A stretch of 52,947 bases of DNA, taken from positions 1-52,947 of the forward strand of contig JANXSD010000142.1 in assembly GCA_025352785.1 (NCBI GenBank), in the 5' to 3' direction. Origin of the DNA: Bacteroidota bacterium. GTDB lineage: Bacteria; Bacteroidota; Bacteroidia; AKYH767-A; OLB10. How positions within the stretch are numbered: position 1 is the first letter of the stretch; every line of letters begins with the position of its first letter. This document shows, piece after piece, positions 1-52,947 of this stretch. A model generated the notes under the pieces. It did not search any database and was not told the origin of the DNA. It was given only the letters and a program-made list of their open reading frames with translations. The position numbers were made by a program, and so were the translations under genes.

Positions 1-195
1 TAATTCGCGATCTTCCTGTTTCCTTGCATTCTGAAGTTTATTTGTTTGTTTCCAACGTTGAGGATTAACCCAACGATTAATGGAAAAGTTTGCCCGCTTA
101 CAATTAGCTGTTATTTGACCATATATTGGTGCTTCACCGGAATCCCTATTTAATTTGTCGAGGCGGAGATGAAAAGTAATTTTTGATGTTTTCAA
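1..195 (-). CDS. Tyrosine site-specific integrase, N-terminal part only (cut by window start)
   Basis: The minus strand is open from 195 to the window edge (65 codons). It reads as the N-terminal arm-binding domain of Bacteroidota tyrosine integrases: KTSKITFHLRLDKLN, then GEAPIYGQITANCKRANFSI and RWVNPQRW. These enzymes recombine an element into the chromosome; the catalytic C-terminal domain lies outside the window. No ATG lies close upstream in frame, so the TTG at 193-195 is the best start seen, and an earlier non-ATG start cannot be excluded. The gene reads away from tRNA-Ser, the usual arrangement at the integrase end of an element inserted in a tRNA 3' end. The family call is fairly sure; completeness and activity are unknown. 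Confidence 0.75.
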   Translation of the reverse strand, partial: MKTSKITFHLRLDKLNRDSGEAPIYGQITANCKRANFSINRWVNPQRWKQTNKLQNARKQEDREL

Positions 196-446
196 TGTTC
201 TTTGACTTAAATAGTAAGTGCAAAAGAAACTTTGACGGGAGCTAATTGAAAGCAATTGCTAAGCAAGTCCAGGAATGAACCATGAAAAAGGATACCTCAA
301 AAACTCCTGAGTTACGAGGTATCCTTTTAGGTATCCTTCTTAATGGCATTTAATGAACCCGGTGAACCATTCAGATTTTTAAAAGATCCTGAAATAGCAC
401 GTAATCAAGTGCGTATGGTATTCTGTGGTGTTCAGTGAACCAATAG
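196..446. other. Candidate attachment-site end of an integrated element
   Basis: No gene is seen in this stretch between the integrase start and the tRNA-Ser 3' end. It is dense in short repeats: TGAACC at 276-281, 354-359, 363-368 and 436-441, and GGTATCCTT at 318-326 and 330-338 with an inverted copy at 288-296. Clustered short repeats beside an integrase gene are typical of arm-type integrase sites. The crossover would be expected in or next to the tRNA 3' end near 447-470. This is an inference; the other end of the element is outside the window. Confidence 0.5.
286..328. repeat. 13-bp perfect inverted repeat
   Basis: The arms 286-298 and 316-328 are perfect reverse complements around a 17-nt spacer. 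The right half is repeated directly 12 bp further on (330-338). It could act as a transcription terminator, but the extra direct copy makes a protein-binding site at an element end at least as likely. Confidence 0.6.
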
Positions 447-536
447 TGGCGGAGAGTTAGGGATTCGAACCCCAGGAGGCTTTAACACCTCAACAGTTTT
501 CAAGACTGCCGCAATCGACCGCTCTGCCAACTCTCC
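447..536 (-). tRNA. tRNA-Ser (UGA)
   Basis: The minus strand forms a class II tRNA. The acceptor arms GGAGAGT (5' end at 536) and ACTCTCC pair, the T arm carries GGTTCGAATCC, and a long variable arm is present (GAGGTGTTAAAGCCTC), as in serine tRNAs. The anticodon TGA lies at 500-502 on the complement. A G discriminator at 450 is followed by an encoded CCA at 449-447. The 3' end faces the integrase fragment, which makes it the likely insertion target of the neighbouring element. Confidence 0.95.
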
Positions 537-541
537 GGGCG

Positions 542-549
542 CAAAAGTA
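542..549 (-). promoter_or_regulatory. Bacteroidota -7 box of tRNA-Ser
   Basis: On the minus strand TACTTTTG matches the TAnnTTTG -7 consensus of Bacteroidota sigma-ABfr promoters. It ends only 5 nt before the mature tRNA 5' end, so the transcript would carry almost no 5' leader. I see no good -33 TTTG at the usual spacing. Confidence 0.6.
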
Positions 550-862
550 AAGCATTTTTCAATTCCACGATACACATAAATCAAAAATCCTTACAGAATT
601 GTAAATCATCAATGATATCCTTGCGCTAATTGCTGATTCTCAATTCCTAATGAATATTAAAAATTATGTTGGAAATAATGAAAATACATTCATGTGGAAC
701 CTTAACTACATTCTACTCTTAAATCGTGAGGAGTGCCTTATAGAATTATTGAAAATTAGGCATCCTTAAAACAAAATAGTTGATAATTTTTGATTAGAAA
801 TTACCCCCTTAAATTGCTCAATCAATACAATAACCGTAACTTAGCTCTCTAAATATAATACC
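550..862. other. Intergenic region without a recognised gene
   Basis: About 310 bases of AT-rich sequence separate the divergent tRNA-Ser and GWxTD genes. Apart from the promoter-like sequence close to the GWxTD start, I see no ORF of useful length, no RNA gene and no strong hairpin. Confidence 0.6.
814..844 (+). promoter_or_regulatory. Possible promoter of the GWxTD gene
   Basis: TTG at 814-816 and TAACTTAG at 837-844 (one mismatch to TAnnTTTG) are 20 bp apart, close to the usual 19-bp spacing. The predicted transcript would start about 15 nt before the ATG at 863. Confidence 0.4.
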
Positions 863-2338
863 ATGAAAAAGAACTTATTGATCTGCCTCTCATGCTGTTT
901 AATGTCTCCATTATTCATCCATGCAAAAAGTTTGCAAGCTCATTTTGCGTTTTCCACTTTTTATGCTCCTGGAAATGGTCCTTATGTTGAAACTTATCTT
1001 AATGTTACTGGTGCATCTGCTAACTATTCAAAGACAATTAACGGTCAGTATCAAGCAACAATAGAAGTGTCAATTATTTATAAAAAAGGGGAAACGGTAA
1101 CGTATTTTGATAAATATAATTTGCTGAGCCCAGAAATTCCTGATACGCTTAAATCGCTATTTAATTTCACCGACTTAAAGCGAGTTAGTCTGCCCGATGG
1201 AGCTTATACCATGGTGCTTACCATCAAGGATAAAAATAATCCAGAGGCTAAGCCGTATGAACTCAAACAAGATATCACTTTAGCGTACCAACCCAATGTA
1301 ATTGCTATTTCTGATATTGAACTACTCATTGATTACAAACCAAGCACGATAGAAGGCTCTCTCGTAAAAAATGGCTATGAACTCGATCCATTAGTGGGTA
1401 ACTTTTTTGACAAAAATAATAATGAACTAAAGCTGTACGCCGAAATTTATAATACAAGTTCAATTCTTGGCAAAGATCCTTACTTGCTCAATTATCATAT
1501 CGAAACTTTCGAGACTAAGAAAATTATTGAAAGCCAAAGTATTTCAGCCCGTAAAAATTCAGAACCTGTATCAGTTCTACTCACACAATTGGATATTAGT
1601 ACGCTTCCATCAGGAAACTACAATGTGGTTGTTGAAGTGCGTAATCGAAACAATGAATTATTAGCCGTTAAACAAACATTCTTCCAACGCAGTGCACCTA
1701 TTGAAGAAATTTCCTCGACAAATGGTGACTTTACAAGCAGAAATATCTCCAATACTTTCGCTGCACACCTAACAGAAAAAGACTCACTCGCAGAATATAT
1801 TCGATGCCTTTGGCCGATATCATCTCCCAATGAAAATACCTTTGCCATGAATCAATTAGAACTAGCAGATCTTACCATCATGCAACAGTTTTTCTATGAT
1901 TTTTGGATAAAAAGGGATGCTCAAAATCCTTCCAAAGCATGGATAGAATATAAAATTCAAGTTGACAAAGCGGATCAGTTTTATCATGCCATTAACAAGA
2001 AAGGTTACATGACGGATCGTGGAAGAGTCTATCTACAATATGGCCCGCCTAACTCCATCTCCGCCTCTTACGATGAGCCATTTTCGTATCCTTATGAAAT
2101 TTGGCAATATTATAAAGCAAATAAAGAAACCAATAGAAAATTTGTTTTCTATAACCCCGCTTTAGTCGATAATGATTTTAAATTATTACATAGCGATGCA
2201 AAAGGTGAAGTTAATGACAGTCAATGGCGACTCAAGCTTAATAACCGAAGCATGGGCCCAGGTAATGTGGATGATGAAAAATTGAAAACCAATTATTATG
2301 GAACCCATACCGATGAGCTTTTTACTTCTCCTCGATAG
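863..2338 (+). CDS. GWxTD domain-containing exported protein
   Basis: This 491-residue protein starts with a signal peptide (MKKNLLICLSCCLMSPLFIHA). Residues of about 30-290 look like beta-rich, Ig-type modules. The C-terminal third carries the GWxTD-domain signature, here GYMTDRGRVYLQYGPPNSI from about residue 381, with Tyr in place of the Trp. GWxTD proteins are widespread in Bacteroidota and have no settled function; an extracytoplasmic role is likely. The gene has its own terminator and is probably monocistronic. The family call is sure, the role is not. Confidence 0.85.
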   Translation: MKKNLLICLSCCLMSPLFIHAKSLQAHFAFSTFYAPGNGPYVETYLNVTGASANYSKTINGQYQATIEVSIIYKKGETVTYFDKYNLLSPEIPDTLKSLFNFTDLKRVSLPDGAYTMVLTIKDKNNPEAKPYELKQDITLAYQPNVIAISDIELLIDYKPSTIEGSLVKNGYELDPLVGNFFDKNNNELKLYAEIYNTSSILGKDPYLLNYHIETFETKKIIESQSISARKNSEPVSVLLTQLDISTLPSGNYNVVVEVRNRNNELLAVKQTFFQRSAPIEEISSTNGDFTSRNISNTFAAHLTEKDSLAEYIRCLWPISSPNENTFAMNQLELADLTIMQQFFYDFWIKRDAQNPSKAWIEYKIQVDKADQFYHAINKKGYMTDRGRVYLQYGPPNSISASYDEPFSYPYEIWQYYKANKETNRKFVFYNPALVDNDFKLLHSDAKGEVNDSQWRLKLNNRSMGPGNVDDEKLKTNYYGTHTDELFTSPR

Positions 2339-2366
2339 ACCTTTCAATAAAAGAAATTAGATTTGC

Positions 2367-2396
2367 AGGGCTGCCATTAGGCAGCCCTTAGTTTTA
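2367..2396 (+). terminator. Rho-independent terminator
   Basis: GGGCTGCC (2368-2375) and GGCAGCCC (2380-2387) form an 8-bp GC-rich stem with an ATTA loop. A T-rich tail follows about 30 nt after the GWxTD stop codon. Confidence 0.8.
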
Positions 2397-2403
2397 CCCA
2401 TTT

Positions 2404-3444
2404 ATGCCCGACAAAAAGAAATTAGCGATCGTGATCCTCAATTGGAACGGTCAGCATTTTTTGAAAGAATTCTTGCCAGGAATAATACAACACAGTAAAG
2501 AGGAGGCTCGAATTATTATTGCTGATAATGCATCATCGGATGACTCATTAAAAGTGATTGAACAATTGTCGAATGATATTGAAGTAATAAAACTAGATCA
2601 AAATTATGGCTTTACAGGAGGCTATAACCGTGCATTAAAACTTATCGATTCCGAGTATTATGTTTTGCTAAATTCGGATGTGGAAGTTACTGATGGATGG
2701 ATCACTCCTATCTTGCAGTACCTAGAATCAAATCCAAATGTTGCTGCTTGCCAACCTCGTGTTCGTTCTTACAAAGACCGCCACCTTCTCGAACATGCTG
2801 GTGGCGCTGGAGGATATATTGATTTCTTAGGATACCCATTTTGTAGAGGAAGAATCTATAATACACTCGAAAAAGATAATGATCAATACAATGATGTTCG
2901 TGATGTTTTTTGGGCAACAGGAGCTTGTATGTTTATTCGATCATCTTCCTTTCACAATATTGGTGGCTTAGATGAATCTTTTTTTGCTCACATGGAAGAA
3001 ATAGATTTATGTTGGCGATTGCAACAAGATGAACAACGAATTTGTGTGATCCCTCAGAGCATCGTTTACCATGTAGGCGGTGGGACATTACCAAAAAGTA
3101 ATCCTCGCAAAACCTATTATAATTTCAGAAATAATTTAATGATGATGCATAAAAACTTGCCTGCATCAAAATTAGTGATTGTAATATTTGTCAGATTACT
3201 TTTAGATGGTGTTGCTGGAATTAAATTTTTATTCGATGGTGACTTCCATGATATGAAAGCTGTTTTTTCTGCGCATTTGTCATTCTATAAATCATTACCT
3301 AAAAGAATAAAAATACGAAAAGAACAACAAGCTCGTAATAAAACGAATTACATAAAAGGAATTTACAATAGAAGTATTGTTGCCGATTATTATCTCTTAA
3401 AAAAGAAATATTTTTCGCAATTGGATACGGACTCATTTACTTGA
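2404..3444 (+). CDS. Family 2 glycosyltransferase (rhamnosyltransferase-like)
   Basis: This 346-residue protein has the GT2 (GT-A fold) layout: the N-terminal strand VILNWNG, DNASSD at 41-46, the metal/nucleotide-sugar motif NSDVE at 90-94, ATGACMFIR near 171 and the acceptor/base region DESFFAHMEEIDLCWR at 190-205. A short hydrophobic stretch near 257-270 may touch the membrane. Such enzymes add sugars to surface polysaccharide or glycoproteins; the donor and acceptor cannot be read from sequence. The FAH-family gene follows after 12 nt, so the two may be cotranscribed although they share no obvious pathway. Confidence 0.9.
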   Translation: MPDKKKLAIVILNWNGQHFLKEFLPGIIQHSKEEARIIIADNASSDDSLKVIEQLSNDIEVIKLDQNYGFTGGYNRALKLIDSEYYVLLNSDVEVTDGWITPILQYLESNPNVAACQPRVRSYKDRHLLEHAGGAGGYIDFLGYPFCRGRIYNTLEKDNDQYNDVRDVFWATGACMFIRSSSFHNIGGLDESFFAHMEEIDLCWRLQQDEQRICVIPQSIVYHVGGGTLPKSNPRKTYYNFRNNLMMMHKNLPASKLVIVIFVRLLLDGVAGIKFLFDGDFHDMKAVFSAHLSFYKSLPKRIKIRKEQQARNKTNYIKGIYNRSIVADYYLLKKKYFSQLDTDSFT

Positions 3445-3456
3445 AATTAAAATAAA

Positions 3457-4068
3457 ATGAAAATCATTTGCGTTGGTCGTAATTATGCAGCTCATGCCGC
3501 AGAACTAAACAATCCCGTTGAAGCGAACCCTGTCATTTTTATGAAACCGGATACAGCTTTAATGCAACCTAGGCTACCTTTTTTTTACCCTTCATTTTCA
3601 AATGACATCCATTATGAAACAGAATTAGTAGTAAAAATTAATAAAGTAGGAAAGAATATTGCAAAGAAATTTGCTCATCGTTATTATGATGAGGTAAGCT
3701 TAGGAATCGATTTCACAGCACGTGATCTTCAATCAAAATTAAAATCCAAAGGCCTCCCTTGGGAACTTGCTAAGGCGTTTGATGGATCGGCTCCTGTTGG
3801 ATCATTTATCTCCAAAGAATCGCTAAATCCCATCCAAGATTTGCATTTTTCTTTATTTATCAATGGAGAAATTCGCCAAAAAGGTCATACGGCTTTAATG
3901 CTTTTTACTGTCGATAAAATCATTGAGTTTGTATCTTCTTACATCACACTTAAAAAAGGCGATCTCCTCTTCACCGGTACTCCAGAAGGTGTTGGTCCGA
4001 TTAAAAAAAATGACCTTTTAGAAGCTTACCTAGGTGACCAAAAACTATTGTCGCTGAAGATTAAATAA
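3457..4068 (+). CDS. Fumarylacetoacetate hydrolase (FAH) family protein
   Basis: This 203-residue protein has the compact FAH fold. It opens with MKIICVGRNYAAHAAE and FMKPDTAL. The metal ligands are probably E54 and E56 (HYETELVV) and D85 (GIDFTARD), and it closes with FTGTPEGVGPIKKNDLLEA. Family members split or decarboxylate 2-oxo acids such as acylpyruvates or oxaloacetate in the cytoplasm; the substrate here is open. Its length is close to that of acylpyruvase/YcgM-type members. Nothing nearby suggests an aromatic degradation pathway, so a housekeeping clean-up role is more likely. Confidence 0.88.
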   Translation: MKIICVGRNYAAHAAELNNPVEANPVIFMKPDTALMQPRLPFFYPSFSNDIHYETELVVKINKVGKNIAKKFAHRYYDEVSLGIDFTARDLQSKLKSKGLPWELAKAFDGSAPVGSFISKESLNPIQDLHFSLFINGEIRQKGHTALMLFTVDKIIEFVSSYITLKKGDLLFTGTPEGVGPIKKNDLLEAYLGDQKLLSLKIK

Positions 4069-4196
4069 AGTGTTTTCTACAGTAATTGTAGTGCCTTTTC
4101 AATTAAAACTCCTACGTTGAAATATTTTACGGAGTGCTTAACAATTATAAGCCTGATGTTCCGTATCATTGATTGATGATTTCTGCGACTATAAAA

Positions 4197-6554
4197 ATGA
4201 TAAAACTATTTGTTTTTCCACTCTTCTGTTTATGCTTTTTTTCATCGAATGTGTATGCCACGCATATTGTTGGGGGTGAATTAAATTATACTTATCTGGG
4301 CAATGATCAATATGAAATACGACTAACAATGTATAGGGATTGTTATAATGGCGTTCCTCCTTTTGATAATCCAGCATCCATTGGCATCTTCGATCAATTT
4401 AACAATTTTGTTACCGAGTTATTAGTCGTATTTCCAGGTTCAGATACCATTCCATCTACTATCAATTCTCCTTGCATCATCCCTCCCACCAATATCTGCT
4501 ATGAACATACCTCCTATTCAGGAATTGTAACGCTCCCACCTCGGTTACAAGGATACCAACTCTCCTATCAACGTTGCTGTAGAAATAAAACCATAAAAAA
4601 TATTTTTGATCCCAGCTTTACAGGTGCGACTTATTACGCAACAATTCCATCCTCATTTTTAGCCAATAACAGTAATCCGGTTTTTAAAAACTGGCCACCT
4701 CCATTTATCTGTGCTGGAATTCCTTTTGTATTTGATCACTCTGCAACCGATGTAGATGGTGACTCGATTATCTACGAATTATGTACACCTTTTAGTGGTG
4801 CGGATACCGTATCCCCAAAGCCTCAGCCTCCTAATCCACCTCCATACAGTAATGTAACATTTATTCCACCTTTTACTTTGAATGATATGCTTGGAGGTGT
4901 TCCTTTGACGATTGATCGTTTCACTGGTGAGTTAACATGTACTCCAAATACAATCGGACAATTTGTTGTTGGAATTTGTGCTTCTGAATACAAAAGAAAT
5001 GGAACTTTTATTAGCACTACCCGAAGAGATTTTCAGTTGAATGTGGTGCCTTGTCCGTCTTACGTTGTTGCTGCCATTCAAAATCCAATTATTAATTGTA
5101 AAACCAACGAAGTTACGTTTGCTAATTTTTCAATAAATGCAGGATCCTATTTATGGAATTTCGGTCTTAGCGGAACATTAGGCGATACCTCCAATGCATT
5201 TTCTCCAACTTTTATTTATCCCGATACTGGAGTTTATAATGTTACACTCATCGCTTATTCTAACATGTCACTTACATGTTCGGATACTACTGTGGGAACT
5301 GTTACTATCTTGCCCGAATATGCTGCATCATTTAATTTTACGAAGGATATCTGCACAAACATCTATTCTTTTACAGATACTAGTAATAGCATTAGTGGAA
5401 CAACGGCTTCTTGGTATTGGGAGTTTAAGGATGGAACTTCCTCCAATCAACATAATCCGACACATCAATTTTTATATGCTGGCATCTATGACGTAACATT
5501 AATTGCTACCTCTACTCGTGGTTGTATGGATACTGTTGTTACACAAATAATTATTTCTCCTTTACTTCGCATTTCCTCAACACAAATTAATAATGTTCGT
5601 TGTAATAGTGAATGTAATGGCACTGCCACCATTATTGCTGCTGATGGAAATTTTCCGTATTTCTATTTATGGAATGATCCCAATAATCAAGTAAGTGCTT
5701 CTGCCATAAATTTGTGTGCTAGTGAATTTATTGTTACGATAACTGATAATCAGGGATGCATTCTAAAAGATACTATTAACATCATTCAGCCTGACACTTT
5801 AAAATTAAATCTTGTAAGCAATGTAGCGTATTGCAAAGGTGCATGCATCGGTTCTGCTAGTGCTGTAACCGATGGTGGTAATGGAGGTAATCAATTTCAA
5901 TGGAACGATCCTCAAGCACAACAATCGTCCAGCGCAACAGGATTATGTCCGGGAAATTATTTAGTGGTAGTTACGGATAGTAAAGGATGCATTGTTAAGG
6001 ATACAATTTCTGTTTTATATTCTGATTCACTTCCTGTAATTCATGCTTCTGCAGATACAACAATTATCTACCAAGGTCAATCAACAACGCTACATGCAAT
6101 TCCTATTTTAGGAAATACTTTTAGTTGGAGTCCGCTTGAAACACTTGACAATTATTTAATACCAAATCCAATAGCAACTCCACCACAAACTACTACTTAC
6201 ACTTTAACGATTACTGATAAAAATCAATGTGTAAATAAAGATACCGTACGTATTTTAGTGAAGGATGTACTTTGTATTGAACCAGAATTATTTATCCCAA
6301 ACGCATTTACGCCAAACAATGATCAACAAAATGATGTGCTTTTTGTAAGAGGAAATACGATTGAGAAAATGCATATTTCTATTTATGATCGATTGGGTGA
6401 AAAAGTTTTTGAAAGCAATAATAAATTAGATGGTTGGGATGGAACGTACAAAGGAAATAGTGTTCCCCCGGGCGTATTTGTCTATTATCTTACAATTGGT
6501 TGTTACAATAAATTGCAGTTTATAAAAAAAGGAAACATCACTGTTATACGATAA
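4197..6554 (+). CDS. Large secreted adhesin with PKD and SprB repeats and a gliding-motility C-terminal (CHU_C) domain
   Basis: The start at 4197 gives a normal signal peptide (MIKLFVFPLFCLCFF...YA); ATGs at 4173 and 4176 would add up to eight residues. The mature N-terminus THIVGGELNYTYLG...YEIRLTMYRDC is a common opening of Bacteroidota surface proteins. Counting from 4173, two PKD-like domains lie at about 291-375 and 379-463, two SprB-type repeats begin near 475 (RCNSECNGTATI) and 552 (YCKGACIGSASA), each ending in TD..GC, and an Ig-like stretch follows. The CHU_C tail starts near 706 (LFIPNAFTPNNDQQND). The protein should be exported by Sec and then T9SS and anchored at the cell surface. 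It heads a four-gene T9SS block. Confidence 0.88.
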   Translation: MIKLFVFPLFCLCFFSSNVYATHIVGGELNYTYLGNDQYEIRLTMYRDCYNGVPPFDNPASIGIFDQFNNFVTELLVVFPGSDTIPSTINSPCIIPPTNICYEHTSYSGIVTLPPRLQGYQLSYQRCCRNKTIKNIFDPSFTGATYYATIPSSFLANNSNPVFKNWPPPFICAGIPFVFDHSATDVDGDSIIYELCTPFSGADTVSPKPQPPNPPPYSNVTFIPPFTLNDMLGGVPLTIDRFTGELTCTPNTIGQFVVGICASEYKRNGTFISTTRRDFQLNVVPCPSYVVAAIQNPIINCKTNEVTFANFSINAGSYLWNFGLSGTLGDTSNAFSPTFIYPDTGVYNVTLIAYSNMSLTCSDTTVGTVTILPEYAASFNFTKDICTNIYSFTDTSNSISGTTASWYWEFKDGTSSNQHNPTHQFLYAGIYDVTLIATSTRGCMDTVVTQIIISPLLRISSTQINNVRCNSECNGTATIIAADGNFPYFYLWNDPNNQVSASAINLCASEFIVTITDNQGCILKDTINIIQPDTLKLNLVSNVAYCKGACIGSASAVTDGGNGGNQFQWNDPQAQQSSSATGLCPGNYLVVVTDSKGCIVKDTISVLYSDSLPVIHASADTTIIYQGQSTTLHAIPILGNTFSWSPLETLDNYLIPNPIATPPQTTTYTLTITDKNQCVNKDTVRILVKDVLCIEPELFIPNAFTPNNDQQNDVLFVRGNTIEKMHISIYDRLGEKVFESNNKLDGWDGTYKGNSVPPGVFVYYLTIGCYNKLQFIKKGNITVIR

Positions 6555-6564
6555 TACTTATTAA

Positions 6565-7584
6565 TTGAAAAAAGGAAATGTAATTCTAATTCTGTTTTTC
6601 GCATTTAGTTTCTTAACGAAATTAGGTGCGCAGGATTTGCATTTTTCTCAATTTCAATATAGCCCATTAAATTTAGGACCCTCCGAGGTGGGCAACATGG
6701 ATGCAGATATACGAATTACGGCTTTACATCGGCGACAATGGGCATCTGTAACTGTTCCTTATCAAACTTTCTCCTTGAGCGTAGATGGAAAACTTAATGC
6801 CTGGAAGGATTATTTTAAAGGCTTAGGAGCTGGACTTTTAATTAACCAAGATAAAGCCGGAGACGGTGCATTACAAACTTTGCAACTAACATTGGCGCTT
6901 TCATATTCATTAGCATTAACAAAAGACTCCATTCATTTTTTACACCTTGGTGTGAACGGAGGATTTGTTCAGAAAAATCTTGATATTAATAAACTTAATT
7001 TCGATAATCAATTTGATGGAGATAATTTTATTCCACAATCGCCCACTGGTGAATCTTTCGATCGAACGAATTATACGTATGCAGATATTGGAATTGCTGC
7101 AGGATGGTCAGCACATTTCACGAAAACGATTTGGAACGCTGGAATTCAATTCCAACATCTTAATCGTGCCGATTTAAGTTATTACAACTCCGGAAAAGTG
7201 AGATTACCTATTCTTACTCAAATGCATATTGGTAGTAATTTTACTTTTAGTGAAAATATATCCTTTCTTCCAGCAGTTAATTTTATGATGCAGGATAATT
7301 TTCGAGAAGTAAATGTAGGGATGGAAGCAAAATTGACAATGCATAATGAAGCTGCAAAAAGATACGCCGTTGGTTTAGGATTATTCTACAGAACTTCCGA
7401 TGCATTAATTCCAATGATAAGTTTATATTATAATAAATTTCGATTAGGTTTCTCGTATGATATCAATATTTCATCCTTGAAAAAAGCCAGCAACTACAAA
7501 GGAGGACCAGAAATAACACTCATCTATATGGCAAAGAAAATTAAATCAAATTCTCAACGACGAATTATTTGTCCGCTGTATTAA
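6565..7584 (+). CDS. Type IX secretion system PorP/SprF family membrane protein
   Basis: This 339-residue outer-membrane beta-barrel has a signal peptide and then the hallmark mature start QDLHFSQFQYSPLNLGPSEVG. Phe/Tyr-rich alternating strands continue to the C-terminus. PorP/SprF-like proteins pair with CHU_C (type B CTD) adhesins and are needed to secrete or hold them at the surface. The start is a TTG at 6565: it is the only start that keeps the whole signal peptide, since the next ATG lies well inside the barrel. The gene sits 10 nt after the CHU_C adhesin and 1 nt before the next gene, so adhesin and partner are cotranscribed. Confidence 0.9.
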   Translation: MKKGNVILILFFAFSFLTKLGAQDLHFSQFQYSPLNLGPSEVGNMDADIRITALHRRQWASVTVPYQTFSLSVDGKLNAWKDYFKGLGAGLLINQDKAGDGALQTLQLTLALSYSLALTKDSIHFLHLGVNGGFVQKNLDINKLNFDNQFDGDNFIPQSPTGESFDRTNYTYADIGIAAGWSAHFTKTIWNAGIQFQHLNRADLSYYNSGKVRLPILTQMHIGSNFTFSENISFLPAVNFMMQDNFREVNVGMEAKLTMHNEAAKRYAVGLGLFYRTSDALIPMISLYYNKFRLGFSYDINISSLKKASNYKGGPEITLIYMAKKIKSNSQRRIICPLY

Positions 7585-7585
7585 T

Positions 7586-9571
7586 ATGAATTTAAAACTA
7601 CACATCGCTTGTATATTCGCACTAGTCATGTGCATCAATACACATAGCTATGCTCAATCTGCTGCAGCGTTAGAACATGCTGGTGACCACAGCATGCAAC
7701 AAAAAGACCCCTATGCTGCAATTAGTTTTTACACGCAAAGTAATACGTTTAATACATCTGCATCACTTAGTTATAAAATAGCCGAAGCATACAATATGTT
7801 ACACGATTATCCCAACGCATTATTTTGGTATAATTCGGCAACAACGAATGCTGGAAATGATCACTCACTTTTAATAAACGCTATTTTAAAATCTGCAGAA
7901 CTTTTAAAATGTTTAGGACGATTTAAGGAAGCTGAACAATTACTTTTAATGCAAAAAGAGTTTGCAAAAACAGATAGTATCCGATTAAATAAAATTCTTC
8001 ATGGAATAAAATATGCAGAACAATTAAATAGTGATAGCATTTCAATACAAGTAAATCACACAGGTGAAATCATCAATTCTCCCTACTCGGAAGTTGCACC
8101 AACAGCACTGGGTGATTCTGTAATTTATTTTTCGTCTATGCGCTTTTTTACGAAAAGTAAAACGGAAAACAAAAAGTTAACATCAAAAATTCTTGTATCA
8201 AAAATAGAGAACAATACATTTGCAACTCCTGAGATAGTATCCTCCATGATTAATTCTCCAAAATTCAATAATGCAAATCCATCCATAAGTCCAGATCACA
8301 AACTAATGATCTTTAATCGTTGTTTAGAAGACGATGAAAATAATTTGATCTGCACATTATGGGAATCTAAATACAAAGACAAACAATGGCAAAGTGCTGT
8401 AATTTTGCCCGACAATATTAATTTGCCTAAGTACACTTCCACACAACCATGCATCACCACCAATGGGAATGAGGGCTATCTTTTATTCTATTCTTCTGAT
8501 TGTCCGAATGGATATGGGAAGCATGATATTTGGTTGGTAAAGCGCAATCCAGAAGGTGCCTACTCTACCCCTTTAAATGCGGGTGCGCTTATTAATTCAA
8601 CCGACGAAGAAGTGACACCCTTTTATGATGCTATGACGGATACGTTGTATTTTAGTTCTGATCGTGAAGATGGATTAGGGGGATTTGATTTGCTCGCTAC
8701 TTCCTATAAAAACAAAATACCTCAAAAAACGGTTCATCCAGGTCCACCGATAAATTCTGGGTATAATGACTTGTACTATACTGCCAATTATGCTGCTCCT
8801 CGATCGCGATATTTGGTTTCTAATCGACCACCAGCGAAACAATTAAATGAAGGAACTTGCTGTTATGATATTTTTAATCTCAAAGACATTCCAATTGTTA
8901 AAAAAGACAGTGTTGTTCAAATCTCAACAATATCAATAATTTCTTTGCCATTAGATCAAATTCCACTCGATTCGATTTCACATTTACCTGTTGACATAAT
9001 CATGGATAAATTGAGTACCTTATTACCTTTGCGACTTTATTTCGACAATGATTTCCCCGACCCACGTACCAGAAAATCAATCACTTCAAGCATTTTTGAC
9101 GGACTTACAAGTGCTTATCTTCAAAAGCTGCCGGAATACCAAAACGCACACAAAAAGGATACATTAGAACAACAAAATTTAAAAACATTTTTTAATGATT
9201 CTGTTGCTGTAAATTTCCTAAAACTCGGAAATTTTACTGCTGTGATCTATGAATTATTGCAATCGGGTCATCGTTTACAACTTAAGCTTCAAGGTTGCGC
9301 AAGTCCTTTGGCTGATAACGCTTATAACCTAACTTTGTCGGAGAGGAGAATTAGTAGCCTCAAGAATTATTGGCAGCATTGGAACACCGGGAAATTGAAA
9401 GAGTATATCCAATCTGAAATGTTTGTGTTCTATGATAATCCTGCAGGTGAACAACTAGCAACAAATAAAGTGAGTGATCGTTTGGATAACAAAGCCGCTT
9501 CGGTGTATAGTGTTTCCGCTGCACTTGAAAGAAGAATTGAAGTAACAGAAATTAGCTTGCAAAAACCATGA
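7586..9571 (+). CDS. TPR / beta-propeller / OmpA-like protein of the T9SS block (PorE-like)
   Basis: The 661-residue protein starts with a signal peptide ending near SYAQ. Residues of about 25-140 are TPR-like helices, residues of about 150-430 are PD40-type propeller blades (SMINSPKFNNANPSIS, DTLYFSSDREDGLGGFD), and the C-terminal region from about 480 resembles OmpA peptidoglycan binding (LRLYFDNDFPD, QGCASPLADNAYNLTLSERR, closing with RRIEV). This layout matches PorE/SprE-like envelope proteins that tie the T9SS to peptidoglycan. Unlike PorE it shows no lipobox. It lies between PorP/SprF and a second CHU_C adhesin and overlaps the latter by 4 nt, so coupled translation is likely. Confidence 0.8.
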   Translation: MNLKLHIACIFALVMCINTHSYAQSAAALEHAGDHSMQQKDPYAAISFYTQSNTFNTSASLSYKIAEAYNMLHDYPNALFWYNSATTNAGNDHSLLINAILKSAELLKCLGRFKEAEQLLLMQKEFAKTDSIRLNKILHGIKYAEQLNSDSISIQVNHTGEIINSPYSEVAPTALGDSVIYFSSMRFFTKSKTENKKLTSKILVSKIENNTFATPEIVSSMINSPKFNNANPSISPDHKLMIFNRCLEDDENNLICTLWESKYKDKQWQSAVILPDNINLPKYTSTQPCITTNGNEGYLLFYSSDCPNGYGKHDIWLVKRNPEGAYSTPLNAGALINSTDEEVTPFYDAMTDTLYFSSDREDGLGGFDLLATSYKNKIPQKTVHPGPPINSGYNDLYYTANYAAPRSRYLVSNRPPAKQLNEGTCCYDIFNLKDIPIVKKDSVVQISTISIISLPLDQIPLDSISHLPVDIIMDKLSTLLPLRLYFDNDFPDPRTRKSITSSIFDGLTSAYLQKLPEYQNAHKKDTLEQQNLKTFFNDSVAVNFLKLGNFTAVIYELLQSGHRLQLKLQGCASPLADNAYNLTLSERRISSLKNYWQHWNTGKLKEYIQSEMFVFYDNPAGEQLATNKVSDRLDNKAASVYSVSAALERRIEVTEISLQKP

Positions 9572-11220
9572 GGTATTTCACATTTCGCGCCCTGCTCCTT
9601 ATGATGGCTTGTTGTTTTACATTCTCACTTTCTGCGCAAAACTTAGTTCCTAATTCCAGTTTTGAAACAGTACTCAGTAATCCCACTTCACAGGATCAAT
9701 TACAAAGTTTAGCTGTGCCATGGCTGAAACTAAATGCTACACCCGATTTATATTACGCAGGTCAAACATCTTTGCCTATCACTGCTTGTGATCAAGTGGA
9801 TGTACCCAACAATGCCGGTGGGCATGCACCAGAACGAACCGGACTGAAAGGTTATGCAGGACTTCAATTTGATTTGAATAACAATTACAGAGAATATATC
9901 TCCGCTCCGTTGGCTATTCCATTGCTTAAAGATACCTTGTATCGTGTTTGGTTTTATGTTTTAAGAGCTGATAGTTCGCGATATGCTTGCAATAAAATAG
10001 GTGCATTGTTCACCAATAATTTTCCTATCCAAACTGGAACTAGTCCTATTGCTTTTCCTTCAACAATTGAAAGCAGTTCCATCATTACAGATACCATTAA
10101 CTGGACTATTATTACCGGTATTTATAAAGCTTCTGGAGGTGAAAATTATATTACCATTGGTTTGTTTTATACGGATGCAAATCCGGCTTTACTTAAAACC
10201 GACTTCGGACCTCATGCAACAGGATGTGCGAGTTTTGATAACTCTGCTTATTATTATGTTGATGATGTAGTTGTAAAACCAGTAAGTGAAACTGTAAAAA
10301 TTAAAGCAGATACTGTAATTTGTCCTAATGAAAGTGTAACACTTAATGCCTCCTCTAATGTTCCATTTTATTGGAGTGAAGCTAGTACACCAACCGATAC
10401 TTTAAGTCTGGCCGCCAATGTTACGGTTTCACCAACAGTTCCTACTAAATATTATCTCAATGGTTTATTTGTGAAAGATAGTGTTACGATCACTATTGTA
10501 AATCCTCCAGCAGTAAATCTTGGTCCTGATTCTCTTTTATGCGAAGGCGATACTGTTTTACTCGATGCAACAATTACAGATGGAATTAAATATCAATGGT
10601 CGACAGGTGATACTACCTCTGCTATAAAAATTACAACACTTGGCACTTATTCAGTAATTGTAAATAATATTGGTTGTGCGCGAACTGATACTATTTCTTT
10701 TACAGATTACCTTCCCAATCCGCCAATTAATTTAGGAGAAGATTCACTTTACTGTTTTTTCAATGGTGATACCTTACATTTAGATGCAGGAATTGGGCAT
10801 AGTTATTTATGGTTTCCTACAGGAGAAACAACAGAACAAATTACTGTACTTACAGAAGCAAATTATACTGTAATTGTAATTCATAATAATGGTTGTCCAC
10901 GTACAGCTTCATTAGAAGTTTTAGAAGTATGTGTGCCAACAATATTTATCCCAAGTGCTTTCACTCCTGATGGCGATGGATTAAATGATGTTTTTCAACC
11001 TATAATTAACAACGTTCATAAATATAGTTTTAGAGTATTAAACAGATTGGGACAAACCGTATTTTACACTGATAATCCAAGTATTGGTTGGGATGGAAAA
11101 TTTAATGGTAATGAAGCTTTAGATGGAGTATATGTTTACCGTATTAACTTTGAAGGCTTAGACGGTGAAGGCGATAAATTAAAAGGTAAAAAATTAGGAA
11201 CTATTACTTTGTTACGATAA
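9568..11220 (+). CDS. Secreted adhesin-like protein with CHU_C (type B) sorting domain
   Basis: This 550-residue protein has a signal peptide ending at SLSAQ. An N-terminal region of about 25-230 starts NLVPNSSFE and resembles a jelly-roll/carbohydrate-binding module found in CHU_C proteins (YYVDDVVV). Three Ig-like repeats follow (DTVICPNESVTLNA, DSLLCEGDTVLLDA, DSLYCFFNGDTLHLDA), each with a paired cysteine. The CHU_C domain starts near 458 (TIFIPSAFTPDGDGLNDVF) and ends in KLGTITLLR. The protein is presumably carried by the T9SS with the PorP/SprF partner encoded two genes upstream. ATGA overlaps the end of the preceding gene. Confidence 0.88.
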   Translation: MRYFTFRALLLMMACCFTFSLSAQNLVPNSSFETVLSNPTSQDQLQSLAVPWLKLNATPDLYYAGQTSLPITACDQVDVPNNAGGHAPERTGLKGYAGLQFDLNNNYREYISAPLAIPLLKDTLYRVWFYVLRADSSRYACNKIGALFTNNFPIQTGTSPIAFPSTIESSSIITDTINWTIITGIYKASGGENYITIGLFYTDANPALLKTDFGPHATGCASFDNSAYYYVDDVVVKPVSETVKIKADTVICPNESVTLNASSNVPFYWSEASTPTDTLSLAANVTVSPTVPTKYYLNGLFVKDSVTITIVNPPAVNLGPDSLLCEGDTVLLDATITDGIKYQWSTGDTTSAIKITTLGTYSVIVNNIGCARTDTISFTDYLPNPPINLGEDSLYCFFNGDTLHLDAGIGHSYLWFPTGETTEQITVLTEANYTVIVIHNNGCPRTASLEVLEVCVPTIFIPSAFTPDGDGLNDVFQPIINNVHKYSFRVLNRLGQTVFYTDNPSIGWDGKFNGNEALDGVYVYRINFEGLDGEGDKLKGKKLGTITLLR

Positions 11221-11244
11221 AAGTAGCAAAATGCATAACGATAA

Positions 11245-12054
11245 ATGGGACCAAAACAAAGAGGCATATTTCATGTAGAACTTACTAATAAAAATGTTAG
11301 TATACTTTTGGTTGATGATAATCGTGTCAATCAGTTTCTTGGTAAACGTATTCTGCAAAATCTAGGAATCACAACAGTTGATATCGCCGGTGATGGCATT
11401 AGTGCTTTTGAATGTGTGAAGAACAATTTTTATGATATTTTGCTCACGGATGTAGAGATGCCTGGCATGAATGGCTATGAACTTAGCAAGGCAATTCGCA
11501 GTTACGAAAATGATGAAAAGCATATTACCATTATTGCTTTAACTGCTAATGCTTCTGATGGAGATCGTGAGCTTGCTAAAGATGCTGGTATAGATGATTA
11601 TTTAACGAAGCCGTATAGTCCGCAGGATTTGCAAGAGATCCTTTTAAAGCATTTATCAAAAACGGATCAAATGATCATTGAAGATTTTGCTACTATTAAA
11701 GTTTGTGGTTCCACCGATGCTATGCACCATCTTTATGCAATTTTCAATCATAATAAGGAAGATGTTCGTCACTTTTTACACATGCTTAGTGGGCAAATTC
11801 CTATTTTAACATCTGAAATTAAAATTGGAATATTAAACTCCAATTGGGATCAAGCATTTCAATCGGCACATAAACTGAAATCTCCAGTAAAAATGCTTGC
11901 TGGATCCATTTTAGAAAATCAACTTAATGATCTTACGGAGCAACTCAAAGAAAAAAGGAATACCGAAACCGCCATATTAAATTTTGAAAACATTGCTCCA
12001 GCTCTTGAATCACTTTTAGTACTAGTAAATCGGGAACTCGAAACATTGATGTAA
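11245..12054 (+). CDS. Response regulator with C-terminal Hpt phosphotransfer domain
   Basis: This 269-residue cytoplasmic protein has a receiver at about 16-132, with acidic pocket D24/D25, phosphoacceptor D69 (LLTDVEMPG), T100 and K122. A C-terminal Hpt-type helical bundle follows, with the phosphorylatable His at 209 (SAHKLKSP). Such proteins relay phosphate in hybrid-kinase phosphorelays and lack an output domain. It follows the T9SS operon by 24 nt in the same direction, so it could be cotranscribed and tune secretion or gliding. That link is positional only, and no cognate kinase lies next to it. Confidence 0.88.
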   Translation: MGPKQRGIFHVELTNKNVSILLVDDNRVNQFLGKRILQNLGITTVDIAGDGISAFECVKNNFYDILLTDVEMPGMNGYELSKAIRSYENDEKHITIIALTANASDGDRELAKDAGIDDYLTKPYSPQDLQEILLKHLSKTDQMIIEDFATIKVCGSTDAMHHLYAIFNHNKEDVRHFLHMLSGQIPILTSEIKIGILNSNWDQAFQSAHKLKSPVKMLAGSILENQLNDLTEQLKEKRNTETAILNFENIAPALESLLVLVNRELETLM

Positions 12055-12083
12055 TTCCGAATAATTTTTAACTTAAATTGAAT

Positions 12084-12473
12084 CTATTTATTTAAATCAT
12101 CAAAATCAATATCCGTAAATGAGCTTTTTAACGGCTCAGATTCGCTAATACCACCTTCTGATTTTTCGTAAATTACGTTTTGATCTTGAGTTGAGCTAGA
12201 ATCATCTGATGATCGCTTTTCACGAATAAATTGCAACGAATCCATTAGACCCTCGGTAAATTTCTCAAAATCTTCTTTGTAAAGAAACAACTTATGCTTC
12301 TCAAAGAATGGTCGATCATCACTCTCTCCTGGCTTCTTTTTACTCTCTGTAATTGTAAGATAATAATCGTTAGCACGAGTGGCTTTTACATCAAAGTAAT
12401 AGGTCCTTTTTCCTGCACGAATGCGCTTAGAATAGAATGCTTCACGTGGTTGCGACTGATCGAAATCGTTCAT
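12084..12473 (-). CDS. DUF3276 / PUR-alpha-like nucleic-acid-binding protein
   Basis: This 129-residue protein contains the conserved PUR core YSKRIRAGKRTYYFDVKATR and YYLTITESKKK, followed by an acidic, disordered tail. The family is a bacterial relative of eukaryotic PUR-alpha (as in Borrelia Bpur) and binds single-stranded DNA or RNA, possibly as a regulator. The gene is convergent with the receiver-Hpt gene, with 29 nt between stops. A long AT-rich spacer lies upstream of its start. Confidence 0.9.
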   Translation of the reverse strand: MNDFDQSQPREAFYSKRIRAGKRTYYFDVKATRANDYYLTITESKKKPGESDDRPFFEKHKLFLYKEDFEKFTEGLMDSLQFIREKRSSDDSSSTQDQNVIYEKSEGGISESEPLKSSFTDIDFDDLNK

Positions 12474-12975
12474 AGTTAAGTAATTTCCTTGGCAATAATA
12501 ATAAAAAATAAATTCATTTTAAAGAAAGTTGTTTTTAAAATGCAATTTAAACCGAAAGTATGGTTGATTTAGTTCAATAAATAGGCAATTATTTTTTATC
12601 AAACCGGTTTTAAAAAATCATTCTATTGGCCATATCTTAAGAAACTATTTTAAAAAGAAATAGAGGTAAACGACAACAATTATAATGGATTATATCATGA
12701 AAATTCAATTTTCTGGGCAGTTTATGCCTAATTTCCTTAATAAATCTGGCTAAAATCTGGCTAAATTAAAATTGTTAAATTGACTAAAGTGCCACTCTAC
12801 AAAGCTCAAAAATTACCCATGAATACTGCCTTTTTGCGTCTATAATTACAAAGTGCAAGTTTTATGATTTACCGTATACAACACAGTGCCTTATACAATT
12901 ATTTTAACTTGTTATGTAAAGAATATCATTAAAAAGGCTTTCATTTTTGTAAATGTCTAACCCGAATGGAATTCC
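12474..12975. other. AT-rich intergenic region at the left edge of the stress island
   Basis: No gene is seen in about 500 bases. Two small structures stand out: a 10-bp palindrome AAACCGGTTT at 12601-12610 and a perfect tandem duplication of AAATCTGGCTA at 12742-12752 and 12753-12763. Either could be a protein-binding site for a flanking gene; nothing further supports this. Confidence 0.55.
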
Positions 12976-13373
12976 ATGCCAACTAAAATGAAAGGCACTA
13001 AGAGTATATTTTTAGAGGAAGATGATATAGACGATCAGGATATTTTTTTAGATGCATTAAAAGAAATTGTAAACACAAATTTATTTGCAATAGCCAATAA
13101 TGGTATCGAAGCACTTTACAAACTCAGACACTCCCTACTACTTCTCGATATAATATTATAATGGACATTATTATGCAGGTGATGAACGGAATGGAATGCC
13201 TAATAGCAGTAACACAAAACCCATTAACCATACACATTCCCGTTGTTATTTTAACTACAAATGGTAACAACATGAAACTTATTCATCAACTTGGGGCAAA
13301 AACGATCATTTAAAAGCCTTGTAATTACAAAATCGAGCAAATATGCAATTGGAATTTTAAAATGAATCGATAA
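12976..13373 (+). pseudogene. Degenerate single-receiver response regulator
   Basis: The first frame reads FLEEDDIDDQDIFLDALKE, IANNGIEALYKL and LLLLDI, a normal receiver start, and stops at 13161. The rest continues in another frame from 13161: MDIIMQVMNGMECL, IHIPVVILTTNGNN, HQLGAKTII. A stop at 13311-13313 then falls exactly where the receiver motif would run on to K-P, and the same frame continues with KPCNYK up to 13373. One frameshift and one nonsense codon disable it. An intact relative, a single-receiver protein, lies at 24918-25364. The gene could be translated only as a 61-residue fragment. Confidence 0.85.
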
Positions 13374-13661
13374 TTCGAAAATTATATTTTTCAGTCTTCC
13401 AAAGACCTTTAATAAAAGTTATTTTAATTAAAATACTTCAGATTTTAAATTTTCGTCATTCATTTCTTGTTCTCTCCATATATTCCTTTAAAAATAAATT
13501 TTTGTGGCACATTTTTTTTATATCACTAGTAAGTTCTATCTCTTACAATTATCAATCATGCAAATTATATAAATTAAATATAAAATTGTGTAATATATAA
13601 TTTTAAAAAGCTAAAGAACTTTACTTCATATTACTTATTTAAACAATTAAAAAAAAACAAA

Positions 13662-13985
13662 ATGACAGAAAACCAAAATGACCAACGCAATCAGCAATCT
13701 GATACTAAGTCGCACCAACAACAAACACAGGAAGGTAAAAAAACAACTGAAACCAATCCTAATAATCCTTCTGCATCAAAAAATCCGCAGCAAGGAAAAC
13801 AACAGTATCAGCAGCAAGAATCTAGTTCAAATCAAAATAGGTCAAATAACAATGATCAAAATACTGAAGAGAACGATGAAGAAACAACTGATAAAAGTCG
13901 AAACACAAACAAATCAGTTGATGCCGATGCAAAGAGAAACCAAGAAAAAACAGGAAATTCCACTTCTTCCAAGGGAAATATATAA
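13662..13985 (+). CDS. Hydrophilic Gln/Asn-rich disordered protein
   Basis: This 107-residue protein has 37 Gln or Asn residues, many Ser, Thr, Lys and Glu, one Tyr, and no Cys or Trp. No domain is recognised; it must be largely unfolded. A similar length is open in a second frame over the same DNA, but this frame has its ATG 10 nt after an A-rich leader and ends just before a terminator hairpin. Such proteins resemble hydrophilin-type stress proteins, and its position at the start of the stress island fits, but no function is shown. Confidence 0.6.
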   Translation: MTENQNDQRNQQSDTKSHQQQTQEGKKTTETNPNNPSASKNPQQGKQQYQQQESSSNQNRSNNNDQNTEENDEETTDKSRNTNKSVDADAKRNQEKTGNSTSSKGNI

Positions 13986-14000
13986 TACTTTATTTTCCGA

Positions 14001-14034
14001 ATAACAAACGGGACTTAAAAATCCCGCTTGTTAT
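14001..14034 (+). terminator. Hairpin terminator after the Gln/Asn-rich gene
   Basis: The arms 14001-14013 and 14022-14034 pair over 13 positions with one mismatch around an 8-nt A/T loop, with GGGA/TCCC in the stem. The tail is not a pure T run. It lies 16 nt after the stop codon. Confidence 0.65.
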
Positions 14035-14095
14035 TCAAATTAATTTACAATGCTACAATAAATAACAACAATAGATATACAAACTGATAAAAATT

Positions 14096-14398
14096 ATGAA
14101 AGCAACTCTTCAGTTTCAAAAAACAAAACTCTCACCCCATCATCAAAGTCCAATGATTCAAAAAACATTAAACAGTTTATGCAAATTAACTGGACACACT
14201 TGGCGTTACAAGGATTATTCAAACTGGATGAAAGAGAATGGTGATAAGTATGAATTTAGTGCGTCACGCAATTGTATCATCTGTCATCAAAACGAATATT
14301 TATTTGATGAATGGAAAATAGCTAATCAAAAATCACCCCTTGATGTGGAAAGAGATTCGCATTCATTAAAGCAACTTCCACAATTAGAGGCACATTGA
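14096..14398 (+). CDS. Small zinc-ribbon-like protein
   Basis: This 100-residue protein carries two candidate metal-binding knuckles: C29-KLTG-H34 (CKLTGHTW, the pattern of DUF1660-like small ribbons) and C60-IIC63 with a following His. The segment between them is polar and aromatic (WRYKDYSNW). A shorter start at Met20 (14153) would keep the ribbon and is equally possible. I do not recognise a specific family with certainty and propose no function beyond metal binding. Confidence 0.6.
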   Translation: MKATLQFQKTKLSPHHQSPMIQKTLNSLCKLTGHTWRYKDYSNWMKENGDKYEFSASRNCIICHQNEYLFDEWKIANQKSPLDVERDSHSLKQLPQLEAH

Positions 14399-14707
14399 AA
14401 TAATTTAAGTAACACATTTTCAAAATTCTTGAAGCATGTTTTTTTCCTATTATTTTAATAGAATCTTGGGTTCAAGAAAAGAAGATGATTGGAATTTGCT
14501 TCCAACTTTAAATTTTCTATAAAAAAAACTAATGAATCATATATCGGATTTGTATATAGCTCCCACTAGTGAACAGATAAAACATTTATATTAATGCTTA
14601 AAATAAATGGTAGAGCCGGAGTTCAACAGCACTTTATAAGTGCTAAGAAAAGATGAAGGAATTATTGTTGAGGCAAAATAAATCACCACATTAATCATCT
14701 AAATAAA
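14399..14707. other. Intergenic region without a recognised gene
   Basis: About 310 AT-rich bases. The one clear structure is a short hairpin, AGCACTT (14628-14634) with AAGTGCT (14638-14644), about 65 nt before the DUF4142 gene. It could be a regulatory element of that gene's leader. Confidence 0.5.
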
Positions 14708-15298
14708 ATGAAAAATAAAAAAGAAATTCAAAAGGCTATTTTACATTTGACCTTCTGCACTATAATTTTATTCATTACATCATGTGGCAACAATTCTCAA
14801 CCAGAAGATACAAAAGAAGTTGCCGAAGAGCACAACGATGCCAAATTTGATAATAATAAGCAAGAAAAAGACGCTCAGTTTCTTGTGAATGCTGCTGAAA
14901 TAAATTTGGAAGAAATAAAATTAGGTCAATTGGCACAGGAAAGAGGTAGAGCCGCGCATGTAAAAGAATTAGGTAAAATGATGGAGAATGAACATTCTAA
15001 ATCATTAGTTGCTTTAACTGCTTTAGCAAAAACAAAAATCATAACTATTCCTTCCTCTCCAACTGATAATGCATTGGATGCCTATAAGAAGTTGAATAAT
15101 AAGTCAGGTAATGATTTTGATAAGGCGTATGCTGATATGATGGTTAGCGGACACAAGGATGCCATTAATATCTTTGAAAAAGCATCATTAAATAGTAAAG
15201 ATGCTGATATTAAAAACTGGGCAACAACTATGCTTATTGATTTGCGAAAACACTTAGATTATTCTATAAAATGTCAAAAGGAATGCGAAAAAATATAA
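14708..15298 (+). CDS. DUF4142 domain lipoprotein
   Basis: This 196-residue protein has a lipoprotein signal with lipobox FITSC at C26, then a charged linker and a DUF4142 four-helix bundle from about residue 53 (EKDAQFLVNAAEINLEEIKL, HVKELGKMMENEHSKS, ISVxGH-like MMVSGHKDAI). DUF4142 proteins are ferritin-like bundles of unknown activity, common in envelope and general-stress gene clusters. It likely sits in the inner leaflet of the outer membrane or in the inner membrane facing the periplasm. A ferritin-like YciE/F gene follows 40 nt downstream. Confidence 0.88.
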   Translation: MKNKKEIQKAILHLTFCTIILFITSCGNNSQPEDTKEVAEEHNDAKFDNNKQEKDAQFLVNAAEINLEEIKLGQLAQERGRAAHVKELGKMMENEHSKSLVALTALAKTKIITIPSSPTDNALDAYKKLNNKSGNDFDKAYADMMVSGHKDAINIFEKASLNSKDADIKNWATTMLIDLRKHLDYSIKCQKECEKI

Positions 15299-15338
15299 GA
15301 TATTCAAGACACTTAATAATAACATAAAAAAATAAAAT

Positions 15339-15962
15339 ATGAAAAATCCAAATTTAAAATCCAATGAAAAAGCTTCGTCTCAAAAAAAAAACAAAACTGG
15401 AATAAAATCAAATCCTGAGGCAGCAAAAGGGTTAAGATCTTTATTTATTAACGAATTGAAAGATATTTATTGGGCAGAAAAAGCACTCACGAAAGCAATT
15501 CCCAAAATGATAAAAAATGCGACTGCTCCAGAATTGGTAGATGCCTTAACGGGGCACCTAGAAGTTACTAAAGAACATGTTTCCCGTCTAGAGGAAGTTT
15601 TTAACAGCCTAAGTGAAAAAGCAGTAGCGGTCAAATGTGAAGCAATGGCTGGTTTAACAAAAGAAGCAGAAGAAATAATGGAACAAACTGAAGAAGGAGT
15701 TGTTCGAGATGCAGGAATTATTTCAGCAGGACAAAAAGTGGAGCATTATGAAATAGCTACCTACGGAACTCTTTGTGCCTTCGCAAAAACATTAGGCGAA
15801 GACGATGCCGCAAACTTACTTCAACAAACATTAGATGAAGAAAAAGAAGCAGATGAAAAACTATCACAAATTGCCGAATCCATAATTAATGTTGAAGCTG
15901 CCGATTTAGAAGATGATAATGATTCGAATACACTTGTTACTTCCAAAACAAAACGCAAATAA
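15339..15962 (+). CDS. YciE/YciF ferritin-like protein (DUF892)
   Basis: This 207-residue protein has a Lys/Ser-rich N-terminal tail of about 30 residues and then a DUF892 bundle: LFINELKDIYWAEKALTKAI, HLEVTKEHVSRLEEVF, ISAGQKVEHYEIATYGTL, and a final helix with DEEKEADEKL. The E/H pattern of the helices matches the di-metal site of this family, which is induced by osmotic and other stress in enterobacteria. The C-terminal tail is acidic. It is the first gene of a run of five closely spaced genes up to 17288. Confidence 0.9.
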   Translation: MKNPNLKSNEKASSQKKNKTGIKSNPEAAKGLRSLFINELKDIYWAEKALTKAIPKMIKNATAPELVDALTGHLEVTKEHVSRLEEVFNSLSEKAVAVKCEAMAGLTKEAEEIMEQTEEGVVRDAGIISAGQKVEHYEIATYGTLCAFAKTLGEDDAANLLQQTLDEEKEADEKLSQIAESIINVEAADLEDDNDSNTLVTSKTKRK

Positions 15963-16032
15963 TAAGTTATAAAAATTAACCCGCCAATAAAAGGTTTCAA
16001 TGAGAAAACTTTTGAGGCATAAAACAAAAAAA

Positions 16033-16356
16033 ATGAACACAGGTAAAGTAGTATTAGGAACATTGGCAGGACTTGCCATAGGTGCAATAGCAGGAATCTT
16101 ATTCGCACCAGAAAAAGGATCTACAACACGCAAACAAATCATGGATAAAGGCGATGACTATATCGATGAACTTAAGTCAAAGTTTGATGATTTTGTTGGT
16201 TCACTCAATGATAAATATGAAAGCACAAAAAAAGACGCAGAAGAATTTGCAGATAAAGGTAAATACAAGTATGACGATGCAAAAAAAGAAGTAAAAAATG
16301 CAGCAGCAGAATTTAAAAATAATGCCACAACAGAGATTAAACATGCTATTTCGTAA
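16033..16356 (+). CDS. YtxH domain protein
   Basis: Starting at 16033 (MNTGKVVLGTLAGLAIGAIA) gives the usual YtxH layout: one N-terminal membrane helix rich in Gly/Ala, the APEKGSTTRKQI turn, and a long charged helix with coiled-coil periodicity (about 40-105). The upstream ATG at 16000 would add an Arg/Lys-rich 11-residue extension not seen in the family. YtxH proteins are general-stress membrane proteins of unknown activity. It is followed 33 nt later by a holin-like gene. Confidence 0.85.
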   Translation: MNTGKVVLGTLAGLAIGAIAGILFAPEKGSTTRKQIMDKGDDYIDELKSKFDDFVGSLNDKYESTKKDAEEFADKGKYKYDDAKKEVKNAAAEFKNNATTEIKHAIS

Positions 16357-16389
16357 ATTCAATTTTTAAAAAGTGTAAATCAATAACTC

Positions 16390-16743
16390 ATGACCGACAA
16401 CGCAACACCCATAGAATCATTATTCGAAAGAGTAGAGAACTATAGTAAAACAACGCTTGAATTGTATAAACTACAAGCAATTGACAAATCAGCAGATGTT
16501 GTTTCCTCCTTAGTTTCACGACTAGCAGTTTTTATGGCTGTTGCATTGTCGATTTTAATCATCAATATTGGCTTTGCATTATGGATTGGCGAAGTATTAG
16601 GCAATTCTTATTATGGTTTTTTTATTATAGGAGGATTCTATGCAATTGTTGCAATTTTAATTAATGCTTTCCGACATTCACTGATTAAATATCCTGTCAG
16701 CAACTCAATTATCACTCAAATGCTAAAACAAAAAAATGTATGA
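16390..16743 (+). CDS. Holin-like membrane protein (phage_holin_3_6 / Holin-X type)
   Basis: This 117-residue protein starts with an amphipathic helix (ESLFERVENYSKTTLELYKLQAIDK), followed by two membrane helices at about 45-67 and 73-95, and a basic C-terminus. The layout matches the chromosomal holin-superfamily proteins found beside YtxH genes; despite the name, nothing nearby suggests a phage. It probably acts in the inner membrane. The next gene overlaps it by 4 nt (ATGA), implying translational coupling. Confidence 0.8.
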   Translation: MTDNATPIESLFERVENYSKTTLELYKLQAIDKSADVVSSLVSRLAVFMAVALSILIINIGFALWIGEVLGNSYYGFFIIGGFYAIVAILINAFRHSLIKYPVSNSIITQMLKQKNV

Positions 16744-17156
16744 CACACTTAAATCAAACCGATGCTTTAAACGAAAAAATTATTATTGTTCAAAATAAGC
16801 AAGCGAATGAATTGAAATTGTTAAAGGAACAGTTTCATCATACTTATCAAAGTCTGAGACCAATTAACTTAATAAAATCTACATTACATGAAGTGGAATT
16901 AGCACCTGAAATAAAAACTAACCTATTTAACAATGTCATTGGGTTAACAACGGGATATCTCTCAAAAATAGTTTTGTTTGGTTCATCTCGCAACCCAATA
17001 ACGAAGTTGATGGGCACTCTTTTGCAATTTGCAATGACTAATATTGCATCAAAACATGGGCAGGACATTAAATTAGCAGGTGAAAATATAGTTCATCGCA
17101 TATTGAAATTTAGAATTAACAAAAAAAAAGAATTTCATCATAACGGTGATGCATAA
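16740..17156 (+). CDS. Conserved-type hypothetical partner of the holin-like protein
   Basis: This 138-residue protein is not recognised. The first 60 residues are polar and helical (EKIIIVQNKQANELKLLKEQF), and the middle (FNNVIGLTTGYLSKIVLFGSS, MGTLLQFAMTNIA) is mildly hydrophobic and could lie on the membrane. The C-terminus is basic. The start codon overlaps the stop of the holin-like gene, and the next small membrane gene begins 12 nt after its stop, so it is part of one translational unit. Confidence 0.7.
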   Translation: MTHLNQTDALNEKIIIVQNKQANELKLLKEQFHHTYQSLRPINLIKSTLHEVELAPEIKTNLFNNVIGLTTGYLSKIVLFGSSRNPITKLMGTLLQFAMTNIASKHGQDIKLAGENIVHRILKFRINKKKEFHHNGDA

Positions 17157-17168
17157 TTTATAAAACAC

Positions 17169-17288
17169 ATGAATAGTATTTTCAAGGGACTCATTGCAGG
17201 GTACGGAGCAAAAAAACTAGGAGGAGGTTGTTTAAGCACTATCGTAGTATTTGTTATTATCTGGATGTTACTCGGTCATTGCAATTAG
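17169..17288 (+). CDS. 39-residue membrane microprotein
   Basis: The small frame reads MNSIFKGLIAGYGAKKLGGG, then Cys, then one hydrophobic helix (LSTIVVFVIIWMLLGH) and CN. A basic, glycine-rich N-terminus before one membrane span suggests a cytoplasmic N-terminus. It lies 12 nt after the preceding gene and just before a terminator hairpin, so it closes the YtxH/holin operon. I believe related peptides occur in other Bacteroidota, but that is recollection and has not been checked. Confidence 0.65.
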   Translation: MNSIFKGLIAGYGAKKLGGGCLSTIVVFVIIWMLLGHCN

Positions 17289-17316
17289 AAATATTAGATA
17301 CTAAATAAATAAGAAC

Positions 17317-17342
17317 AATCATTCTTTTTTTAAAGAATGATT
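17317..17342 (+). terminator. Hairpin terminator of the YciE-YtxH-holin run
   Basis: AATCATTCTTT at 17317-17327 and AAAGAATGATT at 17332-17342 form an 11-bp perfect stem with a T-only loop, 29 nt after the microprotein stop. Confidence 0.7.
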
Positions 17343-17377
17343 TATCAAAAATTTGTAAATAATTTAAAATAAAAAAA

Positions 17378-18103
17378 ATGAAATTAAAAATTATCCTAAT
17401 TGTTGCATTCATTGCAATCGCAACAGTTACAATTACAAAATTTTCTTCAATAGGAAAAGCAAGCACCTCGAAAAATAGTTTTAACGCATTGCCTGACCCT
17501 GATATAATAGGGTGGTCAAAAGCCTCCATGATGGCTGTTCAAATGATGAAAAAACAATACGGTGAACCAAATGAAAAAACGGCAACCATGATGATGTGGC
17601 ATAACACAGGGCAATGGTCGCACACTGTTGTATATGCTAAGGAATTTAAGCACGACTTCCCAATGCCCCACACTGATGTGATGGAACAATGGATAAATTA
17701 CAATGTGCCAACTGAAAAGTTTACTGAGCTTGCAATGTATGACGGTAGTATAACATGCAATCGTACCAACGGAACAATTTCTGCCCGTTGCGATAAAGAA
17801 GGAGCAAATTTTCTTGCCATCAATCTTGCTAATGATATCATAAAAGGGAAAAAAGATGTGAAAACAGCCCGCGATTTTTATGCAACTACTGTAAAAGAAT
17901 TTATAAACGGAGGCAAACCTGCCTACATGCAAAAATTACAGTTTGATGTTGCACAAACAAACACAACTGACAGCGACAAGCCCTCTTCGATAATTACACA
18001 AGACGATATGATGAAAATGAAAAAGATGATGGAAATTATGGAAAAAGAAATGATGGGAATGAAAGATGACAAAATGGGCAATGACGGCAATTTGAATAAA
18101 TAA
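17378..18103 (+). CDS. Exported hypothetical protein with Met-rich tail
   Basis: This 241-residue protein starts with a hydrophobic signal segment (KIILIVAFIAIATVTI). The central region (about 40-180) contains WSKASMMAVQMMKKQYGEP, MMMWHNTGQWSHTVVY and FPMPHTDVMEQWINY, with several His and Met residues. The last 40 residues hold a run with ten Met in 26 residues (MMKMKKMMEIMEKEMMGMK). I know no named domain for it. A His/Met-rich exported protein beside a dead copper-binding bundle gene suggests soft-metal binding, but that is a guess. Confidence 0.72.
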   Translation: MKLKIILIVAFIAIATVTITKFSSIGKASTSKNSFNALPDPDIIGWSKASMMAVQMMKKQYGEPNEKTATMMMWHNTGQWSHTVVYAKEFKHDFPMPHTDVMEQWINYNVPTEKFTELAMYDGSITCNRTNGTISARCDKEGANFLAINLANDIIKGKKDVKTARDFYATTVKEFINGGKPAYMQKLQFDVAQTNTTDSDKPSSIITQDDMMKMKKMMEIMEKEMMGMKDDKMGNDGNLNK

Positions 18104-18154
18104 GTTTCTGGTTAAAATAAATATTAATCAAACAAATTTTAAAATACAGGCAAA

Positions 18155-18328
18155 ATGGAAAAGAAACAAAATCAGGAAAGTATTAAAGGCAAATCTGCTT
18201 CGTACTCAAAAGACAATCGAGTTACAAAAGCACTTGACCAAGATAAATCAAAATCATCTGCAACAAAAAATGATGACAAAAATGAAAAATCCTCATCAAC
18301 TTTCGCTAAACCAAAAACAAAGAAGTAA
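18155..18328 (+). CDS. 57-residue Lys/Ser-rich disordered protein
   Basis: The small frame from ATG 18155 (MEKKQNQESIKGKSASYSKD) to TAA 18326 is lysine-, serine- and aspartate-rich with no hydrophobic core. The AAAATGGAA start context and spacing (51 nt after the preceding gene) match its neighbours. It resembles the other hydrophilic island proteins in composition, not in sequence. Probably real, function unknown. Confidence 0.5.
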   Translation: MEKKQNQESIKGKSASYSKDNRVTKALDQDKSKSSATKNDDKNEKSSSTFAKPKTKK

Positions 18329-18409
18329 AAAATATTTTTCTATTAAATAAGGTTTTCGGACTAGTTGAGGGAACTAACATTTATTCAACCAATTTTAAAA
18401 AAAAATACT

Positions 18410-18919
18410 ATGAGCGAAACTAAAAATCTCAACAATAAAGAAGCAATTGATAAATTAAAAAATTTAGTTGACGAGATAAATATTTGTCTATTCTGCACTA
18501 ATCTAAAAACAGACGATGGTTCAAAGTGTAGTCCAATGACAGTACAAAAAGTTTGTGATCAAGGCAATGTCTGGTTTTTCAGCGAAAAGAATAGCGATAA
18601 AAATGAAGACATCGTGCAAAACAAAAGTGTGCAATTGTTTTTTTCCCATCCTGGAAAAAATAGTTACTTAGTTGTAAATGGTGACGCAGAAATAATTATT
18701 GACCGCAAGAAAATAGAAGAATTGTGGAGTCCATTAGTAAAACTCTGGTTTCCTGAAGGCAAAGATGATCCTAATTTATCCATTATTAAAGTAAAGCCAA
18801 CAACTGCATATTGTTGGGACGTAGATGGGAATAAAATGATCAATTTCTTAAAAAGGGCTGCATCAGTTGGCATAGGTAAAAATCTATTAACTGGAAAAGA
18901 GTGTGCATTAAGCATCTAA
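18410..18919 (+). CDS. General stress protein 26-type pyridoxamine 5'-phosphate oxidase-like protein
   Basis: This 169-residue split-barrel flavin-binding protein starts at ATG 18410 (MSETKNLNNKEAIDKLKNLV); the frame is open upstream to a TTG at 18365, but those residues lack family features. It has CLFCTNLKTDDGSKCSPMTV, NVWFFSEKNSDKNEDI, VQLFFSHPGKNSYLVVNGDAEII and LWFPEGKDDPNLSIIKV, typical of COG3871 (GSP26). Such proteins bind FMN or FAD, and their physiological reaction is unknown. It fits the general-stress theme of its neighbours. Confidence 0.9.
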   Translation: MSETKNLNNKEAIDKLKNLVDEINICLFCTNLKTDDGSKCSPMTVQKVCDQGNVWFFSEKNSDKNEDIVQNKSVQLFFSHPGKNSYLVVNGDAEIIIDRKKIEELWSPLVKLWFPEGKDDPNLSIIKVKPTTAYCWDVDGNKMINFLKRAASVGIGKNLLTGKECALSI

Positions 18920-18984
18920 ATCAAATAAATTTTTAATAAGGCAATTCAAAATTAATTTTAATAATAATTTAATAACTCAGCAAA

Positions 18985-19449
18985 ATGGAAAAAGAAAAAA
19001 CAATTGATGTATTGAACTCTCTAATTACAATCAACAACGACCGAATTGAAGGATATGAAACAGCATCCAAAGAGACGGAAGAACAAGATTTAAAAACTTT
19101 GTTTGCACAATTTATACTTACCAGTCAAAAATGTAAGCGAGAATTAGTGAATGAAGTCACCAAATTAGGAGGTCAACCATCCGAAGGGACAAAAAACACA
19201 GGTAAATTTTTTCGTGTATGGATGGATGTTAAGGCTGCTTTAACTGGTAAAGATCGCAAAATGATTCTTGAATCTTGCGAATACGGCGAGGACGTTGCGG
19301 TTAACACCTACAATAAAACCTTAAGAGACAACTCAACAGACCTTTCAGCCGAACATCAAACATTACTTAATGCGCAGCAATCATTAATTAAAGCAGATCA
19401 CGACAGAGTGAAGTCAATGAGAGATAGCTTGGTGGTACAGCATTCATAA
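18985..19449 (+). CDS. DUF2383 / PA2169-family four-helix-bundle protein
   Basis: This 154-residue, entirely helical protein reads TIDVLNSLITINNDRIEGYE, then LFAQFILTSQKCKRELVNEV, then FFRVWMDVKAALTGKD and ILESCEYGEDVAVNTYNKTL, the sequence order of the PA2169 family. The E/H/D pattern suggests a ferritin-like di-metal bundle, with no known reaction. It immediately precedes the wreck of another four-helix-bundle gene. Confidence 0.9.
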   Translation: MEKEKTIDVLNSLITINNDRIEGYETASKETEEQDLKTLFAQFILTSQKCKRELVNEVTKLGGQPSEGTKNTGKFFRVWMDVKAALTGKDRKMILESCEYGEDVAVNTYNKTLRDNSTDLSAEHQTLLNAQQSLIKADHDRVKSMRDSLVVQHS

Positions 19450-19457
19450 CTTGTTAA

Positions 19458-19796
19458 ATGCAAATAATATTTAAAAATAGCTGCCGAAATTATTGACCAT
19501 TGTGTAGAAACATGCCGTAAATGTGTCGATGATTGCATACGTGTGCTAACGATTGCAAAAATGTATTTGGCATGGAAACTTGTAATTGTTTATGTAATGA
19601 ATGTTTGGAAATATGTAGCCAATGGGCTGATAGTTGCGAATCAAATTCTTAGAATAAAATGCTAGCAATGCAAGTATGCATTAAAGTTTGCTAAGCGTGC
19701 GCTGATGAATGTGAAAAACATGACAGCTCAGTATTCAGGAAATGTACTCAAACGTGTCGGTCATGAGCTGATGAATACAGACAAATTGAAGCTTAA
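19458..19796 (+). pseudogene. Broken four-helix-bundle copper-binding protein (DUF326-like)
   Basis: A Cys-rich sequence can be followed across frames: AAEIIDHCVETCRKCVDDC, a one-base loss near 19541-19545, then CANDCKNVF and TCNCLCNECLEICSQWADSC. After stops at 19650-19652 and 19692-19694 it reads ACADECEKHDSS and KCTQTCRS, followed by a third stop at 19764-19766. The repeated CxxxC/CxxC pattern with C..HC and DECEKH matches DUF326 copper-storage-like bundles (Csp family). One frameshift and three nonsense codons rule out a working protein. The exact start is not defined; 19458 is the nearest upstream ATG, in another frame. Confidence 0.85.
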
Positions 19797-19982
19797 TTTA
19801 ATTTAAAATACTATAATTATTTACAATCAAATTAATTTTGAATTATTAGAAACAAAATTCCCAATTTATAGTTAATCGAAGGTAAACGCTCAACTATTCA
19901 TTTCATCGAAAAAATTTTGGTAATTCAATATTTGCAAAAATAGTTACTGGCTTAAATCGTTAATTAATAACGATTCGACCTG

Positions 19983-20027
19983 TCATAAACCGAAGATTGA
20001 AACTTAAATTCAATCTTCGGTTTATGA
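19983..20027. terminator. Strong perfect hairpin, likely bidirectional terminator
   Basis: The arms 19983-20001 and 20009-20027 are perfectly complementary over 19 bp around a 7-nt loop (ACTTAAA). No protein-coding role is seen. It lies between the dead copper-binding gene and the ABM gene. It could also start the leader of the downstream gene, whose ATG is 43 nt further on. Confidence 0.75.
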
Positions 20028-20069
20028 TCATCTTAATATTTAAAATTTATACAATTAAAAGATACCATC

Positions 20070-20390
20070 ATGATAAAATACGCATTACTTGTTACGCTAG
20101 AAGCAAAATATTGCAAAGAAAATGAAGTAGAAGCTTTTCTAAAATCAGCAATTCCACTAGTAGACGCAGAACCAAACACGATAACCTGGTATGCGCTTAA
20201 ACTTGGTGCTAACAAATTTGGAATCTTCGATACTTTTCCAAATGATGATGCACGTAAAGCACATCTTGCAGGTGAAGTTGCGAAAGCACTAATGAAAAAA
20301 GCTCCTGATTTATTTGCTACAGACCCACAAATACAACAAGTGGATGTGCTTGGAGTTAAAGAAACGGAAAAAAAATTCGCTTCCTTATAA
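20070..20390 (+). CDS. Antibiotic biosynthesis monooxygenase (ABM) domain protein
   Basis: This 106-residue single-domain protein has the ABM dimeric alpha/beta barrel pattern: YALLVTLEAKYCKENEVEAF, a central TITWYALKLGANKFGIFDTF and KAHLAGEVAKALMKKAPDLF. Relatives act as cofactor-free quinol monooxygenases or have no assigned reaction. Despite the family name, nothing nearby suggests antibiotic synthesis; quinone or redox stress fits the island better. Confidence 0.85.
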   Translation: MIKYALLVTLEAKYCKENEVEAFLKSAIPLVDAEPNTITWYALKLGANKFGIFDTFPNDDARKAHLAGEVAKALMKKAPDLFATDPQIQQVDVLGVKETEKKFASL

Positions 20391-20471
20391 ATTAATTCAA
20401 TTGCTATTATCAGGAAGGATTATTTTAAATTTTCTTCTCCCTCTAATTTTATGTTTCAAAAAATATTTATC

Positions 20472-20897
20472 ATGGAATCAACATCAGTTCACACTTTCGA
20501 AAATGTGTATGATAAATACAGCCCAATACTATATAGTATTGCACTAGAAATTTCTTCCACACAAAAGGAAGCAGAACAAATTTTAACTGCTACTTTAAAA
20601 TTTGCATACTCAAATAAGTTAATTGAAGAAAATAAACATTCCTTATGTGCATTCCTAATTAAAGCTCTTATTCAGACTGCAAACGAACATTTAAAACCAG
20701 AAAACAATTTTAGATTAAAGCAATTTGAAAATACACCAACATTGCAAAAATTTCTTTGTGAACAAAAATTCATCGATGAACTTTGTTCAGAAAAAAGTGA
20801 AAATCGTTTGCAAGCAGCTAAACAATTAAGGTTTGAACTAAATACCTTGCGCAATCTGAAAGAATCAAATCGCCAAATATACGGAGTTTCATTTTGA
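20472..20897 (+). CDS. Sigma-70 region-2-like protein lacking region 4
   Basis: From ATG 20472 the protein has 141 residues. FENVYDKYSPILYSIALEIS and KEAEQILTATLKFAY correspond to ECF sigma regions 2.1-2.2, and LCAFLIKALIQTANEHLKPE sits where region 2.4 is expected. The rest (AAKQLRFELNTLRNLKESNRQIY) may be the first turn of region 4, but the frame stops there and no helix-turn-helix follows in any frame I read downstream. It is therefore a truncated sigma factor, a sigma-derived regulator or a decaying gene. The resemblance is moderate. Confidence 0.55.
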   Translation: MESTSVHTFENVYDKYSPILYSIALEISSTQKEAEQILTATLKFAYSNKLIEENKHSLCAFLIKALIQTANEHLKPENNFRLKQFENTPTLQKFLCEQKFIDELCSEKSENRLQAAKQLRFELNTLRNLKESNRQIYGVSF

Positions 20898-21184
20898 ATA
20901 TTTTTATCAAACACGGCTTACTTATCAATCATAAGGGACAATATTCTTTCAATAAAATTTTTTGATAGAAGTAAAAAATTCTAATGTATTGCATTTTAAA
21001 ATCATTTATCGCAACTTATTTTTATGGATTGCATTCAAAATTCAAAGCATTGATAATTTCAAATGTGTCCTTTCAAATGTTATTAAGCCGTCATGAACAT
21101 TTAGTTTTCAAATCAAAAGAAAATAAAAAGAAATTAGTCATAAAAAAATATGATGTTTAGCGATTTCATACCATATTTACCATT

Positions 21185-24070
21185 ATGCAACCCGAAAAAG
21201 ACGCACCAAATCAAACTTCTGCAAAAATAACTGCGTCATTTGTTGAACAAATAAAAGCTGGTGGAGTTATTAAAGAGCCTCAGGAATATTTACAAAGACT
21301 TTTTATGTTATCGCCCTATGCCTTCTCCATAATGAAAGGAAAAGACATGATTGTAACTGTTGCAAACAAATTAATGAAAGATTTTTGGGGAAAAGGATTG
21401 AATATAGAAGGTAAAACCTTGCTCGAGATTTTACCCGAATACATTAACCAACCGTTTCCAAGTATGATTGACAGTGTTTATACCACTGGTAATCCTGTTT
21501 ATGCCAATGAAATACTTGCTAAATTAAATTACAACGGTAAAATGGTAGACCGTTATTTTAATATTGTTTACCAGCCTTATCGCGAAATTGATGACACCAT
21601 TTCTGGCGTTATTACAATTGCACATGAAGTAACAAATCAAGTTTTAGAGCGCAGAAAATTAGAAGTTAGCGAAGCATTTAACCGTTCCATATTACAAAGT
21701 AGTCCTGACTGTATTAAGATTCTTGATAATGATGGTAGGATACAGTTTATCAACGATAATGGTCTTTGTTTGATGGAGATTGATGATTTCTCTTTTCTAA
21801 AAAACAGCTATTGGTGGAACTTATGGGAAGAAAGAAGTCAACACCTCATTAAGGACGCTCTAAAAAAAGCAATGTCAGGTGAAAAAGTACAGTTTCAAGC
21901 TTTTGCGAATACACAAAAAGGAACGCCAAAATGGTGGGATGTTATTGTACTACCAGTCCAATTAGGAGGAGAAACAGGCAAGGAGCAACAAATACTTTCA
22001 GTATCAAGAGATATCACAGAATTAAAAGAGGCAACTTTAAAATTAGAAGAAAGTGAGAATCGTTATTCCAATATGATTTATACATCTCCTGCGCTTATTG
22101 CAATTTTTAAGGGAGAACAAATGATTATTGAAATTGCTAACGATGAAATTATTAAAAGTTGGGGTAAGGACAAAAGCATTATTGGCAAATCGATATTTAA
22201 TGAATTACCTGAAACAGTTGAACAGGGATTTGACAAACTTCTATTAAGCGTTTATAACACGGGTAAACCCATTCGAGTTTATGAAGCTCCATTTACACTC
22301 CTTCGCAACGGTAAGCCGGAAATAGTTTATTACACTTTTGTATATCAAGCACAGAAAGATGCAAGCGGAAAAATAATTGGTGTTGCTGTAATAGCTAACG
22401 AAGTAAGCCCACAAGCCGTTTCTAATAATAAAATACGTGCAAGTGAACAACAATTTAGATTATTGGTTCAACAAGCTCCTGTTGCCATTTGTGTATTGCG
22501 TGGTAAAAATTATGTGATAGAAGTGATTAATCATAGAATGCTTGAAATGTGGGACAGAACGTTAAATCAAGTAATAAATATACCAGCGTTTGAAGTGCTC
22601 ACGGAACTTAAAGAACAAGGATTTAAAGAACTTTTGGATAATGTATATAATTCTGGAGAAACGTTTGTAGCTGATGAGCTTCCAATTACTTTAAGACGCA
22701 AAGGCAAACTCCAAAACCTATTTGTGAAATTTATTTACGAGCCCTTGCGTGAAGCCGATGGCACTATTTCAGGAGTTATGGCACTTGCACATGAAATTAC
22801 TGAACAAGTTAATACTCGCAAAAAATTGCAATTGCAGGAAGAAATGGTGAAAGATCTATTATTGAATGCACCAGCCTTTATTTGTACCTTAACTGGACCT
22901 CTTCATGTGTATGATTTAATTAACCAACGGTATCAAAGTATATTTGGCAAACGACAAATACTGGGCAAACCAATTATGGAGGTACTTCCTGAATTAGATA
23001 GACAAGGTTTTGATATCATTCTTGATAAAGTATATCAATCCGGCGAACCTTTTGTGGGAATTGAGATACCAATATTTTTGGCGCGTGGTGAAAATTCAGA
23101 CCATCAATTATACTATTTCAATTTTAGTTGCCAACCTATGTTTGATGAGTACAAAAAAGTATATTCCATCTTAGTTTTTGGTTATGAAGTTACCGATCAA
23201 GTAAATTCAAAAAACAAAAACACTGCAACACTAAAACAACGCGAAAAAGAACTCGAGACCAAAGTACAACAGCGAACGCATGAGTTAAATGATTCCAACG
23301 AATCCCTTAAACAAATAAATGAAGAGCTTAAAAAATCAAATAAAGAGCTAGAATCATTCTCCTATATAACTGGACACGATTTGCAAGAACCTCTTCGAAA
23401 AATTCAAACACTAATAGGAAGACTTGTTGAAAAAGAAAATCATTCATTGTCAACGAAAGGAAAAGATTATTTCAACCGTATACAGGGTGAAGCTACACGA
23501 ATGCGCACCCTCATTCACGATCTACTCGAATTTTCCCGGATCAGTTCAGCAGACCTTAAATTTGAAAGCACTGATCTCACTTCCATTGTTAAAGAAGTGA
23601 TGGAGGAATATCAAGAAACCATTAAAAAGAAAAAAGCAATTATTGAGATCAAGGAGATCTGTAATTTCAAAACAATTCGATTCCAGTTTCGTCAACTTAT
23701 GCATAACCTTATCAGTAATGCACTTAAATTTTCAAACCCTGCAATACAGCCTCATATTATTATCAATAGTCAAATTATAAAATACAATAAGCCTAATCAA
23801 GACAATATCCCACTTCATCAAGAATATTGTCATATTTCAATTTCCGATAATGGGATCGGATTCGAAAAAAAATACAGTCAAAAAATCTTCGAAGTATTTC
23901 AACGTCTACATGGCAAAGAAGTGTATCCAGGTACCGGTATTGGGCTTGCCATCGTTAAAAAAATAGTTGACAACCACAACGGTATCATCACTGCTACAAG
24001 TGCCCTCAAACGAGGCGCTACATTCAATATTTACATTCCTGTAGATGGATTGAAAAATGTTTGTAATTGA
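21185..24070 (+). CDS. Soluble histidine kinase with five PAS domains
   Basis: This 961-residue protein has no membrane helix. Five PAS domains follow each other at about 35-160, 160-285, 290-415, 420-545 and 550-680; domains 1 and 3-5 share a pattern such as SPYAFSIMKGKDMIV and APVAICVLRGKNYVIEV. A short coiled coil leads to HisKA with phosphoacceptor H731 (GHDLQEPLRK). HATPase_c has N845 in NLISNALKF, then SDNGIGF and GTGIGLAIVK. It senses cytoplasmic signals, perhaps through bound cofactors, and phosphorylates a response regulator. The likely partner is the single-receiver protein at 24918. Confidence 0.92.
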   Translation: MQPEKDAPNQTSAKITASFVEQIKAGGVIKEPQEYLQRLFMLSPYAFSIMKGKDMIVTVANKLMKDFWGKGLNIEGKTLLEILPEYINQPFPSMIDSVYTTGNPVYANEILAKLNYNGKMVDRYFNIVYQPYREIDDTISGVITIAHEVTNQVLERRKLEVSEAFNRSILQSSPDCIKILDNDGRIQFINDNGLCLMEIDDFSFLKNSYWWNLWEERSQHLIKDALKKAMSGEKVQFQAFANTQKGTPKWWDVIVLPVQLGGETGKEQQILSVSRDITELKEATLKLEESENRYSNMIYTSPALIAIFKGEQMIIEIANDEIIKSWGKDKSIIGKSIFNELPETVEQGFDKLLLSVYNTGKPIRVYEAPFTLLRNGKPEIVYYTFVYQAQKDASGKIIGVAVIANEVSPQAVSNNKIRASEQQFRLLVQQAPVAICVLRGKNYVIEVINHRMLEMWDRTLNQVINIPAFEVLTELKEQGFKELLDNVYNSGETFVADELPITLRRKGKLQNLFVKFIYEPLREADGTISGVMALAHEITEQVNTRKKLQLQEEMVKDLLLNAPAFICTLTGPLHVYDLINQRYQSIFGKRQILGKPIMEVLPELDRQGFDIILDKVYQSGEPFVGIEIPIFLARGENSDHQLYYFNFSCQPMFDEYKKVYSILVFGYEVTDQVNSKNKNTATLKQREKELETKVQQRTHELNDSNESLKQINEELKKSNKELESFSYITGHDLQEPLRKIQTLIGRLVEKENHSLSTKGKDYFNRIQGEATRMRTLIHDLLEFSRISSADLKFESTDLTSIVKEVMEEYQETIKKKKAIIEIKEICNFKTIRFQFRQLMHNLISNALKFSNPAIQPHIIINSQIIKYNKPNQDNIPLHQEYCHISISDNGIGFEKKYSQKIFEVFQRLHGKEVYPGTGIGLAIVKKIVDNHNGIITATSALKRGATFNIYIPVDGLKNVCN

Positions 24071-24311
24071 ATTAAATGCCTTTATCAATTTCTGTTTTTG
24101 CTATACAAACAACAATTTTTATTAATAATAATTACAGTACATATTACCGTATATAAAAAGGCTGCAACGATAAAGTAATATTTTTGAGGTACTTGATTTA
24201 GCTTCATGTACATGGCGAATATAACTTTAATAAAATGGGGAAAAAATTACCACTTTTCAATTGCGAAATAATATTAAGTCATGTTGGCGCACATATTTGT
24301 ATGATCTCTTA

Positions 24312-24340
24312 ATTGCCATTAAGCAATTATTTTACATTTG
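24312..24340 (+). promoter_or_regulatory. Bacteroidota promoter of the AraC-type gene
   Basis: TTG at 24313-24315 and TACATTTG at 24333-24340 (exact TAnnTTTG) are 17 bp apart. The -7 box ends 10 nt before the ATG at 24351, which supports that start over the upstream in-frame ATG at 24261. Confidence 0.7.
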
Positions 24341-24350
24341 TATAAAGAAT

Positions 24351-24911
24351 ATGAAAATTTACATCAAGTATGACTTAAATGCTGTTTGTAAAAAAATACT
24401 TCAAGAACAATTAGAGAAACTCAAACTTAAATATTCTTTACTAGATTTTAATGAAGTAGAAATAAACGGAGCTTTATCAGCCACAAAATTAAAACAACTC
24501 AATACAGCACTAAATAATTACAGTATACAAATTGTAGAGAGTTCTAAAAGTATTTTAATACAAAAGATAAAAGACGAAATCAGAGAAATGGTATATGGTG
24601 AAGGTGAAACAACACGTTTGAAAACTTCATTATGGTTAGGAGCAAAATTTAAAAAACCCTATAAATATCTCTCTTCTATTTTTACTGAAGTTACTTTCAC
24701 TACCATCGAAAAATTTATCATTCTTCAAAAAGTTGAGCGTTCAAAAGAATTGATAATTGCTAATATACTGAACTTTTCAGAAATTGCAAGTTTACTTAAC
24801 TATAGCAGTACTGCACATTTTAGTGTTCAATTTAAAAATACAACAGGTTTAACACCCTCCGCATTTCAATATATCATTAAAACAAAAGAACATAATCCAA
24901 CCAAATTATAA
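24351..24911 (+). CDS. Short AraC-family transcriptional regulator
   Basis: Starting at 24351 the protein has 186 residues. The first 90 (MKIYIKYDLNAVCKKILQEQ...) are a small domain I do not recognise as a sensor or cupin. The C-terminal part is an AraC double helix-turn-helix: TTIEKFIILQKVERSKELI, FSEIASLLNYSSTAHFSVQF and the family end GLTPSAFQ. The upstream in-frame ATG at 24261 would put the promoter inside the gene. It lies between the PAS kinase and a receiver protein, 6 nt before the latter, so the three probably form one signalling unit. Confidence 0.85.
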   Translation: MKIYIKYDLNAVCKKILQEQLEKLKLKYSLLDFNEVEINGALSATKLKQLNTALNNYSIQIVESSKSILIQKIKDEIREMVYGEGETTRLKTSLWLGAKFKKPYKYLSSIFTEVTFTTIEKFIILQKVERSKELIIANILNFSEIASLLNYSSTAHFSVQFKNTTGLTPSAFQYIIKTKEHNPTKL

Positions 24912-24917
24912 TCAAAA

Positions 24918-25364
24918 ATGCCAAGTCAGCCAATCAATATTTTACTTGCAGATGATGACGAAAACGATAGAATGCTATTTCAAGAAGCATTCGAAGAACT
25001 TAAAATCAAAACCCATGTGTTCACAGTCAATAACGGAACACAACTTATGGATTACCTCAAAGCAAAGAGTACAATACTCCCCGACATTCTTTTTCTTGAT
25101 CTGAATATGCCTCGAAAAAATGGCTTAGAATGTTTAAAAGAAATACGCGCAAATAAAAAACTCAAAAATATTGCAATTGCCATCTATTCCACATCAGCTT
25201 CAGAAAATGACATTGTAGAAACATTCTGTCTGGGAGCAAATGTGTACATTAATAAACCCAGTGATTTTGTTACACTGAAAGAAGTATTATCCAAAACAGT
25301 GATCACAGCACATCAATTTCAAGATACCCCTTTTAATAAAGAAAATTTTCTGTTAAGGTTTTAA
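24918..25364 (+). CDS. Single-domain response regulator (Rcp1-like)
   Basis: This 148-residue protein is a receiver only: acidic pocket ADDDEND, phosphoacceptor Asp in FLDLNMPRKNG, Ser/Thr in YSTSAS and Lys in INKPSD. Such stand-alone receivers, as in cyanobacterial Rcp1, pass phosphate or act by protein contact. It starts 6 nt after the AraC-type gene, and the PAS kinase lies just upstream of that. The broken receiver at 12976 is a distant relative at the other end of the same island. Confidence 0.92.
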   Translation: MPSQPINILLADDDENDRMLFQEAFEELKIKTHVFTVNNGTQLMDYLKAKSTILPDILFLDLNMPRKNGLECLKEIRANKKLKNIAIAIYSTSASENDIVETFCLGANVYINKPSDFVTLKEVLSKTVITAHQFQDTPFNKENFLLRF

Positions 25365-25432
25365 ATAAGAACCAAAGTTCCCCATAGGATAACGTATTTC
25401 CTTTTTACAATTACTTAGCATATTAAAATGCA

Positions 25433-27217
25433 TTAACTAATTTCTTCTAATAATTGCATCTCAAACAAGCTTGCATAAAGTCCTCTTTTCGCCATTAATT
25501 CTTGATGATTTCCGTCTTCAGCAATGGAACCTTCATCCAAAACAATAATATGATCTGCATTTTTTACGGTTGCAACTCTATGGCTTATCAGCACCGTGGT
25601 TCGGTCTTTCATAATCCGTCGTAAATTAGAAAGAATATGTTCTTCTGTTAAAGTATCAACGGCCGATAAACAATCATCAAACACTAAAATATCAGGTTGC
25701 TTAATGATAGCCCTAGCAATTGAAATTCGTTGCTTTTGTCCACCTGAAAGTGTAATTCCTCTTTCACCAACAATCGTATTGAATCCCATCGGAAACTCTG
25801 CGATATTATCATAAACATCAGCATCTTTTGCGGCTTGTTCCACTTTTGATAAATCCATTTTACTTTTTAATCCGAAAGCAATATTTCCTTTAATGGTATC
25901 CGAAAATAAAAAAACATCTTGTGGAACACAACCAGTACGATCACGCAAAACACCTAAATCAAAATCCTTTAAATTTTTACCATCAAGAACTACATTCCCT
26001 TCAGACGGATCTAACAAACGAAGCAATACATTCACGAGAGTTGTTTTACCGCTTCCTGTTCTTCCAATAACCCCAAGTGATTGCCCTGGCTTTACAGAAA
26101 ATGAAACATTGTTAAGCGCAACAGTTCCAGATTGAGGATATTTCACCGTTACATTCTGTAAAATAATCTCTCCCTTTAATCTTTCAGGAGCATAATTTCC
26201 ACCTACAATATCAGGTTGTATCTTTAAAAATTCATTGATACGTTCTTGAGAAGCAGCTGCACGTTGTACAATGGTAACTACCCATCCAAGAGACGCAACC
26301 GGCCATGTTAACATCGTAACATATAAAACAAATTCTGCAATATTACCCACCGTTAAGCGGCCATTCATCACTTCAATACTACCAACATAAATCGTTAAAA
26401 TAGTACTCAATCCAACTAATAAAAGCATACTCGGCATAAAGAGTGCATTCACTTTCACAAGGTTCATTGAAAGATCTCTGTAATCACTTGATTGGATTGA
26501 ATACGCTTTTAAAAATTGTTTCTCACGAACGTACGCTTTCAACACTCTTATCCCAGAAAATGTCTCTTGTACAAATGTGGATAAATCGGAAAGTTTAGCT
26601 TGAACTGCTTCACTTCTTTTATTGATCTTATCATGAACATTGTAAACCATGAATGACATGATTGGCAATGGCAACAACACATAAAATGCTAATCGTGCAT
26701 TCACACTTACCATTGCCCATATTACTAAAAGAAACATCACAATTAAATTGATGGTATACATAATTGCAGGGCCAACATACATGCGAACTCTACCAACATC
26801 TTCACTAATTCGATTCATTAAATCACCCGTATTGTTGCTGGTGTAAAAGCTTAATCCCAACTTTTGGTAATGCGCATAAATTTCGTTTTTCATGTCATAC
26901 TCTATATGCCTCGACATCACAATAATTGTTTGTCGCATTAAAAACATGAAAATACCTTTCAATAAAGCCATCGACAATACCAATATCCCGAAAAGGAAAA
27001 TGTTAAATGTTAGAAGCTTATAGAAATCATTTTGCAATCCAAAACCGTTAAAAAGACGATAGGTATCAATATTTCCTGCTACCACATCTAAAGCATTCCG
27101 AGTTAACTGTGCTGGAAATATCCCAAAAAGATTGGAAATGGTCACGAAAAGTATTCCCCAGCCGAGGTGCCTACTATATTTTAGAAAATATTTATTGAGT
27201 GTTTTTAGTTCTTTCAC
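25433..27217 (-). CDS. ABC exporter, fused membrane and ATPase domains (MsbA/MDR type)
   Basis: This 594-residue half-transporter has an N-terminal six-helix membrane domain (about 20-310), followed by an ATPase domain with Walker A GRTGSGKTT, signature LSGGQKQR, Walker B ILVFDDCLSAVD and the switch His in LISHRVAT. It works as a homodimer or heterodimer that exports lipids or hydrophobic compounds; the substrate cannot be read. The start is GTG at 27215-27217. The gene converges with the receiver gene of the island and marks the return to core genes. Confidence 0.9.
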   Translation of the reverse strand: MKELKTLNKYFLKYSRHLGWGILFVTISNLFGIFPAQLTRNALDVVAGNIDTYRLFNGFGLQNDFYKLLTFNIFLFGILVLSMALLKGIFMFLMRQTIIVMSRHIEYDMKNEIYAHYQKLGLSFYTSNNTGDLMNRISEDVGRVRMYVGPAIMYTINLIVMFLLVIWAMVSVNARLAFYVLLPLPIMSFMVYNVHDKINKRSEAVQAKLSDLSTFVQETFSGIRVLKAYVREKQFLKAYSIQSSDYRDLSMNLVKVNALFMPSMLLLVGLSTILTIYVGSIEVMNGRLTVGNIAEFVLYVTMLTWPVASLGWVVTIVQRAAASQERINEFLKIQPDIVGGNYAPERLKGEIILQNVTVKYPQSGTVALNNVSFSVKPGQSLGVIGRTGSGKTTLVNVLLRLLDPSEGNVVLDGKNLKDFDLGVLRDRTGCVPQDVFLFSDTIKGNIAFGLKSKMDLSKVEQAAKDADVYDNIAEFPMGFNTIVGERGITLSGGQKQRISIARAIIKQPDILVFDDCLSAVDTLTEEHILSNLRRIMKDRTTVLISHRVATVKNADHIIVLDEGSIAEDGNHQELMAKRGLYASLFEMQLLEEIS

Positions 27218-27356
27218 AAGTCAAACAACTGGTTTTCAGTTAACAAACAGAAATTACTTAAATATTAAATTTATTTGGATGTAAAAATAGAAGATTTTAT
27301 GCTCACGTAAGACGAGAAAACGAGGTATTATCTTTTATCCATGAATCAAAATATCT

Positions 27357-27364
27357 TACCTTTG
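27357..27364 (+). promoter_or_regulatory. -7 box of the leucine dehydrogenase gene
   Basis: TACCTTTG matches TAnnTTTG exactly and is followed by C, as in several other promoters here. It lies 32 nt before the ATG at 27397. No good -33 TTTG is seen. Confidence 0.6.
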
Positions 27365-27396
27365 CCGCCCTATAATAAAGATAAAAACATCGATTT

Positions 27397-28515
27397 ATGA
27401 TCGAAGTGAAAGAACAAAATTCTACTGCAGCAGTAACTTCTCCTGTAGCAAGCAACGTGTTTGACAGTATTTCTGGTAGTCGCCATGAACAAATTGTTTT
27501 TTGTAACGACCCTGAATCTGGTCTACGTGCAATCATAGCGATTCACAATACTGTTCTAGGACCGGCATTAGGTGGAACCCGAATGTGGATGTACAAGACG
27601 GAAAGTGAAGCGCTAAATGATGTTTTACGTTTATCACGTGGAATGACATATAAAGCAGCAATCTCTGGATTAAATTTAGGCGGCGGTAAAGCGGTTATTA
27701 TTGGTGATAGTCGTCAACATAAATCAGAAGCATTATTCCGCAAATTTGGACGTTTTGTCAATAATTTAAACGGTAAATATATTACCGCTGAAGATGTAGG
27801 AACAAGCACCAAAGACATGGAATACATAGCTATGGAAACTAAGCATGTTACGGGTCTTCCCGAGTCAATGGGTGGTGGTGGTGACCCTTCGCCTGTTACT
27901 GCTTACGGAGTTTATATGGGAATGAAAGCTTCTGCTCAATTTGCTTGGGGAAGCGATAGCCTTAGTGGTAAGAAAATTCTTGTTCAAGGAGTTGGTCATG
28001 TAGGTGAAAACCTTGTGATGAACTTAGTAAAAGAAGGCGCTAAAGTTTATATCAGTGATTTAAATGCAGATCAATTAAAAAAGGTTTCTTCTGAATTTGG
28101 TGCAGAAGTTATTGATCCTGATAAAATATTTGATTTAGATATTGATATATATGCACCTTGTGCGTTAGGAGCAACCTTGAATACCGAAAACATTAATCGT
28201 TTGAAGTGTTCTATCATCGCTGGAGCTGCGAATAATCAGTTAGCTGATGAAACGATACACGGTCCAATGCTAGTTGAAAAGGGTATTACTTATGCGCCTG
28301 ATTTCTTAATCAATGCTGGTGGTTTGATTAATGTTTACTCGGAACTAGATAATTACAATCGTCAGCGTGCACTTACGCAAACAGAACATATATACAATGT
28401 TACGCTTGAGATATTAAAGAAAGCAAAAGCAGAAGGCGTTTACACCCAACTTGCAGCTATCCAGATGGCAGAAAAAAGAATTTCAGATATTAGCAAAGTG
28501 AAATCTAGTAGGTAA
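27397..28515 (+). CDS. Glu/Leu/Phe/Val dehydrogenase (leucine dehydrogenase type)
   Basis: This 372-residue enzyme has the amino-acid dehydrogenase core GPALGGTRMWMY, substrate and catalytic lysines K86 and K98 (MTYKAAISGLNLGGGKAV, spaced 12 as in leucine dehydrogenases), and the NAD fold VQGVGHVGENLV at 196-207. The C-terminal part contains GAANNQL and PDFLINAGGLINVY. It reversibly deaminates branched-chain amino acids to 2-oxo acids with NAD, feeding branched fatty acid synthesis or catabolism. The gene stands alone with its own promoter. Confidence 0.92.
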   Translation: MIEVKEQNSTAAVTSPVASNVFDSISGSRHEQIVFCNDPESGLRAIIAIHNTVLGPALGGTRMWMYKTESEALNDVLRLSRGMTYKAAISGLNLGGGKAVIIGDSRQHKSEALFRKFGRFVNNLNGKYITAEDVGTSTKDMEYIAMETKHVTGLPESMGGGGDPSPVTAYGVYMGMKASAQFAWGSDSLSGKKILVQGVGHVGENLVMNLVKEGAKVYISDLNADQLKKVSSEFGAEVIDPDKIFDLDIDIYAPCALGATLNTENINRLKCSIIAGAANNQLADETIHGPMLVEKGITYAPDFLINAGGLINVYSELDNYNRQRALTQTEHIYNVTLEILKKAKAEGVYTQLAAIQMAEKRISDISKVKSSR

Positions 28516-28646
28516 TTTAATTCCATATTACTAAGGAATATTGATGAAAAGTATGTGGTAACTGTTGTCTGTTTTATTTATTTATAAATTATCATTCAAA
28601 ATCGTAATTCTGTTTTTTACGAATAAAATTTATCGGAGCAAATTAA

Positions 28647-29585
28647 ATGTTGAGTAGAAGGCATCTTCGAGTACGTGTTATGCAGGCTTTATATGCCTAT
28701 CACCAATCGGAGCCAAAGGATATTCGTTATACAGAACAGGAATTACTGAACGGAACTAAAAAGATTTTTGAATTATACTTGATGGTGATGCAGTTCTTTC
28801 TGGAGATGGCGCATCAAGAAGAAGTTTATTACGATGATCTTCCAACAAGTGCCTTAACGGGAGAAAGAAAAAAAGCTGAATTTCTACTTAAAGATAATGC
28901 ATTCATCGCATGGCTTTCTGATAATAGAAAATTTAGTGATCTCATCAAACAATATAAGATTAACTGGCAGAGTGAAAATGACTTAATAAAAAAGGCCTTT
29001 TTCCATATACGCCAAACAGATTCTTATACGGTATATTCTTCAAGTATGGGTTCTGATCGTGTCAAGGACATCGCCTTTATCGAATGGATCTACAAAGAAA
29101 TTTTTATCAATGTTGATTTCCTTCGACACATGCTTGAAGAAAAAACAATCTATTGGGCCGAGAGTTTAGACCTTGCAGAAACACTTCTAAATAGAACGTT
29201 GGAATCGGGAAAAGCGGATGGGAATTTCAAAGTTTTACCTCTTTATAAAGACGAAGAAGATGACATTAATTTCATGAAAGAATTGGTTCAAAAAACTATT
29301 CGTGATGATAATTACTTTCAGCAATTGATTTCTGACAAAACTACCAATTGGGATGCAGATCGTATCGCAATGGTAGATATTATTTTGATGAAAATGGCTC
29401 TTTGCGAGATCCTAAATATCGCTTCTATTCCAATCAAAGTAAGTATCAACGAATACATCGATATCTCCAAAGATTACAGTACTCCAAATAGTAAAGGGTT
29501 TATAAATGGCGTTATAGATAAACTAGTAATTGAATTACGTGAGCAAGGTAAAATTCAAAAAACGGGCAGAGGCCTTGTTGAATAA
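28647..29585 (+). CDS. nusB: Transcription antitermination protein NusB, long Bacteroidota form
   Basis: This 312-residue protein opens with MLSRRHLRVRVMQALYAYHQ and ends with the NusB core DRIAMVDIILMKMALCEIL, INEYIDISKDY and FINGVIDKLV. The family in Proteobacteria is about 140 residues; here about 150 extra residues lie between the first helix and the core, as is usual in this phylum. NusB binds boxA RNA with NusE (S10) to keep rRNA transcription processive. It leads a run with DUF1573, yajC and ybbR that is commonly conserved in the phylum. Confidence 0.93.
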   Translation: MLSRRHLRVRVMQALYAYHQSEPKDIRYTEQELLNGTKKIFELYLMVMQFFLEMAHQEEVYYDDLPTSALTGERKKAEFLLKDNAFIAWLSDNRKFSDLIKQYKINWQSENDLIKKAFFHIRQTDSYTVYSSSMGSDRVKDIAFIEWIYKEIFINVDFLRHMLEEKTIYWAESLDLAETLLNRTLESGKADGNFKVLPLYKDEEDDINFMKELVQKTIRDDNYFQQLISDKTTNWDADRIAMVDIILMKMALCEILNIASIPIKVSINEYIDISKDYSTPNSKGFINGVIDKLVIELREQGKIQKTGRGLVE

Positions 29586-29595
29586 TTTAGCATGT

Positions 29596-30060
29596 ATGAA
29601 AAAGATTTTAATTTCAATTTTAATGAGTGGCTCCCTTCTATTTGCTGCTTGTGGTAATAAAAAACAAATTGATAACAGCGGCCAAGTATCTCCTGATATC
29701 ATTAATAATCCAGCATCTGCCTCTGGTATTAAGCAAGAAGAAAAAATGCCTAAATTCGAATTCGAAGAATCATCATTCGACTTCGGAACAATTAAATCAG
29801 GTGTTGTAGTAACCCATGAATTCAAGTTCAAAAATGTGGGTGATGCTGATCTTGTCATCTCTCAAGCTAAAGGTTCGTGTGGATGTACAGAACCAGAATA
29901 TTCCAAAGCACCTATTAAACCAGGTGAATCAAGCATACTCAAAGTAACCTTTAACAGTGATGGCATGGGTGGTCAAATTGCAAAAACAGTTACGGTACTT
30001 GCCAATACGATCCCTAACACAAAAGTGGTAACCATTAGCGCTGAAGTAATAAAAAAATAA
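29596..30060 (+). CDS. DUF1573 domain lipoprotein
   Basis: Starting at ATG 29596 (10 nt after the nusB stop) gives a clean lipoprotein signal, MKKILISILMSGSLLFAAC; the longer frame overlapping nusB has no such logic. The mature part carries one DUF1573 Ig-like module: FDFGTIKSGVVVTHEFKF, GDADLVISQAKGSCGCTEPE and PGESSILKVTFNSDG. The CGC pair is conserved in the family. Function is unknown; an envelope location is certain from the lipobox. Confidence 0.9.
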   Translation: MKKILISILMSGSLLFAACGNKKQIDNSGQVSPDIINNPASASGIKQEEKMPKFEFEESSFDFGTIKSGVVVTHEFKFKNVGDADLVISQAKGSCGCTEPEYSKAPIKPGESSILKVTFNSDGMGGQIAKTVTVLANTIPNTKVVTISAEVIKK

Positions 30061-30081
30061 CAAAAGAACCTTAATATTATT

Positions 30082-30408
30082 ATGATAAATACCATTCTAT
30101 TACAAGCATCAACAGGTAATCCCGCAATACAACAACTTCTAATGATCGGGATGATCGTTGTCGTATTTTACTTCTTTATGATTCGTCCTCAGATGAAAAA
30201 AGCGAAGGCAGAAAAATCATTTAAAGAAAGCCTTAATAAAGGCGATAAAGTAGTTACTATTGGCGGAGTTCATGGTAAAATTGTAGAGGTAAACGATACT
30301 ACTTTTATCCTTGAAATAGATCAAAATGTAAAGGTGAAAGTGGAGAAATCCGCTATTTCTGCTGATGCTACAAAACAATATAAGCAACCTGCAGAAGTGA
30401 AAAAATAA
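30082..30408 (+). CDS. yajC: Preprotein translocase subunit YajC
   Basis: This 108-residue protein has one N-terminal membrane helix (LLMIGMIVVVFYFFMIRPQ) followed directly by the family motif MKKAKAEKSF and a basic beta-rich domain (GDKVVTIGGVHGKIVEV). YajC associates with SecDF-YidC in the inner membrane. It lies 21 nt after the DUF1573 gene in the nusB run. Confidence 0.95.
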   Translation: MINTILLQASTGNPAIQQLLMIGMIVVVFYFFMIRPQMKKAKAEKSFKESLNKGDKVVTIGGVHGKIVEVNDTTFILEIDQNVKVKVEKSAISADATKQYKQPAEVKK

Positions 30409-30449
30409 CTTATCGTTGCTTTCTTTAATTTCGCCTAAAGCAATCACCA

Positions 30450-31406
30450 TTGGAAGAAGCTTCAAGTCAGTTTTCACTAACCCGTATTTTAGGCAATAAA
30501 AAGTTTTTGTCTTTTTTATTATGCGTCCTTTTGGCTGCAGGGATATGGGTTGTAAATGCGCTTAATAAAACGCAGCAATGTACTGTTGATGTAGCTATCA
30601 ACTATGATCAGTCATGGCTGAAATCATGGAGTTCAGGAGATCAACCTTCAAAATTAACAGTCACTTTGAGTGGCCGTGGATTCGATGTGGCAAACTTTTT
30701 ATTTAATAATCATCGACTTGAAATAAAGATAAATCAAGAAGGATTGTTCAACAGAAACAAAGAGCTTTCAACAATGGATTTAGTTCATTCCATCTTTTCA
30801 AAATATATAAATACAATTCATATTGATCATATTTCTCCTGCAATTATTACACTACCATCAAGAAAATCATTCTTTAAAAAAGTGGCAGTAAAACCTAAAT
30901 TCGATATTTCATTAAAATCCGAATTCATGATTTCAGGTCCCGCAGTGTGTGTGCCAGACAGTATATTACTATCCTCTACAAATGAATTTCCAGATACATT
31001 AAATACAATTTTCACGATCCCAATAAAAAAAGAAATGGTTAAAAATCCTGTCTTTAGCACAGCCTTAATTAGCCTTCCAGAAAACCTAAATATCATTGCT
31101 GAAGTAAAATCTATTTGGATTTATATTCCTGTTGAAGAAGCAACTGAAAAAGTTATCGAAACCACCCTCCTACCCGATTTCATTCATGGTGGTAATGTTG
31201 AACTCGTTCCCTCAGTAGTAAAATTAACTTGTAGAGTGCCCATCAGTAGATATGATCAAACTACAGCACAACGTTTTTTAGTTGTTGCAAGTGTAACTAA
31301 TGACAAACAAAAACAAGCAGTAGTAAGTGTAATTAATGCACCTTTTTGGGCTGATCATATTTCATTCAAGCCTGCCACTGTTGATTATTTCTATCGCAAT
31401 CCATGA
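30450..31406 (+). CDS. YbbR/CdaR-like membrane-anchored protein
   Basis: This 318-residue protein has one N-terminal membrane helix (FLSFLLCVLLAAGIWVVNAL) and then beta-rich extracytoplasmic domains of YbbR type (VDVAINYDQSW, LTVTLSGRGFDVANF). In Firmicutes, YbbR (CdaR) proteins regulate the diadenylate cyclase CdaA; no cyclase lies in this window. The start is a TTG at 30450, the only one that keeps the cytoplasmic N-terminus. TAATTTCG at 30426-30433 could be a weak internal promoter. The stop overlaps coaE by 4 nt. Confidence 0.8.
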   Translation: MEEASSQFSLTRILGNKKFLSFLLCVLLAAGIWVVNALNKTQQCTVDVAINYDQSWLKSWSSGDQPSKLTVTLSGRGFDVANFLFNNHRLEIKINQEGLFNRNKELSTMDLVHSIFSKYINTIHIDHISPAIITLPSRKSFFKKVAVKPKFDISLKSEFMISGPAVCVPDSILLSSTNEFPDTLNTIFTIPIKKEMVKNPVFSTALISLPENLNIIAEVKSIWIYIPVEEATEKVIETTLLPDFIHGGNVELVPSVVKLTCRVPISRYDQTTAQRFLVVASVTNDKQKQAVVSVINAPFWADHISFKPATVDYFYRNP

Positions 31407-31999
31407 TGCTGAAAATTGGAATCACAGGAGGAATTGGATCGGGAAAAACTGTTGTAAGCAAGTGTTTTCAACTACTAGGAATTCCTGTGTATAATGCCGA
31501 TGATGCAGCCAAAAAATTAATGAATGAAAATGCTCAGCTACGAATTATATTAATTAATCATTACGGAAAGGATGTATTCAATGGGGATAACTCCCTTAAC
31601 AAATCATGGCTTGCTAATAAAGTTTTTAATGATGATCGTAAGCTACAAGAATTAAATTCCTTAGTTCATCCCATTGTTGCTGATGACTATCAAAAATGGT
31701 TATTGCTGCATAAAGATGCTATTTATACAGTGAGGGAAGCTGCAATATTGTTCGAGACTGGATTATGGAAAGATTTAGATTTTGTGATTTTAGTAGACGC
31801 ACCTGAAGCATTACGTATCGAAAGAGTACAATTGCGCGACCACCGCACTATTGATGCTATAAAAGCAATTATTCAACGTCAATGGCAATCAGATAAAAAA
31901 CGTACTTTTGCCCACGCTATTATTGAAAACGATGATCAGCATTTAGTTTTACCGCAAGTGATGAATTTGCACTCTAAATTTTTAAATTATGGAAGCTGA
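31403..31999 (+). CDS. coaE: Dephospho-CoA kinase
   Basis: This 198-residue P-loop kinase has GITGGIGSGKT at 6-16, the substrate motif PVYNADDAAKKLM, the lid REAAILFETGLW, and RIERVQLRDHRT. It phosphorylates dephospho-CoA at the ribose 3'-OH, the last step of CoA synthesis. ATG overlaps the ybbR stop (ATGA), and the end overlaps the next gene by 11 nt, so the segment is tightly coupled. Confidence 0.95.
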   Translation: MMLKIGITGGIGSGKTVVSKCFQLLGIPVYNADDAAKKLMNENAQLRIILINHYGKDVFNGDNSLNKSWLANKVFNDDRKLQELNSLVHPIVADDYQKWLLLHKDAIYTVREAAILFETGLWKDLDFVILVDAPEALRIERVQLRDHRTIDAIKAIIQRQWQSDKKRTFAHAIIENDDQHLVLPQVMNLHSKFLNYGS

Positions 32000-32933
32000 C
32001 GAAGCCCCACTTGAACGAACAAGTCATGGTTTTCATATACCTGGCTCTAGTATTTATATTGACCCAAAGGAACCTGTTGCATGTGCAATTATCAGCCATG
32101 CTCATGGTGACCATGCAATACCAGGACACGATACCGTTTATTGTACCTACCAAACAGCAAAATTATTAAGAGCCCGGTTTCAAAATTTTGCCTTCAAAAT
32201 TGTAACTCCACAATGGCAAGAAGTATTTCAAATAGAAGGAATAAATTTCCGCTTCGCATCAGCAGGTCACATGCTAGGTTCCGCACAAGTTGTATGGGAA
32301 AGAAATAATATCACAACCGTTTATACTGGAGATTACAAACGACAACTCGATGAAAGTTGTGATCCTTATGAGGTTGTTGTTTGCGATAATTTCATTACAG
32401 AAACAACATTCGCACAACCAGGAAAGATTCACCCACCACCTGCGGATTGTTTATTAGCATTAAAAGATTTCCCATCAACAAATTTTGTAATTGGCGCCTA
32501 TAGTTTAGGAAAAGCTCAACGTCTGACGCTCCTCTTCAATCAATTTATTCCAGAATTCAATGTGATGGTTCATCCCAAAATAGTGAAATATCATAAAATT
32601 TATGAAGAAGCAGGATTTAATTTAGGCAAATGGGCACCCTTCCAACGCCAAGTTTTTAGAAAAGAAAAAGGTAATATTTTTCTCGTTCCACCTCCTGTTT
32701 TACAAAATTATATTCCATCCGAAAATTATTTACGTGGAATGACTTCTGGCTGGGAACATCTTCAACAAGGATATGAATTAAATTTACCTATAAGCGATCA
32801 TGCTGACTGGAATGAATTACTTCAAACTATCACTGATTCAAAAGCGAAAAAAATATATACTGTTCATGGTGATGATGAACAATTAAAAAATTACCTTTCA
32901 TCCAATAACATTCTTGTTGATTCAATTATTTAA
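31989..32933 (+). CDS. MBL-fold exonuclease, DNA ligase-associated type
   Basis: This 314-residue metallo-beta-lactamase/beta-CASP-like protein has SHAHGDHA (H37, H39, D41, H42), AGHMLGSAQVVWE, YTGDYKRQ, ETTFAQP and the late SDHADWNELL and VHGDDEQL. It matches the family annotated as ligase-associated DNA exonuclease or mRNA 3'-end processing factor. Usually an ATP-dependent DNA ligase and a Lhr-type helicase are neighbours; neither is seen here. It overlaps coaE and shares TAATG with the next gene. Confidence 0.88.
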   Translation: MEADEAPLERTSHGFHIPGSSIYIDPKEPVACAIISHAHGDHAIPGHDTVYCTYQTAKLLRARFQNFAFKIVTPQWQEVFQIEGINFRFASAGHMLGSAQVVWERNNITTVYTGDYKRQLDESCDPYEVVVCDNFITETTFAQPGKIHPPPADCLLALKDFPSTNFVIGAYSLGKAQRLTLLFNQFIPEFNVMVHPKIVKYHKIYEEAGFNLGKWAPFQRQVFRKEKGNIFLVPPPVLQNYIPSENYLRGMTSGWEHLQQGYELNLPISDHADWNELLQTITDSKAKKIYTVHGDDEQLKNYLSSNNILVDSII

Positions 32934-34441
32934 TGATAAAAATAATAAGTGCGAATCAAATTCGGGAAGCCGAACAAGCAACAATTATTAACGAACCAAT
33001 AACATCACTCCACTTGATGGAACGTGCAGCAAAATCTTGTTGCAATTGGATACTAGATTTTTTTTCAACAGGTTCTGATTATGTATTTTTTTGTGGAAAA
33101 GGTAACAATGCTGGAGATGGGTTGGCGCTTGCAAGAATGCTCTTCGAAAAAGGAAAAAATATTCAAGTTTATATTTTAGATTTTGCAGGAAATCCAACAG
33201 ACAATTTTATTGCTAATCTCAATCATCTAAAAAAAATTGCTCCTGCATTAATTTTTGAAGTTGATGAGGCGCAAGATTTTCCAACGCTTAAACCTAGTTC
33301 AATAGTTATTGATGCAATCTATGGAACAGGATTGAATAAGTCAATTACAACACATGTTGCTCATTGGATAAAGAACATTAATAAATCAGGAAATATTATT
33401 GTTGCAATTGATATCCCTTCTGGATTATTTGCAGATGAAAATACGGTAAATCTCGATGATGCTATCCATGCAAATTTTACGCTCACATTTCAACTTCCTA
33501 AACGTACTTTCTTTTATCCGGAATATGCAAAAGCTACTGGAATATGGGAGGTGTTAGATATTAGCTTAGATCGTTCAAGCCTTGAATCTGCTGAATCAAA
33601 ATGTTTTTATCTATGCGATGCTGATGTGCGAGAAATGATTCGTCCTAAAGCTTTATTTGGACATAAAGGGCAATTCGGACATGCATTAATTTTAGCAGGA
33701 AGCTATGGTAAAGCAGGTGCTGCAATCTTAGCAGCGAAAGGATGTATTCGATCGGGTTCAGGATTAGTAACCGTTGCTGTTCCAGAAACCATTGTAAATC
33801 CTTTACAATCTTCGTTACCAGAAGCAATGGTTATTCCAGATACTGAAAAAAATTATTTAAGTACAGCAATTAATGCAGGCAATTATACCGCTATCGGAGT
33901 TGGTCCAGGTATTGGAATAGCGAAAGAAACTGGAAATGTATTAAAGCGCTTAATACAAGATGTGGATCTTCCAATGGTATTTGATGCCGATGCAATAAAT
34001 TTATTAGCAGAAAATCCAACGTGGTTATCCTTCATCCCGAAAGGAAGTATTTTTACTCCTCACCTTGGCGAATTCAAACGATTAGCAGGAAATTTTCCAA
34101 ATCCATTTGATCGTTCGAATGCTCAAATTGCTTTTGCGAAAAAATACAATTGTTATGTTTTGTTAAAAGGAAAATACAGTGCAATAGCTTGCCCCGATGG
34201 TTCATTGATATTTAATCCAACAGGAAATCCAGGAATGGCAACTGCAGGATCAGGCGATACATTAACAGGAATTATCACGGGCTTTTTAGCACAAGGATAT
34301 TCACCTTTTCAGTCAGTAATTATTGGTGTCTATATTCATGGATTAGCTGGTGATCTTGCAGCAGATTTGTTAAGCGAACATGCCATGATTGCAAGCGACA
34401 TTATTGATTTTTTACCAGCAGCATTTAAAGTGTTATCTTAA
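32933..34441 (+). CDS. nnr: Bifunctional NAD(P)H-hydrate epimerase / ADP-dependent dehydratase
   Basis: This 502-residue protein fuses the epimerase (NnrE; about 1-215, with FFCGKGNNAGDGLALARML and DAIYGTGLN) to the dehydratase (NnrD; about 225-500, with GSYGKAGAAILAAKG, GVGPGIG, FDADAINLL, TPHLGEFKRL and NPGMATAGSGDTLTGI). It repairs hydrated NADH and NADPH; the dehydratase uses ADP or ATP. The ATG overlaps the preceding stop (TAATG). It closes the run that begins with nusB. Confidence 0.95.
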   Translation: MIKIISANQIREAEQATIINEPITSLHLMERAAKSCCNWILDFFSTGSDYVFFCGKGNNAGDGLALARMLFEKGKNIQVYILDFAGNPTDNFIANLNHLKKIAPALIFEVDEAQDFPTLKPSSIVIDAIYGTGLNKSITTHVAHWIKNINKSGNIIVAIDIPSGLFADENTVNLDDAIHANFTLTFQLPKRTFFYPEYAKATGIWEVLDISLDRSSLESAESKCFYLCDADVREMIRPKALFGHKGQFGHALILAGSYGKAGAAILAAKGCIRSGSGLVTVAVPETIVNPLQSSLPEAMVIPDTEKNYLSTAINAGNYTAIGVGPGIGIAKETGNVLKRLIQDVDLPMVFDADAINLLAENPTWLSFIPKGSIFTPHLGEFKRLAGNFPNPFDRSNAQIAFAKKYNCYVLLKGKYSAIACPDGSLIFNPTGNPGMATAGSGDTLTGIITGFLAQGYSPFQSVIIGVYIHGLAGDLAADLLSEHAMIASDIIDFLPAAFKVLS

Positions 34442-34482
34442 AAATTAGCAGGAAAAACACTTTAAATATTAGTAGCAATTTC

Positions 34483-35103
34483 TTACTGCAAAACATCAAC
34501 GCTCCCTGCTCCTTCCCTAATAACTTTCGGCTCTCCATCCGTACAATCAATAACAGTACTAGCTAATATTTTTCCGTAGCCACCATCAACCATCAATTCG
34601 ATGAGATTTTCATATTGCTCATGAATTTCTTGTGGGTCAGTTGGATATTCTATTAATTCATCTATATGATGCAAAGAGGTAGCAACTAATGGATGACCTA
34701 ATTCAGCTATAACCGCTTGAATAATTTTATTATCAGGAATTCTTAATCCAATTGTTTTCTTCTTACTTCTAAACATGGAAGGCACTTCACTACTTGCTTC
34801 CAAAATAAATGTATAAGGCCCAGGTAATGCACGATTCAATAGCTTATAAATACTTCGATCAAATGCTCTTGTAAATTCAGAAATATTACTCAAATCAGAA
34901 CATAACAAAGAAAAATTTGCCTTCTCCGGTTTTACTTCTTTAATCCTACATATCTGCTCAAAAGCTTTGTATTGAAAAAGGTCACAAGCGAGTGCATAAA
35001 TAGTATCAGTAGGTAAAATCACAACAGCACCTTTTCGAAGTGCTTCCACTACTAATTTTATCTTACGAGAATCAGGATTTTGAGGATGAATATCTAAAAG
35101 CAT
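34483..35103 (-). CDS. L-threonylcarbamoyladenylate synthase family protein (TsaC/YciO)
   Basis: From ATG 35101-35103 the protein has 206 residues (MLLDIHPQNPDSRKI). It shows the YrdC/Sua5 fold: GAVVILPTDTIYALACDLF, RIKEVKPEKANFSLLCSDLSNI, LPGPYTFILEAS, GLRIPDN and the late STVIDCTDGEPKVIREG. The frame is open five codons further to a TTG, but that lies inside the -7 promoter box, so the ATG is chosen. TsaC makes the threonylcarbamoyl donor for tRNA t6A; YciO-type paralogues have an uncertain role, and I cannot separate the two here. Confidence 0.9.
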   Translation of the reverse strand: MLLDIHPQNPDSRKIKLVVEALRKGAVVILPTDTIYALACDLFQYKAFEQICRIKEVKPEKANFSLLCSDLSNISEFTRAFDRSIYKLLNRALPGPYTFILEASSEVPSMFRSKKKTIGLRIPDNKIIQAVIAELGHPLVATSLHHIDELIEYPTDPQEIHEQYENLIELMVDGGYGKILASTVIDCTDGEPKVIREGAGSVDVLQ

Positions 35104-35107
35104 ACGG

Positions 35108-35115
35108 CAAAGATA
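35108..35115 (-). promoter_or_regulatory. -7 box directly before the TsaC/YciO start
   Basis: On the minus strand TATCTTTG ends 4 nt before the ATG. With transcription starting a few bases after the box, the mRNA would be leaderless or nearly so. No -33 box is seen at normal spacing. Confidence 0.65.
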
Positions 35116-35381
35116 CAATAGTTAGTAAGATCCTAAAGCAATGTGGAGATTGTCCATTATATATTTCCAATTTGTAATTCTCCTTGTAGTTAGTAGTTCG
35201 TGATCATTTATTTCCTAGGGGGATTTGCATTCGTAAAGCTTTAAGCCTTAGCGCAAGAATTAACATATTTGTACATTGATAATGATAAATTAAAATTTAA
35301 ACCAATATAAAAAGATGAAACATTTCACATTAATTTCGCAGTTGTAACGCAATTTATAAATCCACGTTAAAACCGTAAAAA

Positions 35382-35927
35382 ATGAGCGAAGGAGAATTAG
35401 GAATAGGATCACGTTTACGACACCCAGAATTTGGTATTGGAGTTGTAATTAACGTGAAGACTAAAACGTATGATGTAGTTTTTACTGAAAAGGGAAGACG
35501 GGAAGTAGCAAAAAGCTATCATTCTCTCGAGGTAATCGAGACAATAGAACCCGATACAGATCTGGTGAGTCTCTTTGATGTTGAAAGAACATTAACGAAT
35601 ATTATCAAACGTTATTCTGATATGCAAGAAACCGTTCCACTTGGTGCCAAATGGACTGGAGGAAAAATTGTTTTGTATCCAGGAAATACAGGACTACAAC
35701 CAAAAGAATTTCCTATTGATGCATTCTTCAATAAAATAATCATGGTACGTGATCGCCTTCGTGTGATGGAACAACGCATCAATGCTCATGATAAATTAAC
35801 GGAAGAAGATAAAATTAATTTGCAACAATATCTCACAAGAATTTATGGAAGTTTAACCACCTTTAATGCGTTGTTTAAAAATACAGAAGATCATTTTGTA
35901 GGTGATCGGTCCACTAAAAGTGAATAA
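35382..35927 (+). CDS. Conserved-type hypothetical with CarD/UvrD-tail-like N-terminus
   Basis: This 181-residue cytoplasmic protein begins with GIGSRLRHPEFGIGVVINVK, the pattern of the SH3-like RNA-polymerase or DNA-binding tails of CarD, TRCF and UvrD. A helical C-terminal domain follows (MVRDRLRVMEQRINAHDKLTE, YLTRIYGSLTTFN). Family function is unknown to me; a nucleic-acid or RNA-polymerase contact is possible. TAATTTCG at 35331-35338, one mismatch from TAnnTTTG, is a candidate -7 box. Confidence 0.72.
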   Translation: MSEGELGIGSRLRHPEFGIGVVINVKTKTYDVVFTEKGRREVAKSYHSLEVIETIEPDTDLVSLFDVERTLTNIIKRYSDMQETVPLGAKWTGGKIVLYPGNTGLQPKEFPIDAFFNKIIMVRDRLRVMEQRINAHDKLTEEDKINLQQYLTRIYGSLTTFNALFKNTEDHFVGDRSTKSE

Positions 35928-35976
35928 AATTTGCAAATCCATTATAGATAAATTTTTAATATCAAAAAATATCGTC

Positions 35977-36828
35977 ATGAAAATTATTCCATTTAAGTTT
36001 ATGTTATTTTGCTTTCTTGTCTATTCATCAATAACGAATGCACAAGTTGCAGACACTATTTTCTTTCAAAAATATGCAACAAACCAAAAATTTATTTATG
36101 TTCAAATAGATGGAAAAAATTATAAATTTTTATTCGACACGGGAGCAGGGTTAACATTTATAAGTGAGGATTTAGCATCTTCAATGAAAATGAAAACGGA
36201 AGGCGTTACCACCCTATTTAGTAAAGAGGGGAAACGTCAGGATTTTAAAAAAGGCGAATCGTTGATGCTAAAGATTGGTAAAACATTTTTGTTGCAAAAA
36301 CAAGTTGCAATCATGAATCCCTTATATATTTCAAGTAATGGTTTACCTAAGATTGATGGCATTGTTTCACTAAAAACATTCGAAGGGCAAATTATTAGTA
36401 TTGATTTAGAAAACAATTTTCTTTTGATAGAAACCACCAAAAGTTTTACTGATAAATCGAAATCGATGCTTCCAATAGAATCCACTTTTTCTGATGGGAT
36501 CAATGGTAATGAACTAAATGTGCTTTTGAATGTGAGCGCTAAAGGAAAAGCTTTATCAATGAAATTCGATACCGGCAATATTGATCGTGTTTTATTATCT
36601 AAACAATCAGCAAAATCATTAAATCTAGCTACTGATTCCGTATTGTCGTCGTCAGATATTATTAAAACTGGTGATGTTGGATTTGTTATTCATTCCGCAG
36701 TCGCAGAAAACCTTACAACAATAACGAAAGATTTAATTTATGATGGAATATTCAATTATGCATTTATAGCGGGTTATGATTTTACACTTGACCTTTCAAA
36801 ACAGAAAGTATATTTCACACCTTACTAA
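35977..36828 (+). CDS. Exported two-lobed retropepsin-like aspartic protease
   Basis: Starting at ATG 35977 gives a signal peptide (MKIIPFKFMLFCFLVYSSITNA) and 283 residues. Two aspartic-protease motifs are visible: FLFDTGAG (D54-T-G) followed by IDGIVSLKTF, and KFDTGNI (D198-T-G). Two Asp-Thr-Gly motifs in one chain resemble a pepsin-type fold made of two lobes rather than a retropepsin dimer, although the second lacks the usual residue after Gly. It converges with the C25 peptidase gene, 21 nt between stops. Periplasmic or surface proteolysis is likely. Confidence 0.8.
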   Translation: MKIIPFKFMLFCFLVYSSITNAQVADTIFFQKYATNQKFIYVQIDGKNYKFLFDTGAGLTFISEDLASSMKMKTEGVTTLFSKEGKRQDFKKGESLMLKIGKTFLLQKQVAIMNPLYISSNGLPKIDGIVSLKTFEGQIISIDLENNFLLIETTKSFTDKSKSMLPIESTFSDGINGNELNVLLNVSAKGKALSMKFDTGNIDRVLLSKQSAKSLNLATDSVLSSSDIIKTGDVGFVIHSAVAENLTTITKDLIYDGIFNYAFIAGYDFTLDLSKQKVYFTPY

Positions 36829-36849
36829 AACAACTTTCCAAAACTATCA

Positions 36850-39800
36850 TCAATGTTGAATATTTAATTTAAAAGTTTCAGAGTTTATGGCATTGGATAA
36901 TTTCACAATATACATACCATTATTAAGATCTTTACAGTCCATTTTTATCTTCTGTTTTCCCACTGATAAATTATAGAAATATTGCTTTTCCATCAAACAA
37001 CCTTTCAGATCAAATACTTCAATTTCAGTTGTAGTAATTTGCTTATTGTCAAATAATATATTAAAACTTGTGTTTGCGGGGTTTGGAAAAATAGAAGCGT
37101 AATTATCGGTAGAAATAGTATTGATAGAAGTAATAGTAGAACTGTAAGGGAACCTCACATTATCAAGCCATGCGCAGTCGCTTCCATAAGAATTTATTAA
37201 ATCTTTTTGATAACTAAAAGTAAATAGATGCACTCCCGCTTCAATTGGAAAGGTGAAGTACGACCAAGATACGCTGCCACTCCATTCTGCTAACTGTGTT
37301 CCATCCACATAAAATCGCATGAAATCCCATCCTGGTTCACTTGAAACTTTGTACCAGAAACTTATTGAATCATTTGCTAAAACATTTAATGTTATTTCTA
37401 AATCAGTACGCTCTCCATCATTAATATTTCCACTTAAAGCAGAAAATAATCCTTGATATGGTTGTACATTTATTACACTCCATAAAGCCGGTCCTCTTGT
37501 GACCCAATTAAATTTTGTGAAATCACCCGTTTCAAAGTCTTCAATAATATCGCCCGCTGTTTGTGTAAAAGCTTGAGTTGTATCATACATCCCCGACCAA
37601 ACACGCAATGCAACATCGTAAAGTGTTCCAGTGGCTACATTGGGTCCCATGCTAACATTAAAACTGATGTCTTTGGATGTTTGCTTAGGTAATGTTCCAA
37701 AACTTTTAGTATTCGTATTTAAAGTTAAAATGGAATTCGTTGTCGTTAATAATGAATTACAAAAGAAAGCATCACTATGTCCTGAATTCTTACATCTAAA
37801 AATCATACTTGCTGTTTCATTACTCTCAAGTCGTTTATTATTATTTCCTCCTATAGAATCATTTACATAAACCGAAGTTATTTCTAATGATGGTGCATTA
37901 ATCAGTTGATTAAATTTCGAGGTCCATGAATGACCGGAGTTATCCATGATGGTTAGTATAAATTCTACACTATGTTGATCGGGAACATCATTTTTTATTA
38001 AGAAAGTAAAAATAGAATCTTTCTTAATGATAGAGTTTCCGGCAATTGTTCCCCATGACTGGAAAGTATTCGTAAGCATCACAACATTCGAATCTAAAGT
38101 GCTAAGTTTTGCGGATGAATTTATTGCATCTATAAAACTTAAATCTTTTAATGATACATCCATTGAAATCAACTCACCATAATCGAGTAATCCATCCTTA
38201 TTTCCATTATAGTCATGGTTAATATGAGCTTGATAAATGACAAATGGAACACTTGAAGGTAATATTAATATATAACCTCTGTAAGGGATTTTATTAAATG
38301 CGGTTACGGTGACAAAAATGGTATCCACTACATTTAACGATGGAAAAATTAAAGTTGAAGTGCCATTTAAAACGTCTCCTAATGATAAAATTGAACCTTG
38401 TAAAGTGAAACAAACTTTAGCGAAATCTACATTGCAATTTACAATTAAAGTTGAATCACCTAAATAAATTGTTGAAGGATGTGAAACAATCATTTCAGAT
38501 GGTGTAGCAGTTCTAACATCTAAAGTTGGATCGCCGAAAACATGCCATGTGCTTGTCATCTCTGCACCTTGATTTCCGTATTGATCATTCATATGAAAAC
38601 AACCATTAAACGATAATCCAGCAAAGGATCTTTTAAAATTACTTGTATCTTGATGTGTCAAAATATCCACCATTTCATCTTGTGCGTCCATTGGAGGATT
38701 CCATGATTGATTGATGGAAGCCATAAATGTTGCAGCTGCTCCTGTATTAAGTCCGTTATTTTTTGAACGCAAAAAAGTCTCTGCTAAACAGGGACCTGTG
38801 GTTTGTGCAAAATCACCGTTAACACAAGCAACCGACCAAATAATTGGTAAATTAGGTTGATTTATTAAGCTAGAAATATTAGAAGAAGAGAAGCCCGTCG
38901 TTCCAAAACTTGTACTACTCCCATGACCAGTATAGGTAACAACACCTGCGCCTGCATTAAGTGAATTAATTAAATCAGTACTTATAGGATCTCCTGCGGC
39001 GTCATTCGTTCCAAGATGAGTTCCATCAAAAAGTTCTGTTATTGGGTTGTAATTAAAACTTAAAAAATCAGTTCCCATATTATGCGCATGTTCCCAATCC
39101 ATTTCACCATCATCGCCTGGTCCTAGATTACTACCAATCACAACTGCATTTCCATATCCGCTTTGAGAAGTATCAGCACCTATTTCATAATTTAATGTAC
39201 GTTCAACTTGTGTGGTAACATCTTGTGGTGATTCAGCAGAGAACCTTCCTATAAAGACTTCCGAATAGGCGTCATTGCCAGAGATAAAACCGTAAACAGG
39301 ATCCGACACTCCGCCAGCAGAGAATAAACTCGGTACCTGAGTGATGTCACCAACTAAAAGTACATACGTAAGATTATGGGTAAGGTAATAATTTGCGATA
39401 TAATTTTGAACTCCAAGTGCACTACTTCCACCTGCATTATTGATATCTACTAACGTAGTGTGAATTCCCTTTTTAATTTTCCAATCTACAAATGGTTGCA
39501 TCAAATTCATCCATTGCGAATAACAAATAATTAATAAGTCACCTTGCTCCCCAAGGGGAACATATTGAACCGAATTATGATTTAAAAATTGACGATTATA
39601 AATTGCAGCATATTCCGGATCTATTTTCAGTAATGGTTTTACACGAATAAATTCATTGATTCCATTTCGGGCATTTACATGAGATATTTTCACTTTAATT
39701 TGCGAAAATACACGCAATGTTTTGGTAATAGGATTATATTGAAATGGATTAAATAAAATGGGCTCAGCACGATAATCCCGAAGAATGTAAGGTTGATTTA

Positions 39801-40272
39801 AATTAGCGATGGCTTTAGGCCAAAAATTATTAATTGCATAAACCTCTCCTTTTACTAAAGCTATTGTAGATGGATTTATATTTCTAGTAAGGTTTCCTTT
39901 CGATGGTGCGACAGCTACATTTTCAAAATCACGAAATTCCGAGGATACTATTTCTACCTTCATTGTTCCGCGATCAGGAATAATGACTGAATAAGCTACC
40001 TTGGATAAATCAGGAGAACCTTTTTCTAAAAAAGAAGATGTTCCTGGAGTGGAAATCACATAACTATTTTCATCTTCTGCAGCTTTTGTCATATAAAAAC
40101 CGCCTAAATTAAATTCAATCTCTGAAGTTTCAATATCTGATTTGATAAGATGTACCGAAACAGGTGTAGGTTTTTCTTTCCCCATGGAAACCCATTCTTG
40201 AGACCAAAGCGTGTTAGTAAGAGTTGTAACCAATAAAAAAGTAACTAACGGAATCCGCATTTTTGCTCTCAT
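36850..40272 (-). CDS. Gingipain-like C25 cysteine peptidase with T9SS type A sorting domain
   Basis: This 1140-residue protein has a signal peptide, a propeptide-like N-terminal region (about 30-230), then the C25 caspase-like catalytic domain: VDWKIKKGIHTTLV, YVLLVGDITQVPS, catalytic H450 in YTGHGSS and C483 in WSVACVNGD. The His-Cys spacing of 33 is the same as in gingipain RgpB. Ig-like domains follow, then a MAM/cleaved-adhesin-like module (DFETGDFTKFNW, GSDCAWLDNVRF). The tail from about 1065 (FPNPANTSFNI, LNNGMYIVKL) is the type A T9SS sorting signal. It is a secreted or surface protease. Confidence 0.92.
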   Translation of the reverse strand: MRAKMRIPLVTFLLVTTLTNTLWSQEWVSMGKEKPTPVSVHLIKSDIETSEIEFNLGGFYMTKAAEDENSYVISTPGTSSFLEKGSPDLSKVAYSVIIPDRGTMKVEIVSSEFRDFENVAVAPSKGNLTRNINPSTIALVKGEVYAINNFWPKAIANLNQPYILRDYRAEPILFNPFQYNPITKTLRVFSQIKVKISHVNARNGINEFIRVKPLLKIDPEYAAIYNRQFLNHNSVQYVPLGEQGDLLIICYSQWMNLMQPFVDWKIKKGIHTTLVDINNAGGSSALGVQNYIANYYLTHNLTYVLLVGDITQVPSLFSAGGVSDPVYGFISGNDAYSEVFIGRFSAESPQDVTTQVERTLNYEIGADTSQSGYGNAVVIGSNLGPGDDGEMDWEHAHNMGTDFLSFNYNPITELFDGTHLGTNDAAGDPISTDLINSLNAGAGVVTYTGHGSSTSFGTTGFSSSNISSLINQPNLPIIWSVACVNGDFAQTTGPCLAETFLRSKNNGLNTGAAATFMASINQSWNPPMDAQDEMVDILTHQDTSNFKRSFAGLSFNGCFHMNDQYGNQGAEMTSTWHVFGDPTLDVRTATPSEMIVSHPSTIYLGDSTLIVNCNVDFAKVCFTLQGSILSLGDVLNGTSTLIFPSLNVVDTIFVTVTAFNKIPYRGYILILPSSVPFVIYQAHINHDYNGNKDGLLDYGELISMDVSLKDLSFIDAINSSAKLSTLDSNVVMLTNTFQSWGTIAGNSIIKKDSIFTFLIKNDVPDQHSVEFILTIMDNSGHSWTSKFNQLINAPSLEITSVYVNDSIGGNNNKRLESNETASMIFRCKNSGHSDAFFCNSLLTTTNSILTLNTNTKSFGTLPKQTSKDISFNVSMGPNVATGTLYDVALRVWSGMYDTTQAFTQTAGDIIEDFETGDFTKFNWVTRGPALWSVINVQPYQGLFSALSGNINDGERTDLEITLNVLANDSISFWYKVSSEPGWDFMRFYVDGTQLAEWSGSVSWSYFTFPIEAGVHLFTFSYQKDLINSYGSDCAWLDNVRFPYSSTITSINTISTDNYASIFPNPANTSFNILFDNKQITTTEIEVFDLKGCLMEKQYFYNLSVGKQKIKMDCKDLNNGMYIVKLSNAINSETFKLNIQH

Positions 40273-40400
40273 AAAAATAATGGTTGATTTATGTAGCTAA
40301 AGTATAGTTAATTGCGGGAACTTTTATGAATTTATGAGTATTAACTAACAAACTTTTCACAGCAATCATTGAGCGTATGATTTCGAGCATTGAAAACAGG

Positions 40401-41951
40401 CTAATCCGCCTTGTTTTCAGCTACTGGTTGTGGGAATTTAGGATGATAGGGAACTCCTTTTACTTTGGCTTCAAACCATTGCTCAAATAAAATCAATTCA
40501 TGACTTCTTGGAATCCAGCGGTATTCAGGATCGTCGGATTGTAATAGTTTGAAATCTTTTTGACGATCTTCCCACACATCCTGGAAATTAAAACCTGAGC
40601 GTGACAGATGATTTAACAGTCGGAAAATAACTACATCTCGCTTTCTTACAGATTTCATCTTTGTCGTTCGTTCAATATGCTTCCGTAAACTTTCAATCCG
40701 TTGATCTGCCAAATCTACTTTCCCCGTTTCTAAAGTCAAAAATATTTGTAACATACGAATTCCAATATTCCATCCTTCCTTGTCATTTTCAATCTCTCTT
40801 GTTTCTTGCAATAACTTAAATGACTTTTTATAATCTCCAGCAAGAAATTTCACAATTGAATGCAAATAAAAACTTCGGCTACTAAATTCAGCCTGCATTG
40901 ACAATCCGGTTTCTATAATTTCATTCAATAATAAATTTGCAGCCTCATAGTTTAATAAATAAATATAAGAAAAAACTTCTGCTTCCTTGTAATAATTTTG
41001 GAATTCAAGTTTTTGATTTTGATAATATTTACTAGCACTGACCATACTTTTTAATGAGTCTTCGAATCTATACAAATGATTTTGTGTATATGACAAATTC
41101 GTATAACATACTGTTATCCTATTTCTCGTAAATAGACATTTGGTATTTAATACAAGAACCGTCATTTCATTCAACGTATTAACAGCACTCAAATAATCAT
41201 GAATATAATGTTCGTATTGTGCTTTTAGAAGATAATAATTATAGAGAATAATTTTTATTTTATATTGTTCATAAATCATTTTTGCAGTTTCTACTGCATT
41301 TTTTATTTCAATGACAAATGATTTTTGATCAAGTGATTTATGTTGAACATCTTGAATAAAAAAGGCAATAAGACATCTTACTTTAAATACTGCTTTTGAA
41401 CAATCTATCGCAAATTCTATTTCATCGATTCTATTTTTTGTTTTTTGATACCCTAAAACATAATCTACATCATCGAAATATAATTTCAAAAAAATCACTA
41501 ATTCATCAAATAATTCAAACTCTTTACATTGACTTATTGTTTGATTCAAAAGTCTTTTTTTCTCATTTATACTTACCCCCCTTAAAAGTATGGCATAAAT
41601 AACCGCGTTATTTTTTTTCACCTGTAATGTTGACGATACAACATCAATGTAATAACTCGTATTTAAAATGTTAGTATCCAAAATCATGGATTCATATAAT
41701 TTATCTCTGAATCTGTCTAACAATTTCCTAAAAGACTCACTAGTTTTTTCATTTACATTTTCATATAATTTCTGGATGAAAAAAACTTCTTCTTTACTAT
41801 TCCCGTACTTTATAATCAATTCATACAACTGTATAGCTAGACTATGAGATGCTTCATCATTTTCGAAAAGCCGGAGAAATCGTTTAAAAACCTTTCTTTC
41901 TTTGGGCAGTAATGCTTCCAAAATTCTGACTACTATCTGTAAGTTTTTCAT
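40401..41951 (-). CDS. Large helical cytoplasmic protein of unknown function
   Basis: This 516-residue protein has no signal peptide and no recognised motif. It is helical throughout, with Leu/Tyr-rich pairs resembling degenerate TPR or SEL1-like repeats (AVNTLNEMTVLVLNTK, NYEAANLLLNEIIETGLSMQ). It opens with ILEALLPKERKVFKRFLRLF. Its upstream region is shared with the divergent small-protein gene at 42012, 60 nt away. A scaffold or regulator role is possible; nothing more can be said. Confidence 0.75.
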   Translation of the reverse strand: MKNLQIVVRILEALLPKERKVFKRFLRLFENDEASHSLAIQLYELIIKYGNSKEEVFFIQKLYENVNEKTSESFRKLLDRFRDKLYESMILDTNILNTSYYIDVVSSTLQVKKNNAVIYAILLRGVSINEKKRLLNQTISQCKEFELFDELVIFLKLYFDDVDYVLGYQKTKNRIDEIEFAIDCSKAVFKVRCLIAFFIQDVQHKSLDQKSFVIEIKNAVETAKMIYEQYKIKIILYNYYLLKAQYEHYIHDYLSAVNTLNEMTVLVLNTKCLFTRNRITVCYTNLSYTQNHLYRFEDSLKSMVSASKYYQNQKLEFQNYYKEAEVFSYIYLLNYEAANLLLNEIIETGLSMQAEFSSRSFYLHSIVKFLAGDYKKSFKLLQETREIENDKEGWNIGIRMLQIFLTLETGKVDLADQRIESLRKHIERTTKMKSVRKRDVVIFRLLNHLSRSGFNFQDVWEDRQKDFKLLQSDDPEYRWIPRSHELILFEQWFEAKVKGVPYHPKFPQPVAENKAD

Positions 41952-41958
41952 ATTATGC

Positions 41959-41988
41959 TTGGTTTCCTCCTAAATATTTATAATTTTG
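41959..41988 (+). promoter_or_regulatory. Canonical Bacteroidota promoter of the 70-residue gene
   Basis: TTG at 41959-41961 and TAATTTTG at 41981-41988 are exactly 19 bp apart, the textbook layout. It lies in the short gap between the divergent genes and points to the ATG at 42012. Confidence 0.7.
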
Positions 41989-42011
41989 TATTTACAAACA
42001 AAAGTCAAATT

Positions 42012-42224
42012 ATGTTAGAATTAATTCTTAGATTATTACTTACATTAGGTCTATATTCTGGTTCAAAAAACGACAAGCAAGTCATTGTAATTGATTATTC
42101 TACTGGTGCAACGTACACGATTGGTGTGACCAACGGCTCAGGAGGATGTATTTCAAGTACTTCACCAGATACTTATTATTTAATTAAAGATGCAAATGGT
42201 ACGTATAGATTAGTACGTAAATAA
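42012..42224 (+). CDS. 70-residue small exported or membrane-associated protein
   Basis: With the ATG at 42012, chosen because a good promoter ends at 41988 (an earlier in-frame start at 41955 lies upstream of that promoter), the product is MLELILRLLLTLGLYSGSK... The N-terminus is a short hydrophobic helix, too short for a clear cleavable signal. The rest is beta-prone and polar (QVIVIDYSTGATYTIGV, DTYYLIKDANGTYRLVR). It has its own promoter and a rho-independent terminator, so it is a transcription unit of its own. I do not recognise it. Confidence 0.65.
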   Translation: MLELILRLLLTLGLYSGSKNDKQVIVIDYSTGATYTIGVTNGSGGCISSTSPDTYYLIKDANGTYRLVRK

Positions 42225-42242
42225 TTATTTTTTTCTTTATAA

Positions 42243-42278
42243 AAGAGACTTGTTTGAACAACATGTCTCTTTTTTTTT
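42243..42278 (+). terminator. Rho-independent terminator of the 70-residue gene
   Basis: AGAGAC at 42244-42249 pairs with GTCTCT at 42265-42270, extended inward over TGTT/AACA with one mismatch, and followed by a run of eight T. It lies 20 nt after the stop codon. Confidence 0.85.
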
Positions 42279-42545
42279 AGAATTTTAGCAATATTTTCTT
42301 TAATTCTTTAACGTCAAATTTATAATATTATATTCCAAAAACAACAAAAATAATTTATTTTATAGTATTAATTGTCAATTACTTATAAAAATATTAGTTA
42401 AATTTTTGCTTAAAAAGCTCAATATTCAATTTCCTTTTATATTCTACTTGTCCGATTTTATCTAAAAAACTTACTTTATCATTGTTCTCAGAAAGGGTTT
42501 TGTTGTTCACTCGTTAGCTAATACATGCTATTAGCAAATAGAAAC

Positions 42546-42569
42546 AGGCTCCACAGTAATGTGGAGCCT
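42546..42569. terminator. GC-rich hairpin, terminator-like
   Basis: AGGCTCCACA (42546-42555) and TGTGGAGCCT (42560-42569) form a perfect 10-bp stem with a GTAA loop, followed by TGTTATTAT. It lies about 320 nt past the small gene's stop, so what it terminates is unclear; a short untranslated RNA upstream is possible. Confidence 0.5.
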
Positions 42570-42773
42570 TGTTATTATAGTTAGTCTGATTTATTCCATA
42601 ACTGCTGCTCTAAAGCACTTTCAACATTTAGTTTGTCATATTTTAAAGACAATACCTATCTATTTTTTATTTTAGATATCCATTTAATTCTTCTTTTAAA
42701 TAATTTTATCAATTATAATTCAATTAGTTACACCAATAATTATCAAATAAGAACTATTATATCACCTAATTTT

Positions 42774-42917
42774 ATGTCCAAATTTGATTCATTTGTCCGT
42801 TGATTCCTGCAAGACAGTGTATATTTTTGTTCCAGAGAAAATTCGAAGTAGAATTTATAATTGTTTTGGCTTTTCTGTGTGTCTTCCTGGTCCCGCCCCG
42901 AGCGGGACTTGGTCGTT
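42774..42917. repeat. Intergenic repeat, copy A
   Basis: This copy matches a second at 43117-43264. The best part, 42862-42917, is 56 nt long and identical at 50 of 56 positions, with no gaps. TTTGTCCGTTGATT at 42792-42805 is also shared. The 3' end carries an inverted repeat (GTCCCGC / GCGGGAC); its outer arms are decayed by two mismatches here. Confidence 0.75.
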
Positions 42918-43116
42918 TATACCATTTTAGCTTTTACCCTATATTATCCAAATTATAAGTCTCCTTTTTAAAATTTGATAACAGAAATATAATAAGTGCG
43001 GACATTTTGTAATCTAAAGTCCATAAAATTTACTTATCAATAATATATAATTCCTAATTATCAATAACTTACATGAATATATTGCACATAAATGCCCATT
43101 ACCTAACCAATTCTTG

Positions 43117-43264
43117 TGTCCATTTCTGCAAACTTTGTCCGTTGATTTAATAGTGGATACTTCTACATTTGCTTTCTGTAAAGGGTAAAAGTTGTTCGAG
43201 AGTAAAAATGTTTTGGTTTTTCTGTGTGTCTACCAAGTCCCGCCGCAAGCGGGACTTGGTCGTT
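43117..43264. repeat. Intergenic repeat, copy B, with perfect palindrome
   Basis: This is the second copy, about 345 nt after copy A. Its 3' hairpin is intact: ACCAAGTCCCGC (43232-43243) and GCGGGACTTGGT (43249-43260), 12 bp around CGCAA. It ends 24 nt before the GTG start of the next gene, so it may also act as a terminator or leader structure. Confidence 0.75.
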
Positions 43265-43288
43265 AATAACGTTTCCTAATTTTACCAA

Positions 43289-44068
43289 GTGAAAAATCCA
43301 AAAATCAACAACCTAAAAGCTTTTCTCGACCAAAAAGTAAATGCATTCAACAATCCCGCTTTTGTAGAACATGACCCTATCTCGATCCCTCATTTATTTA
43401 CCCTCAAGGAAGATCAAGAAATAAGTGCTTTTATCACCGCAATAATTTCATGGGGACAACGACCAACGATACTGAAAAATGCTCGTTGGCTCATGGAAAA
43501 AATGGATGATGCCCCTTACTCTTTTATCGTCAATCATCAACCAAAAGATCTTTTACAATTCGAACCGTTTGTTCACCGAACTTTTAATAACATAGATTGC
43601 ATTTATTTTATCAAAGCATTGCAAAACATCTATAAAAATCATGGAGGTCTCGAACAATCTATAAGCGTGTTTTTCCAAGAATACAATTCATTGGAAAAAG
43701 CTATAGCTCTATGGCGAAATGTATTTTTCTCATTGCCTCATGAGTCACGAACCCTTAAACATATTAGCAATCCCGAAAACAATTCGGCAGCAAAAAGAAT
43801 CAATATGTTCCTACGATGGATGGTAAGAAAAGATAATGCCGGTGTCGACTTTGGAATTTGGAATTCAATTCCTCCATCTGCACTTTATGCGCCCCTCGAT
43901 TTACATTCCGGAAGAGTTGCACGAAGTCTTGGGTTATTAACGCGAAAACAAGACGATTGGAAGGCTGTTAGTGACCTCACACACAACCTTCGAAAGCTAG
44001 ATCCTATCGACCCAATAAAATATGATTTTGCCCTCTATGGATTAGGAATATACGAAAAATTTAAATAA
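43289..44068 (+). CDS. TIGR02757 (DUF2400) family protein
   Basis: This 259-residue protein shows the family pattern DPISIPHLFTLKEDQEISAF, ITAIISWGQRPTILKNARWL, FLRWMVRKDNAGVDFGIW, PLDLHSGRVARSLGLL and LDPIDPIKYDFALYGLGI. The family is usually linked distantly to HhH-GPD DNA glycosylases through the late helical region and conserved Asp; its activity is not established. The start is GTG at 43289. No partner gene is adjacent. Confidence 0.9.
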   Translation: MKNPKINNLKAFLDQKVNAFNNPAFVEHDPISIPHLFTLKEDQEISAFITAIISWGQRPTILKNARWLMEKMDDAPYSFIVNHQPKDLLQFEPFVHRTFNNIDCIYFIKALQNIYKNHGGLEQSISVFFQEYNSLEKAIALWRNVFFSLPHESRTLKHISNPENNSAAKRINMFLRWMVRKDNAGVDFGIWNSIPPSALYAPLDLHSGRVARSLGLLTRKQDDWKAVSDLTHNLRKLDPIDPIKYDFALYGLGIYEKFK

Positions 44069-44165
44069 CCAATTGCTCAAGAGCAAAGGTCTTTTCCTTA
44101 AATATTAATTTTAATTGACAATCGAATCGTAATCCTTGTTAAAACGATACAAGCGAAATAATTTA

Positions 44166-44564
44166 TTACTTACCGTAAGTTTCATTAATCTCTTCATCAG
44201 AAGGAAAAACAATTTCTTTATCACCCGCTTTTCGAACCCATGTCATGAATTTACCTTTGCCTTTACATGCATAGGCCGTAATGGTATCTTTCGGTAGCAT
44301 CTGTAGTCTTGAAAATGTTCTCCAACGATTATCGATTTCTTGAGCGGCACACTTAACATCAATTTTATCTTCACATTCATTTCTGAAAAAAACACGGTAA
44401 CTTTTTGAATAGTCCATGCATTGTGAACAAGGTTGATTCCATTCACTTTTATATTTCACTAAACAGTGGTTCATGTCTTCTTCGCTTTTACCCGAATTTG
44501 ATAAACCTATTACAAGTGAAAATACAATACATAAACTTAACAATAATGAAATTTTAGTTTTCAT
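44166..44564 (-). CDS. Small exported Cys-rich hypothetical protein
   Basis: This 132-residue protein has a signal peptide (MKTKISLLLSLCIVFSLVIG) and five cysteines in the mature part (CLVKYKSEWNQPCSQC, NECEDKIDVKCAAQE) plus one at TAYACKGKG, likely disulfide-bonded. The domain is beta-prone and not recognised. Its ATG overlaps the stop of the TPR gene upstream (ATGA), so it is translated with the two genes before it. Confidence 0.7.
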   Translation of the reverse strand: MKTKISLLLSLCIVFSLVIGLSNSGKSEEDMNHCLVKYKSEWNQPCSQCMDYSKSYRVFFRNECEDKIDVKCAAQEIDNRWRTFSRLQMLPKDTITAYACKGKGKFMTWVRKAGDKEIVFPSDEEINETYGK

Positions 44565-45097
44565 TTACAGTGATTATTTTTTAAAATAATTTTAGCTTCA
44601 TCATTACCTAATTGCTTTGATTTATACCAATCGCCACAAGCCCCTTCCAAATCACCTAAAGCCTTCTTGGAGAAGCCCCTATTATTATAAGCTTCAGCAT
44701 CATTTCCATCAATTTCAATTGCTTTATTTAAATCTAAAATTGCTGATTGGTATTCGCCCGTACGATTTTTAGCACCACCTCTAGAGATATATGCCCATTT
44801 ATGTATTGGATCTTTTTCAATCACATGAGAATAATCCGAAAGCTCCCCCTCAAAATCACCAACATTACTACGTACAAACCCTCTTTTAATCCAAGCATCA
44901 AAATTTAAACTATCAGCAACTATTGCTTTTGAAAATAACTCAATTGCTTCTTTATACCTCACATTCATAAAACTTTGCATCCCTTTGTTAAAGAATGTAG
45001 CTGATAATTTTTTGTCTTGCGCTTGTAGCTGTGACGAGATTATCAAAAACAAAAATAGTAATGCTTTATTCAAGTGTGATTTCATCTTTATATCCAA
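44561..45097 (-). CDS. Exported tetratricopeptide-repeat protein
   Basis: This 178-residue protein has a signal peptide (KALLFLFLIISSQLQA) and three to four TPR units with the standard spacing (RYKEAIELFSKAIVADSLNF, WAYISRGGAKNRTGEYQSAI, AEAYNNRGFSKKALGDLEGA). It ends with a Cys-rich turn (GACGDWYKSKQLGN). TPR arrays of this type bind partner proteins in the periplasm. A start at Met5 (45085) is possible. It overlaps the gene before it by 32 nt and the one after it by 4 nt. Confidence 0.85.
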   Translation of the reverse strand: MDIKMKSHLNKALLFLFLIISSQLQAQDKKLSATFFNKGMQSFMNVRYKEAIELFSKAIVADSLNFDAWIKRGFVRSNVGDFEGELSDYSHVIEKDPIHKWAYISRGGAKNRTGEYQSAILDLNKAIEIDGNDAEAYNNRGFSKKALGDLEGACGDWYKSKQLGNDEAKIILKNNHCK

Positions 45098-45551
45098 CTT
45101 CAGATTCTAACCGAATTAAATGTTCTAAGGCTTTTTGAATTAATTTAAAATTCTCCTTTCCTCCTGCAATAATACTTATTCTTTCACAAGGTCGCTTTAT
45201 CTTTTGAACGATTAAGAAACGAGTCACGCATCCAGGTGCATCTTTTAAACAAGGCACGCAAAGTAAATCTGATTCTTCTTCATAAAAACTTTTTGTGTCT
45301 AGCTCGGAGAAGGTAACCTTATCCTCACGTACTAGCTCGCCTTTATCATCTTTAATACTGATCACTAAATTATTCATCCGAATATCCAATACCGTTTTTC
45401 CACCTAGCATTTTATTGAGGTAGGATAAGGTTTCATTTTTTCCGGGCGATTGACTGTAAGATTTTTGAAAAATTGCTAACATACAAACCAGTACCAGTGG
45501 TAGTTTACACCCATAGTTAAAAAGATTTGTATTTGATTGAGATGTTATCAT
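45066..45551 (-). CDS. Exported hypothetical protein, first gene of a three-gene operon
   Basis: From Met at 45551 (MITSQSNTNLFNYGCKLPL) the protein has about 161 residues; a longer start exists at 45569. A hydrophobic signal segment (LVLVCMLAIFQKSYSQ) precedes a beta-prone domain with four cysteines (LLCVPCLKDAPGC, KRPCERIS). I do not recognise the family. The three genes overlap end to start, which implies a joint role for small exported proteins, perhaps with the TPR protein as scaffold. Confidence 0.68.
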   Translation of the reverse strand: MITSQSNTNLFNYGCKLPLVLVCMLAIFQKSYSQSPGKNETLSYLNKMLGGKTVLDIRMNNLVISIKDDKGELVREDKVTFSELDTKSFYEEESDLLCVPCLKDAPGCVTRFLIVQKIKRPCERISIIAGGKENFKLIQKALEHLIRLESEVGYKDEITLE

Positions 45552-45621
45552 AAGTTTAATCAGATGCACACTTATACCTTAAATGTTAATGGGAGGTTGC
45601 TAATAAAACAGCAAATTAATT

Positions 45622-46818
45622 ATGAATACACTTTACAAGAATTTATTGACTGGAGGATTGCTCGTTTTTTCCTTTTTGTTACTATCAACAACAATGTATG
45701 CACAAACATTTCTTGAAATCCCAGTACGACTGGAAGTAGAGAAAGGTGACCTTAACGATGTTGTTGTGAAGGTACGAAAGGATGGTAAAGATGCCTTTAC
45801 CCAATCTGGTGCCAGCAAGATGCGTTTTAAATTCGACTATAACAGAAAGTATAGTCTCATTTTTACCAAACCTGGTTACATCACTAAAACAATTGAAATT
45901 AATACCAATGCCCCATCTTCACGAATTACGCAAGGCTTTGATCCTTACAAAATAGGTGTTAAATTATTCCTTCAAAATGAAGAAAATAAGGTAGTTTACA
46001 ATCAGCCTGTTGCACATATTAAATATGATCAAAATTTAGATGAATTTAATTTTGATACTGATTACTCGAAATCGATTCTTTCTGCGATGAATACAGATGA
46101 TGAAACGGATAAAAAAGAAGTATCCCCTTTAGCCAAAGAGTCTCCAAAGGAAAATCCGACTCCTGTAAGTAATATTTCTACTCCAGTAAATGTTCAAAGT
46201 GATCCAAATAAAGCAACCAATATAATTGCCTCAACAGCTAGTTCGGATCCACTCTTGCTCGACAATAAAAATGATCGAATAGTCACTCAAGAAGCTGACG
46301 TCCCGAAGTCTTATAGTCCAACAATTGGTGGTGATAATCTCTCACCATCAAACCCTAGTATTGGAGATGATAAAAGCAAATTGACCTCAACAAATTCTGG
46401 ATCCGATGACAAAAATAAATCTGTAGGTGATAACGGTGAGGACGAAATAAAAAAAACAACTTCTAATGCTAGATCTGACAAAAGAAAAGCTTCGCGTGCT
46501 AATGCCGAGAAAGAGCAATTTGTGAAAAAGCTATCTGTAAATACAGGTGAAGAGAAGCAAGTAAAATCCTTGATTAATCAAGGTGGTAATGATGTACAAA
46601 ATGATCCATTAGCATTTCTGGAAAGTGAAAAAATTACGCGGGAAGATATTATTGAGAAAAACAGAGTAATTACGAAAGTGAGAGTTATGAAAGGAAATTT
46701 AACGACTGAATATAGCCGTATAAATTATAATTGGGGCGGTCTTTATTTCTTTAAAAATGCGTCTACCTCGATTCCCGAGAATTTATTTGTACAATGGACA
46801 GGAGTGAATCGCGAATAA
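45622..46818 (+). CDS. Secreted protein with carboxypeptidase-regulatory-like N-terminus and long disordered middle
   Basis: This 398-residue protein has a signal peptide ending at MYAQ, then a PEGA-like beta domain of about 30-150 (VRLEVEKGDLNDVVVKVRKD, LIFTKPGYITKTIEI). Residues of about 165-330 are low-complexity Ser/Asp/Lys/Asn. The last 80 residues fold again (KNRVITKVRVMKGNLTTEY, NWGGLYFFKN). Similar N-termini occur in Bacteroidota gliding or envelope proteins. It is divergent from the three-gene operon, 52-70 nt away, so the two may share control. Confidence 0.75.
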   Translation: MNTLYKNLLTGGLLVFSFLLLSTTMYAQTFLEIPVRLEVEKGDLNDVVVKVRKDGKDAFTQSGASKMRFKFDYNRKYSLIFTKPGYITKTIEINTNAPSSRITQGFDPYKIGVKLFLQNEENKVVYNQPVAHIKYDQNLDEFNFDTDYSKSILSAMNTDDETDKKEVSPLAKESPKENPTPVSNISTPVNVQSDPNKATNIIASTASSDPLLLDNKNDRIVTQEADVPKSYSPTIGGDNLSPSNPSIGDDKSKLTSTNSGSDDKNKSVGDNGEDEIKKTTSNARSDKRKASRANAEKEQFVKKLSVNTGEEKQVKSLINQGGNDVQNDPLAFLESEKITREDIIEKNRVITKVRVMKGNLTTEYSRINYNWGGLYFFKNASTSIPENLFVQWTGVNRE

Positions 46819-46937
46819 AAAAAATCTAACCTATCATAAATATCCTTTTCGCCTATTAAGAGTTAGGTTTCATCAAATAAGCCTTCGAACTTGCTTATTC
46901 TCTACCTAGATTCGCATTGAAATAATAGGTGCAAACT

Positions 46938-47126
46938 ATGTTAAAAAGCGAATTCTGCCAAGGGTATTTTAAGCCAACAACGAAAGAACAAGTAAATTTA
47001 TTTGAACGTTTTTTAGCATTTCGAACAACCAATGGAGTTCCTTCAAAATATAGTATCCTACGCAATCTTGTTCGAACCCGACCATTCACAAAAACCATTT
47101 ATCCTCCCAACTGGCAAATCAACTAA
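46938..47126 (+). CDS. Possible 62-residue small protein
   Basis: From ATG 46938 the frame reads MLKSEFCQGYFKPTTKEQVN, FERFLAFRTTNGVPSKYSIL and RTRPFTKTIYPPNWQIN. Codon use looks coding, it lies 119 nt after the preceding gene and it ends 13 nt before a terminator hairpin. No signal peptide or domain is recognised, and no clear promoter is seen. It may be a real basic small protein or a chance frame. Confidence 0.4.
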   Translation: MLKSEFCQGYFKPTTKEQVNLFERFLAFRTTNGVPSKYSILRNLVRTRPFTKTIYPPNWQIN

Positions 47127-47139
47127 AATAAACACCAAA

Positions 47140-47176
47140 AAAAAGCGGTCATCCTATAATAGGGTGACCGCTTTTT
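47140..47176. terminator. Bidirectional rho-independent terminator
   Basis: AAAAGCGGTCATCCT and AGGGTGACCGCTTTT pair over 15 bp with one G-T wobble around a short AT loop, with A and T runs on the two sides. It sits between the convergent small ORF and the FKBP gene and can serve both. Confidence 0.9.
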
Positions 47177-47191
47177 AAATATCCTAAAATA

Positions 47192-47923
47192 TTATTTTTT
47201 ATCTTTCGGAGCGTCCTTCGGAGCGTCCTTTGGAGCGTCTTTCGCATCGATTGAAAGTAATTCTACCTCAAAAACCAACACGCTATTAGGACCTATTTTT
47301 CCACCTGCACCACGCTCACCGTAAGCTAAGTTAGAGGGTAAAAATAATTTCCATTTAGAACCAACTGGCATCATTTGCAATGCTTCTGTCCAACCCGGTA
47401 TTACACCAGATACTGGGAAAGCTGCTGGTTGACCACGATCAACTGAACTATCAAATACAGTTCCGTCAATCAACGTTCCATGGTAATGACAAGTAACTTT
47501 ATCATTTAATCCTGGCTTAGGGCCTGTGCCAGCTTTCATAATTACATATTGTAATCCTGAAGGAGTAACAACTACACCTGGTTTACTTTTGTTTGCTTCC
47601 AAAAATTCTTGCCCTTTTTTAACATTTCCTTCGCCTTTTACTTTCTCTTTAGCAGCCATATATCCATTGATCTTAAGATCAGCAGCTTCTTGCGTAATGG
47701 CTGTTTTACCCGAGAATACGTCCTTCATGCCTTTTGCAAGCATATCAACGTCTAATGAATCTAATGAATTAGTTTTCAAATTGTTTCCAATAGATACACC
47801 AAAACTGTAACTGATTGAATCCTGTTCGGTTTTCATAGTGTCTTTCTTTTTGTCCTGTGCATTACAAGAGGCAGCCATCATGGCTACAGCAAGTGCCGGG
47901 AGCATTAATTGCTTTATTTTCAT
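47192..47923 (-). CDS. FKBP-type peptidyl-prolyl isomerase, lipoprotein
   Basis: This 243-residue protein has a lipoprotein signal with lipobox MMAASC, an FkpA/Mip-like N-terminal dimerisation region (ISYSFGVSIGNNLKTNSLDS, GYMAAKEKVKGEG) and an FKBP core (VTCHYHGTLIDGTVFDSS, GVIPGWTEALQMMPVGSKWK, IPPxLAYGERGAG-like LPSNLAYGERGAG, VLVFEVELLSI). It folds proteins in the periplasm. The C-terminus is a DAPK repeat from a 12-bp tandem array. A TACTTTCG box at 47947-47954 is a plausible -7 element. Confidence 0.93.
   Translation of the reverse strand: MKIKQLMLPALAVAMMAASCNAQDKKKDTMKTEQDSISYSFGVSIGNNLKTNSLDSLDVDMLAKGMKDVFSGKTAITQEAADLKINGYMAAKEKVKGEGNVKKGQEFLEANKSKPGVVVTPSGLQYVIMKAGTGPKPGLNDKVTCHYHGTLIDGTVFDSSVDRGQPAAFPVSGVIPGWTEALQMMPVGSKWKLFLPSNLAYGERGAGGKIGPNSVLVFEVELLSIDAKDAPKDAPKDAPKDKK
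47205..47240 (-). repeat. Three 12-bp tandem repeats encoding the DAPK tail
   Basis: Units at 47205-47216, 47217-47228 and 47229-47240 are TTCGGAGCGTCC, an identical copy and TTTGGAGCGTCT. A partial unit precedes them on the coding strand. Being 12 bp, copy changes would not shift the frame, so length may vary between strains. Confidence 0.9.
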
Positions 47924-48188
47924 GGATGATTAAAATGTTTGAGGCGCGAAAGTACAAAATCCATTTTCAAATTCCACCATATTAACGTGAATCAATAATG
48001 AACCTTTCATAAATTATGTTGATTTTCATCAAATGGATTTATGATTTGATCATAAATGCGAAGTAGAGTTTTATTAAAACGAATTGTAAAATATCAATGT
48101 ATAACCATGCCAATACAACTATTTTTAAAAGAAGTAATAGTGGAAAAGTACAGGTCTATTGGATTAATATATATTGGCATTAGAGGCT

Positions 48189-48196
48189 TATCTTTG
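48189..48196 (+). promoter_or_regulatory. -7 box immediately before uvrB
   Basis: TATCTTTG ends 5 nt before the uvrB ATG at 48202, as in the TsaC/YciO gene. This implies a leaderless or near-leaderless mRNA. No convincing -33 box at 19 bp. Confidence 0.65.
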
Positions 48197-48201
48197 CAAG
48201 A

Positions 48202-50241
48202 ATGAATTTTAAACTCGTTTCTGATTTCCAACCAACGGGCGATCAGCCAGAAGCAATAAAGCAACTCACCGCAGGTATTGAGAGAGGTGATCCCGCCCAA
48301 ACATTACTTGGAGTAACTGGATCAGGCAAGACCTTCACCATGGCGAACGTGATTAAAAATGTTCAAAAGCCAACACTTATATTAAGCCATAATAAAACGC
48401 TTGCAGCTCAACTTTATGGAGAGTTTCGAAATTTTTTTCCTGAAAATGCTGTCGAATATTTTGTATCGTACTACGATTATTACCAACCTGAAGCTTATCT
48501 ACCAAGCTCTAATACTTACATTGAAAAAGACCTCTCTATCAATGAAGAAATTGAAAAATTAAGATTAAGTACTACTACATCACTTTTATCTGGAAGGCGA
48601 GATATTGTAGTTGTTTCGTCTGTTTCATGCATCTATGGTATGGGAAATCCCGCTGATTTTGCCGAGAATATTATTCGTGTTCAAAAAGGTCAGAAGATTA
48701 GTAGAAACTCCTTGTTACACCAGTTAGTTTCAAGTTTATACTCCCGTGCAGTTACTGAATTTAAGAGAGGTACTTTCCGCGTACAAGGTGATACTGTTGA
48801 TGTGTTTCCTGCCTATAGTGATTTAGGTGTTCGCATTAGCTTTTTTGGTGATGAAATTGAAGAATTAGCAACCATCGAACCTTCAACTGGTAAAAAGTAT
48901 GAACAGCATGATCACCTAGCTATTTTCCCAGCAAATTTATTTGTTACCAGTCAATCTCGACAACAAGGAGCCATCTTCCAGATACAAGAAGATATGGTGA
49001 AACAGACAGAATATTTTAGGGAAATGGGACGACACCTGGAAGCAAAACGCTTAGAGGATCGAGTTACTTTTGATTTGGAGATGATTCGCGAACTTGGCTA
49101 TTGCTCAGGAATCGAAAATTATTCGCGTTATTTTGATGGTAGGGCTCAAGGCCAACGACCATTTTGTTTGTTAGATTATTTTGCGGATGATTTCTTGATG
49201 GTAATTGATGAAAGTCATGTTACTATTCCGCAAATACGCGCTATGTATGGAGGTGATCGTTCACGAAAACAAAATTTAGTGGAATATGGTTTTCGTCTAC
49301 CAGCAGCTATCGATAATCGCCCTCTTACATTTGAAGAATTTGAAACTAAATTAGAACAAGTGGTATTCGTAAGTGCAACTCCAGCAGATTACGAATTGCA
49401 AAAAAGTGAAGGTATTATTGTTGAACAGGTGATTCGTCCAACTGGATTGCTTGATCCACCAATTGAAGTTCGACCTGTAAGTAATCAGGTTGATGATTTG
49501 CTAGAAGAAATTGAAAAAATTATTAAGCGTAAAGAAAGAATTCTTGTTACTACTTTAACCAAAAGAATGGCGGAAGAATTAGCTAAATACATGACGAAAC
49601 TTGACATTCGATGCCGCTACATTCATTCGGAAGTAGAGACCTTGGATCGAGTAGAAATTTTACGTGATTTAAGACTAGGTGTTTTTGATGTACTGATTGG
49701 TATCAATCTTTTACGAGAAGGATTAGATCTTCCCGAGGTTTCCTTGGTTGCGATTTTGGATGCAGATAAAGAAGGGTTCTTGCGCTCGCATCGATCTTTA
49801 ACTCAGACTGCTGGAAGAGCCGCTCGAAATCTAAATGGAAAAGTAATTATGTATGCTGAAAAGATCACCAATAGTATGCAACTTACCATCGATGAAACAA
49901 ATCGCCGTCGGATAAAACAAATGGCCTATAATGAAGCCAATGGAATAATTCCGCAAGCAATCGTTAAATCGAATGAAGGGATTTTTAATCAGGGTTCAGG
50001 AGGTACAAGCCGACAGGGTGATTCGAAAGCGTATTATGAAAAAGAGGAAATTAATATTGCAGCAGATCCTATTGTGCAATACATGTCACGAGATCAATTA
50101 GAAAAAGCGATTTTAGCAACAAGAAAAAACATGGAAAAGGCAGCCAAAGAATTAGATTTTATGGAAGCTGCACGATGTAGAGATGAATTACAAGGATTGG
50201 AAGGAGTTTTAAAATCAAAATTTGCGGGAACAAAAGCATGA
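48202..50241 (+). CDS. uvrB: Excinuclease ABC subunit UvrB
   Basis: This 679-residue protein shows the full UvrB set: Walker A GVTGSGKTFT (38-47), the beta-hairpin region FVSYYDYYQPEAYLP, VIDESHVTIPQ, VSATPADYE, HSEVETLDRVEILRDLR, INLLREGLDLPEVSLVAILD and QTAGRAARN, with the C-terminal UVR motif (KNMEKAAKELDFMEAARCRD). It verifies damage and loads UvrC in nucleotide excision repair. Length matches other UvrB proteins. The next gene overlaps by 4 nt. Confidence 0.98.
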   Translation: MNFKLVSDFQPTGDQPEAIKQLTAGIERGDPAQTLLGVTGSGKTFTMANVIKNVQKPTLILSHNKTLAAQLYGEFRNFFPENAVEYFVSYYDYYQPEAYLPSSNTYIEKDLSINEEIEKLRLSTTTSLLSGRRDIVVVSSVSCIYGMGNPADFAENIIRVQKGQKISRNSLLHQLVSSLYSRAVTEFKRGTFRVQGDTVDVFPAYSDLGVRISFFGDEIEELATIEPSTGKKYEQHDHLAIFPANLFVTSQSRQQGAIFQIQEDMVKQTEYFREMGRHLEAKRLEDRVTFDLEMIRELGYCSGIENYSRYFDGRAQGQRPFCLLDYFADDFLMVIDESHVTIPQIRAMYGGDRSRKQNLVEYGFRLPAAIDNRPLTFEEFETKLEQVVFVSATPADYELQKSEGIIVEQVIRPTGLLDPPIEVRPVSNQVDDLLEEIEKIIKRKERILVTTLTKRMAEELAKYMTKLDIRCRYIHSEVETLDRVEILRDLRLGVFDVLIGINLLREGLDLPEVSLVAILDADKEGFLRSHRSLTQTAGRAARNLNGKVIMYAEKITNSMQLTIDETNRRRIKQMAYNEANGIIPQAIVKSNEGIFNQGSGGTSRQGDSKAYYEKEEINIAADPIVQYMSRDQLEKAILATRKNMEKAAKELDFMEAARCRDELQGLEGVLKSKFAGTKA

Positions 50242-50894
50242 GTCCTGATTTATTAATTGCTTCGATTACTGCGTTTATTCTCTCCTTAGTATTGGCACTT
50301 GTGTTTGCTATGTCAGCACCAAAAATAAACGACCAATTTTTAAAGTTTGGAGCTATATTTCATTTTATATTATTATCAATTGCATTATTTACAATGGTAT
50401 TTTATTCTGATTCAAATTTGCATCACTACACCACCTTATTAAGTTGCTGTACAGGTTTGATGTTATCAGGATATGTTCTTCGCAAAAAGGCTACGCAATG
50501 GTTGCTAAAATATTATTTTGCTTCCTATTTATTTTTGTTAGGATTATTTTTTTATTCTCCTTCTCATTTGATATATTTTATCAGCGGGAATTTAAAAAAT
50601 TGTGAATCGGCACAAGAATTTCAATTGAAGGAAAATTATTATCTTGTGGAGCAACAATCCATGCTTCAATTGGCATCAAAAACTTATACCTACAAGGTAA
50701 TTCAGAAATTCGGAATTTATAATCGAACCATCGCGCGTGATCTTAACTTTACAGATAAATTAACGAACGTGGATCTTATCCAATTAAATGAAGATACACT
50801 CATCATTAATGGCAATCTCCCGAACAATAAAAGCATCATTATTGGGTTACATCCTGGCATGAATTCCAATACCATCGTTCAAAAGAGAAAATGA
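50238..50894 (+). CDS. Small integral membrane protein with C-terminal soluble domain
   Basis: This 218-residue protein has four predicted membrane helices at about 5-27, 33-53, 59-80 and 86-106, then about 110 residues of beta-prone soluble domain (ENYYLVEQQSMLQLASKTYT, VDLIQLNEDTLIINGNLP). No family is recognised. ATGA overlaps the uvrB stop; cotranscription with uvrB is likely but functional kinship is not evident. Confidence 0.72.
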   Translation: MSPDLLIASITAFILSLVLALVFAMSAPKINDQFLKFGAIFHFILLSIALFTMVFYSDSNLHHYTTLLSCCTGLMLSGYVLRKKATQWLLKYYFASYLFLLGLFFYSPSHLIYFISGNLKNCESAQEFQLKENYYLVEQQSMLQLASKTYTYKVIQKFGIYNRTIARDLNFTDKLTNVDLIQLNEDTLIINGNLPNNKSIIIGLHPGMNSNTIVQKRK

Positions 50895-50954
50895 TTTTCT
50901 CCACGATAAATTGATCGTTCACAAAAAAAACGGCCTAATAAATATACTCCATAC

Positions 50955-50962
50955 TATATTTG
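50955..50962 (+). promoter_or_regulatory. -7 box of the propeller-protein gene
   Basis: TATATTTG matches TAnnTTTG, 27 nt before the ATG at 50990. It favours that start over an upstream in-frame TTG at 50960. Confidence 0.5.
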
Positions 50963-50989
50963 TCAATCAATTTCAGCAGACATAAAATT

Positions 50990-51886
50990 ATGAAACTAAA
51001 AATCATCCTTGTTGCCTTGTTTTCTCTTTATTCCATTAAGAGCAATGCACAATCAAAAACTACAGAAATTTGGTTGATAGATATTTCCAAACAAAACGAT
51101 AAAGTTGTTGCTGGTACACCAGAACGTTTAACAGATAACGATTACTATGACAACCAACCTTGCTTTTCAAAAGATGGTGGATTGCTATGGTATGCGAGTA
51201 TGCCCGACACCGTTCAAACTGATATTTTTGAATACAACTTAAGAAAAAAATTAACGCGACAAATCACCAATACTCCAGAAAGTGAATTTCAGCCACAGCC
51301 TATTCCTTATGAAAAATTTAAGCTTTCTGTTGTTCGCATTGATGATGATAAAGCTCAACGATTTTATTCTATTCAATTTGATGGCTCAGAGCCTGAACCA
51401 TTGATGCCAAATGAAGATTCATTAGCATATTATACTTGGATGAACGACACTACAGTTGGCGCTTATATGCTCAATGGAAGTAATGGTGTTTTACATCAAT
51501 TTGATATGAAGCCACAACAATCTATCATTCTAATGACTGGAGGATTTGGAAGATGTTTAGCAAGAATACCGGGAACTGACAATCTTAGTTACATACAAAA
51601 AAGTTCAGATGGAAAATACCTTTTGATGGATTATAAAATGGCCACTGAAGAACGTATGCCGCTCGTTGAAATGATGCCAGGTGTAGAAGATTATTGTTGG
51701 GCTCCAGATGGAAAAGTATTCGCTGGAGATAAAACTAAATTATACTATATCGATACTACACTCGATGAACCAAAATGGGTTTTAGTTGCAGACCTTGAAA
51801 AAACTGTTGGTACTTTTTACCGAATGGCAATGAGTCCTAAAGGAGATAAAATTGCATTGGTTTCTTACAAAGGGGAACGTCCTTGA
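50990..51886 (+). CDS. Exported PD40/TolB-like beta-propeller protein
   Basis: From ATG 50990 the protein has 298 residues with a signal peptide (MKLKIILVALFSLYSIKSNA). Blades are visible as repeated SxDG and P-G-x turns (NQPCFSKDGGLLWYASMPDT, PQPIPYEKFKLSVVRIDDDK, YIQKSSDGKYLLMDYKM, YCWAPDGKVFAGDKTKLYYI, AMSPKGDKIALVSYKG). It probably makes protein contacts in the periplasm. The next gene starts 8 nt later, so the two are likely cotranscribed. Confidence 0.82.
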   Translation: MKLKIILVALFSLYSIKSNAQSKTTEIWLIDISKQNDKVVAGTPERLTDNDYYDNQPCFSKDGGLLWYASMPDTVQTDIFEYNLRKKLTRQITNTPESEFQPQPIPYEKFKLSVVRIDDDKAQRFYSIQFDGSEPEPLMPNEDSLAYYTWMNDTTVGAYMLNGSNGVLHQFDMKPQQSIILMTGGFGRCLARIPGTDNLSYIQKSSDGKYLLMDYKMATEERMPLVEMMPGVEDYCWAPDGKVFAGDKTKLYYIDTTLDEPKWVLVADLEKTVGTFYRMAMSPKGDKIALVSYKGERP

Positions 51887-51894
51887 TTTAGCTC

Positions 51895-52947
51895 TTGTCT
51901 TTAATTCGTCAAACTGATTTCTTAATTGCCGGACAAGGTCTGGCAGGATCACTCCTTAGTTGGTTTTTACTACAACTTGGTTATACTTGCATGGTTGTTG
52001 ACCCAGAATTTGATGGTACTTCTTCACGAGTTGCAGCAGGATTAATACACCCCATTGCTGGAAGAAGATTATTGAAAAGTTGGCGTGCAGAAACATTTAT
52101 CCCTTTTGCACATCAAACTTATCAAAGCTTGGAGCAAAAGTTAAATCAACAATTTTTTTATGATTATCCAGTGCTAGAAGTTTTTAATTCGTTACACAAT
52201 CAAAATGATTGGTTGACAATAAATGATGATCCATTTTGTAAAGAATATCTTGGAAAAACTATTTCATCATCACAAACAAATCCAATTATAAACGCACCTT
52301 TTGGAGGTCAGTTTTTAATTAAAGGTGGATGGTTAAATACCATTCAATTTTTAGATGCCTATAAAAATTCTCTAAAAAAAAATGATCAATTTATAAACGA
52401 TTCAATCGTTAGTGAGGAGATTGAATTAATGGACGGTAAAGTAAGATGGAAAAATATTGAAGCTAAAACTTTCATCACTTGTTCGGGTTATCTTGCAAAA
52501 GATGATAAATATTTTGGCTACCTACCATTCAATCCTGCAAAAGGCGAATTGCTTACACTAAGCAGTAAAAATATTCCTAATGATTATGTTATCAATCATG
52601 CACTAAAAATAATTCCCAAAGGGGATAGTACTTTCCTATGTGGTGCAACTTATAGTTGGGATGCACTCGACACTATTCCCACTGAATTAGGAAAAGAAAA
52701 GTTAACGCTTGCACTCAATAAATCTATCAACTGCGATTACAAAATTCTAGAGCATAAAGCAGGTGTGCGACCGAGTACAAAAGACCGACGACCGTTTTTA
52801 GGAAGACATCCAAAATATCCACAGCTAGCAATATTTAATGGATTAGGAACAAAAGGAGTAATGATGGGTCCTTGGTTTGCCTCAAAAATGGCAGCACATT
52901 TAACGAGTGATATACTTTTAGAAGAAGAATATGCTATTGATCGTTTT
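51895..52947 (+). CDS. FAD-dependent D-amino acid oxidase-like enzyme, cut by window end
   Basis: The frame runs from a TTG at 51895 (a TAG at 51889 bars any earlier start) to the window end without a stop, 351 residues. The nucleotide-binding motif is FLIAGQGLAGSLLSWFLLQL, then SSRVAAGLIHPIAGRRLL, a DAO-type middle (GGQFLIKGGWLNTIQFL) and the late RPSTKDRRPFLGRHP and FNGLGTKGVMMGPW. It would oxidise a primary or secondary amine with FAD. The end is missing, probably only a few residues. Confidence 0.85.
   Translation, partial: MSLIRQTDFLIAGQGLAGSLLSWFLLQLGYTCMVVDPEFDGTSSRVAAGLIHPIAGRRLLKSWRAETFIPFAHQTYQSLEQKLNQQFFYDYPVLEVFNSLHNQNDWLTINDDPFCKEYLGKTISSSQTNPIINAPFGGQFLIKGGWLNTIQFLDAYKNSLKKNDQFINDSIVSEEIELMDGKVRWKNIEAKTFITCSGYLAKDDKYFGYLPFNPAKGELLTLSSKNIPNDYVINHALKIIPKGDSTFLCGATYSWDALDTIPTELGKEKLTLALNKSINCDYKILEHKAGVRPSTKDRRPFLGRHPKYPQLAIFNGLGTKGVMMGPWFASKMAAHLTSDILLEEEYAIDRF

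Follow-up and report, generated by a model that had tools for sequence, protein, structure and literature searches.

The SigB regulon of Bacillus and the PhyR-EcfG regulon of Alphaproteobacteria comprise a cargo similar to that of the stress island analysed here (YtxH, CsbD, GSP26 and YciE/F-like proteins, as well as catalases). Their control differs from that of the island. The SigB system works through a STAS/Rsb partner switch, whereas no STAS-domain or RsbW-type partner-switch protein was found by Pfam among the island proteins. PhyR-EcfG relies on a receiver fused to a sigma-like domain, whereas the sigma-like protein of the island is separate and degenerate, no receiver-sigma fusion was detected there by Pfam, and the receiver, at 148 aa, carries Response_reg alone. 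In E. coli, yqjD, yqjE and yqjK follow one another in one operon and, together with elaB, resemble the island in encoding a small glycine-rich membrane protein, a holin-superfamily-III protein and a third small protein. ElaB is regulated by OxyR and RpoS (PMC6389858). The trio of the island has YtxH (PF12732) in place of the E. coli family and a third gene without family match, and the island regulator is of the AraC type, in contrast to RpoS, which serves the stationary-phase membrane genes of E. coli.

A regulatory parallel is offered by the AraC-type hybrid two-component systems (HTCS) of Bacteroides, the predicted operators of which are direct repeats averaging 21 bp (PMC3878776). Like the island, HTCS unite a histidine kinase, a receiver and an AraC-type HTH_18 domain in one pathway, and their repeats of ~21 bp match in kind the candidate operator at 13559-13596. 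The best PDB sequence match of the island AraC is 12aw, an HTCS protein. However, an HTCS is a single polypeptide, whereas the island has separate genes (21185-24070, 24351-24911 and 24918-25364), and its AraC, unlike HTCS, has a small N-terminal domain of its own. HTCS sense sugars in the periplasm and target polysaccharide loci, whereas the sensor of the island module is PAS (or CHASE3-PAS) and its proposed targets are stress genes. In the open-licence literature searched, we found no counterpart of RpoS, SigB or PhyR in Bacteroidota, no description of how general stress genes are co-ordinated in this phylum, and no earlier account of the AraC-receiver-kinase module or the operator reported below. 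The individual parts are all of familiar kinds, and it is their arrangement, together with the operator-defined stress regulon, for which these open-licence papers gave no description.

Gene content and layout of the island

The window, i.e. the whole stretch of 52,947 nucleotides that was analysed, corresponds to a single contig in a Bacteroidota genome of 3.46 Mb, the host being described as a soil-type bacterium. An earlier note on this DNA had reported stress families and three regulators within about 12 kb between core genes, and Pfam agrees with it, with corrections. As listed in Table 1, the ~12 kb between about 12.9 and 25.4 kb contain + strand genes exclusively, with a DUF3276 gene on one side and an ABC-transporter gene on the other, so that 15 or more intact co-directional genes are framed by two genes of the - strand. 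Intergenic gaps are mostly short, and larger ones of about 280-350 bp set apart the receiver remnant, the first two genes, the DUF4142-DUF2383 run, the ABM/sigma genes, the kinase, and the AraC-receiver pair. Five marker families (DUF892, DUF2383, GSP26, DUF4142 and YtxH) span 4.5 kb.

Table 1 Features of the island (positions in the window)
Feature	Position	Strand	Remarks
Weak candidate operator with TTTG box, 91 bp upstream of receiver pseudogene	12885..12949	+	Score 10.0; TTTG at +61
Receiver (response regulator) pseudogene	12976..13313	+	Frameshift near 13155; stop after 'GAKTII'
21-bp direct-repeat candidate operator AATTATATAA-N11-AATTGTGTAA	13559..13596	+	Matrix 19.3 bits
TTTA box (putative -7 element)	13620..13623	+	61 nt after operator start, position as in other operators
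Q/N-rich hydrophilic 107-aa protein	13662..13985	+	Q-rich look-alike in same genome (contig C55), also operator-preceded
100-aa protein of unknown family	14096..14398	+	No library match
DUF4142 lipoprotein-like protein	14708..15298	+	Pfam E 1e-35
YciE/F family (DUF892), ferritin-like	15339..15962	+	Pfam E 1e-57
YtxH	16000..16356	+	Pfam E 5e-19
Holin-superfamily-III-like membrane protein	16390..16743	+	PF07332 E 0.004, below cut-off
h138, 138-aa third gene of YtxH-holin trio	16740..17156	+	Homologues at 10 stress loci and a single control locus
39-aa membrane peptide	17169..17288	+	Kept beside YciE/F in G009 and G014
241-aa exported protein (h241), no Pfam family	17378..18103	+	
57-aa disordered hydrophilic protein	18155..18328	+	
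GSP26-type flavoprotein (Pyrid_ox_like)	18410..18919	+	Pfam E 2e-43
DUF2383	18985..19449	+	Pfam E 2e-28
Pseudogene, DUF326-type Cys-rich four-helix protein	about 19480..19790	+	Several stops and frameshifts
106-aa ABM-like protein, by eye only	20070..20390	+	No library match
Degenerate sigma-70-like protein, 141 aa	20472..20897	+	TIGR02985 E 2e-5, 25 bits vs cut-off 126
961-aa multi-PAS histidine kinase	21185..24070	+	Pfam PAS_4 x5, HisKA, HATPase
AraC-type regulator, N-terminal beta-alpha-beta domain (~65 aa) and HTH_18	24351..24911	+	PF12833 E 2e-10
Stand-alone receiver, 6 bp downstream of AraC	24918..25364	+	Pfam E 6e-21

Pfam bore out the initial calls of DUF4142, YciE/F, YtxH, GSP26 and DUF2383 at the E-values given in Table 1, as well as those of the kinase (PAS, HisKA and HATPase domains), the AraC-type protein (HTH_18) and the receiver (Response_reg). 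The holin-like protein scored 17.7 bits against PF07332, below the Pfam cut-off of 28.4. The ABM call for 20070-20390 was not confirmed, with no match in Pfam (up to E 0.1 for the ABM monooxygenase domain) or NCBIfam. An intact receiver does lie at one end of the island, at 24918-25364, while the gene at its start (12976) turned out to be a receiver pseudogene, the combined pieces of which matched Response_reg slightly below the cut-off (E 8e-7). The second pseudogene, at ~19.5 kb, scored 20.4 bits against DUF326, exactly the cut-off. The sigma-70-like protein had gone unnamed in the earlier note. Defence-system models gave no match.

Marker families across the class

To place the island in context, we surveyed 296 genomes of the class for the five markers and counted two families as linked when they lay within 10 kb of each other. 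The markers strongly co-occurred (odds ratios 6-52), and most pairs were linked well above expectation, also when the window was left out. DUF892 and DUF2383, for example, were linked in 7 other genomes versus 0.48 expected, and DUF2383 and YtxH in at least 5 versus 0.40 expected, YtxH-based counts being lower bounds throughout. Related genomes are not independent of one another. The grouping is thus confirmed as real and beyond chance, with the corrections made above, given five markers within 4.5 kb here and marker pairs linked above expectation elsewhere.

Marker combinations varied by genome (pairs and trios), and among the matches listed all five were clustered only in this window. In a genome of the same order (G041), 12 kb hold two DUF892 genes, YtxH-holin-h138, DUF2383, and kinase and receiver genes. 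The comparison with relatives thus upheld the linkage of the families and not a fixed block, with the island families dispersed over four contigs in a genome of the same family (G009). The order of the three consecutive co-directional genes YtxH-holin-h138 (16000-17156) was repeated at seven other loci (L120, L123, L124, L131, L132, L159 and L160), and a holin gene lies directly behind YtxH in many genomes. DUF892 itself was patchy, being present in 5 of the 42 genomes of the order. The h241 protein had no homologue in 40 relatives, while copies 70-79% identical were found in two other Bacteroidota MAGs and relatives 42-52% identical in other phyla (Gemmatimonadota, Sphingomonas and other MAGs). 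Its predicted structure, with a good core, gave no Foldseek match at E 0.001, the best VIA-align Z being 5.3 over 74 residues. The distribution of h241 fits what the families as a whole show: they are a guild of accessory genes with a tendency to cluster rather than a block of set composition.

The signalling module

When the gene families surrounding the markers were compared without bias with those of 40 control loci, partly from the same genomes, the comparison recovered the window's receiver type (14 loci vs 1), its kinase type (13 vs 0) and h138 (10 vs 1), with catalase KatE, Ku, DUF72 and lmo0937-type peptides also enriched in the marker loci. Across 45 genomes, 13 of 41 receivers scoring at least 80 bits lay within 10 kb of a marker, versus 1.07 expected. 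The opposite of a scatter over unconnected sites in relatives, always away from the signalling genes, was therefore seen: the stress families are linked to one another far above chance and repeatedly accompanied by these genes.

The closest receivers sit in an AraC-receiver-kinase block (genomes G102, G134, G231, twice, G252 and G302), this gene order being seen in loci L132, L157, L158, L159, L160 and L162. The module thus occurs in five genomes, in 4 of them beside YtxH or DUF4142-YtxH-holin operons. At L132, L160 and L159 (genomes G102, G134 and G252) it is followed by a run of DUF4142-OMP-lmo0937-YtxH-holin-h138, where OMP is an outer-membrane barrel; one extra gene stands between module and run in G252 (L159). 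AraC proteins of the same subclass (at least 280 bits, 10 loci) lay within 10 kb of YtxH in at least 6 of 10 cases versus 0.08 expected, and those of the wider family in at least 11 of 140 versus 0.64 expected. Related genomes enter these receiver and AraC counts as if independent, which inflates their significance, but the association extends over several families of the class.

The receivers retain the phospho-acceptor Asp, Thr/Ser and Lys (LFLDLNMP, YSTS and KPSD in the window) and, within the subclass, share a common C-terminal tail. The kinases retain an HDLQEPLRK box, which reads GHDLQEPLRK in the window, with the phospho-acceptor His conserved. The kinase and receiver of the window therefore keep the residues of an orthodox two-component pair. 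At the same time, the window differs from the usual module in that the kinase comes first, upstream of AraC, and is a soluble multi-PAS rather than a CHASE3-PAS protein. Because of this difference in type, the 961-aa kinase may not be the module partner; the same genome carries a paralogous pair of CHASE3-PAS kinase and receiver on another contig (C125).

In a single-sequence model of AraC (mean pLDDT 45), only residues 1-63 were moderately confident. They were modelled as beta-alpha-beta-beta-alpha-beta, with middling matches to many ferredoxin-like folds, among them the copper chaperone HAH1 (Z 4.9, rmsd 2.9, 63 residues). A metal-sensing role for this domain is only a lead.

Candidate operator and promoter box

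Alignment of the upstream regions of module loci revealed a conserved 20-bp site preceding DUF4142 and CsbD. A strict pattern derived from it gave 15 matches in six genomes, compared with 2 when the pattern was reversed. Those in intergenic DNA stand ahead of DUF4142, CsbD, Dps and small stress-type proteins, and the remainder lie inside genes. In 10 of 10 upstream sites from other genomes a second half-site followed at an offset of exactly 21 (mean score +4.7, with all other offsets from 8 to 34 at or below -6). The putative operator is a 21-bp direct repeat of AATnATRTAA, followed 23 bp further on by a TTTG/TTTA box, and in other genomes this combination of repeat and box is found ahead of genes for DUF4142, CsbD, Dps, KatE and DUF892. 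A matrix of the 20-bp half-site alone showed no stress-over-control enrichment, the signal needing both the 21-bp repeat and the box.

We then scored the window with a 38-bp matrix made from ten upstream sites, none of them from the window's genome, with the box left out. Position 13559 ranked first across the window at 19.3 bits, a score reached by 1 of 100 order-2 Markov windows, and the runner-up was the 12885 site at 10.0. The 13559 site stands 103 bp upstream of the first intact gene of the island, within the typical range of about 87-122 bp. A pattern search of the whole 3.46-Mb genome returned two exact repeats, namely this site and one 102 bp upstream of the Q-rich look-alike, and three matches with one mismatch, one of them directly behind the paralogous receiver-kinase pair on C125. 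A search permitting two mismatches gave 38 matches, only modestly above the 22 of the reversed control.

The TTTG or TTTA box lies downstream of the repeat, 60-61 nt from the operator start. It was present there in 24 of 31 further sites of at least 15 bits from stress and module loci, versus 1.4 expected, and in 17 of 17 sites of an earlier, non-matrix and partly hand-picked list. Control loci yielded 2 sites of at least 15 bits in 739 kb, one of them (L137) ~1.5 kb upstream of a YtxH gene; only five of these loci belong to the family richest in operators, and a single genus supplies the majority of the operator sites. The -7 element of Bacteroidota is TAnnTTTG, which would make the nearer half-site overlap the -33 region, as for an activator. 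This promoter signature, shared by the island and the same stress genes in other Bacteroidota, suggests that the genes are switched on together. One strong candidate operator was seen in the island, for about 15 genes. Gaps of 280-310 bp suggest further promoters within it.

Discussion

We consider it probable (about 0.6) that the island assembles a stress regulon at one site, under the control of a split hybrid two-component system. The proposal of the earlier note, a single inducible unit equipped with a signalling module of its own, is in this respect supported by the linkage, the recurrence of the module and the operator-promoter signature. A stress signal would reach the PAS kinase, which would phosphorylate the stand-alone receiver; the latter, translated right behind AraC, may alter the activity of the AraC-type protein, presumably through contact with it. 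AraC would bind the two direct half-sites, which are spaced by 21 bp and of which the nearer would cover the -33 region, and would help RNA polymerase to start at the promoter with the TTTG/TTTA -7 box 23 bp further on. Firing of the promoter upstream of 13662 would probably extend to the co-directional genes behind it as a common transcript. The products include ferritin-like proteins (DUF892, and by helical type DUF4142 and DUF2383), the YtxH-holin-h138 membrane trio, the GSP26 flavoprotein and hydrophilic proteins, which may jointly protect the envelope, DNA and redox state in slow growth or drying. The parts of such a split HTCS would be the AraC, the stand-alone receiver and a PAS or CHASE3-PAS kinase. 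It is the economical reading, since direct repeats averaging 21 bp are predicted as HTCS operators and the best PDB sequence match of AraC is an HTCS protein.

The island might instead be a genomic parking place, where horizontally gained stress genes pile up between core genes and the regulators are neighbours by chance. Patchy families such as DUF892, the scattered occurrence of h241 in and outside the phylum, the two pseudogenes, which speak of turnover, and the marker combinations varying between genomes would all be in line with this. Yet the linkage of receiver, AraC and kinase to the same families in distant genomes, together with a common operator-promoter geometry ahead of the same genes, makes this explanation unlikely. 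Alternatively, the stress set might be co-regulated, but through the operator of another AraC-type paralogue or an unlinked regulator, with the local kinase, AraC and receiver serving some other output. The wider AraC family is present in 141 of 296 genomes, and operators are also present where the close subclass is missing, namely in three genomes with only distant members of the family (G245, G303 and G111) and in one (G189) not counted among those matched by AraC at E 1e-35. A wider-family member on a Runella plasmid adjoins multicopper oxidase and RND efflux genes, and in the two plasmid regions examined no stress genes stood beside the AraC relatives. However, subclass and operators share the same short loci (L132, L160, L159 and L157), and in G061 an operator precedes AraC itself, so that we regard a foreign owner of the operator as rather improbable. 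Alternative sigma factors govern general stress responses in other phyla, and the degenerate protein at 20472-20897 could be thought to drive the genes in this way, having a weak match to TIGR02985, a Bacteroidota sigma-70 subfamily. That match falls far short of its cut-off, there is no Pfam sigma domain, no relative of the protein was found in any other stress locus, and the promoters retain the TTTG/TTTA -7 box, all of which leaves it a very slim chance.

Beyond this locus, we would tentatively suggest, with rather less than even confidence, that Bacteroidota possess a general stress regulon of their own, with a split HTCS, a 21-bp repeat 23 bp before a TTTG box, and DUF4142, CsbD, YciE/F, Dps, KatE and the YtxH-holin trio as core targets. 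DUF4142, DUF2383 and DUF892 are functionally obscure families. With a defined candidate operator, a candidate activator and a pair of kinase and receiver, stress control becomes testable in a tractable Bacteroidota strain, and the operator signature would allow the regulon to be listed from sequence in other genomes.

Paralogues, pseudogenes and regulator variants

Relatives of island genes occur elsewhere in the window's own genome. The paralogous receiver and kinase of locus L161 occur without an AraC-type gene, and are followed by a predicted operator and then a 117-aa gene. On contig C55 (L193, G000:C55:1475), a Q-rich protein resembling the 107-aa protein, the island's first intact gene product, is likewise preceded by a predicted operator and a TTTA box. 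A second DUF2383 copy (L126, G000:C57:7057) adjoins another YtxH gene. Within the island, two pseudogenes are signs of turnover.

Features of the island and its genome
Feature	Location	Strand	Remark
Receiver and CHASE3-PAS kinase, paralogous pair	L161, G000:C125:2315-4560		same genome as window
Receiver pseudogene	window 12976-13313	+	inside island
DUF326-type Cys-rich protein pseudogene	window about 19480-19790	+	inside island
Exported protein, 241 aa, without Pfam family	window 17378-18103	+	relatives in loci L013-L036

The 241-aa protein is common to MAGs of Bacteroidota, Gemmatimonadota, Sphingomonas and Hyphomonadaceae; its CDKEGANFLA region is near-invariant among the homologues (window and L013-L036), and a search for a relative of solved structure returned none.

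In genome G061, a receiver of the AraC-linked subclass (L176, G061:C3:485721) has lost the phospho-Asp (VVFMSYHLP), and a predicted operator lies upstream of its AraC gene. On Runella slithyformis plasmid pRUNSL02 (L223), locus 311-3705 carries annotations of a CBASS phospholipase and a nucleotidyltransferase. Locus 9001-13489 of the same plasmid holds a wider AraC-family member, possibly with a metal-binding fold as its N-terminal domain, and its neighbours are RND efflux genes and a multicopper oxidase gene.
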